From Rhizobium sp. NZLR1 (GTDB lineage Bacteria; Pseudomonadota; Alphaproteobacteria; Rhizobiales; Rhizobiaceae), in NCBI RefSeq assembly GCF_017357385.1, contig NZ_CP071632.1, positions 4,214,001 to 4,278,000 on the forward strand: a stretch of DNA of 64,000 nucleotides. Direction: 5' to 3'. This document shows positions 1 through 64,000 of this stretch, one piece after another. The position numbers were made by a program, and so were the translations under genes. Within the stretch, counting starts at the first letter, position 1. Each line of letters opens with the position of its first letter. The notes below the pieces were generated by a model. That model made no database searches and was not told where the DNA came from. It saw only the letters and a list, made by a program, of their open reading frames with translations.

Positions 1-1187
1 TTCCAGCGATGGTGTTTGCCGGCACTTTCGAGCGGATTGTCATAGAAGAAGGTCTTGCCGTCGGTCGAAAGCCCCGGCAGCGCGCCGTTGTAAAGTGCCT
101 GTTCCATGATATCGGCATAACGACGATCCGGGCCGCGCCCGAGCATGCGGCTTGCCCAGAACACCAGGCCAACCGAGGCGCAGGTTTCGGCGTAAGCCGT
201 GGCGTTGGGCAGGTCATAATAATCGGTGAAGCCTTCATTGGAGGCGGCCGGGCCGATGCCGCCGGTGATGTACATCTGCTTGGTGGTCAGATCGTCCCAC
301 AGTGTTTCCAGCGCCGCCGTCAGGCTGTCGTCCTTATATTCGGTGGCGATATCGGCCATGCCGGAATAGAGGTACATGGCGCGCACGGCGTGGCCGACGA
401 CCTTGGTCTGCTCGCGCACCGGCTGGTGCGCCTGCGCATATTCATAGGTTTTCTGATGATAGTCGGACAGGCTGCGGCCGTCGCGGCTGGCTTCCGCCGT
501 GAAGAAATGCGGCTCGGTGCCGCGCTCGTCGATGAAGAATTTCGACAGTTCGAGATATTTCTTTTCGCCGGTGACGCGGGCAAGCTTGACCAGCGCAAGC
601 TCGACCTCTTCGTGGCCGCAATAGCCGGGGAACTGGCCTTCACCATGGCCGAATATCGTGATCATGTAATCGGCAAAGCGGCACATGATATCGAGCAGCT
701 TGCGTTTGCCGGTTGCCTGATAATAGGCGACCGCGGCTTCCATCAGATGGCCGGCGCAATAAAGCTCGTGATGGTCGCGCAGATTGGTCCAGCGGCGGGC
801 GGGCTCGACACGCTGGAACCAGGCGTTCAGATAACCGTCCTTGTCCTGCAGCCTTTCATACATGTCGATGATTTCGTCGGCCCGCGCTTCCAGCTTCGGG
901 TTCGGGCGGCGATAGAGCGAATAGGCGATGGTCTCGATCGACTTGCCGAGGTCGGAATCCCAGAACATCTGCGTCGTCCCGCCCCAGGGCTGGATGGGGA
1001 TGACGACGCCGGGGCTCGGCTGGGAGACATCGATCGCCGTCAGCATGCCGGCCTCGACGCAGCGGTCGAGCAGGGTCTCGGCAGTGGAATTGCAGACGGC
1101 GTCCTGCCATTTGCCCCAGAAGCCGCCGAGCTCCACATCGGGAACGGCGACGGGACGAAACTGGCGGTCGTTGCTTGATTTGGTCAT
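1..1187 (-). CDS. GH127 beta-L-arabinofuranosidase, partial (3' end off window)
   Basis: The frame is open from the ATG at 1187 to the left edge (395 residues, no stop reached). It matches glycoside hydrolase family 127 (former DUF1680), retaining beta-L-arabinofuranosidases that trim arabinose from plant glycoproteins or pectin. In the characterised enzyme HypBA1 the acid/base is Glu322 and the zinc ligands include Glu338 and Cys340. Here Glu318 (in SNEGF), Glu334 and Cys336 (in ETC) have exactly that spacing. The nucleophile Cys417 and Cys418 equivalents would lie beyond the window, so the active site cannot be fully checked. There is no signal peptide, so it should be cytosolic and act on imported oligosaccharides. 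It is the last visible gene of the lacI-ABC operon, 19 nt after the MalG-type permease. The family call is secure; the exact substrate is inferred. Confidence 0.9.
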   Translation of the reverse strand, partial: MTKSSNDRQFRPVAVPDVELGGFWGKWQDAVCNSTAETLLDRCVEAGMLTAIDVSQPSPGVVIPIQPWGGTTQMFWDSDLGKSIETIAYSLYRRPNPKLEARADEIIDMYERLQDKDGYLNAWFQRVEPARRWTNLRDHHELYCAGHLMEAAVAYYQATGKRKLLDIMCRFADYMITIFGHGEGQFPGYCGHEEVELALVKLARVTGEKKYLELSKFFIDERGTEPHFFTAEASRDGRSLSDYHQKTYEYAQAHQPVREQTKVVGHAVRAMYLYSGMADIATEYKDDSLTAALETLWDDLTTKQMYITGGIGPAASNEGFTDYYDLPNATAYAETCASVGLVFWASRMLGRGPDRRYADIMEQALYNGALPGLSTDGKTFFYDNPLESAGKHHRW

Positions 1188-1206
1188 GAGCTCGATTTTC
1201 CCTCAG

Positions 1207-2070
1207 TTATTTCACCGCGCCGGCCATCAGCCCGCGCATGTAGTAGCGTTGCAGGAGCAGGAAGACGATCAGGCAAGGGATCGTCATGACGACGACACCG
1301 GCCTGGACCGCTCCCCAGTTGATGGCGCCGAGCCGTCCGGCGCGAACCGCCGTCATCAGCACCGGCAGGGTGTATTTCTCATTGCTGGAGAGCAGCACCA
1401 GGGCTGCCAGAAACTCGTTCCAGGCATTGAGGAAGGCAAAGATCGCCACCGTCGCCACACCTGGAAGCACCAGCGGCAGCAGAACGCGGATCAAGAGCCG
1501 GAGGTCACGCGCGCCATCGATGCGTGCTGCCTCCTCGATCTCCTTCGGCACCGCATCGAAGGCGTTGCGCATCATGAAAACCGAGAAGGGCAGCTGCAGC
1601 GTCACATAGACCAGCGTCAGCCCGAGCAGCGAATTGTTGAGGCCGAGTTTTGCCAGGATGATGAAGAGCGGTGTCAGGATCGACTGGAACGGGATCATCA
1701 AAGTGGTGATGATCAGCACGAAGAGCGCATTCTTCAGCGGGAACCGATAGCGCGAGAAGCCATAGCCGGCGAGCAGGCTGACGCCGACGGTGAGCACCAC
1801 GGTGGCGACCGAGACGAACAGCGAGTTGATCATATGCTGCCAGATGCCGGCGCCGAACGTATCGAGCAGCGCGTAGGAATCGATGCTGACACCGGATGTC
1901 GGCCACGGCGGCAAGGGCGGCAGGCTGGCCTCCGTGCCATGCCGGAAGGAGGACAACAGCGTGATCACGAAGGGGGCGAGAAAGAAGATCGAGATGGCGA
2001 TGCCGGTGAGATGATAGGCCGACTTCACGCGGAAGGCTTTGCGCGCCCGGCGTTCCCTTGAGGTGATCAT
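1207..2070 (-). CDS. Carbohydrate ABC transporter permease, MalG type
   Basis: This inner-membrane permease subunit has 287 residues and about six transmembrane segments. The permease-ATPase coupling loop (EAA motif) reads EAARIDGARD near residue 190, and the C-terminus LLLQRYYMRGLMAGAVK is typical of the CUT1 MalG family. Its ATG overlaps the stop of the upstream permease gene as ATGA, so translation is probably coupled. It should pair with the MalF-type subunit at 2067-2984 and the binding protein at 3060-4298 to import an arabinose-containing oligosaccharide. No ATPase gene is visible in this operon up to the left edge. Either one lies further downstream or a shared UgpC/MsmK-type ATPase serves the importer. 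Confidence 0.93.
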   Translation of the reverse strand: MITSRERRARKAFRVKSAYHLTGIAISIFFLAPFVITLLSSFRHGTEASLPPLPPWPTSGVSIDSYALLDTFGAGIWQHMINSLFVSVATVVLTVGVSLLAGYGFSRYRFPLKNALFVLIITTLMIPFQSILTPLFIILAKLGLNNSLLGLTLVYVTLQLPFSVFMMRNAFDAVPKEIEEAARIDGARDLRLLIRVLLPLVLPGVATVAIFAFLNAWNEFLAALVLLSSNEKYTLPVLMTAVRAGRLGAINWGAVQAGVVVMTIPCLIVFLLLQRYYMRGLMAGAVK

Positions 2071-2984
2071 GGACGCTCCTCCCCGACGCGCAGCAGCCAG
2101 AGCTGCACGATGCTGATCGCCATCAGGATGGCGAGCAGCACGATCGACAGCGCTGCGCCATAACCGAGATTGAACGACACGAAGGACTGATTGAAGATGT
2201 AGTAGACCACCGAGATCATCTTGTTCTGCGGTCCGCCCGACGTCATGATGTAGAACTGGTCGAAGGCGAGAATCGAGCCGGTGACGGAGACGATCAGCGC
2301 CAGCGCGATCGTCTTGCGCATCAGCGGCAGCGTCAGATGCCGGAAACGCTGCCAGCGGCCGGCGCCATCAATGCGGGCGGCCTCGGTCAGCTCGGACGGA
2401 ATGGCCTGCAGCCCAGTCAGAAGAATGATCATGGTGAAACCTGCGATCTTCCAGACGACCATCACCACGATCGTCAGAAAGGCGGTGTCGAAGGTCGCTA
2501 GAAGATTGGGGCTCTTTTCGACCAGGCCGAGCGCTTTCAAGGCCGGGCCGATGAAGCCGCTATCGACATTGGCAAGCCACACCCAGAGCAGCGAGGCGGT
2601 GGCGAGGCCGACGACAACCGGCAGGAAGATCACCGTGCGATAGGCGCTGACGAACTGCCGTTCCTTCTCGACGAAGATCGCCAGCGGAAAGGCGACGGCG
2701 AAGATGGCGACGGTGACGATGAGCGTATAATAGGCGGTGAAAGAGAGCGCCGTCATGAAGCGGGTGTCGTTGACCATGCGGTAATAATTGTTGAAGCCGA
2801 TCCAGCGCGATGCCCCCATCAGCGGCCAGTTGTGAAGGCTCATCCATCCGGTGAACAGCACCGGCATGAGGAAGAAGACGATGACCAGCGCCATGGCCGG
2901 CGCGATATAGGCAAGGCCGCGCCAGTTCGATTGGCGTCGTCGCCTGCGCCGAGGCAATAGAATCTCTGGACCGGAACCGGTCAT
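2067..2984 (-). CDS. Carbohydrate ABC transporter permease, MalF/UgpA type
   Basis: This is the inner-membrane permease partner of the MalG-type subunit in a CUT1 sugar importer. It has a positively charged N-terminus (RRRRRRQSNWRG), about six membrane segments and the EAA-loop motif EAARIDGAGRWQRF. I place the start at the ATG at 2984, which has GGAG seven nucleotides upstream. An upstream GTG at 3032 in the same frame has no good Shine-Dalgarno and would run the coding region into the hairpin at 3035-3057. The stop overlaps the next gene by 4 nt. It lies between the binding-protein gene and the second permease, the usual CUT1 order. Confidence 0.92.
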   Translation of the reverse strand: MTGSGPEILLPRRRRRRQSNWRGLAYIAPAMALVIVFFLMPVLFTGWMSLHNWPLMGASRWIGFNNYYRMVNDTRFMTALSFTAYYTLIVTVAIFAVAFPLAIFVEKERQFVSAYRTVIFLPVVVGLATASLLWVWLANVDSGFIGPALKALGLVEKSPNLLATFDTAFLTIVVMVVWKIAGFTMIILLTGLQAIPSELTEAARIDGAGRWQRFRHLTLPLMRKTIALALIVSVTGSILAFDQFYIMTSGGPQNKMISVVYYIFNQSFVSFNLGYGAALSIVLLAILMAISIVQLWLLRVGEERP

Positions 2985-3034
2985 CGAAACGCTCCGCATC
3001 TGTCGGTTGGGATTTGGCCGGGAAGCTGCCACCG

Positions 3035-3057
3035 CTCCCCGGCCGCGGCCGGGAGAG
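3035..3057 (-). other. GC-rich hairpin between binding-protein and permease genes
   Basis: The perfect palindrome CCCGGCCGCGGCCGGG at 3038-3053 starts a few bases downstream of the binding-protein stop codon and is followed by no T-run. Such hairpins are known in ABC operons (for example malE-malF) to stabilise the binding-protein transcript or cause partial termination, so that the periplasmic protein is made in excess. That role is inferred here from position only. Confidence 0.7.
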
Positions 3058-3059
3058 AG

Positions 3060-4298
3060 TTATTGGCCGCTATCGATGATCGATTGCATTTCCGACTGGG
3101 CGCTCGAAAACGCGCCGTCGACATCGTCGCCGAAGATCGCGGCGTTGGTGAAGCTCGCCCACGGCCCGTTGGCGCTGTTGATCAGGTCGTTGAACTGCAG
3201 CGTATAGGGGGTCTTGGCCACACTGATCGCTTTGAGGCCGACCTGCATGCGCGGGTCGAGACCTTGCAGCACCTTGTCGGCGATATCGCCGCGTGTCGGC
3301 AGGCTGCCGTACTTTGCCATGATCTTCTGGCCGTCCTCCGAATAGACATATTCGAGGAAGCCCTTCACCGCGTCGATCTTCTTCGTGCCCTTGGTGATGA
3401 CGAAATTGTCGCCGCCGGCAAAGGACGACGGCTTGCCATCGACGCCCGGAATGAGGGTCACGCCGAAATTGATATCGGGATGCTCGGTCACCAGCGTGCC
3501 GATGGCAAAGGCGCCGAGAGTCTGCTGGCCGATCTTGCCATTGGTGAAGGTCAGGAAATTGGCGCCGGTGTCGCTGGCGGCACCCGCCGGCACCAGGTCC
3601 TTCTTGATCATGTTGCGGTAGATATCGACGGCCTTACGCATCTGCGGCGTATCGAGCGTCGCCTTTTTGCTGTCGGCCGACAGGATATCGGCGCCCGCAC
3701 CCCAGGTGAGCGGCGTGAAGGTGAAGATCATGCAGCCGCCGCAGCCGCCGCCGGAGAAATAGAAGCCGTAGGTATCGTCACCGAGCGCCCGGATCTTCTC
3801 GGCGTTGGCGGTGATTTCATCCCAGTTGGCCGGCGCCTTTTCCGGGTCGAGACCGGCTTTCTTGTAGAGATCCTTGTTCCAGGCAAAGACCGATGTCTCC
3901 ACCGAAAGCGGCAGGCCGTAAATCTTGTCCTGATAGGTGCCGAGGCGGACATGCGACGGCGATAGCGAGTTGAAATAGGGCAGCGATTTTGCCCAGTCCG
4001 TCAGGTCCTCCAGCTGGCCGGCGGCAGCAAAGGCAGGATTATAGATCAGATCCATCGACAGCGCGTCCGGCGCCTGTCCGCCGGCAATCGCCGTCGCATA
4101 TTTCTGCACCAGTTCGGAGAACGGCACCTCGGTCATCACGACCTTGTTCTCATGGCCGGAATTATAGGCTTCGACGACTTTCTTGAAGGCGTCGCCGATG
4201 CCGGATCGAACCCACATTTCGACATTTTCAGCCGCCGACGCAGCCGAAAACAGACATAGACTGGCGATGCTGGTCGCCGCCAAAAGACGCTTGATCAT
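3060..4298 (-). CDS. Extracellular sugar-binding protein of ABC importer
   Basis: This is a family-1 periplasmic solute-binding protein, 412 residues from the ATG at 4298. That start has a strong GGAGG six to seven nucleotides upstream, while the in-frame extension to 4322 has none. A Sec signal peptide (MIKRLLAATSIASLCLFSA, cut after ASA) precedes the mature protein. The N-lobe begins ENVEMWVRSG, and the segment GGDNFVITKGTKK is typical of the family. A GGGCGGC stretch near residue 190 has two close cysteines, unusual for a periplasmic binding protein. It is the second gene of the LacI-led operon and should capture the oligosaccharide later hydrolysed by the GH127 enzyme. The ligand is inferred from neighbours only. 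Confidence 0.92.
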   Translation of the reverse strand: MIKRLLAATSIASLCLFSAASAAENVEMWVRSGIGDAFKKVVEAYNSGHENKVVMTEVPFSELVQKYATAIAGGQAPDALSMDLIYNPAFAAAGQLEDLTDWAKSLPYFNSLSPSHVRLGTYQDKIYGLPLSVETSVFAWNKDLYKKAGLDPEKAPANWDEITANAEKIRALGDDTYGFYFSGGGCGGCMIFTFTPLTWGAGADILSADSKKATLDTPQMRKAVDIYRNMIKKDLVPAGAASDTGANFLTFTNGKIGQQTLGAFAIGTLVTEHPDINFGVTLIPGVDGKPSSFAGGDNFVITKGTKKIDAVKGFLEYVYSEDGQKIMAKYGSLPTRGDIADKVLQGLDPRMQVGLKAISVAKTPYTLQFNDLINSANGPWASFTNAAIFGDDVDGAFSSAQSEMQSIIDSGQ

Positions 4299-4338
4299 GA
4301 CACTCCTCCCGATATGGCGCATCTCCCTGCGCCTTTGC

Positions 4339-5361
4339 TCATTCCCTCGAGGTCTTACCCCCGCATGACTGCCGGACGATCAGCCGGCACGGCAATTTCC
4401 GCACGCCCGGCTCGACCGGCCGTCCTTCCGCAAGCGCCAACACCGTCAATCCGGCCTGCCGCCCGAGCTCCTTCAACTCCATATCCACCGTCGTCAGCGG
4501 CGGCCGGGTCTGGGCCGCGACAATCTCCCAATTGTCGAAGCCGATCACCGAGACATCCTGCGGCACCTTGACGCCGCGCTCGCGCAGCGCATCGGCGGCA
4601 CCACGGGCAATCTGGTCATTGCCGCAGAACAGTGCGTCGGGCTTTTCTCCCGGCCTCTGCCAAAGCTGCTCCACCGCCTCATGGCCCCAGCTTTCCGACC
4701 AGACGCCGTAGAGCACCGGCTCGCGGTGGCCTGCCACCGCATGGTAGGCGCCGGCCCGCTCGCGCACCGAAAAGAACTCTTCCGGCCCGGTGATATGCGC
4801 AATCCGCCGCCGCCCGACCTTGGCCAGCCATTCCACCGCCAGTCTCGCGCCCTGTTCGTCGTCCGAACGGAAGGTAACGCTGTTCTGCGTCCCCTCGGTG
4901 AAGGCGTAGACGACAGGCACATGCAAGTTCGACAGATCGACAGGCAGACGCCTGTCCAGCCGCTTTCCCGTGGCGATGATGCCATCGACCTGCTTGTCGA
5001 GCATCGCATCGACATGGATCTGGGCGAGCGCCGGATCGTCCTCGATGGCGCAGAGGAAAACCGAAACCCCATGATCGACCAGAGCGTCCGAAATACCCGC
5101 CATCACAGGCAGGGTGAAACGGCCGTAGGTGTCGTTGGTCAAGAGCCCGATAGTGAAGCTGCGTTTGCTGAGAAGCCCTCTCGCCAGCGCATTCGGCCGA
5201 TAGCCGATTTCGCCGGCGATCCGCTTCACCCGCTCGCGCGTTTCCGCGCCCATCCGGCCGGTGTCATTGAGCGCCTTCGACGCCGTCGAAATGCTCACCC
5301 CGGCAGCCGAGGCCACCTCATGGATGGTGATCCTGCCTCTTTTTCCTCCCGCTATGTTCAG
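4339..5361 (-). CDS. LacI-family transcriptional regulator
   Basis: The N-terminal LacI helix-turn-helix reads ITIHEVASAAGVSISTASKA, followed by the hinge helix RPNALARGLLS and a periplasmic-binding-protein-like ligand domain ending in a typical SVIGFDNWE block. It is first in the operon, about 40 nt before the binding-protein gene, so it likely autoregulates the whole arabinoside operon. The start is unusual. There is no ATG before the HTH. A strong AAGGAGG (5367-5373) lies 5 nt before a CTG at 5361, which I chose. The frame also extends to a TTG at 5439, but that would place the promoter and operators inside the coding region. The family is certain; the start is uncertain. Confidence 0.9.
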   Translation of the reverse strand: MNIAGGKRGRITIHEVASAAGVSISTASKALNDTGRMGAETRERVKRIAGEIGYRPNALARGLLSKRSFTIGLLTNDTYGRFTLPVMAGISDALVDHGVSVFLCAIEDDPALAQIHVDAMLDKQVDGIIATGKRLDRRLPVDLSNLHVPVVYAFTEGTQNSVTFRSDDEQGARLAVEWLAKVGRRRIAHITGPEEFFSVRERAGAYHAVAGHREPVLYGVWSESWGHEAVEQLWQRPGEKPDALFCGNDQIARGAADALRERGVKVPQDVSVIGFDNWEIVAAQTRPPLTTVDMELKELGRQAGLTVLALAEGRPVEPGVRKLPCRLIVRQSCGGKTSRE

Positions 5362-5386
5362 AGTTTCCTCCTTCTGAAGTGGCTTG

Positions 5387-5435
5387 AGAAAAGCTTTTAC
5401 CAACTGCTGTGTCAAGTGAGAAAAGGTTTTCTCAC
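5387..5435 (-). promoter_or_regulatory. Promoter with two LacI-type operators upstream of the lacI-ABC-GH127 operon
   Basis: Reading the minus strand, a perfect -35 TTGACA (5410-5415) is followed after 17 nt by a weak -10 (TTTTCT, 5387-5392). An operator-like dyad GTGAGAAAAGGTTTTCTCAC (5416-5435, 9-bp perfect arms) abuts the -35. A related site, GAGAAAAGCTTTTAC (5386-5400), covers the -10. The centres are 32 bp apart, about three helical turns, which suits cooperative binding of the downstream LacI protein. Promoter and operator roles are inferred. Confidence 0.65.
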
Positions 5436-5624
5436 GCAAACCGGGAGATCCGGATCAGGGAAAGACCGTGCGCGGATAAGTGCAAACGCAAAGGAGGATC
5501 CGAGCGCATCGATCGAACCGATGGTGATATATCGTGGTCTTGAGACCTAAGCAGCGCGAGTGAAATTCCAGGCGGGCGCAGGGAAGTTGCAGGGGCGCCC
5601 TTGCGGAAACAGGACGATCGCAGT

Positions 5625-5648
5625 CAGGACCTCCAATGGGAGGTCCTG
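5625..5648 (-). terminator. Hairpin downstream of hemA
   Basis: The perfect 10-bp inverted repeat CAGGACCTCC / GGAGGTCCTG with a 4-nt loop begins 27 nt after the hemA stop codon. There is no long T-run, so it may be a weak terminator or an mRNA-stabilising end. The rest of the stretch 5440-5624 between the lacI operon promoter and hemA shows no gene; it holds an isolated AGGAGG with no supported reading frame behind it. Confidence 0.6.
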
Positions 5649-5675
5649 AACTATGACGGAGCGATCATCGAAAAA

Positions 5676-6890
5676 TCAGGCGACGTGCCTTGCCAGCGCG
5701 CAGCGCGACCAGAGCGAATGCAGCGCCTCGACCAGATGGGCGATATCGGCGTCGGAATGCAGCGGCGTCGGGGTGATGCGTAGCCGCTCGGTCTTCTTCG
5801 GCACGGTGGGATAGTTGATCGGCTGGACATAGACGCCGCAATTGTCGAGCAACAGGTCGGAGATCCACTTGCACTTGGCCGCATCGCCGACCAGCACCGG
5901 CACGATATGGCTCGGATTGGGCACATGCGGAATGCCGCGCTGATCGAGCAGCGCCCTGAGCTTGCGGACCCGGTCCTGATGGCGGGCGCGCTCGAACTGG
6001 CTGACCTTCAGGTGCTGGATCGAGGCGACCGCACCGGCGGCAAGCGCCGGCGGCAGCGCCGTGGTGAAGATGAAGCCCGAGGCAAACGAGCGGATGAAAT
6101 CGCAAAGGGCTGCCGACGCGGCGATATAGCCGCCCATCACCCCGAAAGCCTTGCCGAGCGTGCCCTCGATCACCGTCAGCCGGTCCATCAGCCCCTCGCG
6201 CTCGGCTATGCCGCCGCCGCGCGGGCCGTACATGCCGACCGCATGCACTTCGTCGAGATAGGTCATCGCGCCGTATTTGTCGGCGAGGTCGCAGATTTCC
6301 TTGATCGGGGCGATATCGCCATCCATCGAATAGACGCTTTCGAAGGCAATCAGCTTCGGCGCCTTCGGATCGGCGGCCTTAAGCCTGGCTTCGAGATCGG
6401 CGACGTCATTGTGCTTCCAGATCACCTTGTCGCACTTGGCATGACGGATGCCCTCGATCATCGAGGCATGGTTCAGCGCGTCGGAGAAGATGATCAGGCC
6501 GGGAATTTTGGCGCCGAGCGTGCCGAGTGCCGCCCAGTTGGACACATAGCCCGAGGTGAAGATCAGTGCCGATTCCTTGGCGTGCAGATCGGCAAGTTCA
6601 CGTTCGAGCATGACGTGATAGTGGGTGGTGCCAGAAATATTCCGGGTGCCTCCCGCACCCGCGCCACAGTGGTCGATGGCGCTTTTCATCGCCTCGATCA
6701 CCTTCGGGTTCTGGCCCATGCCGAGATAATCGTTGGAGCACCAGACCGTGACTTCTTTTTCGCCATCGGCCGTATGGCGCGTCGCTCGCGGGAAATTACC
6801 GCGGTGGCGCTCGAGATCGGCAAAAACGCGGTAGCGGCCCTCGGCATGCAGCCCGTCTAGCTCGTTTTTGAAAAACGCTTCGAAATCCAT
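5676..6890 (-). CDS. hemA: 5-aminolevulinate synthase
   Basis: This cytosolic PLP enzyme condenses glycine and succinyl-CoA to 5-aminolevulinate, the first step of haem synthesis by the C4 (Shemin) route used by alphaproteobacteria. The start is the ATG at 6890 ([14 protein letters not shown]) with GGAG ten nucleotides upstream; the in-frame extension upstream is not homologous. The protein has 404 residues, the usual length. Visible signatures are [10 protein letters not shown] near the N-terminus, [18 protein letters not shown] and the PLP lysine in [12 protein letters not shown]. It is monocistronic, with a hairpin downstream and a dyad overlapping a possible -35 box upstream. Confidence 0.97.
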
Positions 6891-7025
6891 CTTATGCTCC
6901 AGTATCGCGCGGCCGTTCTTGCCGACCGGACGTCCGCGCGTCAATGCTTACCCTTTGCTTTACCATCAACTGCGGCAAATGGCCCAGTTTTTTGAATGAT
7001 TCCAGATAAAAAATCTGCATGTGGC

Positions 7026-7042
7026 GATCAATGAAATTGATC
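7026..7042 (-). promoter_or_regulatory. Inverted repeat in hemA upstream region
   Basis: GATCAATGAAATTGATC has 7-bp arms around 3 nt. On the minus strand it overlaps TTGATC, which stands 17 nt before TATCTG, a plausible -35/-10 pair for hemA. The arms face the opposite way from FNR/FixK boxes (TTGAT-N4-ATCAA), so I do not call it one. The gene-free stretch 6891-7214 otherwise holds a small hairpin (CAGAT-AAAAA-ATCTG near 7005-7019) and AT-rich sequence before the lipoprotein gene. Confidence 0.4.
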
Positions 7043-7214
7043 CGGCAGACCCGGCAGAGTTTGCCGATCGCCGCAAGCACGGCGACGGCCGGTATCGCAA
7101 AAAAATCGGCGCGCCGGTGGACAACCCTTTCTTCCGACATAGTTTTCGGTCTAGCCTGAGAAAAATAAAAGGGACGACCTTTGCCCGTTGGGCAACAACC
7201 TCGGAGAAAAAAAG

Positions 7215-7472
7215 ATGAAGAAAGCTGTCATACTCGCATTGGTCGGACTGTCGATCGCAAGCTGCACGCCGACCCAACAGGGCGCCGGCATCGGCGCTGC
7301 CTCAGGCGCCGTCATCGGCGGTGTAGTCACCGGCAATGTTCGTGGCGCTGCGGTCGGCGCCGCTATCGGCGGCGTATCCGGCGCGCTGATCGGCAGCGTC
7401 GCCGAACAGCCCGGCCAGTGCTACTATCGCGACCGCTACGGCCGCCGCTACATTGATAGCTGCCCGCGCTGA
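7215..7472 (+). CDS. Small glycine-zipper lipoprotein
   Basis: The protein has 85 residues and starts at the ATG at 7215, with GGAG eight nucleotides upstream. The signal peptide MKKAVILALVGLSIASC ends in a lipobox (IASC), so the mature protein should be lipid-modified on Cys17. The next 45 residues form a glycine zipper (repeated GxxxG/GxxxA in GAGIGAASGAVIGG and AAVGAAIGGVSGALIGS), a pattern of OmpA/SlyB-like small envelope proteins that pack against or insert into membranes. The tail QCYYRDRYGRRYIDSCPR carries two cysteines. It stands alone, with an intrinsic terminator 28 nt downstream. The exact function is unknown. Confidence 0.82.
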   Translation: MKKAVILALVGLSIASCTPTQQGAGIGAASGAVIGGVVTGNVRGAAVGAAIGGVSGALIGSVAEQPGQCYYRDRYGRRYIDSCPR

Positions 7473-7500
7473 GAACCCCTTACAAACCGTCACATTCAGG

Positions 7501-7529
7501 AAATCCCGGACACACCTCCGGGATTTTTT
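7501..7529 (+). terminator. Rho-independent terminator after lipoprotein gene
   Basis: AAATCCCGGA and TCCGGGATTT form a 10-bp stem with a 6-nt loop, followed by a T-run (TTTTTTG). This is a textbook intrinsic terminator 28 nt after the lipoprotein stop. Confidence 0.9.
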
Positions 7530-7542
7530 GTACTAAATTAGA

Positions 7543-7579
7543 GCGCGGGCAATTTAAAATGGTACACCCCGCGCGTTTT
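7543..7579 (+). terminator. Second terminator-like inverted repeat before tamA
   Basis: GCGCGGG (7543-7549) and CCCGCGC (7568-7574) can pair over an 18-nt AT-rich loop and are followed by GTTTTT. It lies between the first terminator and tamA. It could be a backup terminator or a leader hairpin. Confidence 0.4.
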
Positions 7580-7642
7580 TGTCGCTAAGCTGTTCACGGC
7601 TGGGCAACGAAGCTTCATTGTAGACGTAACCAAAAGCGGCGT

Positions 7643-9571
7643 ATGCGGATTAGAGGGACAAGCCCGAAAACAGGTACTGCGTATCGGCGAACAGGCACCA
7701 TGATGGTGGTCGCAGCGGCAGCTGCGTTCTCACCGGTCCTGATCGGCGACGCTTACGCCTTCAAGCTTTTCGGCATCACCATCTTCGGCAAGGACGAAGA
7801 CGAAGGTCAACAGGTGCCCGATCCGGTGCGCTACCATGTCGACCTGAAGGCCGATACCGCCGATCCCGACCTGAAAGAAGCGCTGGAAAACAGTTCCCGT
7901 CTTGTCGGTGACCAGAAGCAGCCGGTTTCGGGCGATCTCGGCGTCGTCGTCAAGGCCCGCGACGACCGTGAGCGGCTGATCGCCACCCTGTATGAAAAAG
8001 CCCGTTATGGCGGCGTGGTGACGATCACCATCGACGGCAAGAATATCGACGACCTGCCGCCCAACCCGACATTCGACCGGTCCGCGCCGGTCCCGGTCAC
8101 CGTCGACATTGCGCCCGGCCCGATCTTCAAGGTCAGGGAGGTGCAGTTCGGCGGCGATGCCGCAAACCACAATCCCGCCGATTACGATCTGGCTCCGGGC
8201 GCTCAGGCCGGCTCGCTTGCCATCATCAAGGCCGGCGACAAGATCGTCGAGCAGTTGAAGAGCGAGGGCCGGCCGTTTGCCAAGCTGACCGAACGCAAGG
8301 TCGTCGCCGATCACAACAGCGATACCGTCGATATCGTGCTTGCGGCCGAAGGTGGCCCGGTCGCCCCGATCGGCGATGTCGGCATCACCGGCGAGAAGAC
8401 CGTCAAGCCAGGTTTCATCCAGCGTTATTCCCGGCTCGACAAGGGCGAAGCCTATTCCCCGGAGACGCTGAAGAAAGCCGGCGAGCGGCTTCGCGCCCTC
8501 GGCGTCTTTTCAAGCGTCACCATTCATGAAGCCGATGCGCTGGCGCCGGATGGCACCTTGCCGATGACGATCGAGGTCTCCGAAGGCAAGCGGCGCTATT
8601 TCGGCGTCGGCGCCCAATATTCGACCACCGACGGCTTCGGCGTTCAGGGCTATTGGGGCCACCGCAATCTGTTCGGCGAAGCCGAAACGCTGCGGATCGA
8701 GGGCTCGGTCTCGCGGCTTGGCGAAACCACGGATGTCGGCAACCTCGACTATTCCGCCGGTATCCTTTTCACCAAGCCGGGCGCTTTCTTCCCGGCCGCG
8801 ACGCTGAAGGCCGGCATCGTTGCCAAGACCGAAAATCCGGATGCCTATAATGCAACGCTCGTCACCGCCTCGCTCGGCCTGTCTTACGAGCTGACCGACC
8901 GGGACACGATCTCGGCGAGCGGCGAGGTCAGCTGGGAACGCGACGACGACGCCTTCGGCACCAACGACTATCTGACCTTCACCCTGCCGCTGCAATATGA
9001 CCGCGACGCACGCGACGACAAGTTCAACCCGACCGAGGGCTATCGCGCGACATTTTCGGCTAAGCCCGGTTACGAGATCTTCAACGCCACGCCCTATGCG
9101 GCATTCCAGGGCTCGATCTCCGGCTATCTGCCGTTCGGCGCCGAGGACGGCGTGGTGCTGGCCGGCAAGGTCGCCGCCGGTGTCCTGATCGGCGGCGGCG
9201 GCATCGAGAACATTCCCGCCACGCAGCGCTTCTTTGCCGGCGGCGGCGGCTCGGTGCGCGGATACAGCTATCAGGAAATCTCGCCCTATAACGACAATGG
9301 CGATCCGACCGGCGGCCGCTCCTATGTGACCGGTTCGCTGGAGGCCCGCATCAAGATCACCGATACGATCGGCATCGTGCCTTTCATCGATGTCGGCACA
9401 GTATCGGACAGCACCTTTCCCGGCTTTTCCGATATCCGCGCCGGCGCCGGCGCCGGGATACGATATGCGACGCCTTTCGGCCCGCTGCGGCTTGATTTTG
9501 CCATGCCGTTGAACAAGTACGAAGATGGCACAGATTATGGAATCTACGCCGGCATCGGCCAATCCTTCTAG
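7643..9571 (+). CDS. tamA: Outer-membrane translocation and assembly protein TamA (Omp85 family)
   Basis: The protein has 642 residues. The N-terminal extension carries a hydrophobic stretch (MMVVAAAAAFSPVLIGDAYA) consistent with a signal peptide cut after AYA; a start at the ATG at 7700 is an alternative. POTRA domains follow (roughly residues 50-280) and then an Omp85 beta-barrel. The signature VRGYSYQEISPY near residue 535 matches the conserved lid-lock region. The terminal residue is Phe, as expected for a BamA-inserted barrel. With TamB, encoded next, it forms the inner-to-outer-membrane TAM complex for envelope assembly or lipid transport. The stop codon TAG is also the first three bases of the dispersed repeat at 9569-9685. 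Confidence 0.93.
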   Translation: MRIRGTSPKTGTAYRRTGTMMVVAAAAAFSPVLIGDAYAFKLFGITIFGKDEDEGQQVPDPVRYHVDLKADTADPDLKEALENSSRLVGDQKQPVSGDLGVVVKARDDRERLIATLYEKARYGGVVTITIDGKNIDDLPPNPTFDRSAPVPVTVDIAPGPIFKVREVQFGGDAANHNPADYDLAPGAQAGSLAIIKAGDKIVEQLKSEGRPFAKLTERKVVADHNSDTVDIVLAAEGGPVAPIGDVGITGEKTVKPGFIQRYSRLDKGEAYSPETLKKAGERLRALGVFSSVTIHEADALAPDGTLPMTIEVSEGKRRYFGVGAQYSTTDGFGVQGYWGHRNLFGEAETLRIEGSVSRLGETTDVGNLDYSAGILFTKPGAFFPAATLKAGIVAKTENPDAYNATLVTASLGLSYELTDRDTISASGEVSWERDDDAFGTNDYLTFTLPLQYDRDARDDKFNPTEGYRATFSAKPGYEIFNATPYAAFQGSISGYLPFGAEDGVVLAGKVAAGVLIGGGGIENIPATQRFFAGGGGSVRGYSYQEISPYNDNGDPTGGRSYVTGSLEARIKITDTIGIVPFIDVGTVSDSTFPGFSDIRAGAGAGIRYATPFGPLRLDFAMPLNKYEDGTDYGIYAGIGQSF

Positions 9572-9685
9572 AACAGGATGATTTTAGGCCCGGTCGGCCC
9601 AAAATCTGAATCCTGTTCTACATTAAAGAGTTAGAGCATGATGTCGTCCGAAAACCGCTCACACTTTTCGGCATCATGCTCTAGA
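9569..9685 (+). repeat. Dispersed bimodular palindromic repeat, family A, copy 1
   Basis: Module 1 is a palindrome from GAACAGGATGATTTTAGGC to the complementary GCCCAAAATCTGAATCCTGTTC. Module 2 runs from AGAGCATGATGTCG to CGGCATCATGCTCT. Near-identical copies occur at 34177-34289 and, inverted, at 51290-51402. The left edge overlaps the tamA stop codon. It resembles the RIME-type elements reported from rhizobia; no coding capacity is evident. Confidence 0.9.
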
Positions 9686-9702
9686 ATTGCCGATTCCGAT
9701 TT

Positions 9703-12700
9703 GTGAGCCATCATGAAAACGGGGTAGTGTCCGCGCCGATGCAAACGCTGGCAAAAATCGTCAACTGGATCCTACGGCTCACCGCCTATGGCGTGGGCGC
9801 GTTCTTGATTCTTGCCGTCATGGCACTTGCGATCTTCGGCTTCACCGCCTTTGGCGCCCGCATCGTCACCGAAAAGATAGCCTCCACGCTTTCCAACCGG
9901 GACATGACGATTACCGTGCGTGAACCGCAAGGCCTTTTGACCGGCGGGCTTCGCGCCGCAGAGATCTCGATCTCCGACACCAGAGGCGTGTTTGCGGAAA
10001 TTCATGGCATCGCGATCGACTGGAATCCGCTGGCGCTGCTGACTGGAACCTTCCATGCCAAACGTTTCGAAATCGAAACGATCGACGTGCTGCGCGAGCC
10101 GGTGCGCACCCTGCCCTCGCGGCCCGGAGCAGAAAATGCCGGCGGTTTCAGCCTCCCGATCAAGGTCGACATCGACCGCGTCGCGCTGCCCGACATCAAA
10201 CTGGCCGCACCCTTTGCCGGGCGCGCTTTTGCGCTTGCTGCCGAAGGCAGTCTTTCAGCGAACGGCGATGGCGGCGAGGCGGTCGTCAATGTCAGCCGTC
10301 ATGACGTCCCGGATGCGCGGCTCGCCGCCGACATCGCCTATGCGCCAGCCGAAAACCGGCTGCGGCTGAAGGCGCAGCTGTCTGAACCTAAGGGTGGGCT
10401 GCTGGCGGGCTTTCTTGGCCTGCCTGATGATCCTGCCGTCAACATCGATCTCGACGGCCAAGGACCGATATCCGACTGGAAAGGCAAATTGCAGGCGGCC
10501 CTCGACGGACAGCAGCGCGCCGCAATCGAAGGCCGGCATCAGATCAGCGCAGACGGACTGCACCATCTCGACCTCAAGGGCGGCGGCGACCTGAGCTCGC
10601 TGCTTCCCTCGGCTTTCCGGCCGCTTTTTGCCGGCCAGACCAATATCGATCTTGCCACCACCTTCGACAACCACGGCAAGATCGATATCCAGACCGGCAA
10701 TATCGCCACCGGCAGCGTCGTCATCGCCGCCTCAGGCACCCTCGATCCGGCCGGCAACAACAGCCTGAACGCCAATCTGCTCGGCACGTCGGGGCCTGTC
10801 GATTTCCGCTGGCCGCTCGCCGAAGGCGAAGCGCGTTTCCTGATATCGGGCCTCAACCTGGGCCTGACCGGCGATGCGCAGGCGGCCCGGTTGAATGTCA
10901 GCGGCTCGCTCGATACCGCAACCTTGCCTCAGACCGATATCGGCAATGTCAAGCTGACGGCAAAAAGCGACGCCTTCAATCTCGCCGCCCGTTCCGGCAG
11001 CATCCAGCTGCGCCTCGTTGCCGGCGACGCGACCTTTGCAGAGCCGAACCTCAATCGCGCCGTCCAGGGCCCGGTCACGATCGCCTCGCCTCTGCAGATA
11101 ACGCCCGGCAGCATCGGCTTCAACGGCACCACCGTCGAAAGCGCCAATATCAACGGCAGCCTCAACGGCTCCTATCGGCTGACGGACCAAGTGCTGACCG
11201 GCAACGCCAAGCTCACCATCGCACCGACAGCCCTGCCGGCTGCGGTGACGGCCAGGTTCGACGGACCGATCTCGCTCGAAAGCCAGGTCGTCGGCACCAT
11301 CCCGTCGAAATTCGCGTTGTCCAACCTCGTGCTCAAGTCCGGCACGCTTGAGGCCGCCGGCAGCGTGGTGCTCGACGGCTCGATGTTGAATGCCGATCTC
11401 TCCGGCCGGCTGCCTGACGTCGGCAAGCTGATCCCCGGCGCCATCGGTGGAGCGGCTTATGCGTTGAGAGTTGGCGGTGAGCTTCCCACAATCTCCGTGA
11501 CGGCCAATCTCAAGGCCGCCAGCCTGCATATGGCCGACCGCACGCTCGGCAATCTCAATATCGACCTGTCGGGTGTCGCCGATCCCAAGGCGCCGCAGGG
11601 CAGGATCGCCGCCACCGGCACGATCGACGGCCAGCCGATCGGCATCAACGGCGACATCAGTTCGCAGGACGGCAGCATTATCCTTCCGGCGCTGACCGCC
11701 GATATCGGCGGCAACCGGCTGACCGGCAATGTCGAATTCTCGCCCTCCCTGGAGCCGACAGGCGCACTGACCTTCGATTTCCCCAATATCGGCCTGCTCG
11801 CTGCACTCGGCGGACAGAAGGCCGACGGCGACCTCAAGGGTTCGCTCGGCGTCACGAGCAACAGTGGCAAGATCGCGCTCAAGCTGCTGGCGACCGGCGC
11901 CTCGATCCGCCGCGATACGCTTGCTATCGTCAAGCCGGATATCGACGTCACGGTCAGCGATCTCAGCGCCCTTGCGGTAAACGGCACGGTCAAGGCCGAC
12001 GAGGTGAATGCCGGGTCGAACAGGCTTGCCGGCCTTTCGCTCGGCTTTACCAAGCAGCAGAACCATACCGATTTCGATCTCAATGCCGCCTATGACGGCA
12101 ATCCGGTGCTGGCGGCCGGCAATATCGAGGCGGCAGGCGGCACGATCGGCGTAAACCTCGATCGCTTCTCGGCCAGCCCGCGCAATATCCCGGTCGAACT
12201 CGCGGCACCGACACAGGTCGCAATCGTCGGCGGCACCGCCAATCTGAACGGGCTGACGCTGAAGACCGGCACCGGCTCGGTGAGCGTCACCGGTTCGGCC
12301 GGCGAGACGCTGAAGCTTGATGTCGACATCCACGAACTGCCGGCAGCGCTTGCCAACGGTTTCGTGCCGAACCTTTCGGCCGGCGGCACGATTTCCGGAA
12401 CGATTGCAGTGACGGGAACGCCGGCCGCACCTGTTGCCGACTTCAAGCTCGACTGGAAGGATGCGACGACCGGCCAGACCAAGGGGGCCGGGATCGGGCC
12501 GCTCGGCATCACCGCCGGCGGAAAATTCGCCGACAACAAACTCGGTTTCGACACCGCAGTCGCGGGAGATGACGGCCTTTCGCTGAAGGCCGCCGGCAAT
12601 GTCGCACTCGCCGACCCGAAGGCGCCGGTCCTGGACGTCGACGCCGATATCGTCAATCTGCCGGCCCGCATCGCCAATGGTTTCGTTCCCGATCTGGCCG

Positions 12701-15700
12701 CCGAAGGCACGATTACCGGAAAGGTCTCGGCCGCCGGCCTCCTCAATGCGCCGACCGCCAATTTCGATCTCGATTGGAAAGATGCTGCGACCAGCCAGTC
12801 GAAACGCGCCGGTCTTGCCGATCTCGCGATGAAGGCTTCAGGAAAATTCGCCGACAACAAACTCGACTTCGACGCGGCGATATCAGGCGCCGACAAGCTG
12901 TCGGTAAACGCAACCGGCAATCTCGCCATGACAGGCACGACGATCGGCAACGTCAAGCTCGATGCCGCGCTGGCGAATGTCCCGGCAGCGATCGCCAATA
13001 GCTTCGTCGCCGATCTCGCCGCCGAAGGCATGATCTCGGGAAAGCTCTCGGCCGCAGGTTCGCTTGCCGCCCCGACCGCCAATTTCGACCTTGATTGGAA
13101 AGGTGCTGCAACGAGCCACACCAAGCGTGCCGGCATTGCGGCCCTTGGCGTCACCGCATCCGGAAAATTCGCCGACAACAAGCTGGATTTCAACGCGGCA
13201 GCAAGCGGCGCCGACAGCCTCTCGCTCAGGGCAAACGGCAATGTCGCCATCACAGGCACGACGATCGGTAACGTCAACGTCGACGCCGCACTGGCCAATG
13301 TCCCGGCCGGCATCGCCAACGGCTTCGTCGCCGATCTTGCAGCGGAAGGCGCCATTACCGGAACGGTCTCGGCCACCGGATCCCTTTCCGCTCCGGCCGC
13401 CGATTTCGACCTCAATTGGAAAAACGCCGCGACCAGCCACACGAAACACGCCGGCCTTGCCAGCCTCGACGTGACCGCATCGGGAAAATTCGCCGAAAAC
13501 AAGCTGGATTTCGATACGACAGTTAGCGGCGATAATGGCCTGTCGCTGAAGGCCGCAGGCAATGTCGCGCTTGCCGGCACGGCGATCGACAGCCTCAAGC
13601 TCGACGCCGCGATCGCCAAGGTTCCGGCCGCTCTCGCCAACGCCTTCGTTCCGGATCTCGAAGCAGGCGGCACGATCTCAGGCACGATATCCGCCGCCGG
13701 GACTCCTGCAGCACCGAATGCCGACTTCAAGCTCGACTGGACCGATGCCGCAACCCGGCAGACGAAGAGCGCTCATCTCTCCGGCCTGGCGCTGACCGCA
13801 TCGGGACACTTTGCCGACGACAAGCTCGATTTCGATGCCGATCTCGGCGGCAAGGATGGCCTCTCGCTGAAAGCCACCGGCAATGTCGCCATGTCGGGCA
13901 CGTCGATCCGCAACCTCGACGTCAAGGCCGACCTTGCCAACCTGCCGGCAGCCCTTGCCAACGACTTCGTCCCCGGTCTCGCCGCTGAGGGAACGGTGTC
14001 CGGAACGGCATCCGCCTCCGGCGCGCTGCCCAAACCCGCCGTCGATTTCAGGCTCGACTGGAAGAACGCCGCAACCGCTCAGACCAGAAGCAGCGGCCTT
14101 TCCGGCCTGAGTGCCGCGGCATCCGGAAAATACGCCAATGACAGGGTCGACTTCGATGCCAACCTCGCCGGCAAAGACGGGGTGTTGGCCAAGGCGACAG
14201 GCGGTGTCACGATCGCGGGAACAGCGATCCGGGATCTTTCGATCAATGCCGATATTCCGGCGCTGCCAGCCAATATCGCCAATGCATTCGTTCCAGGTCT
14301 CGGCGCCGATGGCACGCTTTCGGCGAGCGCCGTCACGTCGGGAACGCCGGCAAATCCGATCGTTGATTTCAAGCTCGACTGGAAGGATGCCGCGACCAGC
14401 CACACCAAGGCTGCCGGCCTTTCCCGCCTGGCGCTGACGGCAACGGGAAAATACGCCGGTGACCGGCTCGATTTCGATGCCGCCCTCAACGGCAGCGGCG
14501 GCATTGCGCTTAAGGCCGCCGGCAATCTCGCCATTGCAGGCACGACGATCCAGTCGATCGACGTCACGGCCAACGCTGCCGATCTTCCGGCTGCCATTGC
14601 CAACGGCTTTGTTCCGGGCCTTGCAGCCGAGGGCGCGGTCTCGGCGACGGTCAAGGCCACCGGCGCGCTATCGGCGCCCTCAGTCGATTTCAAGGTCGAC
14701 TGGAAGAACGCCGCGACGAGCCAGACAAAAGGCGCCGGCCTTTCGCCATTCACCATCGGTGCATCCGGCAAACTTGCCGGAAACAAGCTGACGGTCGACA
14801 CCAGCCTTGCCGGCGACGCCGGCATGTCGCTGAAGGGTGGCGGCAGTGTTGTGATCACAGGCAATCGCGCCATCGACATGCGCTTCAACGGCAATCTTCC
14901 TTTCGCCGTGCTCGGCGCGCCGCTGGCGCAACAGGGCCTCGTCGCCGACGGCGTCGCCACCGTCAATCTGCAGGTTGGCGGAACGGCGGCCGCACCCGTC
15001 ATCAACGGCACCGTCTCGACATCAGGCGCAAAGCTCGTCGACGTCCGGCGCAATCTCGCCGTCAACAATCTGGCGGCAACCGTGAGCTTCAACGGCAGCC
15101 AGGCCGTGATCTCGCGCCTCAGCGGCAACGTTGGCGGCGGCGGCACGATTTCGGCAAGCGGCACCATCGGCATCCAGCCGGCCGGTGGCTTTCCCGCCGA
15201 CATTTCGATCAAACTCGACAAGGCGGTCTATGTCGACGGAACGCTCGTCGTCTCCACGGTTAACGGCACGATCGCCCTGCGCGGGCCGATGATGAATTCG
15301 ACGCTGAGCGGCAAGCTTCGTCTGGACAAGACCTCGATCACCATCCCAGAAAAATTGCCGACCTCGCTCAGTGAAATCGATATCCGGCATAAGAATGCGC
15401 CGCGGGCGGTGCTTGCGCAGCTGCGCGACGACGGCGAGCGGAAACCCGGCGAAAAATCCTCGACGATCACCCTCGATCTCGAAATCGACGCGCCCTCGCA
15501 TATTTTCGTGCGCGGCCGCGGCATCGATGCCGAGCTCGGCGGCGGTGTGACGATCCGCGGAACGGCGGCAGCGCCGATCGTGACCGGCGGCTTCACCATG
15601 CGCCGCGGTCGCTTGACCATTCTCAACCGCCGCCTGGATTTCACCGACAAGAGCCGGATCACCTTTGCCGGCAACTTGACGCCGGCGCTCGATATGGAAG

Positions 15701-16161
15701 CAACCTCCGCTTCCGGCTCGACGACGCTGACCGTCGACGTGGCTGGCCTTGCCACCGACCCCGCGATCACCTTTTCCTCCTCGCCACAGCTGCCGCAGGA
15801 CGAGGTGCTGGCGCAGCTGATCTTTGGCCAGTCGATGTCAAAGCTCTCGCCGGTGCAGATCGCCCAGCTCGCCGACGCCGTCAGCCAGCTGGCTGGCAAC
15901 CGCTCCAACTCGCTTTTCGAAGGCCTGCGCAACCAGCTCGGCGTCGACGATCTCGACATCAGCACCGATTCCAAGGGCCAGACCAGCGTCAGCGTCGGCC
16001 GCTATCTCAACGACCGCACCTATTTCGAATTGCAGCAGGGCGGCTCGGCCGGCGCCAAGGCGATAATCAACCTCGATGTCGGCCGCGGCGTCAAACTGCG
16101 CGGCGCTGCCGGCGGCAATGGTGCGGGAGAAGCGGGCATCGTCTACGAACGGGAATATTGA
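9703..16161 (+). CDS. tamB: Inner-membrane translocation and assembly protein TamB (AsmA-like), expanded
   Basis: The product has 2152 residues, much longer than the 1200-1500 usual for TamB. There is one N-terminal membrane anchor (residues about 23-50). A long periplasmic beta-rich region of the AsmA-like repeating beta-groove type follows. The C-terminal TamB domain contains the conserved blocks FTMRRGRLTILNRRLDFTD and QLPQDEVLAQLIFGQ and ends in IVYEREY. Eight near-identical 107-residue units occupy residues 879-1731. The gene lies directly behind tamA, as in other bacteria. The GTG start at 9703 is taken here; an ATG at 9739 (MQTLAKIVNW) is equally possible since neither has a strong Shine-Dalgarno. 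The repeat part probably lengthens the periplasmic lipid-conducting bridge (inference). Confidence 0.92.
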   Translation: MSHHENGVVSAPMQTLAKIVNWILRLTAYGVGAFLILAVMALAIFGFTAFGARIVTEKIASTLSNRDMTITVREPQGLLTGGLRAAEISISDTRGVFAEIHGIAIDWNPLALLTGTFHAKRFEIETIDVLREPVRTLPSRPGAENAGGFSLPIKVDIDRVALPDIKLAAPFAGRAFALAAEGSLSANGDGGEAVVNVSRHDVPDARLAADIAYAPAENRLRLKAQLSEPKGGLLAGFLGLPDDPAVNIDLDGQGPISDWKGKLQAALDGQQRAAIEGRHQISADGLHHLDLKGGGDLSSLLPSAFRPLFAGQTNIDLATTFDNHGKIDIQTGNIATGSVVIAASGTLDPAGNNSLNANLLGTSGPVDFRWPLAEGEARFLISGLNLGLTGDAQAARLNVSGSLDTATLPQTDIGNVKLTAKSDAFNLAARSGSIQLRLVAGDATFAEPNLNRAVQGPVTIASPLQITPGSIGFNGTTVESANINGSLNGSYRLTDQVLTGNAKLTIAPTALPAAVTARFDGPISLESQVVGTIPSKFALSNLVLKSGTLEAAGSVVLDGSMLNADLSGRLPDVGKLIPGAIGGAAYALRVGGELPTISVTANLKAASLHMADRTLGNLNIDLSGVADPKAPQGRIAATGTIDGQPIGINGDISSQDGSIILPALTADIGGNRLTGNVEFSPSLEPTGALTFDFPNIGLLAALGGQKADGDLKGSLGVTSNSGKIALKLLATGASIRRDTLAIVKPDIDVTVSDLSALAVNGTVKADEVNAGSNRLAGLSLGFTKQQNHTDFDLNAAYDGNPVLAAGNIEAAGGTIGVNLDRFSASPRNIPVELAAPTQVAIVGGTANLNGLTLKTGTGSVSVTGSAGETLKLDVDIHELPAALANGFVPNLSAGGTISGTIAVTGTPAAPVADFKLDWKDATTGQTKGAGIGPLGITAGGKFADNKLGFDTAVAGDDGLSLKAAGNVALADPKAPVLDVDADIVNLPARIANGFVPDLAAEGTITGKVSAAGLLNAPTANFDLDWKDAATSQSKRAGLADLAMKASGKFADNKLDFDAAISGADKLSVNATGNLAMTGTTIGNVKLDAALANVPAAIANSFVADLAAEGMISGKLSAAGSLAAPTANFDLDWKGAATSHTKRAGIAALGVTASGKFADNKLDFNAAASGADSLSLRANGNVAITGTTIGNVNVDAALANVPAGIANGFVADLAAEGAITGTVSATGSLSAPAADFDLNWKNAATSHTKHAGLASLDVTASGKFAENKLDFDTTVSGDNGLSLKAAGNVALAGTAIDSLKLDAAIAKVPAALANAFVPDLEAGGTISGTISAAGTPAAPNADFKLDWTDAATRQTKSAHLSGLALTASGHFADDKLDFDADLGGKDGLSLKATGNVAMSGTSIRNLDVKADLANLPAALANDFVPGLAAEGTVSGTASASGALPKPAVDFRLDWKNAATAQTRSSGLSGLSAAASGKYANDRVDFDANLAGKDGVLAKATGGVTIAGTAIRDLSINADIPALPANIANAFVPGLGADGTLSASAVTSGTPANPIVDFKLDWKDAATSHTKAAGLSRLALTATGKYAGDRLDFDAALNGSGGIALKAAGNLAIAGTTIQSIDVTANAADLPAAIANGFVPGLAAEGAVSATVKATGALSAPSVDFKVDWKNAATSQTKGAGLSPFTIGASGKLAGNKLTVDTSLAGDAGMSLKGGGSVVITGNRAIDMRFNGNLPFAVLGAPLAQQGLVADGVATVNLQVGGTAAAPVINGTVSTSGAKLVDVRRNLAVNNLAATVSFNGSQAVISRLSGNVGGGGTISASGTIGIQPAGGFPADISIKLDKAVYVDGTLVVSTVNGTIALRGPMMNSTLSGKLRLDKTSITIPEKLPTSLSEIDIRHKNAPRAVLAQLRDDGERKPGEKSSTITLDLEIDAPSHIFVRGRGIDAELGGGVTIRGTAAAPIVTGGFTMRRGRLTILNRRLDFTDKSRITFAGNLTPALDMEATSASGSTTLTVDVAGLATDPAITFSSSPQLPQDEVLAQLIFGQSMSKLSPVQIAQLADAVSQLAGNRSNSLFEGLRNQLGVDDLDISTDSKGQTSVSVGRYLNDRTYFELQQGGSAGAKAIINLDVGRGVKLRGAAGGNGAGEAGIVYEREY
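12337..14895 (+). repeat. tamB: Eight tandem in-frame 321-nt repeats inside tamB
   Basis: Units begin at 12337, 12658, 12979, 13300, 13621, 13942, 14263 and 14584. Seven are exactly 321 nt (107 codons); the last is 312 nt. Each starts [LV]PAxIANxFVP-like, contains a central DFxLDWKxAAT block and a GKFADNKLDFD-like block, and ends before the next PAxIAN. Boundaries keep perfect codon phase, so the array grew by unequal recombination or slippage within the coding frame. Units 2-4 look most alike to the eye. Confidence 0.95.
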
Positions 16162-16167
16162 GCCGGC

Positions 16168-16605
16168 TTAGAAACCCGTCTTGCTCGTCTTGAGAAGGAT
16201 GTTGGTCTCGGTTGAGTTGATGCCATTGATCAGCCGGATGCGGCGCAGCGTCTCGTCGAATGAGGCAAGGTCGCGATCCTCGAGTTCGGCGACGAAATCC
16301 CATTTGCCGTTGGTGCTGTGAAGCGCGCGCACTTGCGGCACCCCCCTCAACTGATCGGCCACCCTGTCGGCGAGCTTGCCGAGCACCTCGATCATGACGA
16401 TGGCGCGCACCCCGGCGGACCGGGTCTCGTGACCGGTGCGGATGGTGAAGCCGACGATGGTGCCGCCGGCGACCAGCCGGTCGATCCGGGCGGCAACCGT
16501 TGCCCGCGATGCGCCGGTCATCGCCGCAAGCGAGGAGACGGAAATCCGGGCATTGTGGCGAAGTGCACTCAGAAGCTCAGTATCGAGATCATCCACGCTA
16601 ATCAC
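16168..16605 (-). CDS. Lrp/AsnC-family transcriptional regulator
   Basis: The protein has 145 residues. The N-terminal winged helix-turn-helix (LDTELLSALRHNARISVSS then AAMTGASRATVAARIDRL) is followed by a C-terminal RAM ligand domain (VGFTIRTGHE to LLKTSKTGF). It is transcribed away from arginase and ornithine aminotransferase across a 123-nt AT-rich gap that must hold both promoters. It is therefore the likely arginine- or ornithine-responsive regulator of those genes, as Lrp-type proteins are for arginine catabolism in other alphaproteobacteria. The start is GTG; either 16605 or 16596 fits. Confidence 0.9.
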   Translation of the reverse strand: MISVDDLDTELLSALRHNARISVSSLAAMTGASRATVAARIDRLVAGGTIVGFTIRTGHETRSAGVRAIVMIEVLGKLADRVADQLRGVPQVRALHSTNGKWDFVAELEDRDLASFDETLRRIRLINGINSTETNILLKTSKTGF

Positions 16606-16728
16606 TTTGTCAAAAGTGGTTTATCAATATGCGCAATCATACTCCATTTCTGACATTTTTCCATCTTTTTGCCGCCAGCCGTTTAACCCACTATCGCCTC
16701 AAACAGGCCTCAACACGGAGCCCCTTAG

Positions 16729-17664
16729 ATGAATGCCCAATCGCAATCTGTCACCCTCATCGGCGCGCCGCTGGAAGAAGGCTCCGGCCGCAGGGGCGCT
16801 GCCATGGGGCCTGCGGCCCTGCGCATTGCCGGCGTCGACCAGACATTGATCGAGCTTGGCCATGACGTCGCCGACATCGGCGATCTCAGGATCGTGCCGG
16901 CGATGGATCTGCCGAACCATCCGAAAGCCCATAATCTTAGGATCGTCGGCGCCTTCACGCGGGCTCTCGAAAGCAGCGTCCACGACGTGGCCGCCTCCGG
17001 CCGTTTTCCGCTGATCCTCGGCGGCGACCATAGCCTTTCCATGGGCACTGTCTCCGGCATGGCCCGTTACGCCGCCAGCAAAGGCCGGCCGCTCTTCGTG
17101 CTTTGGCTCGATGCCCACACCGATTTCAATTCCCCGGCCACCTCGCCCTCCGGTAATATTCACGGCATGCCCGTCGCCTTCTTCTGCGGCGAGGCGGAGT
17201 TTGCCCAGATCCTGCCGAAGGATCGCCCGTTCGTTGACCCGAAGAATGTCTTCCAGGTCGGCATCCGTTCGATCGATGCGCGCGAACGCGAGGAGATCCA
17301 CGAACATGGCGTCAACGTTTTTGATATGCGCGCCATCGACGAGCAGGGCATCGGCGCCATCATGCGAGAGATCGTCAGTGTCGTCGCCAAGGCGAACGGC
17401 CTGCTGCATGTCAGCCTCGACCTCGATTTCCTCGACCCCGAAATCGCCCCCGGCGTCGGCACGACAGTGCCTGGCGGCGCGACCTTTCGCGAGGCGCATC
17501 TGGTGATGGAAATGCTTTCGGACAGCGGCCTCGTTTCGTCGCTCGATCTCGTTGAACTCAATCCGTTTCTCGACGATCGCGGCAAGAGCGCCCGCATTCT
17601 GGTGGAGCTGACGGCAAGCCTCTTCGGCCGCCGCATCTTCGATCGCCCGACACGCGCTGCATAA
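16729..17664 (+). CDS. rocF: Arginase
   Basis: This ureohydrolase splits L-arginine into L-ornithine and urea with a binuclear manganese centre. It has 311 residues, normal for the family. The metal-ligand motifs are all present: [17 protein letters not shown] and SLDLDFLDP, together with the substrate loop near SGNIHGMP. The start ATG at 16729 has GGAG upstream. The ornithine aminotransferase gene follows 14 nt later, so the pair forms an arginase pathway from arginine to glutamate semialdehyde. Control by the divergent Lrp-type regulator is likely. Confidence 0.96.
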
Positions 17665-17678
17665 AAAGGGGAAGAACC

Positions 17679-18878
17679 ATGAACACCTCGGAAAAACTGA
17701 TCGCCACCGAACAGCGGCTCGGCGCCAACAACTACAAGCCGCTCGACGTGGTGCTGACGCGCGGTGAAGGTGTTCATGTCTGGGATACCGACGGCAATCG
17801 TTATCTCGATTGCCTCTCGGCCTACTCCGCCGTCAACCAGGGCCATTGCCATCCGAAGATCCTCGCCGCCATGGTCGAGCAGGCGGGCAGGCTGACACTC
17901 ACCTCCCGCGCCTTCCGCAACGATCAGCTCGCCTATCTCTACGAAGAACTCGCGGCCCTCACCGGCTCGCACAAGATCCTGCCGATGAATTCCGGCGCCG
18001 AGGCGGTGGAAACTGCCATCAAGGCGGTTCGCAAATGGGGATACGAGGTCAAGGGCGTACCGGAAGGCAAGGCGGAGATCATCGTCTGCGCCGATAATTT
18101 CCACGGCCGGACGCTGAGCATCATCAGCTTCTCCACGGACCCCGACGCCCGCACCGGCTTCGGCCCCTACACCGCCGGTTTCCGCATCATTCCCTTCGGC
18201 GATGCCGAGGCTTTCGCCGCCGCAATCAACGGCAATACGGTGGCCGCCCTGATCGAGCCGATCCAGGGGGAAGCCGGCGTCGTCATCCCGCCGGCCGGCT
18301 ATTTCACCCGCATCCGCGAGCTCTGCACGGCAAACAACGTCACCCTCATTCTCGACGAGATTCAGACCGGCCTCGGCCGCACCGGCAAGCTGCTGGCCGA
18401 GGAACACGAAGGCATCGAGGCCGATGTGACGCTGATCGGCAAGGCGCTGTCCGGCGGCTTCTATCCCGTCTCGGCCGTGCTTTCCAATTCCGAGGTTCTG
18501 GGTGTGCTCAAGCCCGGGCAGCACGGCTCGACCTTCGGCGGCAATCCGCTCGCCTGCGCGGTGGCGCGCACCGCCCTGAAGGTACTGACGGAAGAGGGCA
18601 TGATCGAGAACGCCGCTGATATGGGCGACTATTTCCTCGAAGGCCTCAAGTCGATCCGTTCGAACATCGTCAGGGACGTGCGCGGCCGCGGCCTGATGAT
18701 GGCCGTCGAGCTGGAACCCGAAGCCGGCGGCGCACGGCAATATTGCCATGCGCTGAAGGAGCGCGGCCTTCTCGCCAAGGATACCCACGACCATACGATC
18801 CGCCTCGCCCCGCCCTTGATCATATCAAGGGAGCAGGTGGATTGGGCGGTCTCGCAGATTGAAAAGACGATCACCTGA
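17679..18878 (+). CDS. rocD: Ornithine aminotransferase
   Basis: This class-III PLP aminotransferase converts ornithine and 2-oxoglutarate to glutamate-5-semialdehyde and glutamate. It has 399 residues. Recognisable blocks are [19 protein letters not shown] at the N-terminus, [13 protein letters not shown] (phosphate binding), [13 protein letters not shown] (catalytic Asp and Gln) and the PLP lysine in [15 protein letters not shown]. The sequence matches ornithine aminotransferase better than acetylornithine aminotransferase, and the place directly behind arginase supports that. A good AGGGGAAG precedes the ATG. Confidence 0.95.
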
Positions 18879-18930
18879 GCCGGATCGTCGAGTTGTTCGG
18901 CGCCGGTCACGCATTTGCAGGCGCCGGCTT

Positions 18931-19126
18931 CCACCCGAGGCAGAAAACCTTTGCAATCTGGTCTGCCAATTTAGATTTGGGCAACACTCTTCCGTTACTG
19001 TCGTCAATAACCGTAACGATGCTTCGCACAAAGCAAAGTCATCGCGTGGTGTGAAGGCAAAGCTGGTCCGTGCCAATGGTGGCGCGCCTGCTTCTGCCCT
19101 GGCTTACGACAGTTGGGAAGAATTCT
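18931..19126 (+). pseudogene. 3' remnant of a methyl-accepting chemotaxis protein gene
   Basis: Directly behind rocD one frame reads PPEAENLCNLVCQFRFGQ, then an Ala/Ser/Lys-rich linker, then GGAPASALAYDSWEEF. This matches the last about 65 residues of a chemoreceptor. The intact receptor at 19887-21662 has KEAEMLRVLLARFRLPGQ, a linker, and AQSWEEF at the end. The WEEF-type pentapeptide is the CheR/CheB docking tail. No upstream receptor sequence remains, and the frame runs past WEEF into the cheW start instead of stopping. It looks like the scar of a deletion that removed the body of a receptor gene. cheW now takes its Shine-Dalgarno (GGGAAG) from the SWEEF codons. Confidence 0.75.
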
Positions 19127-19603
19127 ATGGCCACGATCAATTCCACTAGCTTCAGCGGCGATACGCTCGAGATCATTGCCTTCCGCCTGCATGATCAGGA
19201 ATTCTGCGTCAAGACCACGACCATCCGCGAAATCCGTGGCTGGGCGCCGTCGACGCCGATCCCGCATGCGCCGGCCGATGTCATCGGCGTCATGAACCTG
19301 CGCGGCTCGGTGATCCCGATCATCGACCTCGCTTACAAGCTCGGCATGAAGAGCACCGTTGCCAACGAGCGTAGCGCCATTGTCGTCGCCGAAGTTCACA
19401 GCATGGTCATCGGCATGCTCGTCGACCGCGTCTCGGATATTCTCACTATCTCGTCCAGCCAGGTCCAGCCGGTACCTGAGGTGACCGCGTCCTTCGACCG
19501 CGCCTATTGTGAAGGCATCATCGCTTCGGAAAACGGCATGATCTGCTTCCTGAACCTTGCCAAGATGTTCAAGGAAAACGAAACAGACGAACTGGCCGCG
19601 TAA
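19127..19603 (+). CDS. cheW: Chemotaxis adaptor CheW
   Basis: The protein has 158 residues from the ATG at 19127. CheW adaptors couple receptors to the CheA kinase in the polar array. Typical features are the start of the first barrel (EIIAFRLHDQEFCVKTTTIREI), the segment PADVIGVMNLRGSVIPIIDL with its conserved arginine, and GMLVDRVSDIL. It is followed by an intrinsic terminator and then by a soluble receptor gene with its own leader. No cheA or other che genes occur here, so this is an outlying cheW that presumably feeds a core system elsewhere. Confidence 0.94.
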   Translation: MATINSTSFSGDTLEIIAFRLHDQEFCVKTTTIREIRGWAPSTPIPHAPADVIGVMNLRGSVIPIIDLAYKLGMKSTVANERSAIVVAEVHSMVIGMLVDRVSDILTISSSQVQPVPEVTASFDRAYCEGIIASENGMICFLNLAKMFKENETDELAA

Positions 19604-19626
19604 TCCGCTCAAACTATTCAACTATT

Positions 19627-19654
19627 GAAAACCGCCCACTTCGGGCGGTTTTTT
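19627..19654 (+). terminator. Rho-independent terminator after cheW
   Basis: AAAACCGCCC and GGGCGGTTTT pair around the loop ACTTC and continue into a T-run, ending 50 nt after the cheW stop. It separates cheW from the receptor gene, so the two are probably not one simple operon. Confidence 0.92.
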
Positions 19655-19886
19655 ATTGCCGCCCCGAGCAGATTGGCTGTGTCAGCGTCGCATCATATTA
19701 TTAGCAATATCTTTTATACGCAATTTTAACCACGCTCCCTCAGCATGGTGATGCATACGGATGATAAGTCTCCGGCGCAGTGGGAGTGATAACCGACTAC
19801 CGGTTCGTCCCGGCTCCGCATACCTTGTCCGCCCCCTCGCTTCTCCGGCCGAAACAGCAAAAGCTGTGCATCTCAAAGGGACAGGA

Positions 19887-21662
19887 ATGTTTGGTCTTAC
19901 CTCCGATTCGAAATACATTCTTGACGCCATCTCCAAATCGCAGGCGATCATCGAATTCGATCTCAAGGGAAATATTCTCACGGCGAATGAGAATTTCTGC
20001 AACGCGCTTGGTTACCGTCTGAACGAGATCGTCGGCAAGCATCACAGCATGTTTTGCGAGCCGGCCTATACAGCGACGCCCGAATATCGCGCCTTCTGGG
20101 CGCGGCTTGGACGCGGCGAATATGACGCCGGCGCTTATAAGCGGCTCGCCAAGGGCAACAGGGAGATATGGATCCAGGCTTCCTATAACCCTGTTTCAAA
20201 GGGCGGAAAGCCATACAAGGTGGTGAAGTTTGCCGCCGATATCACCGCCGCGAAGAAGCAGGCGGTCGAAGATTCCGGCAAGCTCGAAGCGATCTCGCGC
20301 TCGCAGGCGGTGATCGAATTCACCCCGAAGGGCGAAATCCTGACCGCCAATGAAAATTTCTGTCAGGCCATGGGATATTCCCTGGCCGAAATCACCGGCA
20401 AACATCACAGCATCTTCTGCGACCCGGCATATACCCGCACCGAGGATTACAGCAGCTTCTGGCGACGTCTCGCCAATGGCGAATTCATCGCCAACGAATT
20501 CGTCCGTTTCGGCAAGGGTGGCCGCGAAATCTGGATTCAGGCCGCCTATAACCCGATCGTCGATGCCGACGGCAAGGTCTACAAGGTGGTGAAGTTCGCA
20601 ACCGACGTCACCCAGCGGATGAGCGCGATATCCCTGCTCGCCGGCGCGCTGCGTCAGCTTTCCGAAGGCGATCTGACGAGGACGGTGGACACACCCTTCG
20701 TCCCCTCGATGGAGCAATTGCGCCAGGATTTCAATACCGCGGTCAGAGGTCTTGCCGAGACGATGAAGACGATCGGCGAGAATGCCAGTGCGATCGCCGC
20801 CGGCTCGAGCGAGATCGGCGGATCGGCGGATTCTTTCTCCAAGCGGACGGAACAGCAGGCCGCATCGATCGAAGAGACCGCAGCCGCGCTGGAGGAGATC
20901 ACCACCACCGTCAACGATTCCAGCCGCCGCGCCGATGAGGCGGGCCGCCTCGTCGCCGTGACCAAGCAGGGCGCCGAGCAGTCGGGCGTCGTGGTCCGCA
21001 ACGCCGTCGCCGCCATGGACCAGATCGAGCAGTCCTCGCGCGAAATCACCAACATCATCGGCGTCATCGACGATATCGCCTTCCAGACCAACCTCCTGGC
21101 GCTGAATGCCGGCGTCGAGGCAGCCCGCGCCGGCGAGGCCGGCAAGGGCTTCGCCGTGGTGGCCCAGGAGGTCCGCGAGCTCGCCCAGCGCTCTGCCAAA
21201 GCCGCCAAGGAGATCAAGGCGCTGATCAATACGTCGAGCGATCTCGTCAAGAACGGCGTCGGCCTCGTCGGCCAGACCGGCAAGGCGCTCGAGCAGATCG
21301 TCACACAGGTCGGCGATATCAACGGCAACGTCGTCGCCATCGTCGAAGCCTCAAAGGAACAGGCAACCGGCCTTAAGGAAATCAACCAGGCGGTCAATAC
21401 GCTAGACCAGGCAACCCAGCAGAACGCCGCCATGGTCGAGGAAAGCACCGCCGCCAGCCATAACCTGGCAAAGGAAGCCGAAATGCTGCGGGTCCTGCTG
21501 GCAAGGTTCCGCCTGCCCGGTCAGACCCGGACCCCGACCCAGCAGACTGCCGGCAGGCTAGACGCAAGACAGGCAGGCTCGCCGGCGCTGCATCTGGTTT
21601 CGCGTGTCGCAAAGGCGCACGGCGCTACTACTGCAAGCGCACAGAGCTGGGAAGAGTTTTGA
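19887..21662 (+). CDS. Cytoplasmic methyl-accepting chemotaxis protein with two PAS domains
   Basis: The protein has 591 residues from the ATG at 19887, which has AGGGACAGGA just upstream; the frame upstream to 19761 is unlikely to be translated. Two tandem PAS domains (about residues 8-120 and 130-245) are close copies of one another, each with ILTANENFC and GKHHS followed by a (M/I)FC stretch. A HAMP-like helix and the long coiled-coil signalling domain follow, with the hairpin tip around DIAFQTNLLALNAGVEAARAG. It ends in SWEEF, the CheR/CheB tether. No membrane segment or periplasmic domain is seen, so it should sense an internal signal such as redox state, oxygen or energy. The PAS cofactor cannot be told from sequence. 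Confidence 0.93.
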   Translation: MFGLTSDSKYILDAISKSQAIIEFDLKGNILTANENFCNALGYRLNEIVGKHHSMFCEPAYTATPEYRAFWARLGRGEYDAGAYKRLAKGNREIWIQASYNPVSKGGKPYKVVKFAADITAAKKQAVEDSGKLEAISRSQAVIEFTPKGEILTANENFCQAMGYSLAEITGKHHSIFCDPAYTRTEDYSSFWRRLANGEFIANEFVRFGKGGREIWIQAAYNPIVDADGKVYKVVKFATDVTQRMSAISLLAGALRQLSEGDLTRTVDTPFVPSMEQLRQDFNTAVRGLAETMKTIGENASAIAAGSSEIGGSADSFSKRTEQQAASIEETAAALEEITTTVNDSSRRADEAGRLVAVTKQGAEQSGVVVRNAVAAMDQIEQSSREITNIIGVIDDIAFQTNLLALNAGVEAARAGEAGKGFAVVAQEVRELAQRSAKAAKEIKALINTSSDLVKNGVGLVGQTGKALEQIVTQVGDINGNVVAIVEASKEQATGLKEINQAVNTLDQATQQNAAMVEESTAASHNLAKEAEMLRVLLARFRLPGQTRTPTQQTAGRLDARQAGSPALHLVSRVAKAHGATTASAQSWEEF

Positions 21663-21693
21663 TGTCAGTCTTCCGGCACATCGCCATTATACG

Positions 21694-21716
21694 GTGCCGC
21701 CGCACGGCGGCACTTT
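21694..21716 (+). terminator. Hairpin downstream of chemoreceptor gene
   Basis: GTGCCGCC and GGCGGCAC form a perfect 8-bp stem with a GCAC loop, followed by TTTG. It lies 31 nt after the receptor stop. The remaining bases up to fdsD at 21804 show nothing else. Confidence 0.7.
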
Positions 21717-21803
21717 GATCGTACTACGCAGCATACGCGGTAAAGAGCGTCGCAGGAGGCCGATGCGACGCGCAGCTTGCCCCCGTCCATGAGCCGATCA
21801 ATA

Positions 21804-22049
21804 CTACCGGGCCTGGTTTGCGTCCGGCTCGGGCTTCCGGATCAAGGGAGCGGCCTGAAGCACCAGTGCATCCAGGCCATTCTCCTGGGTTTCCAGGATT
21901 TCGAACAATTGCCGCCGCATGCGCGGCTCCCAGAATTTGTTGATATGGGTGGCGACGCCCTCGACGGCCTCGCTTGCCGGCTGGCTCTTGAAAAAAGTGG
22001 CGATCTGGTTTGCCATGTAAACGAGCTTGGTCTTGGTATCATGCGACAT
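21804..22049 (-). CDS. fdsD: Formate dehydrogenase delta subunit
   Basis: The protein has 81 residues and matches FdsD, the small subunit found with NAD-dependent molybdenum formate dehydrogenases (SHDTKTKLVYMANQIATFFKS; the block INKFWEPRMRRQ is characteristic). FdsD is needed for full activity or cofactor insertion rather than carrying redox centres. The ATG at 22049 lies inside the end of fdhD, so the two are translationally coupled. It is the last gene of the fdsGBA-fdhD-fdsD operon. Confidence 0.9.
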   Translation of the reverse strand: MSHDTKTKLVYMANQIATFFKSQPASEAVEGVATHINKFWEPRMRRQLFEILETQENGLDALVLQAAPLIRKPEPDANQAR

Positions 22050-22863
22050 CGGCAATGCTTCCGGGCGAGATGCGGTGCGGGTGGGTGAAAATCTCGAAAT
22101 CCTCGCCGCGCACTAGCGCGACGAGCGTCATGCCGGCCGCTGCGGCGGTGCGGATGGCAAGAGCGGTCGGCGCTGAGATGGCGATCAGCACCGGGCTGCC
22201 GAGGATCGCCGCCTTCTGCACCATCTCCAGGGAAAGCCGGCTGGTGACGACGACGGCGCCGTCCGCGCCCCTTTCGCCCGACCCGATAACGGCGCCGCAG
22301 AGCTTGTCCAAAGCATTGTGCCGGCCGACATCTTCGCGCACCGCAACCAATCCCCGGCCGGGAAGATAAAAGCCGGCGCCATGCACCGCCCGCGTTTCGC
22401 GATGCAGCGGCTGGGCTTCGTTCAGAAGTAAAACGGCCCGCACGATATCGGCATGCGACAGCGACAGCGACGATGCCGAGACATCGGGCACCGACCGCAC
22501 CGCCTGCTCGATCGATTCGATGCCGCAGAGCCCGCAGCCGACCGGTCCCGCCATGCTGCGGCGGCGTGCCCGTAGCCGGTCAGCGACATCGTCGACAAGG
22601 CTCACCTGAACATCGATCCCCTGCTCACCCTCGACGACCTCGATGTCGGAGATCTCCGCCGGTCCGGTAATGATCCCTTCGGTCAGACTGAACCCGACGG
22701 CAAAATCCTTAAGATCGGCCGGCGTCGCCATCATCACCGCGTGTGAGCTGCCGCCATAGGAGAAGGCAATCGGCACCTCTTCCGGCACGATACGCGAACC
22801 GGTCTGCAGGATGCCATTGCGGCGCGCGGTTTCGGGAGCGCGGGTGGTGACGGCGAAGGTCAT
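22039..22863 (-). CDS. fdhD: Formate dehydrogenase accessory sulfurtransferase FdhD
   Basis: The protein has 274 residues from the ATG at 22863, which has AAGGAGG upstream. FdhD passes sulfur from a cysteine desulfurase to the molybdenum cofactor of formate dehydrogenase. The catalytic CxxC loop is seen as GCGLCG near residue 95, and other family blocks are DFAVGFSLTEGI, REDVGRHNALDK and SAPTALAI. It lies between fdsA and fdsD, the standard place in this operon type. Confidence 0.95.
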   Translation of the reverse strand: MTFAVTTRAPETARRNGILQTGSRIVPEEVPIAFSYGGSSHAVMMATPADLKDFAVGFSLTEGIITGPAEISDIEVVEGEQGIDVQVSLVDDVADRLRARRRSMAGPVGCGLCGIESIEQAVRSVPDVSASSLSLSHADIVRAVLLLNEAQPLHRETRAVHGAGFYLPGRGLVAVREDVGRHNALDKLCGAVIGSGERGADGAVVVTSRLSLEMVQKAAILGSPVLIAISAPTALAIRTAAAAGMTLVALVRGEDFEIFTHPHRISPGSIADVA

Positions 22864-22900
22864 GATGCAAGCCCCTCCTTGCCAAACCACCCCCACATCG

Positions 22901-25780
22901 TCACTCCGCTGCCTCGAGCTTGCCGGCGATACGGCGCGATTGCCGCGCCTGCTCGTCATATTCGAGCTGCCATTCGCTCGGCCCGTTGGAGGGCGACACC
23001 TGCACCGCCGTCACCTTGTACTCAGGGCAGTTCGTCGCCCAGTCGGAGAAATCGGTGGTGATGACGTTCGCCTGCGTATTGGGATGATGGAAGGTCGTAT
23101 AGACGACACCCGGCGCAACACGATCGGTAATCAGGGATCTCAGCGTGGTGTCGCCGGAGCGGCTGCCGAGCTTTACCCAGTCGCCGTCGCGAATGCCGCG
23201 CTGCTCGGCATCGTGCGGATGGATCTCCAGCCGGTCTTCGGCGTGCCAGACGACATTTTCGGTCCGCCGCGTCTGCGCCCCGACATTGTACTGGCTGAGG
23301 ATGCGGCCAGTGGTGAGCAGCAGCGGGAAGCGCGGGCCGGTGCGCTCGTCGGTCGCGACATATTCGGTGCGGATGAACTTGCCCTTGCCGCGCACGAAGC
23401 CGTCGACATGCATGATCGGCGAGCCGAGCGGGGTCTTCTCGTTGCAGGGCCACTGCACCGAGCCGATCTTGTCGAGATAGTCGTAGGAGACCATCGCAAA
23501 GCTTGGCGTCGTCGCGGCGATCTCGTCCATGATCTCCGACGGATGGGTGTAATTCCAGTCGAGCCCCATCGCCTGGGCAAGCTTCTGCGTCACCTCCCAG
23601 TCGCCATAACCGTTGCGCGGCGACATCACCTTGCGCACGCGGTTGATGCGGCGCTCGGCATTGGTGAAGGTGCCGTCCTTCTCGAGGAAGGTCGAGCCCG
23701 GCAGGAAGACATGGGCGTAATTGGCGGTCTCGTTGAGGAACAGGTCCTGCACGACAACGCATTCCATCGCCGCAAGCCCGGCTGCGACATGTTTGGTATC
23801 CGGATCGGACTGGAGAATGTCCTCGCCCTGAACGTAGAGGCCTTTGAAGGAGCCATCGACCGCCGCATCCAGCATGTTCGGAATGCGCAGGCCCGGCTCT
23901 TTGTCGAGCTTCACGCCCCAGAGTTTCTCGAAGATATCGCGCGTCGCATCGTCGGAAATATGCCGGTAGCCCGGCAGTTCGTGCGGGAAAGAGCCCATAT
24001 CGCAGGAGCCCTGCACGTTGTTCTGGCCGCGCAGCGGGTTCACGCCGACACCGGGACGGCCGATATTGCCGGTCGCCATCGCCAGGTTGGCGATGGCGAT
24101 GACCGTGGTCGAGCCCTGGCTGTGTTCGGTAACGCCGAGACCGTAGTAGATCGCGCCATTGCCGCCCTTGGCAAAGAGCCTTGCCGCGCCACGCAGATCC
24201 GCCGCCGGCACGCCGGTGAAGATCTCGGTCTGCTCGGGACTGTGTTGCGGTTCGGCGACGAAGGCGGCCCAGTCCTCGAATTCCGACCAGTCGCAGCGCT
24301 CGCGGATAAACGTCTCGTCAAAGAGCCCTTCGGCGACGATCACATGCGCCAGCGCCGTCATCACCGCAACGTTGGTGCCGGGTTTCAGCGGCAGGTGGTA
24401 GGAAGCCTCGACATGCGGCGAGCGGACGATATCGGTTCGACGCGGATCGATGACGATGAGCTTGGCCCCCTGGCGCAACCGCTTCTTCAATCGCGAGCCG
24501 AACACCGGATGCCCCTCCGTCGGATTGGCGCCGATGATGACGACGACATCAGAATGCTCGACACTGTCGAAATTCTGCGTTCCGGCCGAAGTTCCGAACG
24601 TCTGGCCGAGACCGTAGCCGGTCGGCGAATGGCAGACGCGGGCGCAGGTATCGACATTATTGTTGCCGAAGCCGGCGCGGATCAGCTTCTGCACCAGGTA
24701 GGTTTCTTCATTGGTGCAGCGCGAGGAGGTGATACCGCCGATCGCCTCGCGGCCGTATTGATACTGGATGCGGCGGAACTCCGACGCCACATGCGCGATG
24801 GCTTCGTCCCAGCTGACCTCCCGCCAGGGATCGCTGACCTTTTCGCGGATCATCGGGTTGAGGATCCGGTCCTTGTGGGTGGAATAGCCGTAAGCGAAGC
24901 GGCCCTTGACGCAGGAATGGCCGCGATTGGCCTGGCCGTCTTTCCACGGCACCATGCGCACCAGTTCCTCGCCGCGCATTTCCGCCTTGAACGAGCAGCC
25001 GACGCCGCAATAGGCGCAGGTGGTGACGGCCGAATGTTCCGGCTGGCCGATCTCTATCACCGACTTCTCCGTCAGCGTCGCCGTCGGACAGGCCTGGACG
25101 CAGGCGCCGCAGGAGACGCATTCGGATTCCATGAAATTCTCGTGCATGCCGGGGGATACGCGCGAACCAAAACCGCGTCCCTCAATCGTCAGCGCGAAGG
25201 TGCCCTGCACTTCCTCGCAGGCGCGCACGCAGCGCGAACAGACGATGCACTTGGAGGGATCATAGGTGAAATAGGGATTGGACTCGTCCTTCGGCATCCA
25301 TTTCAGATTGATGTCGCCATTGCTGCGCGCCTTGACGTGGTTGTCGCCCTCGTAGCCGTAGCGCACATCGCGCAGGCCGACGGCACCAGCCATGTCCTGC
25401 AATTCGCAATCGCCGTTGGCAGCGCAGGTCAGACAGTCGAGCGGATGGTCGGAAATATAGAGTTCCATCACGCCGCGGCGGATGTCCTTCAGCCGACCCG
25501 TCTGCGTATGCACCACCATGTTTGCCGCCACCGGGGTCGTGCAGGAGGCAGGTGTGCCGTTGCGTCCCTCGATCTCGACGAGGCAGAGCCGGCAGGAGCC
25601 GAAAGCGTCGACCATATCGGTGGCACAGAGCTTCGGCACCTTGATGCCGGCCTCCATCGAGGCCCGCATGATGGAGGTACCTTCCGGCACGTTGATCTGC
25701 TGCCCATCGATGGTGAGCGTCACCATCGCCTCGGATTTCGAAGCCGGGGTGCCGTAGTCGATTTCATGGATGAGCGACAT
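22901..25780 (-). CDS. fdsA: NAD-dependent formate dehydrogenase alpha subunit
   Basis: This molybdopterin catalytic subunit (959 residues) oxidises formate to CO2. The N-terminus carries a NuoG-like [2Fe-2S] domain (GSCRLCLVE), a His/Cys cluster region (HPLDCLTCAANGDC), and ferredoxin-type clusters (CIVCSRCVRAC and CVSCGACVQAC). The molybdopterin domain then begins at TTCAYCGVGCSF. The molybdenum ligand is a cysteine (RVCHSPTG) rather than selenocysteine. There is no Tat signal, so the enzyme is cytosolic. It works with FdsB (FMN, NAD site) and FdsG (2Fe-2S) as in Cupriavidus and Rhodobacter, and would supply NADH from formate, for example from C1 compounds or oxalate. Confidence 0.96.
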   Translation of the reverse strand: MSLIHEIDYGTPASKSEAMVTLTIDGQQINVPEGTSIMRASMEAGIKVPKLCATDMVDAFGSCRLCLVEIEGRNGTPASCTTPVAANMVVHTQTGRLKDIRRGVMELYISDHPLDCLTCAANGDCELQDMAGAVGLRDVRYGYEGDNHVKARSNGDINLKWMPKDESNPYFTYDPSKCIVCSRCVRACEEVQGTFALTIEGRGFGSRVSPGMHENFMESECVSCGACVQACPTATLTEKSVIEIGQPEHSAVTTCAYCGVGCSFKAEMRGEELVRMVPWKDGQANRGHSCVKGRFAYGYSTHKDRILNPMIREKVSDPWREVSWDEAIAHVASEFRRIQYQYGREAIGGITSSRCTNEETYLVQKLIRAGFGNNNVDTCARVCHSPTGYGLGQTFGTSAGTQNFDSVEHSDVVVIIGANPTEGHPVFGSRLKKRLRQGAKLIVIDPRRTDIVRSPHVEASYHLPLKPGTNVAVMTALAHVIVAEGLFDETFIRERCDWSEFEDWAAFVAEPQHSPEQTEIFTGVPAADLRGAARLFAKGGNGAIYYGLGVTEHSQGSTTVIAIANLAMATGNIGRPGVGVNPLRGQNNVQGSCDMGSFPHELPGYRHISDDATRDIFEKLWGVKLDKEPGLRIPNMLDAAVDGSFKGLYVQGEDILQSDPDTKHVAAGLAAMECVVVQDLFLNETANYAHVFLPGSTFLEKDGTFTNAERRINRVRKVMSPRNGYGDWEVTQKLAQAMGLDWNYTHPSEIMDEIAATTPSFAMVSYDYLDKIGSVQWPCNEKTPLGSPIMHVDGFVRGKGKFIRTEYVATDERTGPRFPLLLTTGRILSQYNVGAQTRRTENVVWHAEDRLEIHPHDAEQRGIRDGDWVKLGSRSGDTTLRSLITDRVAPGVVYTTFHHPNTQANVITTDFSDWATNCPEYKVTAVQVSPSNGPSEWQLEYDEQARQSRRIAGKLEAAE

Positions 25781-25849
25781 GGTCGGCCTCTTGTACGGAA
25801 GTGGAAATGCGCGATGCAGGAAAGAGTGTGGGTGCGACGTGAGATGTCA

Positions 25850-27406
25850 TCACTCAGCCGCCTCCACCATCGGCGCCGGCGAAAAATCCTCCGGGAAATG
25901 CGTCATCGCACTCACGACGGGATAAGGCGTGAAACCGCCGAGCGCACAGAGCGAACCGAACTTCATCGTGTTGCAGAGATCGGCAAGCAGCGCCCGGTTC
26001 TTCTCCGGCTCGATGCCTTGGGCGATCTTGTCGGCCGTCTCGACGCCGCGTGTCGAGCCGATGCGGCAGGGCGTGCACTTGCCGCAGCTTTCGATTGCGC
26101 AGAATTCCATGGCGAAACGCGCCTGCTTCAGCATATCGGCGGTGTCGTCGAAGACGACGAGGCCGGCATGGCCGATCAGTCCGTCCTTGGCGGCAAAGGC
26201 TTCGTAATCGAACGGCGTGTCGAACAGCGCCCGCGGGAAATAGGCACCAAGCGGCCCGCCGACCTGCACGGCCTTGACCGGTCGCCCCGTCGCCGTGCCG
26301 CCGCCGATCCCGTCGACGATATCTCCGAGCGAAAGACCGAAGGCCGTTTCATAAAGCCCGCCATATCTGACATTGCCGGCGATCTGCAGCGGAATGGTGC
26401 CACGCGAGCGGCCCATGCCGAAATCGCGATAGAATGCGGCACCCTTTTCCATGATCACCGGCACGGAGGCGAGCGAGATCACGTTGTTGATGACGGTAGG
26501 ACAGTTAAACAGCCCCTGATGCGCCGGCAGCGGCGGCTTGGCGCGCACGACGCCGCGCTTGCCTTCGAGGCTGTTCAGCAGCGCCGTTTCCTCGCCGCAG
26601 ACATAGGCGCCGGCCCCGATGCGCACCTCGATATCGAAGGCACGGCCGGAGCCGAGCACCGATAGGCCGAGAATAGCGGCCTGGCGCGCGATGCCGACAG
26701 CCTCGCTCATCACCGCGATCGCATGCGGATATTCCGACCGCGTGTAGACGTAACCTTTCGTCGCTCCGGTGGCGAGGCCTGATATCGCCATGCCCTCGAT
26801 CAGCACGAAGGGATCACCCTCCATGATCATCCGGTCGGCAAAAGTGCCGCTGTCGCCCTCATCGGCATTGCAAACGATATATTTGCGTTCGCCGGCGGCA
26901 TCGAGAACGGTCTTCCACTTGATGCCTGTGGGAAAGCCGGCGCCGCCCCGTCCGCGCAGGCCGGAATCGGTGACTTCCTTGACGACCTCGGCTGGTGACA
27001 TCGAAACGGCGCGGCGAAGACCGGCAAGACCGCCATGCGCCTCGTAATCGGCGAGCGAAAGCGGATCGGTGATGCCGCAGCGGGCAAAGGTCAGGCGGGT
27101 CTGTCCTTTGAGGAACGGGAGGTCTTCAACCTCCCCGAGACAGAGCGGGTGATCGCCACCATCAGCCATCCCGGCGTCGAACAGGCCAGGCACATCCTTT
27201 GCCTTCACCGGCCCGTAGCCGATCCGCTTGCCGGCAAGCTCGATCTCGACCAGCGGCTCCAGCCAGAACATTCCGCGCGAGCCGTTGCGCACGATCTCGG
27301 CATCGAGGCCGCGGGCGGCGATCTCCTGGGCAATCGCCTTTGCCACCATCTCGGCCCCGAGCGCCAGCGCTGCGGCATCGCGCGGAACATATATCCTGAC
27401 CGTCAT
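25850..27406 (-). CDS. fdsB: NAD-dependent formate dehydrogenase beta subunit
   Basis: This NuoF-like FMN and NAD-binding subunit has 518 residues. The N-terminal third is a thioredoxin-like [2Fe-2S]-type domain without the full cysteine set. The FMN/NADH region contains GLRGRGGAGFPTG and YVCGEETALLNSLEG. The C-terminal [4Fe-4S] motif is ESCGKCTPCRIG. It passes electrons from FdsA to NAD+. Its start overlaps the fdsG stop by 4 nt, so the two are coupled. Confidence 0.95.
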   Translation of the reverse strand: MTVRIYVPRDAAALALGAEMVAKAIAQEIAARGLDAEIVRNGSRGMFWLEPLVEIELAGKRIGYGPVKAKDVPGLFDAGMADGGDHPLCLGEVEDLPFLKGQTRLTFARCGITDPLSLADYEAHGGLAGLRRAVSMSPAEVVKEVTDSGLRGRGGAGFPTGIKWKTVLDAAGERKYIVCNADEGDSGTFADRMIMEGDPFVLIEGMAISGLATGATKGYVYTRSEYPHAIAVMSEAVGIARQAAILGLSVLGSGRAFDIEVRIGAGAYVCGEETALLNSLEGKRGVVRAKPPLPAHQGLFNCPTVINNVISLASVPVIMEKGAAFYRDFGMGRSRGTIPLQIAGNVRYGGLYETAFGLSLGDIVDGIGGGTATGRPVKAVQVGGPLGAYFPRALFDTPFDYEAFAAKDGLIGHAGLVVFDDTADMLKQARFAMEFCAIESCGKCTPCRIGSTRGVETADKIAQGIEPEKNRALLADLCNTMKFGSLCALGGFTPYPVVSAMTHFPEDFSPAPMVEAAE

Positions 27407-27882
27407 CGGCGTGCCTCCGCGACAAGTTCCGCGGCCAACTGATCGTCGATCCGGCCATAGACCTCGCCATCGAGCATCGCCGCCGGCGCGCAGGCGCAGA
27501 GCCCGAGACAGTAGACCGGCTCCAGCGTCACGGCGCCATCGAGCGTCGTCTGATGGAAATCGATGCCGAGCAGCGTCTTGAGGCGTTCGGCCAGCGCATC
27601 GCCGCCCATCGACTGACAGGCTTCGGCGCGACAGAGCTTCAGCACATGCCGCCCAGTGGGATGGTCGCGATAATCGTGATAGAAGGTCATCACGCCATGC
27701 ACCTCGGCGCGGGAGAGGTTCAATTCCTCTGCAATAACAGGCAGGGCTTCCGGCGGCACATAGCCGAATTCTTCCTGAACCTGATGCAGAATGGGAAGCA
27801 GCGGCCCTTCGAGAAAGCGAAGATCGGCGATGATGGAACGGGTGCGCGTTGTGATATCGCCTTCGGCGATATGAATGGTCAT
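27403..27882 (-). CDS. fdsG: NAD-dependent formate dehydrogenase gamma subunit
   Basis: This NuoE-like subunit of 159 residues holds one [2Fe-2S] cluster in a thioredoxin fold. The cysteines are in CRAEACQSMGG and CLGLCACAPAAM. The N-terminal helical part includes LPILHQVQEEFGYVPPEAL, typical of NuoE proteins. It is the first gene of the fds operon. The region upstream has a palindromic repeat (27902-28007) and a LysR-type box (28105-28121). Confidence 0.94.
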   Translation of the reverse strand: MTIHIAEGDITTRTRSIIADLRFLEGPLLPILHQVQEEFGYVPPEALPVIAEELNLSRAEVHGVMTFYHDYRDHPTGRHVLKLCRAEACQSMGGDALAERLKTLLGIDFHQTTLDGAVTLEPVYCLGLCACAPAAMLDGEVYGRIDDQLAAELVAEARR

Positions 27883-27901
27883 AAGGTAGCTCTCCCAGCG
27901 G

Positions 27902-28007
27902 CTAGAGCATTTCCGTTTTTCTTCGAATCACGAAAATGCTCTATCTCTTTGTTTTTACGCAATTCCGAACGCAAAACCGCTTCACACTTTTGCTGGAATT
28001 GCTCTAG
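27902..28007 (+). repeat. Dispersed bimodular palindromic repeat, family B
   Basis: Module 1 pairs CTAGAGCATTTCCG with CGAAAATGCTCT. Module 2 pairs ACGCAATTCCG with TGGAATTGCTCTAG. It fills most of the gap between the LysR gene and fdsG and so lies between the LysR box and the fdsG start. It is distinct in sequence from families A and C but shares the two-palindrome layout and TAGAGCAT-like ends. Confidence 0.85.
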
Positions 28008-28104
28008 CGCGTTGCGGAATGGGCGCGCTCCCCCAGCCGAACGCTATTCCGCAAGCAACATCTCAGGGAAGCCGCCGGCAATCAATAAAGCTATCTCGTG
28101 GATC

Positions 28105-28121
28105 GATAGGTTTTTTCTATC
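28105..28121 (-). promoter_or_regulatory. LysR-type regulator box upstream of fds operon
   Basis: GATAGGTTTTTTCTATC is a dyad with 5-bp arms that fits the LTTR T-N11-A rule (T at 28107, A at 28119). A further half site, CTATC, lies at 28091-28095. The box overlaps the stop codon of the LysR gene and stands about 220 nt upstream of fdsG. LysR proteins (FdsR) activate fds operons in other bacteria, so this is a good candidate site. Confidence 0.55.
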
Positions 28122-29013
28122 AGAGTTCTTCATCCTGCACGAGCACCCGCGCTTCGTGCAGCAAGGCCGACACGAGCGGCGTAAACGGCTCGCGATACGG
28201 CGCGACAAGCCCGACCAGATGATGCGCCTCCGGCTCGACGATCGGGATCATCCGAATTTCCACTGGAAATCCAAAGGATTTCGCGACGTTGCGCGGCATG
28301 ATGCTCGCCCAGCGCCCGGTCCTGACATGCGAGAACAGCACGATCATCGAGTTGGATTCGAGCGTCGGATGTACCGTGGCGCCGGCTTCCGTCAGGTGCC
28401 GGTTGATGATGCGACGGTTCTGCATGTCGGCCGTCAATAGACAAAGCCGAAGATCACCAACCTCGCGCCAGGTCACGTTGTCGCGATCAGACAAAGGGCT
28501 GCCTGCAGCCGTGATCAGATTATAGCGCTCGGCATAAAGCGGAACCGTCGTAACACGGCCGAGCGGTTCGTTTTCGAGATAGGTGATGCCGGCATCAATT
28601 TCGAGATTCTCGAGCATGCTCAGCACCTGCAGCGAATTGCGCGAGACGATCGAGAAGGTCACGCCGGGGTGCCGTTCCTGAAAAGGCGTGGTGATACGCG
28701 AAAGCATGGCAAGCGCGGTCGGAATGGCGGCGAGGCGAATGTGGCCGGAAAGGCCGCGGCGCGCGGCGCGCATCTCTTCGCGCATGGTGCGGGCATCGCC
28801 GACGATGCGCCGGGCCCATTCCAGCACGCGCTGGCCTTCCGGCGTCAGCCCCTGGAACCGCGAGCCGCGCTGCACCAGCATGACGCCCAATTGATCCTCG
28901 AGCTGCCGGATAGCCGCCGAGAGCGTCGGCTGCGAGATCCCGCACTCCTCGGCGGCACGGCCGAAGTGCTTTTCATTGGCAAGGGCGATAAAAAATTCCA
29001 GCTTGTCGATCAT
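28120..29013 (-). CDS. LysR-family regulator, probable activator of formate dehydrogenase (FdsR-like)
   Basis: The protein has 297 residues. The winged HTH occupies residues 1-60 (FFIALANEKHFGRAAEECG then ISQPTLSAAIRQLEDQLG), followed by a substrate-binding domain. The ATG at 29013 has GGGAG at good distance. It lies directly upstream of fdsGBA in the same direction and a LysR-type box overlaps its 3' end. That is the arrangement of FdsR-type formate-responsive regulators, although LysR genes usually face away from their target. The family is certain; the target is inferred. Confidence 0.9.
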   Translation of the reverse strand: MIDKLEFFIALANEKHFGRAAEECGISQPTLSAAIRQLEDQLGVMLVQRGSRFQGLTPEGQRVLEWARRIVGDARTMREEMRAARRGLSGHIRLAAIPTALAMLSRITTPFQERHPGVTFSIVSRNSLQVLSMLENLEIDAGITYLENEPLGRVTTVPLYAERYNLITAAGSPLSDRDNVTWREVGDLRLCLLTADMQNRRIINRHLTEAGATVHPTLESNSMIVLFSHVRTGRWASIMPRNVAKSFGFPVEIRMIPIVEPEAHHLVGLVAPYREPFTPLVSALLHEARVLVQDEEL

Positions 29014-29145
29014 CCGGTCTCCCGCGACATTTCGCGTCCGGCCTCATCTTCGACATAGCAGCCGTGCTTCGCAAGGGCGGGTACTAATGCATGCCGCCAA
29101 AAGTGTGCAGCGGTTTTGGGACGACGACATGCATAAAACAAAGAA

Positions 29146-29189
29146 TTAAAGCGCGTCGCATGAATCAAGTTTTATGCGACGCGCTTTAA
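29146..29189 (+). repeat. Perfect palindromic repeat overlapping the ArsR stop codon
   Basis: TTAAAGCGCGTCGCAT (29146-29161) and ATGCGACGCGCTTTAA (29174-29189) are perfect 16-bp arms around 12 nt. The ArsR stop codon TAA (29186-29188, read on minus) is part of the right arm. Left of it (29095-29135) is a stretch with AAAAGTGTGCAGCGG and GACATGCATAAA that resembles half of family A module 2, so this may be a composite element. Confidence 0.85.
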
Positions 29190-29500
29190 CAGTTTTCCGC
29201 AGCCGGAAAAAGATCGAACAGCGATTCGAGAAAACCCAGCACGTTGACATTGCCGATGCTGTAATAAACCTGCCTGCCCTGACGGCGCGTATTGACCAGG
29301 CCTTCGAGCCTCAAACGCGCAAGTTGCTGCGAGACCATCGCCTGCTGTATGCCGAGAATATTTTCGAGTTCACCGACCGTTCGCTCCTCTTTCGCCAGTA
29401 TGCAGAGGATCAGAAGTCGGGTGTGATGCGCCAAAGCTTTCAGCAGGTCGCTCGCTTCATGGGCTTTTCCAGCGAGTTTATGCAACTCCTGGCCGGTCAT
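29186..29500 (-). CDS. ArsR-family regulator, BigR/SqrR-like
   Basis: The protein has 104 residues from the ATG at 29500, which has GGAG six nucleotides upstream. The frame extends further but without a good start signal. The winged HTH is ERTVGELENILGIQQAMVSQ. Against the persulfide sensors BigR and SqrR it keeps the first redox cysteine (LLILCILAKEE). The second, which in BigR stands near the C-terminus, is represented only by the very last residue (AENC). It may sense sulfide or redox state, or it may use a different chemistry. It lies 129 nt behind an SDR gene on the same strand. Its stop codon is provided by the palindromic repeat at 29146-29189. Confidence 0.82.
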   Translation of the reverse strand: MTGQELHKLAGKAHEASDLLKALAHHTRLLILCILAKEERTVGELENILGIQQAMVSQQLARLRLEGLVNTRRQGRQVYYSIGNVNVLGFLESLFDLFPAAENC

Positions 29501-29629
29501 ACCCGGCTCCGGTTTAGGCAACGGCATTCGATATCTCGGAAGGAGGCGGTGAGGTAGATCAGTACAATAGCATATTCGCACAAGCGAATTGGTCAATAGT
29601 GATGAAATGCCAAAAAAGGTCCAAGTAAA

Positions 29630-30400
29630 TCAGCAGATAAGCTGTCCGCCATTGATCTCGATCACCTGGCCGGTGATGTATCCCGAGAGTGAGGGAGCTG
29701 CCAGGAACAGATAGGCGGGAGCGCAATCCTCCGCCGTGCCGAGTCGCTGCAGGGGGATGGATTTCCGGGTCTGCTCCAGCTTTTCTTTGGAGGAATAGCG
29801 CTCGTGGAAATCCGTCTCGATCGTTCCCGGCGAGACGCAGTTGACGCGGATGCCATCCGGGGCAAGCTCGCGGGCGAGCGCCTTGGAATAGGTCGCAACA
29901 AAGGCCTTCGAGGCCGAATATATCGAAGAGCCGGGGCTTCCGCCGGTCAGCGCCGAAATCGAAACAGTGTTGATGACGGCAGCGCCCTCGGCCGCCTTCA
30001 ATGCCGGCAGCAATGCCCGCGTCAGCGCCACCACCGAAGTCTGGTTGAGCCGTATGACTGCCTCATATTCTGCGTCGGTCAGCGTGGCAGCGGGAAACCG
30101 GCCAAGCATGGTGCCGGCATTGTTAACGAGCACATGCACCCTGTCGAAGAAAGCGAGGACATCGTCGGCAAATTGCGCCGCCCCACCGATGGCGGAGAAA
30201 TCGGCGTGCAGCAGCAGCGCCCGTCTTTCCGATTCAGCGGTCAGCAGGAAATCCGGCAGATCCCGTCCCGGCTTGCGCCCGGTATGGACAATCACCTTCG
30301 CGCCGCAGTCCAGAAACTGCCGGGCGACTTCAAGGCCGATGCCGCGGCCGGCGCCGGTCACGACGACATTGCGATTTTCGAACAATCTGGGATGAAACAC
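29630..30400 (-). CDS. Short-chain dehydrogenase/reductase
   Basis: This is a classical SDR of 256 residues. The cofactor motif is TGAGRGIG near the N-terminus, then NNAG, a catalytic Ser (SVLVALT region followed by INTVSIS) and YSASK. The C-terminus GQVIEINGGQL is typical of FabG-like SDRs. I place the start at the GTG at 30400, which has AGGAGG eight nucleotides upstream; an extension to 30454 has no such signal. The substrate is unknown. The gene lies between soxR and the ArsR gene on the same strand, so a role in a redox-stress group is possible. Confidence 0.85.
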   Translation of the reverse strand: MFHPRLFENRNVVVTGAGRGIGLEVARQFLDCGAKVIVHTGRKPGRDLPDFLLTAESERRALLLHADFSAIGGAAQFADDVLAFFDRVHVLVNNAGTMLGRFPAATLTDAEYEAVIRLNQTSVVALTRALLPALKAAEGAAVINTVSISALTGGSPGSSIYSASKAFVATYSKALARELAPDGIRVNCVSPGTIETDFHERYSSKEKLEQTRKSIPLQRLGTAEDCAPAYLFLAAPSLSGYITGQVIEINGGQLIC

Positions 30401-30510
30401 GAAGCCGTCCTCCTCGCGGACAGTGCCGCCGGTTGCGTCACTCGCCCTTAACATATGAGCGCACCGACCGAAAGAAAGGCGCGCACCGATCTTTCCGGGG
30501 AAAACCAGGA

Positions 30511-30975
30511 CTAGTTTTCGGCCTCCAGAAGCCGCGCACCCGGCCCTTCCTTGCCAAGCCGGTCGCAGGGATTACGCAGCGGACAGCTTTCGATCGACAG
30601 GCAGCCGCAACCGATGCAGCCGGTCAATCGGTCGCGCAACAGGCTGAGCCGCCTGATTCGCGCGTCGAGATCATCCTTCCAGCGCGCCGACAGCGTCTGC
30701 CAGTCGGCAACGGTCGGCGTTCGTCCCTGCGGCAGGGACTCGAACGCTGACTGGATTTCCGAAAGCGGAATGCCGACACGCTGCGCCACCTTGATGATGC
30801 CGAGACGGCGAAGCACATCGCGCCCATAGCGCCGCTGGTTGCCGCGGGAGCGGATGCTCGAGATCAACCCTTTGGTCTCGTAAAAATGCAGCGCCGAGAC
30901 GGCGAGGCCGCTGCGCTCCGCCACTTCACCGACTGTCAGGAGCCTGCCGAGCGGCGTCGCAGGAATCGTATCCAT
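30511..30975 (-). CDS. soxR: Redox-sensitive transcriptional activator SoxR
   Basis: This MerR-family protein of 154 residues has the [24 protein letters not shown], a dimerisation helix and the SoxR [2Fe-2S] cluster motif [12 protein letters not shown] near residue 120. SoxR is activated when the cluster is oxidised, for example by redox-cycling drugs. A classical SoxR box lies in the 83-nt gap to the divergent FMN-reductase gene. There is no soxS gene, as usual outside enterobacteria, where SoxR directly controls a few enzymes. Confidence 0.95.
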
Positions 30976-30985
30976 CGCCTATTGA

Positions 30986-31003
30986 CCTCAATATTAGTTG
31001 AGG
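30986..31003 (+). promoter_or_regulatory. SoxR box in promoter of FMN reductase gene
   Basis: CCTCAATATTAGTTGAGG is an 18-bp dyad matching the SoxR consensus half sites CCTCAA and TTGAGG. It lies between a -35 (TTGACC, 30983-30988) and a -10 (TATACC, 31007-31012) with a long, 18-nt spacer, as expected for MerR-family activation. The promoter faces the FMN reductase gene at 31059. Confidence 0.88.
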
Positions 31004-31058
31004 TTTTATACCTGTTGCTCCTGCAATCGTAAAGTCCAATCGCAACAAGGAGCGACAC

Positions 31059-31634
31059 ATGAAAACACCCACCAGGCTGGCGGTCATCTACGGGAGCACG
31101 AGGGAAGGCCGCATCTGCGACCGGGTGGTCAAGTGGCTGACGGAGGAGCTCATCCGCTTCCCGCAATTCGATATCGACATCATCGACCCGCTGGATTTTG
31201 CGCTGCCGACCACCCGCGAATTGGCACATCCCGAAATCGCCAGGCTCGCCGAGCGGCTCGGCATGGCGGACGCGTTCATCATCGTCACGCCGGAATACAA
31301 TCACAGCTTCACCGCCTCGCTGAAATTCGTCATCGATTTCTTCTTCGAGCCTTGGCAGGGCAAGCCGGTCGCCTTCGTTTCCTATGGCGGTATTTCCGGC
31401 GGCCTGCGCGCGGTAGAGCAGCTGCGCCTCGTCTTTGCCGAACTCCACGCCGTCACGATCCGCGATTCGGTCAGCTTCGCTGCGCCATGGAACCGCTTCG
31501 ACGCGGAAGGCAGGCTCGACACTCCCGACGACGCGCTGCGCTTGCTCGGCCGAATGATGGCAAGGCTGGAATGGTGGACACGGGCGCTCGCCACCGCCCG
31601 TATCGATCGTCCCTATGCCGATATCGCCGCCTGA
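31059..31634 (+). CDS. NADPH-dependent FMN reductase
   Basis: This flavodoxin-like oxidoreductase has 191 residues. The phosphate-binding loop of the FMN site is YGSTREGR and the second FMN segment is TPEYNHSFTASLK. Enzymes of this family reduce flavins, quinones or dyes, and some limit redox cycling. The gene is divergent from soxR with a SoxR box in its promoter, which makes it a very probable direct SoxR target. AGGAG precedes the ATG. Confidence 0.92.
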   Translation: MKTPTRLAVIYGSTREGRICDRVVKWLTEELIRFPQFDIDIIDPLDFALPTTRELAHPEIARLAERLGMADAFIIVTPEYNHSFTASLKFVIDFFFEPWQGKPVAFVSYGGISGGLRAVEQLRLVFAELHAVTIRDSVSFAAPWNRFDAEGRLDTPDDALRLLGRMMARLEWWTRALATARIDRPYADIAA

Positions 31635-31680
31635 GACAGAAAGCTCCGGTTCCGTTCCCAGCAGGTACGGAACCTCTGGG

Positions 31681-31711
31681 AACACCCGGGCAGGACCTCG
31701 GTCCGGGTGTT
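31681..31711 (+). terminator. Hairpin after FMN reductase gene
   Basis: AACACCCGG and CCGGGTGTT pair as a 9-bp stem with a 13-nt loop, about 50 nt after the stop. No strong T-run follows. It separates this gene from the TPP riboswitch about 90 nt further on. Confidence 0.6.
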
Positions 31712-31802
31712 GTCCGTCATATCAGGTTCATTCCGACCACGCGGACGGGTCTGCAATTTTGCGGTTGCGGGAAGAAAACCGCGATGATAGTTTCCGCCGA
31801 AA

Positions 31803-31896
31803 TAACAGGGGAGCTCCGTATCGCCGGGGCTGAGATGCGAGGCGCAAGCCTCTGGACCCTTCAAAGCTGATCTGGGTAATGCCAGCGGAGCGAGGT
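31803..31896 (+). promoter_or_regulatory. TPP riboswitch (THI element)
   Basis: The conserved core is clear: CAGGGGAGC, then GGGGCTGAGATG, ACCCTT, and CTGATCTGGGTAATGCCAGC, in the order and spacing of thiamine pyrophosphate riboswitches. GCTCCG (31813-31818) pairs with CGGAGC (31886-31891). The only Shine-Dalgarno for the next gene (GGAG/GAGG, 31887-31895) is in this 3' strand, 5 nt before the ATG at 31901. TPP binding should therefore hide the ribosome site and shut off translation. Confidence 0.96.
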
Positions 31897-31900
31897 TCAG

Positions 31901-32533
31901 ATGTTCTCAGGCGCACAAGTGTCACTCTATCCGATGTCCGGCAATTTCGTCGGCATCATTCTCGATGCCGTCAAGGCGTTCGACCCCTATCGCGACCGGC
32001 TTCGCATCGAGACCGATGATATCTCCACCCTGCTGGTCGGCCCGCCTGATGTCCTCTTCGCGGCCATGCGCGATCTTTTCGTCGTCGCCGCCAATACCGG
32101 CGAGCATTGCGTGCTGTCCGCCGCGGTCTCACGCGGCTGCCCAGGTGAGCCCGACGACGCCATCTGCGGCGTCAAGCCCTCTGCCGGCCGGGCGGAGCCG
32201 CTTGCCGACCGGATTACATCAGCCCTTGCCGCCGTTGAAACCACCACGGAGACCGGACAGCCGGCAGCCGCGCAATTCTCGCTCTACGTCATGGGAACCG
32301 GCAGCCATATGGACGAGATCTATGGCTGCATCGATTTCTTGAAGCGCTCCGGCACCTTCGACCACGCCAAGAATTTCTGTACCCGGCTGGGGGGAGATGC
32401 CGGCGCCGTCTTCGCGACCATTCATGAGGCCTTCTATCGCTTCGGCGACCCGGTGGGACACGTGACGCTCGACATCACGGTCTCCGCCAATACAGCGCCG
32501 CGCGTCTTAGCAGACGCGCAAGGGACGCCGTAA
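31901..32533 (+). CDS. ykoF: YkoF-family thiamine/HMP-binding protein
   Basis: The protein has 210 residues with two related halves, each with an AQ(V/F)SLY strand (GAQVSLYPMSGNF and AAQFSLYVMGTGSHMDEI). That is the pattern of Bacillus YkoF, which binds thiamine or its pyrimidine. It is the first gene after a TPP riboswitch and before thiXZY, so it is part of thiamine-precursor uptake or salvage. The last 14 codons (from 32491) lie within a dispersed palindromic repeat, so the tail TAPRVLADAQGTP is repeat-encoded. The stop TAA is also part of the repeat. Confidence 0.9.
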   Translation: MFSGAQVSLYPMSGNFVGIILDAVKAFDPYRDRLRIETDDISTLLVGPPDVLFAAMRDLFVVAANTGEHCVLSAAVSRGCPGEPDDAICGVKPSAGRAEPLADRITSALAAVETTTETGQPAAAQFSLYVMGTGSHMDEIYGCIDFLKRSGTFDHAKNFCTRLGGDAGAVFATIHEAFYRFGDPVGHVTLDITVSANTAPRVLADAQGTP

Positions 32534-32593
32534 CACTTTAAATTGCTGCATAATTTTCCCTTAAATCGATTCCGATTTAAGGAATTATGCAGT
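32491..32593 (+). repeat. Dispersed bimodular palindromic repeat, family C, copy 1 (overlaps ykoF 3' end)
   Basis: Module 1 is TACAGCGCCGCGCGTCT to AGACGCGCAAGGGACGCCGTA. Module 2 is CTGCATAATTTTCCCTTAAA to TTTAAGGAATTATGCAG around CGATTCCGA. An inverted copy lies at 35363-35465, beyond thiY. The first 43 bases are read as the end of ykoF. Confidence 0.9.
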
Positions 32594-32622
32594 GCCCGAC
32601 GAAAGCCTGAAATCGAACGCTG

Positions 32623-33429
32623 ATGACATCGCCACAACCATCGGATTCGCGCCTTGCCGCGCTCCGCGCCGCTCTCTACCGGGGCATACCGGCCTTTCTC
32701 GCGGGCTGCGCGTTTTTGGCGGCATGGGAACTCTATGTCGATCTTTCCGGCATCAAACCTTCCATCCTGCCGGCGCCTTCGCGCATTGTCATCCAGGGCT
32801 GGCTGAACCGTGAGGCGCTGATATCAAACACCTGGCCGACGCTGGGTGCGACACTCGGCGGTTTCGCGCTGTCGCTTGCCTTCGCCTTCGCCGCTTCGAT
32901 CCTGATGGATTTCGTGTCTTTCATGCGCCGGGCATTGCTACCGATTTTCATCGCCAGCCAGACGCTGCCGCTGGTGGCGATCGCGCCCCTTGTCGTCCTC
33001 TGGTTCGGTTTCGGCCTGTTGCCGAAGATCCTGCTGGTGGCGCTAGTCACCTTCTTTCCGCTGTTGGTCGCCCTGCTGCAGGGCTATCAATCGACCGACC
33101 GCGACATCGCCGAATTGCTGAACTCGATGAAGGCGAGCCGCTGGCGGATTTTCCGCCTGGCGCGGCTTCCCTCCGCGCTGCCCTATTTCTTCGCCGGCCT
33201 CAGGATCTCGATCACCTATGCCGTCGTCGGCGCGATCTTTGCCGAATATGCCGGCGCCGCCCGCGGCCTCGGCATCTATATCCTCAACGCCAAGAACAAT
33301 TTCCGCCCCGATCTCGTGCTTGCCGCCGTCGTTATCAGCGCCGCGCTCACACTCTGCCTCTTCGGGCTGACGCTATTGATCCAGCGCCTCGTCATGCCCT
33401 GGCAACGATCCCAGGAGTCGCGGCGATGA
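32623..33429 (+). CDS. thiX: Thiamine-precursor ABC transporter permease
   Basis: This membrane permease of 268 residues belongs to the SsuC/TauC-like family, with about six membrane segments and an EAA-type loop ELLNSMKASRWRIFRLARLP. In a TPP-riboswitch operon with YkoF and an NMT1/THI5-type binding protein it matches ThiX, the permease of the importer for formylaminopyrimidine or HMP. Its stop overlaps the ATPase start by 4 nt (ATGA). A family C repeat fills the gap between it and ykoF. Confidence 0.9.
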   Translation: MTSPQPSDSRLAALRAALYRGIPAFLAGCAFLAAWELYVDLSGIKPSILPAPSRIVIQGWLNREALISNTWPTLGATLGGFALSLAFAFAASILMDFVSFMRRALLPIFIASQTLPLVAIAPLVVLWFGFGLLPKILLVALVTFFPLLVALLQGYQSTDRDIAELLNSMKASRWRIFRLARLPSALPYFFAGLRISITYAVVGAIFAEYAGAARGLGIYILNAKNNFRPDLVLAAVVISAALTLCLFGLTLLIQRLVMPWQRSQESRR

Positions 33430-34232
33430 GCGATACGATGGTCGAACTGCGCAACATCTCGAAGTCCTTCGACGGCATGAAGGTGCTGGGCGATATTTCG
33501 CTCACTGTGGCAAACGGCGAGTTCGTTTCGATCGTCGGCCCGTCCGGCTCAGGAAAGTCGACGGTGCTCCGATTGCTGACACAGGCGCTTCGCCCCGATT
33601 CCGGCACCGTGCTTTTCAAGGACGCGCCGCTGGAACGGGCGCCGCATTCATTCGCCTTCATGCCGCAGCGCGATGCGCTGATGCCCTGGCGCCGGATCAT
33701 CGACAATGCGGCACTTGGCCTCGAAGTGCGTGGCATGAGCCGCCGCGCTGCCCGCGCCACTGTGGCGCCACTGTTTGAGCGCTTCGGCCTTGCCGGTTTT
33801 GAACACCATTATCCATCCGAACTATCAGGCGGCATGCGCCAGCGCGCCGCCCTGCTGCGCACTGTCGTCCAGACCCAGGACATGCTGCTGCTCGACGAGC
33901 CGTTCGGCGCGCTCGACGCGCTGACGCGCACACAGATCCAGGAATGGCTGCAGAGCATGTGGACCGAACACCGCTGGACGGCGCTGCTGATCACCCACGA
34001 CGTCCGCGAGGCCGTGTTCCTCTCCGACCGGATCTACGTGCTTTCGGCCCGCCCGGCGCGTATCATCCGCGAATTCCACGTTCCCCTGCCCCGTCCGAGA
34101 AGCCTTGCCGATCTCGGCTCGCCGGCGGCCCAGGCGATCGAAACCGAAATCCTGCAAACACTGCTTCATCCGCTCGAACAGGATGATTTTAGGCCGGTCG
34201 GCTTAAAATCTGAATCCTGTTCTACATTATAG
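33426..34232 (+). CDS. thiZ: Thiamine-precursor ABC transporter ATPase, with repeat-encoded tail
   Basis: This nucleotide-binding subunit has 268 residues. Walker A is GPSGSGKST, the signature LSGGMRQRAALLR, Walker B MLLLDEPFGALD and the switch His is in LLITHDVREA. It energises the importer with the ThiX permease. The last 18 residues (EQDDFRPVGLKSESCSTL) are encoded by the family A palindromic repeat at 34177-34289, which also supplies the stop codon. The original C-terminus was therefore probably replaced or extended when the repeat arrived. The catalytic core is intact. Confidence 0.91.
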   Translation: MSDTMVELRNISKSFDGMKVLGDISLTVANGEFVSIVGPSGSGKSTVLRLLTQALRPDSGTVLFKDAPLERAPHSFAFMPQRDALMPWRRIIDNAALGLEVRGMSRRAARATVAPLFERFGLAGFEHHYPSELSGGMRQRAALLRTVVQTQDMLLLDEPFGALDALTRTQIQEWLQSMWTEHRWTALLITHDVREAVFLSDRIYVLSARPARIIREFHVPLPRPRSLADLGSPAAQAIETEILQTLLHPLEQDDFRPVGLKSESCSTL

Positions 34233-34289
34233 AGTTAGAGCATGATGTCGTGAGAAAACCGCTCACACTTTTCGGCATCATGCTCTAGA
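34177..34289 (+). repeat. Dispersed bimodular palindromic repeat, family A, copy 2 (overlaps thiZ 3' end)
   Basis: It is nearly identical to the element at 9569-9685, with modules GAACAGGATGATTTTAGGC to AATCCTGTTC and AGAGCATGATGTCG to CATCATGCTCT. It begins inside thiZ and ends 18 nt before the thiY start, filling the whole gap. As RNA it would fold into two hairpins between thiZ and thiY. Confidence 0.93.
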
Positions 34290-34306
34290 GACCTGAGGAG
34301 GTCACC

Positions 34307-35317
34307 ATGCTGCTTCTCACCCGTCGCCAGACGATCTTAGCCGCCATCGCCGCAAGCCTTGCCGGCCGCCCGGCCTTCGGCCAGTCAGCGCCCGCAAAGG
34401 TGCGCATGGCGCTCGATTGGACACCCAACACCAACCATATCGGCATCTATGTCGCCAAGGCGAGGGGCTTCTATACCGCCGCCGGCCTCGACGTCGAGAT
34501 CCTTCCCTATGCCGACACCAGCGCCGGAACGCTGGTGTCGAACGGCGTCGCCGATTTCGGCATCAGCAGCGAGATCGAGGCCCTCATGCAGCGCGCCGCC
34601 GGCGGCGACGTGAAGATGGTCTACGGCGTCGTCCAGACCGAAACAGCGCGCCTTATCTACAAGGGCGGACGCGACGACATCAAAAGCCCTAGAGATCTCG
34701 ACGGCAAGACCTACGGCGGCTTCGGCGGAACCTGGGAGAGCGCTTTGATCTCCGCGATGATCCGCAACGATGGCGGCAAAGGCGAGGTCAAGACCGTCAC
34801 GCTCGGCACTTCCGCCTACGAGGCGCTGGACAATGGCTCGATCGATTTCACACTGGAGATCTACACCTGGGAAGGCATCGCCGCCGAGCTGGAAAAACGC
34901 AAGATCGGCCGCTTCCACTATGCCGACTATGGCGTTCCCGACGAACAGACGACGGTCATCGTCTCCAGCGACGCCTATCTCTCGGCAAATCAGGAAAATG
35001 CCCGCGCTTTCATTCAGGCAACGCGAAAGGGTTATGCCTATTCCGTCGATCATCCCGACGAAGCCTGCGAGCTGCTGATATCAGGAAGCAACGGCGCGCT
35101 GATGAACACGGAACTGGTGAAAGCTTCGCAGAAGGCATTGATCGACGGACACTTCCTGAAGTCCGAGGCCGGCGTAATCGGCACCCTCGACCCGGCCAAG
35201 GCCGATGCCATCGGCGGCTTCCTGGTCGCGAACGGCATCCTGGTCGACGCGAATGGCGCCGTACTCAAGGAGAAGCCGGACTTCTCCGCCTATTATACCA
35301 ACGAACTGCTGGCCTGA
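34307..35317 (+). CDS. thiY: Thiamine-precursor (NMT1/THI5-like) substrate-binding protein
   Basis: The protein has 336 residues with a strong GAGGAGG before the ATG. The N-terminus MLLLTRRQTILAAIAASLAG has a twin-arginine-like TRRQTIL and is cut near AFG. The mature protein starts with the family block MALDWTPNTNHIGIYVAKARGF and has GGFGGTWES later, typical of ThiY/THI5 proteins that bind 4-amino-5-hydroxymethyl-2-methylpyrimidine or its formylamino precursor. It completes the TPP-controlled ykoF-thiXZY operon, although two palindromic repeats now interrupt it. Confidence 0.92.
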   Translation: MLLLTRRQTILAAIAASLAGRPAFGQSAPAKVRMALDWTPNTNHIGIYVAKARGFYTAAGLDVEILPYADTSAGTLVSNGVADFGISSEIEALMQRAAGGDVKMVYGVVQTETARLIYKGGRDDIKSPRDLDGKTYGGFGGTWESALISAMIRNDGGKGEVKTVTLGTSAYEALDNGSIDFTLEIYTWEGIAAELEKRKIGRFHYADYGVPDEQTTVIVSSDAYLSANQENARAFIQATRKGYAYSVDHPDEACELLISGSNGALMNTELVKASQKALIDGHFLKSEAGVIGTLDPAKADAIGGFLVANGILVDANGAVLKEKPDFSAYYTNELLA

Positions 35318-35362
35318 GCCATTCCCGCCTTGCCCATCGCGGTTTTCCGCGGAAAAGCCCTT

Positions 35363-35465
35363 GGGCACTGCATAATTTCTTAAATCGGAATCGATATAAG
35401 AAAAAATTATGCAGTTATTCAAAGTGTTACAGTGCCACGCGTCTGAAAGGCGCGCGGCGCTGTAA
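35363..35465 (-). repeat. Dispersed bimodular palindromic repeat, family C, copy 2 (inverted)
   Basis: Read on the minus strand it matches copy 1 at 32491-32593 end to end: TTACAGCGCCGCGCG, then GACGCGTGGCACTGTAAC, then CTGCATAATT to AATTATGCAGTGCCC. The two copies face each other across thiX, thiZ and thiY, about 2.8 kb apart. It ends 13 nt before the acyltransferase start codon, so it forms most of that gene's leader. Confidence 0.92.
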
Positions 35466-35478
35466 GGCGAGGGACAAG

Positions 35479-36699
35479 ATGCGCCAACAGGAGAGACTGG
35501 CCGGAGCGGACTTTCTGCGCGCGGCAGCCTGTCTGCTGGTGTTCGCCCACCATCTCGCGCTCCGGCTGGATATGCGCAGAATTCCCGACGAACTGGGACC
35601 CACCGCAAACATCCTCCGCTTCGGCAATTTCGGCGTTGCCATCTTCTTCGTGCTTAGCGGCTTTCTTCTTGCCCATCCCTTCTGGCGCGCGATCGACGAC
35701 GGCAGCACCATGCCCAGCCTCCGCCATTACACAATCCGCAGGGCGGCACGCATCGCTCCGGGCTTCTGGGTGGCCGCAACCGTCAGCTTCACCCTCAGCC
35801 TGACGCTGCTTGCTCTGCCGCTGACGGCGGAGCTCGCCTTCCGCTATGTCTCCGGGCTACTGTTCATGAGCCAGTGGCATTGGCGCACATTCTTTCCCGT
35901 CGAAGCCGACGGGCCGCTCTGGTCCATTCCCTTCGAGGTCACCAGCTATGTGCTCCTGCCTCTCTGCTTTTTCCTGCTATTTCGTTTGCCCATCCTGAGG
36001 CAGCGTCCGTTGCTTGCCCGCTTTGCCTGGCTCTGCGTCATCACAGCTGTACTCTTGGCCCATGTGCTCATCCTCACCGTCTTTCCGCTCGACGATATCG
36101 GACGCGGCTGGCAATACGGCTTCCAAGGCGGGGCAAAGGAGTGGATGCCGCGATATAATCCGATCGGCTTCTTCGCCATCTTCGCATTGGGCGCGCTTGC
36201 CGCCGGCGTCGAAGTCATGCTCCCAAGAAGGCCCTCCGCCTGGTTCGATGCCGCAGCGCTGCTGGCCCTCGCTGTTGCCGGTTACCGTCTCGTCATATCG
36301 CCCGGCGGCTCCGCCGAAGCTTACGGCTGGCTCGAAATCCCCTATGGCTTCCCGGTCTTTCCGCTGGCGATCGCAACGGCGCTCGTTTCGCTATGCCATT
36401 CGCAACGCCTCGGCAGGCTGCTCGACAACGCGCCTGTCCGCTACATCGCGAAAATCTCATTCGGCATCTATATCTGGCAGGAAATCATCCTGATATCGAT
36501 CCAAAGGCTCGACCCGGGCTCATTCGGCGTTTCGTCGGAAATTGTCGTCACCGGCTGGCTGCAGTCTTGTGGATTGGCAGCCGCGCTCGTCCTTCTGGTC
36601 GCAAGTCTCAGCTATCATATGCTGGAAAAGCCTGCGATCGATGTCGGCAATCGCCTGACATCCCGCCAATCCAATCGGGCTACTCCTTTTAAAGTATAA
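35479..36699 (+). CDS. OafA/YrhL-type membrane acyltransferase
   Basis: This integral membrane protein of 406 residues has about ten membrane segments and belongs to acyltransferase family 3. The N-terminal block is FLRAAACLLVFAHH, with the conserved catalytic-region His, and FFVLSGFLLAHPF and the RRAARIAPGFWVA segment follow. A C-terminal FGIYIWQEIIL block is also typical. Such enzymes acetylate or acylate surface polysaccharides and lipids. A sugar transferase gene lies 168 nt downstream, so modification of a surface glycan is likely. The start codon follows directly after the family C repeat. Confidence 0.9.
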   Translation: MRQQERLAGADFLRAAACLLVFAHHLALRLDMRRIPDELGPTANILRFGNFGVAIFFVLSGFLLAHPFWRAIDDGSTMPSLRHYTIRRAARIAPGFWVAATVSFTLSLTLLALPLTAELAFRYVSGLLFMSQWHWRTFFPVEADGPLWSIPFEVTSYVLLPLCFFLLFRLPILRQRPLLARFAWLCVITAVLLAHVLILTVFPLDDIGRGWQYGFQGGAKEWMPRYNPIGFFAIFALGALAAGVEVMLPRRPSAWFDAAALLALAVAGYRLVISPGGSAEAYGWLEIPYGFPVFPLAIATALVSLCHSQRLGRLLDNAPVRYIAKISFGIYIWQEIILISIQRLDPGSFGVSSEIVVTGWLQSCGLAAALVLLVASLSYHMLEKPAIDVGNRLTSRQSNRATPFKV

Positions 36700-36739
36700 T
36701 TCTCCAGCAAGCTCAACTACTGGCATTATCTTTAAAAGG
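36685..36739. repeat. AT-rich inverted repeat between acyltransferase and sugar transferase genes
   Basis: CCTTTTAAAG (36685-36694) and CTTTAAAAGG (36730-36739) are perfect 10-bp arms 35 nt apart, with the left arm inside the last codons of the acyltransferase gene. It could be a terminator or a regulator site. The rest of 36740-36866 is AT-rich and likely holds the promoter of the sugar transferase gene. Confidence 0.5.
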
Positions 36740-36866
36740 AAATACTCCCATTTTTGGTCTCATTCGGGTTAGCAATTTCTTATTTAGACCGATGACAAAC
36801 GATACGAGAGCATGTATTTGTCTCTCTTCAGTTCAGTATCGCATCTAAACTTGTGGACCTTGCGTT

Positions 36867-37604
36867 ATGAATGCTTTTACTTCGAAGACGAATTCACGCT
36901 TCGATCCGTCTCAGCGTCAGGACAAAACCAAGACCCTGGTTATCGCCAACTCCAACATTCGCCAGCCGGATAGCTTTTCCCTTGTCGAAAGAAAGATGAT
37001 CGTGCGGCTGGGCACGAAGCGGATGTTCGATATCGTCGCCTCGGTCAGCGCCCTCATCGTGCTGGCGCCGTTTTTTCTGGCAATCGCTGTCTTCATCAAA
37101 CTCGACGATGGCGGTCCGGTATTTTTCCGCCAGATCCGCTGGGGGCTCCACGGCCGGAAGATCACGGTGTTCAAGTTCCGCTCGATGCGCGCCGACGCTT
37201 GTGATCCGAGCGGCATTCAGCAGACCGTCAAGGGCGACAGCCGGATGACAGCTATCGGCGCGGTGCTTCGCAGGACCAACATCGACGAGCTGCCGCAGCT
37301 TTTCAACGTCCTGTTGGGCGAGATGTCGCTGGTCGGTCCGCGCTGCCATGCTGTCAATATGCGCGCAGCCGGCAGGCTCTACGAGGAGCTGGTGCCGGAC
37401 TACCACCAACGCCACATCATGCGCCCGGGCATCACCGGCCTGGCGCAGACACGCGGCTGGCGCGGCCCGACGGCACGGCCATTGCAAGCGCGCGCCCGCA
37501 TCGCCTGCGATATCTACTATGTCAGGCATTTCAGCCTGCTGCTCGACTTGAAGATTCTCTTGAAGACGCTCGTCATCGAGCTGCGTGGCGGCACCGGCTA
37601 CTGA
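36867..37604 (+). CDS. Undecaprenyl-phosphate sugar transferase (ExoY/WcaJ family)
   Basis: This initiating glycosyltransferase has 245 residues. After a 45-residue N-terminal tail comes a membrane hairpin (MFDIVASVSALIVLAPFFLA). The bacterial sugar transferase core follows, with KFRSMRADA, RRTNIDELPQLFNVLLGEMSLVGPR and MRPGITGLAQ. It transfers a sugar phosphate to undecaprenyl phosphate, the first step of a polysaccharide repeat unit. It is short and lacks the large N-terminal domain of WcaJ, and so is closer to ExoY. No exo or pss genes are adjacent. A strong terminator follows, shared with atpC. Confidence 0.92.
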   Translation: MNAFTSKTNSRFDPSQRQDKTKTLVIANSNIRQPDSFSLVERKMIVRLGTKRMFDIVASVSALIVLAPFFLAIAVFIKLDDGGPVFFRQIRWGLHGRKITVFKFRSMRADACDPSGIQQTVKGDSRMTAIGAVLRRTNIDELPQLFNVLLGEMSLVGPRCHAVNMRAAGRLYEELVPDYHQRHIMRPGITGLAQTRGWRGPTARPLQARARIACDIYYVRHFSLLLDLKILLKTLVIELRGGTGY

Positions 37605-37670
37605 GACGGCTACGTCTTCCTTTGAAGCCGCCGATGGACATTGCCTGACCATTCCGAGGTATGAACCAAC

Positions 37671-37698
37671 AAAAAAGGCGGCTGTTGTAGCCGCCTTT
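37671..37698. terminator. Bidirectional rho-independent terminator
   Basis: AAAGGCGGCT and AGCCGCCTTT form a 10-bp stem around GTTGT, with an A-run on the left and T-run on the right. It serves both the sugar transferase gene (plus) and the atp operon (minus). Confidence 0.92.
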
Positions 37699-37719
37699 GA
37701 TCGTTGCAGTCGATTGCGA

Positions 37720-38127
37720 TCAATCCTGCTGGACGACGCCGCTCAGATGCGTCAGCTCCATGATGAAATGCTCGAGCTTCGACTTGTGCTCATGCAGCTC
37801 GGTATTCTCGAGTTCCGCGCGGGCGGCCTCGATGCGACGGGTCAACTCGTCCTTGTGAAGTTCCTCGACCGGAACAGCGGATTCGGCAAGCAATGTGCAG
37901 CCGGTCGGCAGGATATCGGCAAAACCGCCGAATACGACGTAATCCTGCTTCTTGCCGGAAGCCGAACGGACGCTTACGACACCAGGCTTGACCGTCGTCA
38001 TTGTCGGCGCGTGGTGCGCCATGACAGTCATCTCGCCCTCGGTTGCGGGAATGACGACCTCAGTCACCATCTCCGACAGCAGCAGACGCTCCGGCGAAAC
38101 GAGCTCAAAGTTGAAATTGTCAGCCAT
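37720..38127 (-). CDS. atpC: F1Fo ATP synthase epsilon subunit
   Basis: The protein has 135 residues from the ATG at 38127. The N-terminal beta-sandwich is typical (FELVSPERLLLSEMVTEVVIPATEGEMTVMAHHAP), with the helical C-terminal hairpin thereafter. It sits at the foot of the central stalk. The start overlaps the stop of the small gene upstream by one base (TGATG). It is the last gene of the atpHAGD operon. Confidence 0.95.
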   Translation of the reverse strand: MADNFNFELVSPERLLLSEMVTEVVIPATEGEMTVMAHHAPTMTTVKPGVVSVRSASGKKQDYVVFGGFADILPTGCTLLAESAVPVEELHKDELTRRIEAARAELENTELHEHKSKLEHFIMELTHLSGVVQQD

Positions 38128-38365
38128 CAGTGACTTACCTTCTCGGCTATGGCTTTCGCATCTTGCAATTGGGTCCCGCAAAACGGGCAGTGCATTATCG
38201 CTTGGTCGAGATAACCGAGGCCTTCTTCGCTCTGGACAAGGCCCACCACCATCATCAGCACACCATTATCGGCGCGATAGACGGTCGGCGCTGCCGGCTC
38301 CGGAAGATCCGCCACGACCCCTTTCAGGGAGTCGCAGCAGAATATCTCGTCTAGCGCGTCGCTCA

Positions 38366-38366
<1 letters not shown>
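38127..38366 (-). CDS. Small CxxC protein encoded between atpD and atpC, function unknown
   Basis: The protein has 79 residues (MSDALDEIFCCDSLK to KAIAEKVSH). It contains a double cysteine near the N-terminus and a zinc-ribbon-like CPFCGTQL at about residue 60, so it may bind a metal. The ATG overlaps the atpD stop by one base and its own stop overlaps the atpC start in the same way (TGATG twice), so it is read at the stoichiometry of the F1 operon. It matches no standard ATP synthase subunit that I know. I cannot assign a function; a role in assembly or regulation of F1 is only a guess. Confidence 0.8.
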
Positions 38367-40710
<2,344 letters not shown>

Positions 40711-40738
40711 CCGTGATCCGTCCTAACTTAGGGCCTGA

Positions 40739-42268
40739 TTACGCGAAAGACTTTGCGAAGCTATCGAGAGCAGCGGTGAGCTTGCCCCTGGTATCGTCGC
40801 TGATTGCCTTTTCAGTGCGGATCGCGTCGAGGATGGCGGAGCCTTCCGAACGCAGATAAGAGAGGAAGCCCTGCTCGAATTTGCCGACCGAAGCGACTGG
40901 CAGCTTGTCGAGAAAGCCGTTGACGCCGGCAAAAATCACCGCGACCTGTTCTTCCGTCTTCAGCGGCGAGAACTGCGGCTGCTTCAGGAGTTCGGTCAGG
41001 CGTGCACCGCGGTTCAACAGGCGCTGCGTCGCAGCGTCGAGGTCCGAACCGAACTGGGCAAAGGCGGCCATTTCGCGATACTGGGCGAGTTCACCCTTGA
41101 TCGAACCCGCAACCTGCTTCATCGCCTTGATCTGTGCGGCGGAACCAACGCGGGAAACCGACAGACCGACGTTCACCGCCGGGCGGATACCCTGGTAGAA
41201 CAGGTCGGTTTCAAGGAAGATCTGGCCGTCGGTGATCGAGATCACGTTGGTCGGAATGAAGGCCGACACGTCGTTGCCCTGCGTTTCGATGACCGGAAGA
41301 GCGGTCAGCGAACCGGCGCCCTGGTCGTCGTTCATCTTCGCAGCGCGCTCGAGCAGGCGCGAGTGCAGGTAGAAAACGTCGCCCGGATAGGCTTCGCGGC
41401 CCGGCGGGCGGCGCAGCAGCAGCGACATCTGGCGGTAGGAAACGGCCTGCTTGGACAGGTCGTCGTAACCGATCAGCGCATGCATGCCGTTGTCGCGGAA
41501 ATATTCGCCCATGGCGCAGCCGGCAAACGGAGCCAGATACTGCATCGGAGCCGGATCGGAAGCAGTCGCCGCGACGATGATCGAATACTTCAGCGCGCCG
41601 CGCTCTTCGAGCACCTTGACGAACTGAGCGACGGTCGAGCGCTTCTGGCCGATGGCGACGTAGACGCAGTAAAGCTTTTCGCCTTCCGGACCGTTGTCGT
41701 GAATGGCCTTCTGGTTGAGGAAGGCGTCGAGAAGGATCGCGGTCTTGCCGGTCTGACGGTCGCCGATAACCAGCTCGCGCTGGCCGCGGCCGACCGGGAT
41801 CAGCGCGTCGATAGCCTTGAGGCCGGTCGACATCGGCTCATGAACCGACTTGCGCGGAATGATGCCGGGTGCCTTGATGTCGACACGCGAACGGCGCGTC
41901 GCATTGATCGGGCCTTTGCCGTCGATCGGGTTGCCAAGCGCGTCGACGACGCGGCCGAGCAGTTCCGGACCGACGGGAACGTCGACGATGGCGCCAGTCC
42001 GCTTGACGGTGTCGCCTTCTTTGATGTCACGGTCGGAGCCGAAGATGACGACGCCGACGTTGTCGGATTCGAGGTTCAGCGCCATGCCGCGGATGCCGCC
42101 GGGGAACTCGACCATTTCACCGGCCTGGACATTGTCCAGACCGTAGACGCGGGCGATACCGTCACCGACGGAGAGAACCTGGCCGACTTCCGAGACTTCT
42201 GCCTCTTTGCCGAAATTTTTGATCTGGTCTTTGAGAATTGCGGAAATTTCCGCGGCGCGGATATCCAT
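40739..42268 (-). CDS. atpA: F1Fo ATP synthase alpha subunit
   Basis: This subunit has 509 residues and the non-catalytic nucleotide site [10 protein letters not shown]. The signature [17 protein letters not shown] is present. The N-terminus [19 protein letters not shown] is typical of rhizobia. The start codon overlaps the atpH stop, so the two are coupled. The genes of the Fo part are not in the window; in alphaproteobacteria they form a separate operon. Confidence 0.98.
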
Positions 42269-42834
42269 CAGCCAACCTCTTTCAATGCGAGCTTAAGAGT
42301 GGAGAGTTTGGTACGAAGAGACGTATCAATCTGGCGGGACCCGACCTTGACGATCAGACCACCAAGAATTGACGGATCAACCGTGACGGCAATCGTCACG
42401 TCTTTGCCGGTAACGCTCTTGAGTGCCACCTTCAATTCGGTTTCCTGCGCTTGCGAAAGCGCGTGTGCCGAGGTGACCTCGGCGGAGATTTCACCGCGAT
42501 GGTTCGCGGCGATGATACGGAAGGCCTTGATCATGCCCGGCAGGGCAAACAGGCGGCGGTTGCGCGCCACGACCTTCAGGAAATTGGCGAAGAAGCCGCC
42601 GATTCCGGCCTTCTCGCTGATGGCGGTGATCGCCTTCAGCTGGTCCTCGGCAGAGAAAACCGGGCTTGCGACGAAACGCTTTAGGTCGGCGCTCTCATCC
42701 AGCATCGCCTGGAAACGGTCAAGATCGGCGGTGACGCTGTCGACAGCGCCCTGCTCGAGCGCCAGATCGAAAAGCGACGACGCATAGCGCTCGGCAACAC
42801 CAGATGTAAGCTGGGACGTGTCTGCCACTGGCAC
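42268..42834 (-). CDS. atpH: F1Fo ATP synthase delta subunit
   Basis: The protein has 188 residues. The family block is [17 protein letters not shown] and the C-terminal end is [21 protein letters not shown], with the RQID-type motif that binds the b subunits. The start is a GTG at 42834 with AGGG upstream (protein starts VPVADTSQ); a GTG at 42828 is also possible. The frame is open further upstream to 43035 but that part lacks homology and likely holds the operon promoter. It is the first gene of the atp operon. Confidence 0.93.
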
Positions 42835-43055
42835 AAATTTCCCTGATTTCAACCCAAAATCCGGCTCTCGGCGGACGCCGAACCTATGATCTTGAATTCG
42901 TTTTGATTTCCCCCAGAAATCACAAGAGAAGCCTCTTGCTTCTTCCGAAATTCGGGGTCCGTCTAACATAGGATGTTCGGACTCGCAACACGCGTAACGC
43001 CCGAATACGCCTTTCACATGAATTTCTGTTGGCAAAATTGCGCAATGGCCTGAAA

Positions 43056-43081
43056 GCCGGCCGGGGAAGCCGCCGGCCGGC
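43056..43081 (-). terminator. Hairpin downstream of small membrane protein gene
   Basis: GCCGGCCGG and CCGGCCGGC pair as a 9-bp stem with an 8-nt loop, 8 nt after the stop codon of the gene at 43090-43479. It has no T-run. It lies upstream of the atp operon promoter region and may insulate it. Confidence 0.6.
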
Positions 43082-43089
43082 CGATAGAT

Positions 43090-43479
43090 TCACGTCTGGG
43101 TGAAGCCGAAAACATAGAGCAGTGGCAGCGCCGCCAAAGCAATTTGCACAACCAGGAGTAAATAGTTGACGAGATTACTCCCCTTATCGGACAGGATCGA
43201 TATGATCCGGGCAAAGGCCGCCATCGCAAAGGAGGCGCCGAGCGCCATGTAGATCCAGTTTTGGGCGAGCATGATCGCCGACAGGCCGAAGCCGAGATAA
43301 AAACCGCCCATCGAGCGTCCCTCGCCATATCCTTCCGGCCGCCCGTCCTGCGCCTGCAGGCCGAGAAGACGGAAAGTAGGGCCTGGCGCAAACATCATGA
43401 TGAAGCCGGCGAGCGCCGTGAAAGCGGCTGAGCAGAACGCTAGCTGCTCGCCGAGTTCGGTCGGAAAATAGAATTCCAT
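43090..43479 (-). CDS. Small integral membrane protein, DUF4345-like
   Basis: The protein has 129 residues from the ATG at 43479 with four predicted membrane segments (around residues 13-33, 58-78, 80-98 and 105-125). The glycine-rich segment GRSMGGFYLGFGLSAIML resembles the DUF4345 group of small membrane proteins, but I am not certain of this family. It lies alone between priA and the atp operon. No function can be given. Confidence 0.75.
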   Translation of the reverse strand: MEFYFPTELGEQLAFCSAAFTALAGFIMMFAPGPTFRLLGLQAQDGRPEGYGEGRSMGGFYLGFGLSAIMLAQNWIYMALGASFAMAAFARIISILSDKGSNLVNYLLLVVQIALAALPLLYVFGFTQT

Positions 43480-43556
43480 GCATCGCCCCAAATCACCCGG
43501 AAGAATTAGTGTTTTATGACATGGGCCGGAAAAGGAGGAAATGGCGGCGTTATGAT

Positions 43557-45773
43557 TTATAGGAAACTTTGCGGATCAATATCGAGCTGCACCTGTACCG
43601 ATCCGCGCTCCTTGGGCGATTGCGACAGCATCGCCCGCAAAAACCCCTGCATGTCCGAGTTGCGCCGGCCATGCACCAGTAGGCGGAAGCGATGGCGGCC
43701 GCGCACCAGCGCCAGCGGCGCCTCGGCCGGGCCAAGCACCGAAATGCCTGAAACCTGCGGCGCCGCATTGCGCATGCCGCGCGCGTGGTTTTCGGCATCA
43801 TGGCGGGTCTCGGCCGAAACGATGATCGAGGCGAGCCTGCCGAAGGGCGGCAATATAGCGCGTTCGCGTTCGGTGATCTCGCGCTCATAGAAGGCGTCGG
43901 AATCGCCTGAGACAATCGCCTGCATGACAGGGTGCTGCGGCTGATAGGTCTGCAGCAGCCCATGGCTCTTGAGGCCGGTGCGCCCGGCCCGGCCCGTCAC
44001 CTGCGACAAAAGCTGAAAGGTGCGCTCGGCGGCGCGCGGGTCGCCATTGGCCAGGCCGAGATCGGCATCGATGATGCCGACCAGCGTCATCAGCGGAAAA
44101 TTATGCCCCTTGGCGACGAGCTGGGTGCCGATGACGATATCGGCCTCCCCCTTGGCGATCGCCTCCAGCTCCAGCCGCAGCCGCTTGACCCCGCCCATGA
44201 TATCCGAGGAGAGGACGATCGTTCGCGCCTCCGGGAAATGCCGTTCCACCTCCTCGGCAATGCGCTCGACGCCTGGCCCGCAGGCAACAAGATGGTCGAG
44301 CGTGCCGCATTCCGGGCACGCCTCCGGCGTGCGCTCGGCATGGCCGCATTGATGGCATTGCAGCTGCTTGCGGAAGCGATGCTCGACCAGCCAGCTCGAA
44401 CATTGCGGACATTGGAAGCGATGGCCGCAGACCCGGCAGAGCGTCAGCGGCGCATAACCGCGCCGGTTGAGAAAGAGCAGCGCCTGTTGGCGTTTCTCCA
44501 CCGTCTTGCCGATCGCCCGGATCAGCACCGGCGACAGGAAGCCGCCGCGTTCCGGCCCGTGCCGGCGCATGTCGACCAGATGCAGGTCCGGCAGCGCCGC
44601 ATCGCCGAAACGCGTCGGCAGGTGGACGGTGCTGTAGCGCCCGCTCTGCCCATTGACCTGGCTTTCGACCGACGGCGTCGCCGACACCAGAATGACGGGA
44701 AAATCGCCGATCCGGCCGCGCACCACAGCCATATCGCGGGCATTGTAGAAGACGCGGTCCTCCTGCTTGTAGGCAGGATCGTGCTCCTCGTCGACGATGA
44801 TCAGGCCGAGATCCTCGAACGGCAGGAACAGCGCCGAGCGGGCGCCGGCGACGACGCGCACCTCGCCGGTCACCGCCTGGCGCCAGACCTTTTCGCGCAT
44901 GCGCGGCGCAAGATCGGAATGCCATTCGGCTGGTTTCGCCCCGAAGCGATCCTGGAAACGCTCCATGAAACTTGCCGTCAGCGCGATCTCCGGCAGCAGG
45001 ATCAGCACCTGCTTGCCGCGTTTCAGCGTTTCGGCAATCGCCTCGAAATAGACCTCGGTCTTGCCGGAGCCGGTCACCCCGTCGATCAGCGACACCGAGA
45101 ATTCGCCCTTGCGGACGTCGGAAACGATCTCTTCGGCTGCCGCCTTCTGCGGCCCTTCGAGGCGTGCGGCGGCAAAATCCGGATCGGGCATCGCCACCAC
45201 CGGCGGCGGCGGCAAAAATATCGTATCGAATATGCCAAGCGTGATTAGCCCGTCGACGACGCTGGTCGACACACCCGCCGCATGCGCAAGGCCGCTGCGG
45301 GTCCAGGACAAGCCGTCGGAGGCCGTGTCGAGCACCCGGGCGCGCGCCGGCGTCATCCGCTCCGGTTCGCCGCCGACGAGTTTCAACCCCTCCACCATCG
45401 GCTCCGGCTCGAAGGCATTCGGCGCCCTGAGCGCCATGCGGGCGACGAGGCCGGGCGGCGAGAGCGTATAGGTCGCGACCCAATCGATGAATTCCCGCAT
45501 CTCCCGGGAAAGCGGCGGGCAGTCGAAGACATGGCTGATCGGCCGGAGCTTCTTCGGATCGACCCCATCCTCGCCGCCGTCCCAGACGACGCCGATGACC
45601 TGCCGCGACCCGAGCGGCACCTGCACGACCGAGCCGGGCTCGACCGCCATGCCATCAGGCACCGAATAAGAATAGGGTTTTGGCGCCGGCATCGGCACCA
45701 GCACGGGAACCGTTCGGTTCGCGGGCGGTGCCTCGAAAAGCGCGCCAAAGAGATCGGACGAATCTGTGCTCAT
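43557..45773 (-). CDS. priA: Primosomal replication restart helicase PriA
   Basis: The protein has 738 residues from the ATG at 45773. PriA restarts stalled replication forks. It has an N-terminal DNA-binding domain, Walker A GVTGSGKTE, the DEEH box IIVDEEHDPAYKQED, and the zinc-binding insert with its paired cysteines (CRVCGHRFQCPQC and CHQCGHAERTPEACPEC). The helicase motif RAGRTG is also present. The in-frame upstream region to 45986 shows no homology. It is divergent from the aldolase-family gene at 45986. Confidence 0.96.
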   Translation of the reverse strand: MSTDSSDLFGALFEAPPANRTVPVLVPMPAPKPYSYSVPDGMAVEPGSVVQVPLGSRQVIGVVWDGGEDGVDPKKLRPISHVFDCPPLSREMREFIDWVATYTLSPPGLVARMALRAPNAFEPEPMVEGLKLVGGEPERMTPARARVLDTASDGLSWTRSGLAHAAGVSTSVVDGLITLGIFDTIFLPPPPVVAMPDPDFAAARLEGPQKAAAEEIVSDVRKGEFSVSLIDGVTGSGKTEVYFEAIAETLKRGKQVLILLPEIALTASFMERFQDRFGAKPAEWHSDLAPRMREKVWRQAVTGEVRVVAGARSALFLPFEDLGLIIVDEEHDPAYKQEDRVFYNARDMAVVRGRIGDFPVILVSATPSVESQVNGQSGRYSTVHLPTRFGDAALPDLHLVDMRRHGPERGGFLSPVLIRAIGKTVEKRQQALLFLNRRGYAPLTLCRVCGHRFQCPQCSSWLVEHRFRKQLQCHQCGHAERTPEACPECGTLDHLVACGPGVERIAEEVERHFPEARTIVLSSDIMGGVKRLRLELEAIAKGEADIVIGTQLVAKGHNFPLMTLVGIIDADLGLANGDPRAAERTFQLLSQVTGRAGRTGLKSHGLLQTYQPQHPVMQAIVSGDSDAFYEREITERERAILPPFGRLASIIVSAETRHDAENHARGMRNAAPQVSGISVLGPAEAPLALVRGRHRFRLLVHGRRNSDMQGFLRAMLSQSPKERGSVQVQLDIDPQSFL

Positions 45774-45985
45774 CGGGCGAGACCATGCCCGCAAATCGAT
45801 GCAATTGGAACCGCAAAGACGGGACGCACATCGGGCGCAGAATCCGGCGCAGGAAGATTCCGCGCGATCGCCCGTTCCCATACGGAAAGCTTGCTGGACG
45901 AGCGATTGGCCGCATACATTGCCGAAAAGATCTTTGTTCGAAATGCCGAAGCGCTGTTCTTCGGCCGTTGAATTGGAGAGCACCA

Positions 45986-46918
45986 ATGGCCAGACTGACC
46001 GAAGATGCCAAGGGCGTCTATGTGATCGCCGTAACCCCGTTCACCGATGACGGCGCGCTCGATCTCGCCAGTATCGACAGCATGGTCGATTTCTACGAGG
46101 GCGCCGGCGTCACCGGCCTGACGGTGCTTGGGCAACTCGGCGAGGCCCCGAAGCTGACCGCGGAGGAATCGCGGACCGTGGTCGAGCGTGTGCTGAAGCG
46201 CCTCGACGGACGTCTTCCCGTCGTCGTCGGAGTTTCGGCGCCGGGGCTTGCTCCGATGCGCGAACTTGCCGAAGCCGTCATCGGCAAGGGGGCTGCCGGC
46301 GTCATGGTCGCGCCGCCCTGGACCGTCAAGACCGACGACCAGGCTTTCGCCTTCTACCAATCGGTCGGTGAAGTCCTGGGCGATACGCCCTTCGTGCTGC
46401 AGGATTATCCGCTCACCACCAACGTGACGATCGCGCCCAAGGTTATCGAGCGCATCGTCAATGAGGTGCCGAATTGCGTCATGCTCAAGCACGAGGATTG
46501 GCCGGGCCTTTCAAAAATCACCGCGCTTCGCGCCGCCAGCGACAAGGGCACCATGCGGCGCATCTCCATCCTTTGCGGCAATGGCGGACTTTTCCTGCCC
46601 GAAGAGATGGGCCGCGGCGCCGATGGCGCGATGACCGGCTTTTGTTATCCTGAGATGATGGTTGGCGTCGTCGGGGCCTATGCGGCCGGTAACCTCGATC
46701 GTGCCCATGCGATTTTCGACGCCTATCTGCCGCTCGCCCGCTACGAACAACAGCAGGGCATCGGCCTTGCCTCGCGCAAATATGTGCTCGCCAAGCGCGG
46801 CGTGATCAAATCCGCCACCCTGCGCAAGCCGGGCGCCAAGCTCTCGGCGCTCGATGTTGCCGATGTCGAGCGGTTGCTGGCGCGTCAGGCCATCCGCCTC
46901 AAGGAGATCGTTGCGTGA
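45986..46918 (+). CDS. Dihydrodipicolinate synthase/N-acetylneuraminate lyase family protein
   Basis: This class-I aldolase-superfamily protein has 310 residues. The GLTVLGQLGE segment matches the family block GxxGE(A) for 2-oxo-acid binding, the catalytic Tyr is probably in LQDYP, and the Schiff-base Lys in VMLKHEDW. These differ from true DapA sequences (usually YNVP and IKEAS), so it is probably not the lysine-pathway enzyme but a paralog acting on another 2-oxo acid. The start is an ATG with GGAG upstream. The bases between this gene and priA (45774-45985) show no gene. Confidence 0.88.
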   Translation: MARLTEDAKGVYVIAVTPFTDDGALDLASIDSMVDFYEGAGVTGLTVLGQLGEAPKLTAEESRTVVERVLKRLDGRLPVVVGVSAPGLAPMRELAEAVIGKGAAGVMVAPPWTVKTDDQAFAFYQSVGEVLGDTPFVLQDYPLTTNVTIAPKVIERIVNEVPNCVMLKHEDWPGLSKITALRAASDKGTMRRISILCGNGGLFLPEEMGRGADGAMTGFCYPEMMVGVVGAYAAGNLDRAHAIFDAYLPLARYEQQQGIGLASRKYVLAKRGVIKSATLRKPGAKLSALDVADVERLLARQAIRLKEIVA

Positions 46919-46936
46919 GGCTTAAAACGTGAAGAA

Positions 46937-47491
46937 TCAGCCCGAAACATCATGAGGACGACCGGAGGGAATGTGGGGGAGGATTTCGAGACAATGTGTA
47001 TCGCCGTCCCGCTCGTAGAGCTGAAATCCAAGCGCCTGCCAAAATTTGGCCGCGTCGGCATTTCCCGCATGAACGGTGACGATACCGCAGAAGGCCCGCG
47101 CATGATCCAGCAGAGCCAGGGCCAGCATCCGGCCGATGCCATGCCGGCGTATCTCTGGACGGATGTAAAAACGTCGCATTCGCAACGCTCCGGATAGGGT
47201 GGGTTCGATGGTCAGGCCTCCGATACCGGCGAGCGCCTCCCCGACATAGGCGCCGAGCAGCCTTTCGCCGTCACGCTCGAATCTGAGGTCTCCAGCCGAC
47301 CATTCGGCGATAACGCGGCTGATATGGAGATGGCCCTCTTGCCGGGCCTCGCTTTCGAGGTCTGCGATCTCCCGCGGCAATCGATCGCGGATCACGCGGA
47401 TATCGACCGTCATGGCAAAGCCGATGGATTTAAAGTCCTTTGTTTTATGCATGTCGTCATCCCGGAACCGCAGCACACTCGCCGACGACAT
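46937..47491 (-). CDS. GNAT-family N-acetyltransferase
   Basis: The acetyl-CoA-binding motif of GNAT enzymes is visible as RRFYIRPEIRRHGIGRML, and a HAGNADAAKFWQALGFQLY block forms the C-terminal part. The ORF from the ATG at 47491 gives 184 residues; an ATG at 47413 (MTVDIRVIRDRLP) would give a 158-residue protein that fits the family better. It starts 3 nt behind the acyltransferase gene on the same strand, so the two probably form an operon. The substrate is unknown. Confidence 0.85.
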   Translation of the reverse strand: MSSASVLRFRDDDMHKTKDFKSIGFAMTVDIRVIRDRLPREIADLESEARQEGHLHISRVIAEWSAGDLRFERDGERLLGAYVGEALAGIGGLTIEPTLSGALRMRRFYIRPEIRRHGIGRMLALALLDHARAFCGIVTVHAGNADAAKFWQALGFQLYERDGDTHCLEILPHIPSGRPHDVSG

Positions 47492-47494
47492 GCA

Positions 47495-48445
47495 TTAGAC
47501 TGCAGGAACGGAAAGCTTGCGAGGCATCGCCGCAGCCGGCGGGCCGACCGGCATGAAAGTCGCGTCGCCATTGGCTGCCATGTCGTGCACCGTATGCTTC
47601 TCCAGCGCCTTCGTCACGTCGTTGAGGTCGCCGTCCAGATGTTCGGCCGGAATGAGATTGCCGATGACGAAATCGAAGCGATCGCCGCGTTTGTTCAACA
47701 GTTCGTGGAACACCGTCATGTCGCGAAGCTCCGTCGACCATTTCGCCAGCCAGTAGAACAGGCCGGAATTACGCGCCGTCATATGGACGGGAAGGATCGG
47801 CAGATTGTATTTGCGCGCCAGCCCGACGGCCGAGGTTTTCCATGGACGTTCGTTCAGCCGGCCGTTCGCCCAGTAGGCGATGCGGCCTGACGGGAAGAGC
47901 ACCGTCGCCTTGCCTTGCCGCACCGCGTGATTGGTCAATTGCAGCGTTTCGCGTGCCTTGAGCTTGCTCTTGTACTCCTCCCGCCATTCGACGGGGATGA
48001 TAATCTCGGCAAACCGCGGATTGACGCGGATAGCATCGCGATTGGCGAAAAACATCATATCCGGCCGACGTGCTTTCAGCAGATCGAACACGGCGACACC
48101 ATCGGCGATGCCTGTGGGATGGTTGCTGACGAGGATGAAGCCACCGGCATCGGGGATGCGTTCGCCATTGGTAATGCCGATATCGAGTTTCAGCACGTCG
48201 CTCAGATATTCGAACGACTGGAAGCCCGGCATCTTGGCGACGGCATTGGCGAATTCGATCGCCTTGTTGTAGCGCAGCAGCGTGTAGAGAAACGGCCGCA
48301 TAACCGGCCAGAGCGGATTCTTCACGATCCTCTGGCCGCGTTCGGCAATCAGCCTATCGACGATATGACCGGGTTTTCCCTGTGAAACGAGAGCGATCGC
48401 TTCCGCGAGCTGTCCGAAAGCCGTCATGGAATCGCGCCGTGCCAT
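47495..48445 (-). CDS. Lysophospholipid acyltransferase-like protein (PlsC superfamily)
   Basis: The protein has 316 residues. The catalytic block is SNHPTGIADG (a His-to-Asp motif with five residues between, as in the hemolysin-like acyltransferase group rather than the HX4D of PlsC), with VLFPSGRIAYW as the second motif and a membrane-associated N-terminal helix pair. It probably transfers acyl chains to a lysolipid at the inner membrane. A GNAT gene follows directly. A link with ornithine-lipid synthesis is possible but not shown by the sequence. Confidence 0.85.
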   Translation of the reverse strand: MARRDSMTAFGQLAEAIALVSQGKPGHIVDRLIAERGQRIVKNPLWPVMRPFLYTLLRYNKAIEFANAVAKMPGFQSFEYLSDVLKLDIGITNGERIPDAGGFILVSNHPTGIADGVAVFDLLKARRPDMMFFANRDAIRVNPRFAEIIIPVEWREEYKSKLKARETLQLTNHAVRQGKATVLFPSGRIAYWANGRLNERPWKTSAVGLARKYNLPILPVHMTARNSGLFYWLAKWSTELRDMTVFHELLNKRGDRFDFVIGNLIPAEHLDGDLNDVTKALEKHTVHDMAANGDATFMPVGPPAAAMPRKLSVPAV

Positions 48446-48584
48446 GAAAGATCCTGTCTATGGGTATAAAGCTATCGCAGTAAAATATGATCTAGGGATG
48501 ACAAGGGTTTGGCCGGCATTAGCAATTCCATAACCGTTCCTGCTCCAAATTGGCGGACTTGAAGGCAAATTCAAGGCCAGCGAT

Positions 48585-49520
48585 GTGAATGAACTGCTTG
48601 TTATCGCCGATTCGCGCCTGATGGCGGAACGGGCCGCGTGGCTCGAAAACCTCGCCAGCGAGCGCCGTCTTTCCGAGCACACGCTCGATGCCTATGAGCG
48701 CGACACACGCCAGTTCCTGACCTTCCTGACCGGCCACCTCGCCGGCCCGGCGACGCTTGGCGATATAAGGGAATTGCGCCCCGCCGATTTCCGCGCCTTT
48801 CTCGCAGCCAGGCGCAAGCAGGGCTCCGGGGCCCGCTCGCTCGGCCGCAATCTCGCCGGCCTTCGTTCGCTGCTGCGCCACTTGGAAAAGAAGGGTCTGG
48901 TCAATGCCGCCGGCGCCAGCGCGATACGCTCGCCGAAACAGCCGAAATCGCTGCCCAAGCCGCTGTCGGACACGCAGGCGATCACCGTCGTCAGCAATGA
49001 AGCCCAGCTCCATGACGAACCCTGGATCGCCGCGCGCGATGCGGCTGTCATGACGCTGCTCTACGGCTGCGGCCTACGCATCTCCGAAGCGCTGGGTCTC
49101 GTTCCCTCCGACCTGCAAAAGGGCGCCACAGCGCTGCGCATCACCGGCAAGGGCAACAAGACGCGGCTGGTGCCGCTGCTGTCGGTGGTTTTCGACGCCG
49201 TCGAGAAATACCGCACGCTCTGCCCCTATCACCTCGAACCCGGCGAGCCCCTTTTTCGCGGCGCCCGCGGCGGCAAGCTGCAGCCGGCGATCATCCAGCG
49301 CGCCATGCAGAAGATGCGCAGTGCCTTCGGCCTGCCGGAGACCGCGACACCCCATGCGTTGCGCCATTCCTTCGCCACCCACCTGCTTGCCGGCGGCGGC
49401 GATCTGCGCACCATCCAGGAACTGCTCGGCCACGCCAGCCTTTCCACAACGCAGGTCTATACCGGCGTCGATGCGTCGCGGCTGCTCGAGGTGTATGATC
49501 GGGCGCACCCGCGCGCTTAG
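48585..49520 (+). CDS. xerC: Tyrosine recombinase XerC
   Basis: The protein has 311 residues with the N-terminal SAM-like core-binding domain (LASERRLSEHTLDAYERDTRQF) and the catalytic domain. The active-site set is complete: Arg in YGCGLRISEAL, Lys in GKGNKTRLVPL, His and Arg in PHALRHSFATHLL, His in LLGHASLSTTQ and Tyr in VYTGV. XerC with XerD resolves chromosome dimers at dif. There is no integrase-type neighbour or attachment site, so it is the housekeeping enzyme. XerC rather than XerD is my best reading. Confidence 0.92.
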   Translation: MNELLVIADSRLMAERAAWLENLASERRLSEHTLDAYERDTRQFLTFLTGHLAGPATLGDIRELRPADFRAFLAARRKQGSGARSLGRNLAGLRSLLRHLEKKGLVNAAGASAIRSPKQPKSLPKPLSDTQAITVVSNEAQLHDEPWIAARDAAVMTLLYGCGLRISEALGLVPSDLQKGATALRITGKGNKTRLVPLLSVVFDAVEKYRTLCPYHLEPGEPLFRGARGGKLQPAIIQRAMQKMRSAFGLPETATPHALRHSFATHLLAGGGDLRTIQELLGHASLSTTQVYTGVDASRLLEVYDRAHPRA

Positions 49521-49656
49521 AACCTTTTCTGGTCAGATTGAAAATTCTGCCGGAGCAAGAACGACTCTAAGCTTTCGTTAACGCATTCTCTTAAAGGAAT
49601 ATGCGCAAGCCGGGCGTAGAGCATGAAACCACAAGGCATGTGACCGGAACATCATC

Positions 49657-50730
49657 ATGACGACATCGATCGGCCGCCGGACTTTTCTCGCAGCACCCGG
49701 CAATCTGCTGCTCTGGCTGATTGCCGCCTTTCACATGCTGCTTCTTGCGGCCCTGTTTGTGGCCTTTCTGGCTGCGCGACCGGCTGCGGCCGAAGAGGCG
49801 GCCTGCACCGGCCGCAATCTGATGGTCGAGCTGCAGCAGAACGACCCCGCCCGCTATGCCGAGGCGCTGAAGGAAGCCGACGCAACCCCGAACGGCAAGG
49901 GCATCTTCTGGAAGATCGAGAAGCCGGGGCTTGCGCCGTCATGGCTGCTCGGCAGCATGCATGTTACCGACCCGCGTGTTCTGGTCTTGCCGCAGCGCGC
50001 CCAGGCAGCCCACGACGCCGCCGACACGATCATCATCGAATCCGACGAGATCCTCGACGAAAGGAAGGCGACCGCCGCCCTGCTCGCAAGGCCGGAGCTG
50101 ACGATGTTCACCGACGGCACGACGATCGACAAGCTGCTCTCCCCCGAGGACTACAAGCGCCTCGAAGCCGGTTTGAAGCAGCGCGGGATTCCGCTCAGTG
50201 CCGTTTCCCGCATGCGGCCTTGGATGATTTCGAGCGCCGTTGCCCTGCCGGCCTGCGAGATCGCCCGCAAGGCGAAAGGCGTGCAGTTCCTCGACCAGAA
50301 GATTGCCACCGACGCGGTTGCCGAAGGCAAGCAGGTGAAGGGGCTGGAAACCCTTGCCGAACAGATCCAGGCCATGGCCGACCTGCCGGTCGAATTCCAT
50401 CTGAAGTCGCTGATCGAGACGCTGGAGCTCGGCGACAAGATGAGCGATGTCGTGGAAACAATGACCGACCTCTATCTCTCCGGCGAGATCGGCATGACCA
50501 TGCCGATGCTGAAGACCGTGACGCCGAAGAAGGAAGGCGAAGATGACGACTATGCCGCCTTCGAACAGCGCGTCATCCTCGACCGCAACAAGGTGATGGC
50601 CGAGCGCGCCGCCCCGATCCTCGACGGCGGCAACGTCTTCATGGCGGTCGGCGCCCTGCACCTGCCCGGCAAGGCCGGCGTCATCGAACTGCTGCGCCGG
50701 CAGGGCTTCACGGTCAGTGCGGTGAACTGA
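49657..50730 (+). CDS. TraB/GumN-family protein
   Basis: The protein has 357 residues. The N-terminus has a long signal or anchor sequence (residues 15-45, with RRTFL before it) ending at AAAEEA, so the protein is exported. Family features are WLLGSMHVTDPRV near residue 95 with its GxxH, an ExxE-like acidic segment (IIIESDEIL) and GNVFMAVGALHLPGKAGV near the C-terminus with its GxxH. These residues make the metal-dependent hydrolase-like core of TraB/GumN proteins, whose cell function is not well known. The gene stands between xerC and cytochrome b561. Confidence 0.88.
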   Translation: MTTSIGRRTFLAAPGNLLLWLIAAFHMLLLAALFVAFLAARPAAAEEAACTGRNLMVELQQNDPARYAEALKEADATPNGKGIFWKIEKPGLAPSWLLGSMHVTDPRVLVLPQRAQAAHDAADTIIIESDEILDERKATAALLARPELTMFTDGTTIDKLLSPEDYKRLEAGLKQRGIPLSAVSRMRPWMISSAVALPACEIARKAKGVQFLDQKIATDAVAEGKQVKGLETLAEQIQAMADLPVEFHLKSLIETLELGDKMSDVVETMTDLYLSGEIGMTMPMLKTVTPKKEGEDDDYAAFEQRVILDRNKVMAERAAPILDGGNVFMAVGALHLPGKAGVIELLRRQGFTVSAVN

Positions 50731-50738
50731 ACCAGCAA

Positions 50739-51239
50739 TCAGCCGAACGTCATGCGGCGCAGCACATTGGTTTTCCAATAGAAATGATGGACGAGCGCGC
50801 CGGCGACATGCGCCGCGATCAGCGCCCAGAGAATGATCTTCAGGATATCCGCGTGGAGCGAACCGGCGGGATTGATGCCGAAATAGTAGGCGGCGATGCC
50901 CGTAAGCGGCATGGCGAAGATCAGGATATAGAGACCGGCATGGGCAAGCCGCGCGGCAAGACGGAAGATCGCCGGTTCCTTGGCGGCCTCGGCCGGCACG
51001 CCTTTGGTAACACGCAGCCCGAGCCGGACGATCGCAAGCAGCAGGATGGCGATGCCGACATAAGCATGGATATTCGCCGACGAAACCTGCTCCGGCGTCG
51101 GCACCTGCCCCCTGCGCATCAGCCGATGCCAGACATTCATGCCGTCGGGAAACAGCAGATTGAAGAAGATCAGCAGCGCCACCGTCCAATGAAGGAAGCG
51201 CTGGCTGAGACTGTAAGCCATGATGGACGGCTGCTGCAT
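50739..51239 (-). CDS. Cytochrome b561
   Basis: This membrane di-haem cytochrome has 166 residues and four membrane segments. Haem-ligand histidines are expected in RFLHWTVAL, in SSANIHAYVG, in LAHAGLYILI and in AAHVAGALVHHFYW, the pattern of the bacterial b561 (CybB) family. It likely oxidises ubiquinol and protects against superoxide in the inner membrane. It is convergent with the TraB gene with only 8 nt between. A start at an ATG at 51221 is also possible. Confidence 0.92.
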   Translation of the reverse strand: MQQPSIMAYSLSQRFLHWTVALLIFFNLLFPDGMNVWHRLMRRGQVPTPEQVSSANIHAYVGIAILLLAIVRLGLRVTKGVPAEAAKEPAIFRLAARLAHAGLYILIFAMPLTGIAAYYFGINPAGSLHADILKIILWALIAAHVAGALVHHFYWKTNVLRRMTFG

Positions 51240-51289
51240 TTTCTCGACCTTCGTCAGATGTTGATCTCAGCGATTCTCAACAACCAGAC

Positions 51290-51402
51290 TAGAGCATGAT
51301 GCCGAAAAGTGTGCGCGGTTTTCGGACAACGTCATGCTCTAACTCTTTAATTTAGAACAGGATGATTCCAGGCCAACCGGGCCTAAAATCATCCTGTTAT
51401 AG
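51290..51402 (-). repeat. Dispersed bimodular palindromic repeat, family A, copy 3 (inverted)
   Basis: This is the reverse complement of the elements at 9569-9685 and 34177-34289, with AGAGCATGATGCCG to CATGCTCTAAC and GAACAGGATGATTCCAGGCC to GGCCTAAAATCATCCTGTT. It lies between the cytochrome b561 start and the end of the enolase cluster, 14 nt from the RraA-like stop codon. Confidence 0.92.
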
Positions 51403-51415
51403 GGTAATCCATTGG

Positions 51416-52162
51416 CTAGGTTGTTCCCAAGCGGTTTGTCTTGCGCCACTCTTCGTACTCTCCGCGGGCATCGTCATGCAGCGGATAGTAGCGCTGCAAC
51501 GACCCGCCTTCCATAAGCTTCACTCGCGAGAACTCCTCCCAATCGTGATGCTTTTGCGATTCTTCGATGACCGTCGAGGCCATTGCGACCGGAAGCATCA
51601 CCACACCGTCATCGTCGGCGACGATGATGTCTCCGGGGATTACCGTGACACCGCCGCAGGCAATCGGGACGTTGACGGCGTTGGGATAGATGCCGGTCTG
51701 CACATGATAGTTGGGTGTCCAGCCGCGCAGCCATAAAGGCAGATCCAGCTTCTCGACATTGGGCCGATCGCGCATGCAGCCATCGATCACGATGCCAGCG
51801 CCGCCTCTGCCTTTGAAATAGGTCGACATCATATCGCCGAAGACGCCAGAACTCATGTCGCCGCGCGCGTCGACGACGACCACATCGCCCTCCTGCACGT
51901 GATAAAGCACATGGCGGTGCAACTGCGTCTCCGGATCTGCATATTCTCCCTCGTTAAAAAGGTCCGGCCGCTGCGGCAGGAATTGAAGCGTCAGGGCGGG
52001 CCCGACGATCGACTTCCCGTGATTCTGCGCCACGGGACCGACCATGTGCGGATTGCGGAAGCCCATGTGGCCAAGCGTGCCGGCAACGGTCGCGGCACCG
52101 ATTTCTTTCAGTGCGTCGATCAACTCTTTGGGCGGTCGCGTAATGTCGGGCGTATGTGTCAT
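51416..52162 (-). CDS. RraA-like/HMG-aldolase-family protein
   Basis: The protein has 248 residues of the RraA/4-hydroxy-4-methyl-2-oxoglutarate aldolase fold. The motif VVVDARGDMSSGVFGDMMSTYFKGRGGAG contains the Gly-rich loop, GIVIDGCMRDRP has the catalytic Arg and Asp of the aldolases, and VPIACGGVTVIPGDIIVADDDGVV is typical. True RraA (about 160 residues) is shorter; the longer metal-dependent aldolases cleave 2-oxo acids to pyruvate. In this cluster it probably splits the 2-keto-3-deoxy acid made by the enolase-family dehydratases. It ends the minus-strand operon. Confidence 0.9.
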   Translation of the reverse strand: MTHTPDITRPPKELIDALKEIGAATVAGTLGHMGFRNPHMVGPVAQNHGKSIVGPALTLQFLPQRPDLFNEGEYADPETQLHRHVLYHVQEGDVVVVDARGDMSSGVFGDMMSTYFKGRGGAGIVIDGCMRDRPNVEKLDLPLWLRGWTPNYHVQTGIYPNAVNVPIACGGVTVIPGDIIVADDDGVVMLPVAMASTVIEESQKHHDWEEFSRVKLMEGGSLQRYYPLHDDARGEYEEWRKTNRLGTT

Positions 52163-52183
52163 TTTGTGCTCCGGTGGATGAAA

Positions 52184-53347
52184 CTACCAGTTGGTGACAG
52201 AACCGTCGCGGCGCTTCAGGTGAGGCGCTTCCCAGAAACGAAAGCTCTCCGCCTTGACCGCCTCTTCGTTGACCTCGACGCCGAGCCCCGGCAGATCGTT
52301 GACCGGATAGTCGGGACCGTCGAGCCGTGGTTGCACGGGGAAGAAGTCGGAATTATCGAAGCCCAGCTTCGCTTCGGGCGCCCTGGTCTCGAGCCAAGCG
52401 AAATTCGGTACCGCGGCGGCGAGATGGATGGTCGCGGCCGTGCAGACGGGGCCGAGGGGATTGTGCGGCATCAGGTCCACATAGTGCGCCTCGCTCCAAC
52501 CAGCGACCTTCATCGCTTCGGTGAGCCCGCCAACATTGCAAACATCGAGCCGGTTGAATTGATGTATGCCACGCTCGATGTAGGGCAGGAATTGCCACTT
52601 GCTGGCAAATTCCTCGCCGATGGCGAACGGGATGTCGGTCATCGTGCGCAGGGATTCGTAGGCCTCGGGTGTCTCGTCTCGTATCGGCTCCTCAAGGAAA
52701 TCAAGCACGCCACGGCCGAGCTTGTTACAGAAGCTCGCCGCTTCTGCCACCGACAGCCGATGATGGTAATCGATGCCGAGGACGACCTCGTCGCCCAGTG
52801 CCTGGCGCGCCTTGTTTAGCATAGCTGCGGTAGCGCCGATCGACTCCCGCGGCTCAAAGACGTCCTTGCTGTTTTGCCCGATGGGGAAGAAGCGGATCGC
52901 CTGCCACCCTTGTGCGCGTAGTTCGCGGGCTCGCTCGATGGCAACATCGCCCTCGGCCTCGTCACCGGTCGAGGCGAAGGTCGGAATGCGGTCGCGCTGT
53001 TTACCGCCCAGCAATTCGTAGGCCGGCACCCCCAGCGCCTTGCCCTTGATGTCGTGAAGGGCAATGTCGATGGCTGAAATCGCCGCCTGCAGAACGCGCC
53101 CTCCTTCGAAGTATTGGCTGCGATAAACTTCTTGCCAGATCCGACCAATCTGCATCGGGTCGCGGCCGATGAGAAACTCGCGATAGTGCTCGATCGCGCC
53201 GGCCACGGCCTTCTCGCGACCGCTCAAGCCGCTCTCGCCCCAGCCGAAGATGCCGTTGTCGGTCTCGACCTTGACCAGCATCTGGTTGCGCGTTCCTACC
53301 CATACTGGATAGGGCTTGATCGCCGTGATTTTAAGCTTCGTAGTCAT
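52184..53347 (-). CDS. Enolase-superfamily sugar acid dehydratase (galactonate-dehydratase-like)
   Basis: This MR/MLE-family enzyme has 387 residues from the ATG at 53347. The N-terminal capping domain is followed by a TIM barrel. Metal ligands and acid/base residues can be placed: Asp193 and His195 (IDYHH), Glu219 or 220 (LEEP), Glu245 (GEE), Asp268 (DVCNVGGLTE) and His295 (PHNPLGP). The D-x-H pair on the third strand is typical of galactonate, gluconate and mannonate dehydratases. It is adjacent to the importer's ATPase and RraA-like aldolase genes, so it should dehydrate the imported acid or its oxidation product. The substrate is not known. Confidence 0.9.
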   Translation of the reverse strand: MTTKLKITAIKPYPVWVGTRNQMLVKVETDNGIFGWGESGLSGREKAVAGAIEHYREFLIGRDPMQIGRIWQEVYRSQYFEGGRVLQAAISAIDIALHDIKGKALGVPAYELLGGKQRDRIPTFASTGDEAEGDVAIERARELRAQGWQAIRFFPIGQNSKDVFEPRESIGATAAMLNKARQALGDEVVLGIDYHHRLSVAEAASFCNKLGRGVLDFLEEPIRDETPEAYESLRTMTDIPFAIGEEFASKWQFLPYIERGIHQFNRLDVCNVGGLTEAMKVAGWSEAHYVDLMPHNPLGPVCTAATIHLAAAVPNFAWLETRAPEAKLGFDNSDFFPVQPRLDGPDYPVNDLPGLGVEVNEEAVKAESFRFWEAPHLKRRDGSVTNW

Positions 53348-53380
53348 CAACGCCCTCGTTTCACACACATCGGCTTGGTC

Positions 53381-54478
53381 TCAGTTGGCCTTGAGGGCCA
53401 TTTCTGTTTCGCCGTCGAACAAATGCATCCGCTCTTGATCGAACTCGAGCCAAATCTGTTCGTCGGGCGCGACGGCAATGGTCGGCGGCACGCTGACATT
53501 GACGATGGCGCCGGACAGCAACGCCTGTACGAAGGTGACGTCCCCGGTCGGCTCCACCGTGTAGGCCTTTGCCGGGATGCTTCCAGGCATCGCACTCTTG
53601 TGCAGCTTGATCGTCGAGTGACGTGCGCCGAGGACGACTTTCTTGGTGGTTGCCCTGGCGACCTTCTGGGCGTTGTTTGGCGAGAGTTCGAGGCACCAGC
53701 CCTCCGCGCTGGTCAACACGGTGTTGCCGCTTGCCGTTGATGCTTCCAGCGGAACAAGGCTCATCGCCGGGCTGCCGACGAAGCTGGCGACGAACATGTT
53801 CACCGGATGGGCAAAGACCTGCGCCGGTGAATCGTATTGCTGCAGGTAGCCGCCATTCATCACCGCCATCCTGTCGGCCATCGTGACCGCTTCGAGCTGG
53901 TCGTGCGTCACGTAGATGATCGTTGCTTTGAGGTCCTGGTGGAAACGCTTGATCTCCGACCGCATCTGCACGCGCAGCTTTGCGTCGAGGTTGGAGAGTG
54001 GTTCATCCATCAGGAATACCGCTGGATCGCGAACGAGGGCACGGCCCAGCGCCACGCGCTGCTGTTGCCCGCCCGAAAGTTCGCGTGGCTTGCGCTCGAG
54101 CAGCTGCGTCATATCGAGCACGCGCGCTGCTTCCTTGACCCTCTTGTCGATCTCGTCCCTTGGCAGTTTGCGCATCTGCAACGGGAACGCCAGATTTTTG
54201 TAGACCGATTTCTGCGGATAGAGCGCGTAGTTCTGGAACACCATTGCGATGTCCCGGTCCTTGGGGTCGAGGTCGTTGACCACCCGGTCGCCGATGACGA
54301 TGTCGCCGGATGTGATGGGGATGAGCCCTGCCACAAGATTGAGTGTGGTGGTCTTGCCGCAGCCTGAAGGGCCGACGAGCGCAACGAATTCGCCGTCGTT
54401 GACCGTCAGCGAAACATTGTTGACAGCTTTGAAGCTGCCATAGGTCTTGACCAGATCTTTGAGGACCACGTGGGCCAC
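53381..54478 (-). CDS. Sugar ABC transporter ATP-binding protein, UgpC/MsmK type
   Basis: The ATPase has 365 residues from a GTG at 54478 with GGGGAG upstream; the frame upstream to 54703 overlaps the permease gene and has no homology. Walker A is GPSGCGKTT, the signature LSGGQQQRVALGRAL, Walker B VFLMDEPLSNLDA, and the switch His YVTHDQLEA. The C-terminal TOBE domain of sugar importer ATPases follows. It energises the two permeases encoded directly upstream. Confidence 0.95.
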   Translation of the reverse strand: MAHVVLKDLVKTYGSFKAVNNVSLTVNDGEFVALVGPSGCGKTTTLNLVAGLIPITSGDIVIGDRVVNDLDPKDRDIAMVFQNYALYPQKSVYKNLAFPLQMRKLPRDEIDKRVKEAARVLDMTQLLERKPRELSGGQQQRVALGRALVRDPAVFLMDEPLSNLDAKLRVQMRSEIKRFHQDLKATIIYVTHDQLEAVTMADRMAVMNGGYLQQYDSPAQVFAHPVNMFVASFVGSPAMSLVPLEASTASGNTVLTSAEGWCLELSPNNAQKVARATTKKVVLGARHSTIKLHKSAMPGSIPAKAYTVEPTGDVTFVQALLSGAIVNVSVPPTIAVAPDEQIWLEFDQERMHLFDGETEMALKAN

Positions 54479-54489
54479 CGGCAACTCCC

Positions 54490-55380
54490 CTAGTGCTTGA
54501 CTGCGCCTTCCGTGAGGGCGCGTACGAAGTATCGTTGCAGGACAAGGAACAGGACCACGACGGGCACGCTCATCATGAAGCTGGCCGCCATCAGACCCGG
54601 AAAGTCCGTTGTATTTTCCGAGAAGAAGCGCTGAATGCCGACCGGCAGCGTCAACTGATCGTTCTTGGAGAGGAAGGTGTAGGCGTAGATGTACTCGTTC
54701 CACGCGCCAATGAAGGAATAGATCGCCGTGGCGATAATTCCTGGCGCCGAGAGCGGCATCACGATCAGGAAAAAGGCCTGGAACCGCGTTGCCCCGTCGA
54801 TGCGCGCCGCCTGCTCGAGTTGCACCGGGATATTGTCATAGAAGCCCTTGAGGAGCCAGATTGCCAGCGGCAGGCCGAATGTGAGGTAGGTGAGGACGAG
54901 CGACCCATGCGTGTTCACCAGCCCGATCGCGCGCATCAAGATGAAGAGCGGCACGAGAAAGATCACTGCCGGGAACATGTTCCGAAGCAAGACGGCGAAG
55001 AACAGAAAGTTCCGGCCCGGGAAGGTGAAGCGTGAAAACGCGTAGGCCGCAGGAACTGCCACGATCACCGAAAGGATGGTCGTGGCGGTGGAGACGAAAA
55101 GGCTGTTCCAAAAGAAGCGCAGGAAGTCCTGGCCGACGCTGTTTTGCGGATCGAGCAGCTTTTGGTAGCTGGCGAGGGTGGGGTGGTCTGGCCACCATTG
55201 CGGCGGGAATTGCATGGCCGCGAAGCCGGACTTGATCGAGGTGATCAGCATCCAGATCATCGGTAATGCGGTGTAAAGCAGCATGAACACAAGGAAGATG
55301 CGTCCGCCCCACCGCCATCCATCGATGCGCATACGGCGACGCGCCCGGCCTCGATGAGCAGTCTCGGCAATCGTGCTCAT
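54490..55380 (-). CDS. Carbohydrate ABC transporter permease, MalG type
   Basis: This inner-membrane permease has 296 residues, with EQAARIDGATRFQAF as the EAA loop and LQRYFVRALTEGAVKH at the end. The ATG at 55380 overlaps the upstream permease stop by one base (TGATG). It works with the MalF-type subunit, the binding protein and the ATPase of the enolase cluster. A TTG one codon upstream is also in frame. Confidence 0.93.
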   Translation of the reverse strand: MSTIAETAHRGRARRRMRIDGWRWGGRIFLVFMLLYTALPMIWMLITSIKSGFAAMQFPPQWWPDHPTLASYQKLLDPQNSVGQDFLRFFWNSLFVSTATTILSVIVAVPAAYAFSRFTFPGRNFLFFAVLLRNMFPAVIFLVPLFILMRAIGLVNTHGSLVLTYLTFGLPLAIWLLKGFYDNIPVQLEQAARIDGATRFQAFFLIVMPLSAPGIIATAIYSFIGAWNEYIYAYTFLSKNDQLTLPVGIQRFFSENTTDFPGLMAASFMMSVPVVVLFLVLQRYFVRALTEGAVKH

Positions 55381-56336
55381 CAACTCCCGTCCTTTTGCTC
55401 GTTGCCGCTCAGCGCACGGACGTAGAAGTAGCCGAGCGACATCAGGATCAGGAACAGCAGCACCGAATAGGCCGATGCCACTCCCCAGCGCTGGCGGCCG
55501 AAGGCGAGTTCATAAATATGGGTGATCCAGATATGCGATGCATTCGACGGCCCGCCGCCGGTCATGATCCAGGGGATGATGAAAGAATTGAAGTTGGCCA
55601 CTGCCAGCAGAAGGATCGTCACAGTCGAGACGTTTCTCAAGTGCGGGAAGGTGACGTGCCAGAACCGCTGCCATGCATTGGCTCCGTCGACTTTTGCGGC
55701 GCGTAGCAACTGGTCGGGAACCGTCTGCAGGCCAGCCATCATCATGATCATGGCAAAGGGAAACTCTCGCCAGATATTGACGACGATCAGCGAGGGCAGC
55801 ACCGTGCTGACGCTGTCGATGAAATTCGGCGGCCGGTCGGCCAATCCGAGGCCGACCAGCACCGCCCCAATGATCCCAAAGTCCGAATGGTAGATCCACT
55901 TCCAGATATAGGACGCGGCGACCGCGCTGATGACCCAGGGAATGATCAGGACGGCGCGCAGGATGCCACGGCCGACAAAGTCACGATGGAGCGCCAGGGC
56001 GCTGGCAAACCCCAGGACAAATGAGATGAAAGTGGATCCCAGTGTCCAGATAAGAGTGTTCGAGGTGACCTTCCAGAACACCGGACTTGTGAGGATGGAG
56101 ATGTAGTTGTCGAGGCCGATGAAAATCTTGTCCCGCAGCTGCAGGCCAGGCGGTGTGTTGAAGAACGACAGTTCGATCGTGTAGTAGATAGGGTAGGCTA
56201 TGACGATGAGCATCACGGCGATCGCAGGAAGCACGTACGCGTAGTCAGCGCGATGCTGCCAAATCTTTCGCAGCACGCCGGACCTATCGAGTTGCGGTCT
56301 TCGTCGAGCCTCGGCCTTGCCAGTCAAGATCGTCAC
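55380..56336 (-). CDS. Carbohydrate ABC transporter permease, MalF/UgpA type
   Basis: This permease has 318 residues, a cytoplasmic N-terminus and about six membrane segments; the EAA-type loop is LLRAAKVDGANAWQRFW. The start is a GTG at 56336 with AAGGG upstream. It lies 73 nt behind the binding-protein gene, with a 9-bp hairpin in the gap. It is the second gene of the minus-strand operon of the enolase cluster. Confidence 0.92.
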   Translation of the reverse strand: MTILTGKAEARRRPQLDRSGVLRKIWQHRADYAYVLPAIAVMLIVIAYPIYYTIELSFFNTPPGLQLRDKIFIGLDNYISILTSPVFWKVTSNTLIWTLGSTFISFVLGFASALALHRDFVGRGILRAVLIIPWVISAVAASYIWKWIYHSDFGIIGAVLVGLGLADRPPNFIDSVSTVLPSLIVVNIWREFPFAMIMMMAGLQTVPDQLLRAAKVDGANAWQRFWHVTFPHLRNVSTVTILLLAVANFNSFIIPWIMTGGGPSNASHIWITHIYELAFGRQRWGVASAYSVLLFLILMSLGYFYVRALSGNEQKDGS

Positions 56337-56364
56337 AGTGCCGCGCCCTTATTCTTCGGAGCAA

Positions 56365-56391
56365 ACCGGCTGCAATCGAGGCGCAGCCGGT
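56365..56391 (-). other. Hairpin between binding-protein and permease genes
   Basis: ACCGGCTGC and GCAGCCGGT pair perfectly over a 9-nt loop, 19 nt after the binding-protein stop. It repeats the layout of the hairpin at 3035-3057 in the other sugar importer operon. A role in raising binding-protein mRNA relative to permease mRNA is inferred. Confidence 0.7.
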
Positions 56392-56409
56392 CAGATCGTC
56401 TGGCTTGGA

Positions 56410-57888
56410 CTAGAGTCCGCCGTCCATCAGGTCTTTTACCTTCTTGGCTGCGTCATCAGCCGCTTGGTCGACGGTCATGGCTCCGGTCAGGGCATTCTGC
56501 AGCATGTCCGGGACGATGATGTTCATGATCTCGGGGGACTGTGGCAGCGCCGGGAACGGGATGCCGTATGGCAGCATCGAGGTCGTGACATCAAGGAACT
56601 TGATACTATCAAGACGTTCCTTCATCCATTTGGTCTTGAAGCCGTTAAGGTTTCCCGGGTTCGAGCCGGCATAGGCCATCTTCAGCGACCATTCGGGGCT
56701 CGTCCACATGCAGATGATAGCCTTTGCAGCCGCCTCGTCTACCTTGCCGCCCTCGACATATTCGGGCTTCAGGATGTGAATGTTGGAGCCGCCAAACACG
56801 ACGGCACGCTTGCCGTCGGGGCCAGTCGGAATCAGGCCGTAGCGCATGTTGTCGATTACGGTCTGCGCCTTGTCCTTGTCGGTATCCGTCGCCTTTTTCT
56901 GCAGGTCGAGCATGACGTTGTAGTCGGACGGGTGCGAGATCATCATGCCGAGCTGGCCAGCGAGGAAGAGCGGCTGGTTGTCGGCCTGCTGGTTGGTGAG
57001 CGCCGAAACCGGAACCGACTTGTCGCGAACATACATATCGTAGGAGGCTTGCAATGCCGCCTTGCTCTGCGGACTGTTGAGTTCGACCTCCTTATAGGTC
57101 GGGTTGGCGGTAGCTTCGTCGAAGACGCCACCACCATAGGCCCATAGCTGCGGCATGAAACGGTACGGCGTATTGCCGGCATTCTTGCGAGCCACGAGAC
57201 CGTAACCGGCAATGCCGAGCTTGTCGTGGATCTGTTTGGAATCCTTGACGACGTCGTCCCAGGTTGCCGGAGCCTTATCCGGATCGAGGCCTGCACGCTT
57301 GAAGATGTCGGCGTTCCAGATGAACGCCATCGTCTCGTTGTTGGTGGGAATGCCGTAAGTCACCCCCTCCCAGGTTACAGCCTTCATTGCGCCCGGCCAG
57401 AAATCCTCGGTCGAATACCCTACATCCTCGGGTTTGAGCGGCTGCAAATAGCCCTTTGAGGCGAACTCGGTGCCGCCCAGGATTTGCAGGCGGACCGCCA
57501 TGGGCGCAGCATTGCCAAGGAGCGCGGTCCGGAACTTGTCCAGCAGGTCATTATAGGTGAGGGCTTGTTCCTCAAGCTCGATGTTTGGATAGGTTTTGCG
57601 GAAGGTCTCGAAGAACTCCTTGTAATACTGGCGCAGGAGGTCGGGGTCGCCCTCGAACACGCCCTGATACCAGAAAGTCAGTCGCCCCTTATAGTCGAGC
57701 GGAGTGACCTTGGCGCAATCGGCCGCCGTGTCAAAATCCTGTGTGCCAGCAATCGAACGCACATATTGCGGCGACCACTTGCTCAAGTCGACCGACGCTC
57801 CGAGCGCCGACGCGGACATCAACGACATCATCAAAGCAGTGGAAACAGTGCCGCGCAGGACGGCACCACCGAATGAAATCCTCGACAT
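56410..57888 (-). CDS. Extracellular substrate-binding protein of the enolase-cluster importer
   Basis: This is a family-1 binding protein of 492 residues, longer than most sugar-binding proteins (about 420). GGAGG precedes the ATG. The signal peptide (residues 1-30) is cut at ALGA, then the mature chain starts SVDLSKWSPQYV. The segment GIPTNNETMAFIWNADIFKRAGLDPDKAPATWDD is diagnostic of the family. It is the first gene of the minus-strand operon, divergent from the GntR gene. The ligand is presumably the acid sugar or oligomer degraded by the four enolase-family enzymes. Confidence 0.92.
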   Translation of the reverse strand: MSRISFGGAVLRGTVSTALMMSLMSASALGASVDLSKWSPQYVRSIAGTQDFDTAADCAKVTPLDYKGRLTFWYQGVFEGDPDLLRQYYKEFFETFRKTYPNIELEEQALTYNDLLDKFRTALLGNAAPMAVRLQILGGTEFASKGYLQPLKPEDVGYSTEDFWPGAMKAVTWEGVTYGIPTNNETMAFIWNADIFKRAGLDPDKAPATWDDVVKDSKQIHDKLGIAGYGLVARKNAGNTPYRFMPQLWAYGGGVFDEATANPTYKEVELNSPQSKAALQASYDMYVRDKSVPVSALTNQQADNQPLFLAGQLGMMISHPSDYNVMLDLQKKATDTDKDKAQTVIDNMRYGLIPTGPDGKRAVVFGGSNIHILKPEYVEGGKVDEAAAKAIICMWTSPEWSLKMAYAGSNPGNLNGFKTKWMKERLDSIKFLDVTTSMLPYGIPFPALPQSPEIMNIIVPDMLQNALTGAMTVDQAADDAAKKVKDLMDGGL

Positions 57889-57943
57889 AGGTATCCTCCA
57901 GGTTCTCCCATGCCGCTCTGCATCGAGGCGAGCGGTCTTTGCT

Positions 57944-57972
57944 CATTGGCTGCGGGTCGTTTTCAGCCAATG
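57944..57972. promoter_or_regulatory. Inverted repeat in the divergent binding-protein/gntR promoter region
   Basis: CATTGGCTG and CAGCCAATG are perfect 9-bp arms separated by 11 nt. It is the only strong dyad I see in the 194-nt gap between the two diverging operons and is a candidate operator for the adjacent GntR regulator. The alternative is a hairpin in the leader of the binding-protein mRNA. Confidence 0.5.
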
Positions 57973-58082
57973 TATCTCTTTGGACAGATCATACGTTTTC
58001 AGATCGAAGATTGCCTGTCAACTGGAGAAATCGTACATTGTTTAGATAATCGTCGCGTGATATCGAAGCAATATATGTATTG

Positions 58083-58805
58083 ATGGGGACAGCTTTGGCC
58101 GAAACAAGCGATTTTAAAGCGCAGCCACCCGAGGGGATCGACGCTATCGGGGCCTCCAGCGAGGGCGCCTCGCTTTATCAGTTGATCAGGGACGACATTA
58201 TTGAAGGGCGGCTCGCTGCCAACGAACGGCTTGTCGTCACCGATCTCGCCCGGCGCCACGGCACCTCGACCAACCCGGTGCGAGAGGCTCTGCAACTATT
58301 GCGCGGGGAGGGCTTCGTCACCCTCGTTCCCAACCGCGGGGCGCGCGTCCGGCCCATAGATCAGGATTTTGTTCGGGACATCTACGAAATAGGAGTCTTG
58401 ATCGAGCCGGCACTGACGCGATGGTTCGTGAATATGGCCACCGTCGAGGACATTGCTGAACTCGAACGCATCCAGGGCTTGATCGAAGAGAACAACTTCG
58501 CCGACACGTTCAGGCACAGCGAGCTGGACACCGCCTTTCACACCGTAATGTACCAAAGGCACTACAACCGCCATGCCGCCGAGCTTTGGTGGAAGCATCG
58601 CGAAGTGCTTCGAGCCGTGAGCCGGCGTTTCAACTTCACGCTCGCCCGGCGTGCCGCGATCCTTAGCGAGCATCGCGAGCTCATCGCGCATGTAAAAGCG
58701 GGAAATGCGAACGAGGCAGGCGAACTCATCGCACGCCATGTCGAGGGCTCCGGCCGGCACATCCTCGAACACATGCGTGCGCGAAACGCCGCTCGGGCAG
58801 GATAG
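58083..58805 (+). CDS. GntR-family (FadR subfamily) transcriptional regulator
   Basis: The protein has 240 residues from the ATG at 58083. The N-terminal winged HTH (LYQLIRDDIIEGRLAANERL then TDLARRHGTSTNPVREAL) is followed by an all-helical FCD ligand domain that begins DIYEIGVLIEPAL and contains metal-site histidines (HTVMYQRHYN and HRELIAHVKAG). FCD regulators of sugar-acid genes bind the aldonate or uronate. It begins the plus-strand operon with three enolase-superfamily genes and is divergent from the importer operon, so it likely controls both. The Shine-Dalgarno is weak. Confidence 0.92.
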   Translation: MGTALAETSDFKAQPPEGIDAIGASSEGASLYQLIRDDIIEGRLAANERLVVTDLARRHGTSTNPVREALQLLRGEGFVTLVPNRGARVRPIDQDFVRDIYEIGVLIEPALTRWFVNMATVEDIAELERIQGLIEENNFADTFRHSELDTAFHTVMYQRHYNRHAAELWWKHREVLRAVSRRFNFTLARRAAILSEHRELIAHVKAGNANEAGELIARHVEGSGRHILEHMRARNAARAG

Positions 58806-58853
58806 AGGCCTCGAATATCGTTATCCCGACCACTTCAGATAAAGGCAGTTGAG

Positions 58854-60020
58854 ATGAAAATCACCAGCGTTCGGCCGTGGCTGATCAAGTCCGATGCTTC
58901 TTATTGGGGAGAGTATCTGTTCGTCGAAGTGACGACCGACGAGGGGGTGAGCGGCTGGGGAGAAATCACCACCACGACAAGGCTCGCTAATCGCGCCCTC
59001 TGCACGATCCTGCGGCAGATCGGTGCCGCTGTGACAGGCGAGGACCCGGCGCGTATTGAGTATCTGTGGCACAAGATATTCCGCAGCTTCACCTACATGG
59101 GCAGTCGGGGTGCCGCAGTCGAATGCGTGAGCGCCATCGACATAGCCCTCTGGGATATCCGAGGCAAGGTCCTGGGTAAGCCGATTTACGAACTGTTGGG
59201 TGGACCGGTACGCGATGAAATTGCGCTCTACACCCATCCCAACCAGGCCAAATTTACCAGCAACGAGGCTGTGGTCCGCGAAATTCGAGACATCGTCGAG
59301 TCCGGCCACACGGCGCTCAAGTTCGATCCTTTCCCCCACCAAGGCCGCACCGCCGATGGACAGTTTCGCGAACAGCGGGACGGCTACCTCGATGGCAGCA
59401 TGACCCGCAAAGATGAGCGCGAAGCCGCCGAACTCACTGCTCTGATCCGCGAAACGGCGGGCTCTGATGTCGACATCCTCATCGATGCGCACGGCCGGTT
59501 CGACGTTCCCACCGCCATTCGCCTTTGTCGAAGCCTCGAGGAAGCTGGTCAGATCGACTGGTTCGAGGAGCCCTGTCCACCGGAGAGCCTCAACGCTCTC
59601 AGACAGGTCCGTGAGAAGGTCAGCGCCGCTATCTCGTGGGGCGAACGCGGCCACACGAAGTGGGATTTCGTGCCGGTGCTCGAAAACAAGCTCGCTGACT
59701 ACATCATGCCTGATGTCACATGGACCGGCGGCATTACCGAACTCAAGAAGATTTCTGCCCTATGCGAAGCCTACTACATCCCGGTCTCGCCGCATGACGC
59801 CGCAGGGCCGATCAATGTGGTTGCGGGAGCGCAGGTGATGATGACCGTTCCCAACTTCTACAAACTCGAAACGTCGGAGTGGAACCTGGGTAAATACGAT
59901 CACCTCATCGACAGACCACTCGATGTTTCGAACGGTAGCCTCAAGCTTACGCCCAAGCCCGGTCTCGGCGTCGAAATGAACCGCGACTACCTTCAAAACC
60001 ACGAGATAGAGCTGGACTAG
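58854..60020 (+). CDS. Enolase-superfamily sugar acid dehydratase (second type)
   Basis: This MR/MLE-family enzyme has 388 residues. The catalytic set is Asp211 and His213 (IDAHGR), Glu238 or 239 (FEEP), Glu264 (GER), Asp287 (PDVTWTGGITE) and His314 (SPHDAAGP), with KFD near residue 156 at the second strand. The D-x-H arrangement resembles galactonate or mannonate dehydratases. The sequence differs widely from the copy at 52184-53347, so it is not a recent duplicate and may act on a different epimer. It is the second gene of the plus-strand operon. Confidence 0.9.
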   Translation: MKITSVRPWLIKSDASYWGEYLFVEVTTDEGVSGWGEITTTTRLANRALCTILRQIGAAVTGEDPARIEYLWHKIFRSFTYMGSRGAAVECVSAIDIALWDIRGKVLGKPIYELLGGPVRDEIALYTHPNQAKFTSNEAVVREIRDIVESGHTALKFDPFPHQGRTADGQFREQRDGYLDGSMTRKDEREAAELTALIRETAGSDVDILIDAHGRFDVPTAIRLCRSLEEAGQIDWFEEPCPPESLNALRQVREKVSAAISWGERGHTKWDFVPVLENKLADYIMPDVTWTGGITELKKISALCEAYYIPVSPHDAAGPINVVAGAQVMMTVPNFYKLETSEWNLGKYDHLIDRPLDVSNGSLKLTPKPGLGVEMNRDYLQNHEIELD

Positions 60021-60071
60021 CAACCCAGCGTGCACGGCGATGAGCCCAGCCGACCAAAACGAGGATAAATC

Positions 60072-61433
60072 ATGCCAGAGGCAGATGGAGCCGACGAGGC
60101 GCTCAATCGGGTGAACACGCATTCCAAGCCGTCCGATCTTCGCATCACCGACATGCGGGTAGCCGAAATTGTCGGCGCGCCGTTCACCTCAGTGCTGCTT
60201 AAGATTTACACCAACCAGGGCATCGTCGGGCTTGGCGAGGTGCGCGACGGCGCCAGCGCCACCTACGCGCTGATGCTGAAGAGCCGGTTGCTTGGCGAGA
60301 ACCCTTGCGACATCGACCGCCTGTTTCGCCGGATCAAGCAGTTCGGCGGGCACGGCCGGCAAGGCGGTGGCGTATCGGCGATTGAAATCGCGTTGTGGGA
60401 TCTTGCCGGCAAGGCCTATGGCGTCCCCATCTACCAGATGCTCGGCGGTCGTTTTCGGGAGAAAGTGCGCGTCTACTGCGATACCGACGCCACCGTGCCG
60501 AGCGGCACCGAGACTGGTAAGCGCCTCAAGCAGCGCATGGAGCTCGGCTTCACCTTCCTCAAGATGGACTTAGGACTGATGCAGATCGCAGATGTGCCCG
60601 GTGCCGTCGTCTTTCCTGCCGGCTCACTGGAAGGATACCGCGATCCTCCCAATCGCGGGCCGCTGAAGACCATTGAAGAGCGGCGTGTCCGCAACGCTGC
60701 GTACGATTTGCATAACGTCCAGCACCCGTTTACCGGCCTCCACTTTTCCGACAAGGGCCTCGACCTGCTTGAGCAATACATCGCCGAGGTTCGTGAGGTC
60801 ATCGGCATGGATGTGCCGCTCGCCATCGATCATATCGGCCATATCTCGATGCAGAACGGCATTCGCCTCGCCCGGCGAATTGAAAAATACGTGCCGGCCT
60901 GGCTCGAAGATGTGATCCCATGGCAGTATACCGAGCAATACCGACAACTGCAGGACGCCACCACGGTGCCGATCTGCACTGGCGAGGACATATACCTCAA
61001 GGAGGGCTTCGAGCCTCTGCTCAACAGCGGCGGCGTCTCCGTTATCCACCCGGACCTGCTCACCAGCGGGGGCATCCTCGAAACCAAGAAGATTGGTGAT
61101 ATGGCGCAGGACCAGGGCGTCGCCATGGCCATCCATATGGCAGAAAGTCCAATCGCCGCAATGGCCGCGGCACATGTCGCGACCGCGACCGAAAATTTCA
61201 TGGCGCTCGAATACCATTCCGCCGATGTCGACTGGTGGGACGATATCGTCACGGGCCTTCCCCGGCCGCTGGTGAAGAATGGCTTCATCACTGTCTCGGA
61301 CAAGCCCGGCCTGGGGATTGACGACGTTGTCGACGAGGTGATCTCGCAGCATCTGCAGCCGGGCGTCACCGGCATTTGGCAGCCTACGGATCACTGGGAC
61401 GATGAGTATTCCTGGGATCGCACCTGGAGCTGA
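60072..61433 (+). CDS. Enolase-superfamily enzyme (third type)
   Basis: The protein has 453 residues with a long N-terminal tail before the MR/MLE capping domain and an insertion near residues 180-215. Placed residues are Lys164 and Asp166 (LKMDLG), Asp253 and His254 (IDHIGH), Glu279 (LED), Glu305 (GED), Asp328 (HPDLLTSGG) and His355 (IHMAESP). The D-H pattern differs from the D-x-H of the other two dehydratases. The C-terminal [10 protein letters not shown] is shared with the next gene. GAGG precedes the ATG. Reaction unknown; a dehydratase or cycloisomerase is likely. Confidence 0.87.
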
Positions 61434-61450
61434 GGCGAAAAGGAACGAAG

Positions 61451-62650
61451 ATGAAGATCACCGATCTCCGCTGCGCCGTTATTGGCAAACACCCGATCGT
61501 GCGCATCGTTACGGACGAGGGCCTCTATGGCTTGGGCGAAGTCGAATTCACCAAGTCCTACCTCAAGCCCTTTGTGCTGCATTTCCACGAGGCGCTGGTC
61601 GGCGAGGATCCGACCGACGTCGAGAGAGTCATGCTGAAGATCCGCCAACGCGGCTCTTTCAAGCCGTACGGCGCGGCGGTGAGCGCTATCGAGCATGCGC
61701 TGTGGGATATTGCTGGCAAGGCCGCGGGCGTGCCCGCCTATAAACTGCTCGGCGGCAAGGTGCGGGACAAGGTGCGCGTCTACAACGGCTCAGTTCGCCA
61801 GAAGCGCACGGGCGACCGGCCGGAGGATTACGCCGCTGACGTCAAATGGATGATGGAGCAGCCGCAGAACTTCTTCATGGTCAAGCAAGGAATCTCGTTC
61901 CACTCCAACATGAAGGACACCATCGAGGGCTTCCACTACGGCGTGACGCAGAACAAGGCCGGCTATCACGGCGCCATGGATCAAGGCGTGATCAGCGAGC
62001 GCGGTTTCAATCACATGCTCGACTGCGTGATCGCGATGAAGGAAGTGCTAGGCGACAAAGTCAGCCTGGCGCTCGACTGCGGCCCGGGCTGGATGCTGCC
62101 CGATGCAATTAAGTTCGCTCGCGCGGTCGAGAAGTACAATTTGATGTGGCTCGAGGACATGCTGACCGGCGACTACGTGCCGTGGGTCAATCCGCAGGCC
62201 TACCGGGAACTGACAACCTCCACCTCGACGCCAATCCACACTGGTGAGCAGATCTACCTGCGGCACAATTTCAAAGAACTGATCGAGACGCAGGCGGTAC
62301 GCGTCATCGGCCCCGATCCAGCGGACGTTGGCGGCATTGCCGAGCTCAAATGGGTCGCCGAGCATGCCTACATGCATTCGATCCTGATGGCACCGCACGG
62401 CACCGCTAACGGCCTGCTGGGCCTCGGCGCGTTGATCAATGTCTGCGCCACGTTGCCGGCAAATTACGTCGCGTTCGAATATCCGACCGCTTCCGACCCC
62501 TGGTGGGAGGATCTTGTCATCGGCTTGCCGCCGCAGATCGTGAAGGACAGCATGGTGGACCTACTGGAAGCGCCGGGGCTGGGCGTCGATATCGACGCTG
62601 AAGGAGCCAGGAGATATCTCAGGGAAGAGGATGCAGGCTTTTTCGACTGA
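61451..62650 (+). CDS. Enolase-superfamily enzyme (fourth type)
   Basis: The protein has 399 residues of the MR/MLE family. Placed residues are Lys145 (MVKQG), Asp209 (LDCGPGW, no His next to it), Glu235 (LED), Glu266 (GEQ), Asp289 (PDPADVGG) and His316 (PHGTANG). It shares the layout of the third enzyme (the GE(D/Q)IYL block and WWEDLVIGLP), so the two are related paralogs, 17 nt apart. The third-strand difference suggests other stereochemistry or substrate. It ends the plus-strand operon. A long inverted repeat follows 60 nt later. Confidence 0.88.
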   Translation: MKITDLRCAVIGKHPIVRIVTDEGLYGLGEVEFTKSYLKPFVLHFHEALVGEDPTDVERVMLKIRQRGSFKPYGAAVSAIEHALWDIAGKAAGVPAYKLLGGKVRDKVRVYNGSVRQKRTGDRPEDYAADVKWMMEQPQNFFMVKQGISFHSNMKDTIEGFHYGVTQNKAGYHGAMDQGVISERGFNHMLDCVIAMKEVLGDKVSLALDCGPGWMLPDAIKFARAVEKYNLMWLEDMLTGDYVPWVNPQAYRELTTSTSTPIHTGEQIYLRHNFKELIETQAVRVIGPDPADVGGIAELKWVAEHAYMHSILMAPHGTANGLLGLGALINVCATLPANYVAFEYPTASDPWWEDLVIGLPPQIVKDSMVDLLEAPGLGVDIDAEGARRYLREEDAGFFD

Positions 62651-62710
62651 ACCTCCCTCCACCTGCCGTGCCCATCTTGTCGGGCGTAAGGGAATAGGGT
62701 TGTCGAAATA

Positions 62711-62757
62711 AGCGGCATCGACCTGTAAGCAGGGAATGGCGGTTCGATGCCGCCTTT
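62711..62757 (+). terminator. Terminator-like inverted repeat after the enolase operon
   Basis: GCGGCATCGA (62712-62721) and TCGATGCCGC (62744-62753) form a perfect 10-bp stem; a small hairpin CCTG-TAAG-CAGG lies in the loop, and CTTT follows. It also has a tRNA-like T-arm look, discussed among the rejected items. It probably ends the plus-strand operon. Confidence 0.6.
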
Positions 62758-62791
62758 GCGCACCGCGTCGAAAGCGCTGAAGGTTTAGTCT

Positions 62792-62822
62792 AAAAAAGCC
62801 GCCCGCCTTCCGGCAAGCGGCT
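62792..62822 (-). terminator. Rho-independent terminator of lpdA
   Basis: On the minus strand AGCCGC and GCGGCT pair as a stem (further inner GCC/GGC pairs possible), followed by TTTTTTAG. It starts 25 nt after the lpdA stop codon. Confidence 0.85.
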
Positions 62823-62847
62823 GTATGCTTTGTTACGATATGTAGGA

Positions 62848-64000
62848 TTACATATGGATCGGCTTGAAGAAGGTCGCGAGCGCGGCCTCCTTCACCGCTT
62901 CCGACATGGTCGGATGCGCGTGGCAGGTACGGCCGAGATCTTCCGACGAGCCGCCGAACTCCATCAGCACGGTGATCTCGTGGATCATCTCGCCGGCGCC
63001 GAAGCCGACGATATGGCCGCCGAGCACCCGGTCGGTTTCCTTGTCGGCAAGGATCTTGACGAAACCGTCTGTCGCCAGCATCGCGCGGGCGCGGCCATTG
63101 GCCGTGAACGGGAACTTGCCGACCTTGTAGGCGATGCCCGCGGCCTTCAGTTCTTCCTCGGTCTTGCCGACCGACGCGATCTCCGGCTGCGTGTAGACGA
63201 CGCTCGGAATCACCTCGTAATTGACGTGCCCATGCTGGCCGGCGAGAATTTCGGCGAGCGCCACACCCTCGTCTTCCGCCTTGTGCGCCAGCATCGGACC
63301 CTTGACCACGTCGCCGATCGCATAGATGCCGGCGACATTGGTCTTGAAGTGACCGTCGATCTCGACGCGGCCGCGATTGTCAAGCGTAACACCGGCCTCT
63401 TCCAGGCCGAGACCCGCTGTATAGGGCTTGCGGCCGGTGGCGATTAGCACGACGTCGGCGTCGAGCGTCACCTTGTCACCGCCCTTGGCCGGCTCGAATG
63501 TGATCTTGGCGCACTTGTCGCCCTTTTCGACGCCGGTCACCTTGGCGCCGAGATGGAAATCGATGCCCTGCTTGGCGAGCATGCGCTGGAACTGTTTGGA
63601 GACTTCGCCGTCCATGCCGCCGAGAATGGTGTCGAGATATTCGACGACGGTGACCTTGGCGCCAAGCCGCGACCAGACCGAGCCGAGTTCGAGCCCGATG
63701 ACGCCGCCGCCGACGACGATCAGCGTTTCCGGCACCTTTTCCAGCGCGATGCCGCCGGTGGACGAGATGATGGTCTTCTCATCGATCTCGACCTGCACGC
63801 CGGGAATGCCGGCAATGTCGGAGCCGGTGGCAATGACGATGTTCTTGCCTTCGATCTCCTGCACCTTGCCGTCGTCGGCGATGACGGCAACCTTGCCTGC
63901 CGAGACGATCTTGCCGCTGCCCTGGAAGGCATCGATCTTGTTTTTCTTGAAGAGGAAGGCGACGCCGTCGACATTCGACTTCACCGTGGCGTCCTTGTGG
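62848..64000 (-). CDS. lpdA: Dihydrolipoamide dehydrogenase, partial (5' end off window)
   Basis: The C-terminal 383 residues are visible; the frame stays open to the right edge (HKDATVKSNVDGVAFL), so the N-terminal FAD part and the redox-active disulfide are outside. Visible parts are IATGSD, the NAD-binding segment VVGGGVIGLELGSVWSRLG, the second FAD block GIYAIGDVVKGPMLAHKAEDEG and the catalytic base region HAHPTMSEAVKEAAL. It is the E3 component of 2-oxoacid dehydrogenase complexes. The copy next to the suc genes is usual in rhizobia, but those genes would lie beyond the window. Confidence 0.96.
   Translation of the reverse strand, partial: HKDATVKSNVDGVAFLFKKNKIDAFQGSGKIVSAGKVAVIADDGKVQEIEGKNIVIATGSDIAGIPGVQVEIDEKTIISSTGGIALEKVPETLIVVGGGVIGLELGSVWSRLGAKVTVVEYLDTILGGMDGEVSKQFQRMLAKQGIDFHLGAKVTGVEKGDKCAKITFEPAKGGDKVTLDADVVLIATGRKPYTAGLGLEEAGVTLDNRGRVEIDGHFKTNVAGIYAIGDVVKGPMLAHKAEDEGVALAEILAGQHGHVNYEVIPSVVYTQPEIASVGKTEEELKAAGIAYKVGKFPFTANGRARAMLATDGFVKILADKETDRVLGGHIVGFGAGEMIHEITVLMEFGGSSEDLGRTCHAHPTMSEAVKEAALATFFKPIHM

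Follow-up and report, generated by a model that had tools for sequence, protein, structure and literature searches.

The ten genes described here occupy positions 51416-62650 of the window (the whole stretch of DNA analysed, 64,000 nucleotides from Rhizobium sp. NZLR1), and they form a block that moves between strains as a unit. It is reasonably likely that this block is a mobile island for sugar-acid catabolism in the root zone, which would provide for import, for dehydration by enzymes of the enolase type and for cleavage to pyruvate by an RraA-like protein.

The gene content agrees with the earlier note, which had described two divergent operons of ten genes with a complete CUT1 importer and four enolase-superfamily enzymes. 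All ten open frames are found at the coordinates given in Table 1, and their Pfam domains agree. The binding protein, the two permeases and a MalK/UgpC-type ATPase are present in one operon, and MR_MLE_N and MR_MLE_C score above the Pfam cut-offs in all four enzymes. The third-strand motifs DYHH, DAHG, DHIG and DCGP are seen in Eno1, Eno2, Eno3 and Eno4, respectively. Six genes were tested in six to nine comparisons each, and their dN/dS ratios of 0.03-0.14 place them under purifying selection.

Table 1. Features of the ten-gene block and its borders (window positions).
Feature	Position	Strand	Evidence
RraA-like protein, probable class II aldolase, 248 aa	51416..52162	-	Pfam RraA-like 125.1 bits
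Eno1, GalD/ManD-like enolase-superfamily enzyme, DYHH	52184..53347	-	MR_MLE_N/C
CUT1 ATPase, UgpC/MalK type	53381..54478	-	PRK11650; Pfam ABC_tran/TOBE_2
CUT1 permease	54490..55380	-	BPD_transp_1
CUT1 permease	55380..56336	-	BPD_transp_1
CUT1 solute-binding protein, 492 aa	56410..57888	-	SBP_bac_1 121.7 bits
Conserved element ATCGTACATTGTTT, candidate GntR operator	58030..58043	+	intergenic alignment
GntR/FCD regulator	58083..58805	+	Pfam GntR + FCD
Eno2, DAHG enolase-superfamily enzyme	58854..60020	+	MR_MLE_N/C
Eno3, DHIG enolase-superfamily enzyme, long insertion	60072..61433	+	MR_MLE_N/C
Eno4, DCGP enolase-superfamily enzyme	61451..62650	+	MR_MLE_N/C
Mobile island, whole insert	51285..62789	.	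blastn vs R. johnstonii 3841
Dispersed-repeat copy, left island edge	51294..51313	+	64 genome matches, <=2 mismatches

The following observations identify the ten genes as one unit. Of 80 related loci, 69 contain all ten in unchanged order, and the four enzymes stay together across many genomes of Rhizobium and Mesorhizobium. The four plasmid copies of the island that were examined have differing flanks. In R. johnstonii 3841, the window segments 49565-51284 and 62790-64000 abut at position 12118 of locus L131 (blastn), which is thus an empty site, while the strain carries its own copy of the island elsewhere, at L015. The empty site and the differing neighbours are also the basis on which the island is taken to be mobile. 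Loss of rraA from the remaining 11 loci was considered and rejected: in nine of them the examined stretch reaches its 10-kb limit within or next to rraA, and in two the contig stops short. Whole-genome searches for five of the 11 recovered rraA in every case, at the expected place in L019, L041, L046 and L054 and on another contig for L063.

At the left border lies a dispersed repeat, which we take to be RIME-like and which is matched far more often than its reversed control (no matches at <=2 mismatches). The segments 51231-51416 and 62651-62850 share no direct or inverted repeat of at least 10 bases. Transfer between genera, as judged from divergence alone, is partly supported. With XerC, a single core gene and thus a thin basis for comparison (dS 0.71-0.85 in L039, L060, L084 and L100), the island genes are clearly less diverged in L039 and L060 (dS 0.35-0.47), with the exception of eno3 (0.64-0.70); in L084 and L100 their values of 0.47 to 0.83 overlap that of XerC.

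The four enolase-superfamily enzymes share 26-35% pairwise identity and form separate clades in the tree, in which Eno3 and Eno4 are sister clades (support 99/96). Their alignments contain 95, 91, 96 and 103 rows for Eno1 to Eno4, counting the window itself; in some cases overlapping rows come from a single genome, and rows under an identity threshold or shorter than 85% of the length were dropped. Eno4 is found at an identity of at least 50% in 102 locus rows. In all four alignments the acids D/E/E and the β-7 His are invariant; from superfamily knowledge and the alignments, we take the acids to be metal ligands at the ends of strands 3, 4 and 5. The D and H residues inside the third-strand motifs are equally invariant, and the variation is confined to other motif positions: Tyr is replaced by Phe in one of 95 Eno1 rows, Ile by Val in 45 and by Phe in five of 96 Eno3 rows, and Cys by Ala in two of 103 Eno4 rows.

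No NCBIfam model matched by the four enzymes is reached at its cut-off by any of them. For Eno1 to Eno4, the GalD model NF010624 (cut-off 311) gives 285.8, 231.8, 192.6 and 171.9 bits, the ManD model NF043051 (cut-off 550) gives 236.3, 193, 149.9 and 136.2 bits, and the muconate/chloromuconate cycloisomerase model TIGR02534 (cut-off 334.95) gives 97.1, 95.1, 58.1 and 65.3 bits. Membership of all four in one known isofunctional group, which the earlier note had allowed for, is excluded by the separate clades and by these scores. The enzymes represent four groups that the NCBIfam function models do not cover, within a superfamily that has been studied extensively.

Eno1 resembles GalD and ManD in its D-x-H motif, its metal ligands and a C-terminal tail as in 3rr1 and 3vcn, but it stays below both cut-offs. 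ManD has an Arg-Tyr pair on strand 2; in Eno1, Arg 152 (counted from Met) is invariant, and the alignment has a gap where 3vcn has the Tyr stretch. Enzymes with a D-x-H motif are often dehydratases, as the earlier note had pointed out, but the motif alone is not decisive for the function. The β-3 D-x-H together with the β-7 His make Eno1, and probably Eno2, the clearest dehydratase candidates.

The RraA-like protein scores 319.5 bits with NCBIfam PRK08245 (cut-off 208), a family described merely as hypothetical protein. Its kinship is with the HMG/CHA aldolase 3noj, whose catalytic Arg-Asp pair aligns with Arg131-Asp132, invariant in 71 rows; the residue comparison covers this pair, the second metal ligand of 3noj being Glu-199. 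In the 3noj enzyme, according to passages of PMC5065237, Arg-123 stabilizes the pyruvate enolate and Asp-124 binds the metal, and most homologs are said there to be likely class II pyruvate aldolases. The island protein differs from the HMG/CHA aldolases in falling short of their models (TIGR02798, 132.7 vs 304.5; NF006731, 129.5 vs 179). An RNase E regulator RraA was considered and rejected, the scores being below the cut-offs (NF006875, 57.7 vs 136; TIGR01935, 52.5 vs 123.8). The protein is probably a class II aldolase.

The ATPase of the importer narrowly exceeds the cut-off of its model (433.2 bits vs 432; the scanned form lacks 5 N-terminal residues); its start was set by comparison with an annotated relative of 1098 bp. 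The solved relatives of the binding protein are all distant (the best is 6dtq, 1.8e-25) and gave no pointer to the solute. The start of the regulator is tentative; the length of 711 bp annotated in relatives would place it at a TTG at 58095. Both operons are probably under the control of this regulator, through the promoter region that they share. There, aligning up to 91 of the divergent intergenic stretches shows the element ATCGTACATTGTTT to be conserved, and it is recognizable in L094 and L099. A search of the whole genome gave no second exact copy of this candidate operator and four sites with one mismatch, compared with one match of the reversed control. A promoter and terminator scan gave sites no more frequent than in its shuffles.

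Beside the observed gene content, inheritance as a unit, conserved catalytic residues and kinship, we infer the substrate and every chemical step of the following pathway, including their order. The CUT1 system would import a compound, likely an acid sugar present around roots. The enolase-superfamily enzymes would abstract the proton α to the carboxylate and eliminate the β-hydroxyl, converting aldonates into 2-keto-3-deoxy acids. Eno3 and Eno4 might widen the range to other epimers, or perform an earlier isomerization or lactone step. The RraA-like protein would then cleave a 4-hydroxy-2-keto acid into pyruvate and an aldehyde such as glyceraldehyde, so that a kinase would not be needed. The best reading is still the one that the earlier note had proposed, in which acid sugars would be dehydrated and an aldolase of the RraA type would then release pyruvate. 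Four enzymes exceed the need of a pathway for one substrate, which counts against this reading.

It is possible, if somewhat unlikely, that the imported compound is a neutral sugar, glycoside or lactone, which enzymes encoded elsewhere in the genome would oxidize to the acid. The earlier note had concluded that the imported compound is probably already an acid, as it saw no kinase and no obvious dehydrogenase. There is indeed no such gene among the ten co-inherited ones, but related clusters with RraA, Eno1 or Eno4 kinds contain an NAD epimerase/dehydrogenase-family, SMP-30 lactonase-like or aldo/keto reductase protein. These genes weaken the conclusion, and therefore the imported compound may be a lactone or neutral sugar, or may be oxidized in trans; in the Rhizobium genome itself, another replicon encodes an Azf-like dehydrogenase next to further enolase genes (L110). 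Fairly unlikely is a serial action of the enzymes on one compound, through isomerization or opening of a lactone or anhydro ring, dehydrations and then the aldolase. The separate clades, the three kinds of β-3 motif kept over many rows and the joint inheritance of the four enzymes in the 69 loci would fit such a series. However, Eno2 is not found in the examined stretches of L094 and L099, and Eno3, Eno4 and the GntR regulator are not found in that of L118, the rest being kept. Therefore not all four enzymes are always needed, and parallel roles fit better.

It is quite doubtful that Eno3 and Eno4, in which an invariant D-H or D-C/A-G replaces the β-3 D-x-H, catalyze a reaction new to the enolase superfamily, such as β-elimination from a glycosylated, anhydro or lactone sugar acid; if they did, the island would be a new carbohydrate pathway of the root zone rather than a broader form of aldonate dehydration. 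Improbable, too, is a role of the RraA-like protein as a dehydratase/decarboxylase in a pathway via an aldarate-derived keto acid, a route whose product type is 2-oxoglutarate semialdehyde. The RraA-family enzyme FlDet is reported, in passages of PMC8563752, to be a KDGR dehydratase/decarboxylase of alginate catabolism, but the island protein keeps the aldolase Arg-Asp pair. A breakdown of lignin-derived aromatic acids via the β-ketoadipate pathway was the authors' reading in PMC3333776, and the family name, mandelate racemase/muconate lactonizing, also speaks for it. This is extremely improbable: all four enzymes lie far below the muconate-cycloisomerase cut-off, a ring-cleavage gene is absent among the ten genes, and the top-scoring families and the neighbors of relatives are sugar-acid dehydratases.

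The earlier note knew of no described pathway with this exact set. The locus has been reported before, as the ortholog in R. johnstonii 3841 appears in PMC3333776 as a rhizosphere-induced CUT1 system flanked by MR/MLE proteins (RL3858, RL3860-2, RL3864-66). There, the transporter genes respond by induction to three rhizospheres, mutation of RL3860 makes the strain a poor competitor (index 0.58), the solute of RL3860-2 is not given, and the MR/MLE enzymes beside the transporter are read as lignin/β-ketoadipate enzymes, a reading against which the sequence evidence speaks. Locus L015 has all ten genes at 95-98% identity and, in agreement with the paper, a single enolase gene flanks its transporter on one side and three flank it on the other; it differs in lying ~0.6 Mb from the window's site, on the same replicon. 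The RL tags were mapped to genes by order, which makes their assignment presumptive. Among RL3857, RL3858, RL3860, RL3862, RL3864 and RL3866, any mention in open-licence PubMed Central is in PMC3333776 alone; passages of PMC5789663, PMC8751395, PMC11103875 and PMC4495286 contain nothing on the island locus. The reported rhizosphere fitness role of the transporter in a model Rhizobium can now be joined to a defined island and a concrete candidate dehydratase-aldolase route. The definition of the island and the partner genes in its relatives narrow the solute question to a short assay list.

These partner genes are seen in three alphaproteobacterial clusters (L115, L116 and L119), which resemble the island in RraA (64-66%), Eno1 (74-76%) and, within ~12 kb, Eno4 (64-85%). 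Unlike the island, they contain a gene for ManD, which in all three exceeds the D-mannonate dehydratase cut-off (669-696 bits vs 550). They also contain genes for a UxuA-like and an NAD epimerase/dehydrogenase-family protein, both of them scanned in L115 and G225 and assigned by likeness in L119, and an SMP-30 gene follows in L115 and L116. A further difference is that their binding protein is of family 5 (peptide-type), as scans of L115 and L097 show, and Eno2 is absent from the examined stretches. Each of the three plasmid records examined for Eno1 carries an annotated ManD-Eno1 pair. RraA is not found around the Eno4 relatives in the examined stretches of L103, L104 (near a contig end), L107 and L109, nor annotated around that of A. 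larrymoorei (L135); Eno4 is therefore not tied to RraA everywhere. The L-gulonate pathway of H. influenzae, as set out in passages of PMC5788505, differs from the island in its TRAP importer, dehydrogenase steps, KdgK kinase and KdgA aldolase, and has UxuA in place of enolase-superfamily enzymes, but it resembles the proposed pathway in the import of a sugar acid and in a D-mannonate dehydration step.

The best reading of the island (a ten-gene block with a CUT1 importer, a GntR/FCD regulator, an RraA-like protein and four MR/MLE-type enolase-superfamily enzymes, Eno1-Eno4), held with moderate confidence, is a route running from import to cleavage. The cell would take up a sugar acid from the root zone, or a precursor of it; the enolase-superfamily enzymes would dehydrate it, and RraA would then perform a retro-aldol cleavage. 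The family names proposed in the earlier note are matched by Pfam and NCBIfam assignments. The conserved motif in the divergent promoter region, whose sole exact match in the genome is the one tabulated, is a candidate GntR operator.

Coordinates of the island and its surroundings in the window
Feature	Position	Strand	Content
Island	51416-62650		filled by ten open frames
Minus-strand operon		-	in order: binding protein, two permeases, ATPase, Eno1, RraA
Plus-strand operon		+	in order: GntR/FCD, Eno2, Eno3, Eno4
rraA	51416-52162	-	RraA-like protein
Divergent promoter motif	58030-58043		ATCGTACATTGTTT
Left-edge dispersed repeat	51294-51313		
Further repeat copies	about 9660; about 34264		
Flanks abutting in R. 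johnstonii 3841	49565-51284; 62790-64000		empty site

The ten genes form one mobile unit. All ten genes are present with their order kept in 69 of the best 80 of 545 contig-search loci, the remaining 11 being cut on the rraA side or lying on short contigs. Strain 3841 carries its own island copy about 0.6 Mb from the empty site. The left-edge dispersed repeat, which we take to be RIME-like, has 64 genome matches with at most two mismatches, versus none for a reversed control. The four annotated plasmid records examined, among 40 listed, hold the island genes with differing neighbours; the annotation table of one of them (L092) has no rows for the ATPase and one permease, but both were recovered by tblastn.

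Eno4 is 98% identical in Rhizobium records. The enzymes are rarer in wider samples than within the genus (own genome included throughout): Eno3 occurs in 58 of 120 genomes of the genus (E <= 1e-150) and in 11 of 297 of the order (E <= 1e-60), four of these 11 being only 42-43% identical, and Eno4 in 5 of 385 genomes of the class and 6 of 398 of the phylum (both E <= 1e-100). A NIPSNAP-family frame directly precedes eno4 in 32 loci (for example L041, 9641-9991), many of them from Mesorhizobium; many of these loci have an Eno3 of 85-88% identity, which some loci have without the frame.

The four enzymes share 26-35% pairwise identity, and none reached a cut-off among the NCBIfam models matched. 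In a maximum-likelihood tree of 36 rows, Eno1, Eno2 and Eno4 each fall in a clade with 100/100 support, Eno3 and its 40%-identical relatives form one clade (100/99), Eno3 and Eno4 are sisters (99/96), and D-mannonate dehydratase (ManD) is a further, separate clade; seven other rows are long-branched, and the program warns that their placement and some deep joins are unsure. The beta-3 motif is D-x-H in Eno1 and Eno2, D-H in Eno3 and D-C-G in Eno4. Its D and H, the metal ligands and the beta-7 His are invariant over 95, 91, 96 and 103 rows for Eno1-Eno4, some rows being overlapping stretches of one genome. Variation is seen at the Tyr in Eno1, the Ile in Eno3 and the Cys in Eno4.

The RraA-like protein scores above the cut-off of PRK08245, described as a hypothetical protein, but stays under the cut-offs for both HMG/CHA aldolase and the RNase regulator RraA. 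Its Arg131-Asp132 align with an Arg-Asp of the aldolase structure 3noj, taken to be Arg-123 and Asp-124, which the available text of PMC5065237 describes as enolate-stabilising and metal-binding, respectively. Among solved structures its nearest relative is 5x15, which carries no more than the name putative transferase. Five loci (L046, L054, L056, L061, L070) have another RraA gene beyond eno4, with 59-60% identity to the window's own; in L046 it is separated from eno4 by a fifth enolase and an NAD epimerase-family gene.

Related clusters indicate possible partners. ManD, above its cut-off, adjoins RraA and Eno1 in L115, L116 and L119. The same clusters have an importer of another type, a UxuA-like protein and a member of the NAD epimerase/dehydrogenase family; Eno1 is present twice in L115, and SMP-30 genes come next in L115 and L116. 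Eno4 lies within about 12 kb of these clusters in all three genomes (L115, L097, L096), accompanied in two by an Eno3-like protein of 40% identity. ManD is also next to Eno1 in all three plasmid records examined (12 rows listed for an Eno1 relative). Elsewhere, L106 combines the CUT1 importer, RraA, Eno1 and Eno4 with an Azf-like dehydrogenase that scores 117 bits where the cut-off is 400, and an aldo/keto reductase adjoins Eno4 in L094. Two plasmids with Eno4 relatives, of 14 rows listed, carry an aldo/keto reductase and a CUT1-type importer, with RraA in Martelella and with mannonate dehydratase and no RraA in A. larrymoorei. No RraA was found in the fetched stretches around Eno4 in L103, L104, L107 and L109, which argues against a fixed Eno4-RraA link.

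The window's own genome has a second cluster (L110; C2, 893-913 kb) with two further enolase-superfamily genes, another importer, an Azf-like dehydrogenase, a GntR-like gene and a gene that is SMP-30-like by first residues. In L097 and L112, a GH38-domain protein of 875 aa, and a second protein of 877 aa similar to it by first residues, adjoin a glucarate-dehydratase-like enolase and importer genes beside the Eno4 cluster. An alpha-L-rhamnosidase gene, a LacI regulator and importer genes lie near the ManD-Eno1 pair in L132 and L134, and frames resembling ThuA, Gfo/Idh/MocA or flavin monooxygenase by first residues lie near some clusters (L053, L112, L118).

The accessible part of the open-licence PubMed Central literature yielded no description of a mobile ten-gene unit, of the separate clades or of the relatives' partner genes. 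The locus itself is already in print as its orthologue in R. johnstonii 3841 (PMC3333776), the RL tags being assigned here by gene order. On the 3841 replicon that carries it, a stretch of 11 kb with four MR/MLE genes is found only at the island; isolated members of the family are located about 6 kb and about 0.4 Mb away. According to the available text of that paper, the CUT1 genes RL3860-2, of unknown solute, are induced in all rhizospheres studied, the RL3860 mutant has an index of 0.58, and the flanking MR/MLE genes RL3858 and RL3864-66 are read as lignin breakdown enzymes.
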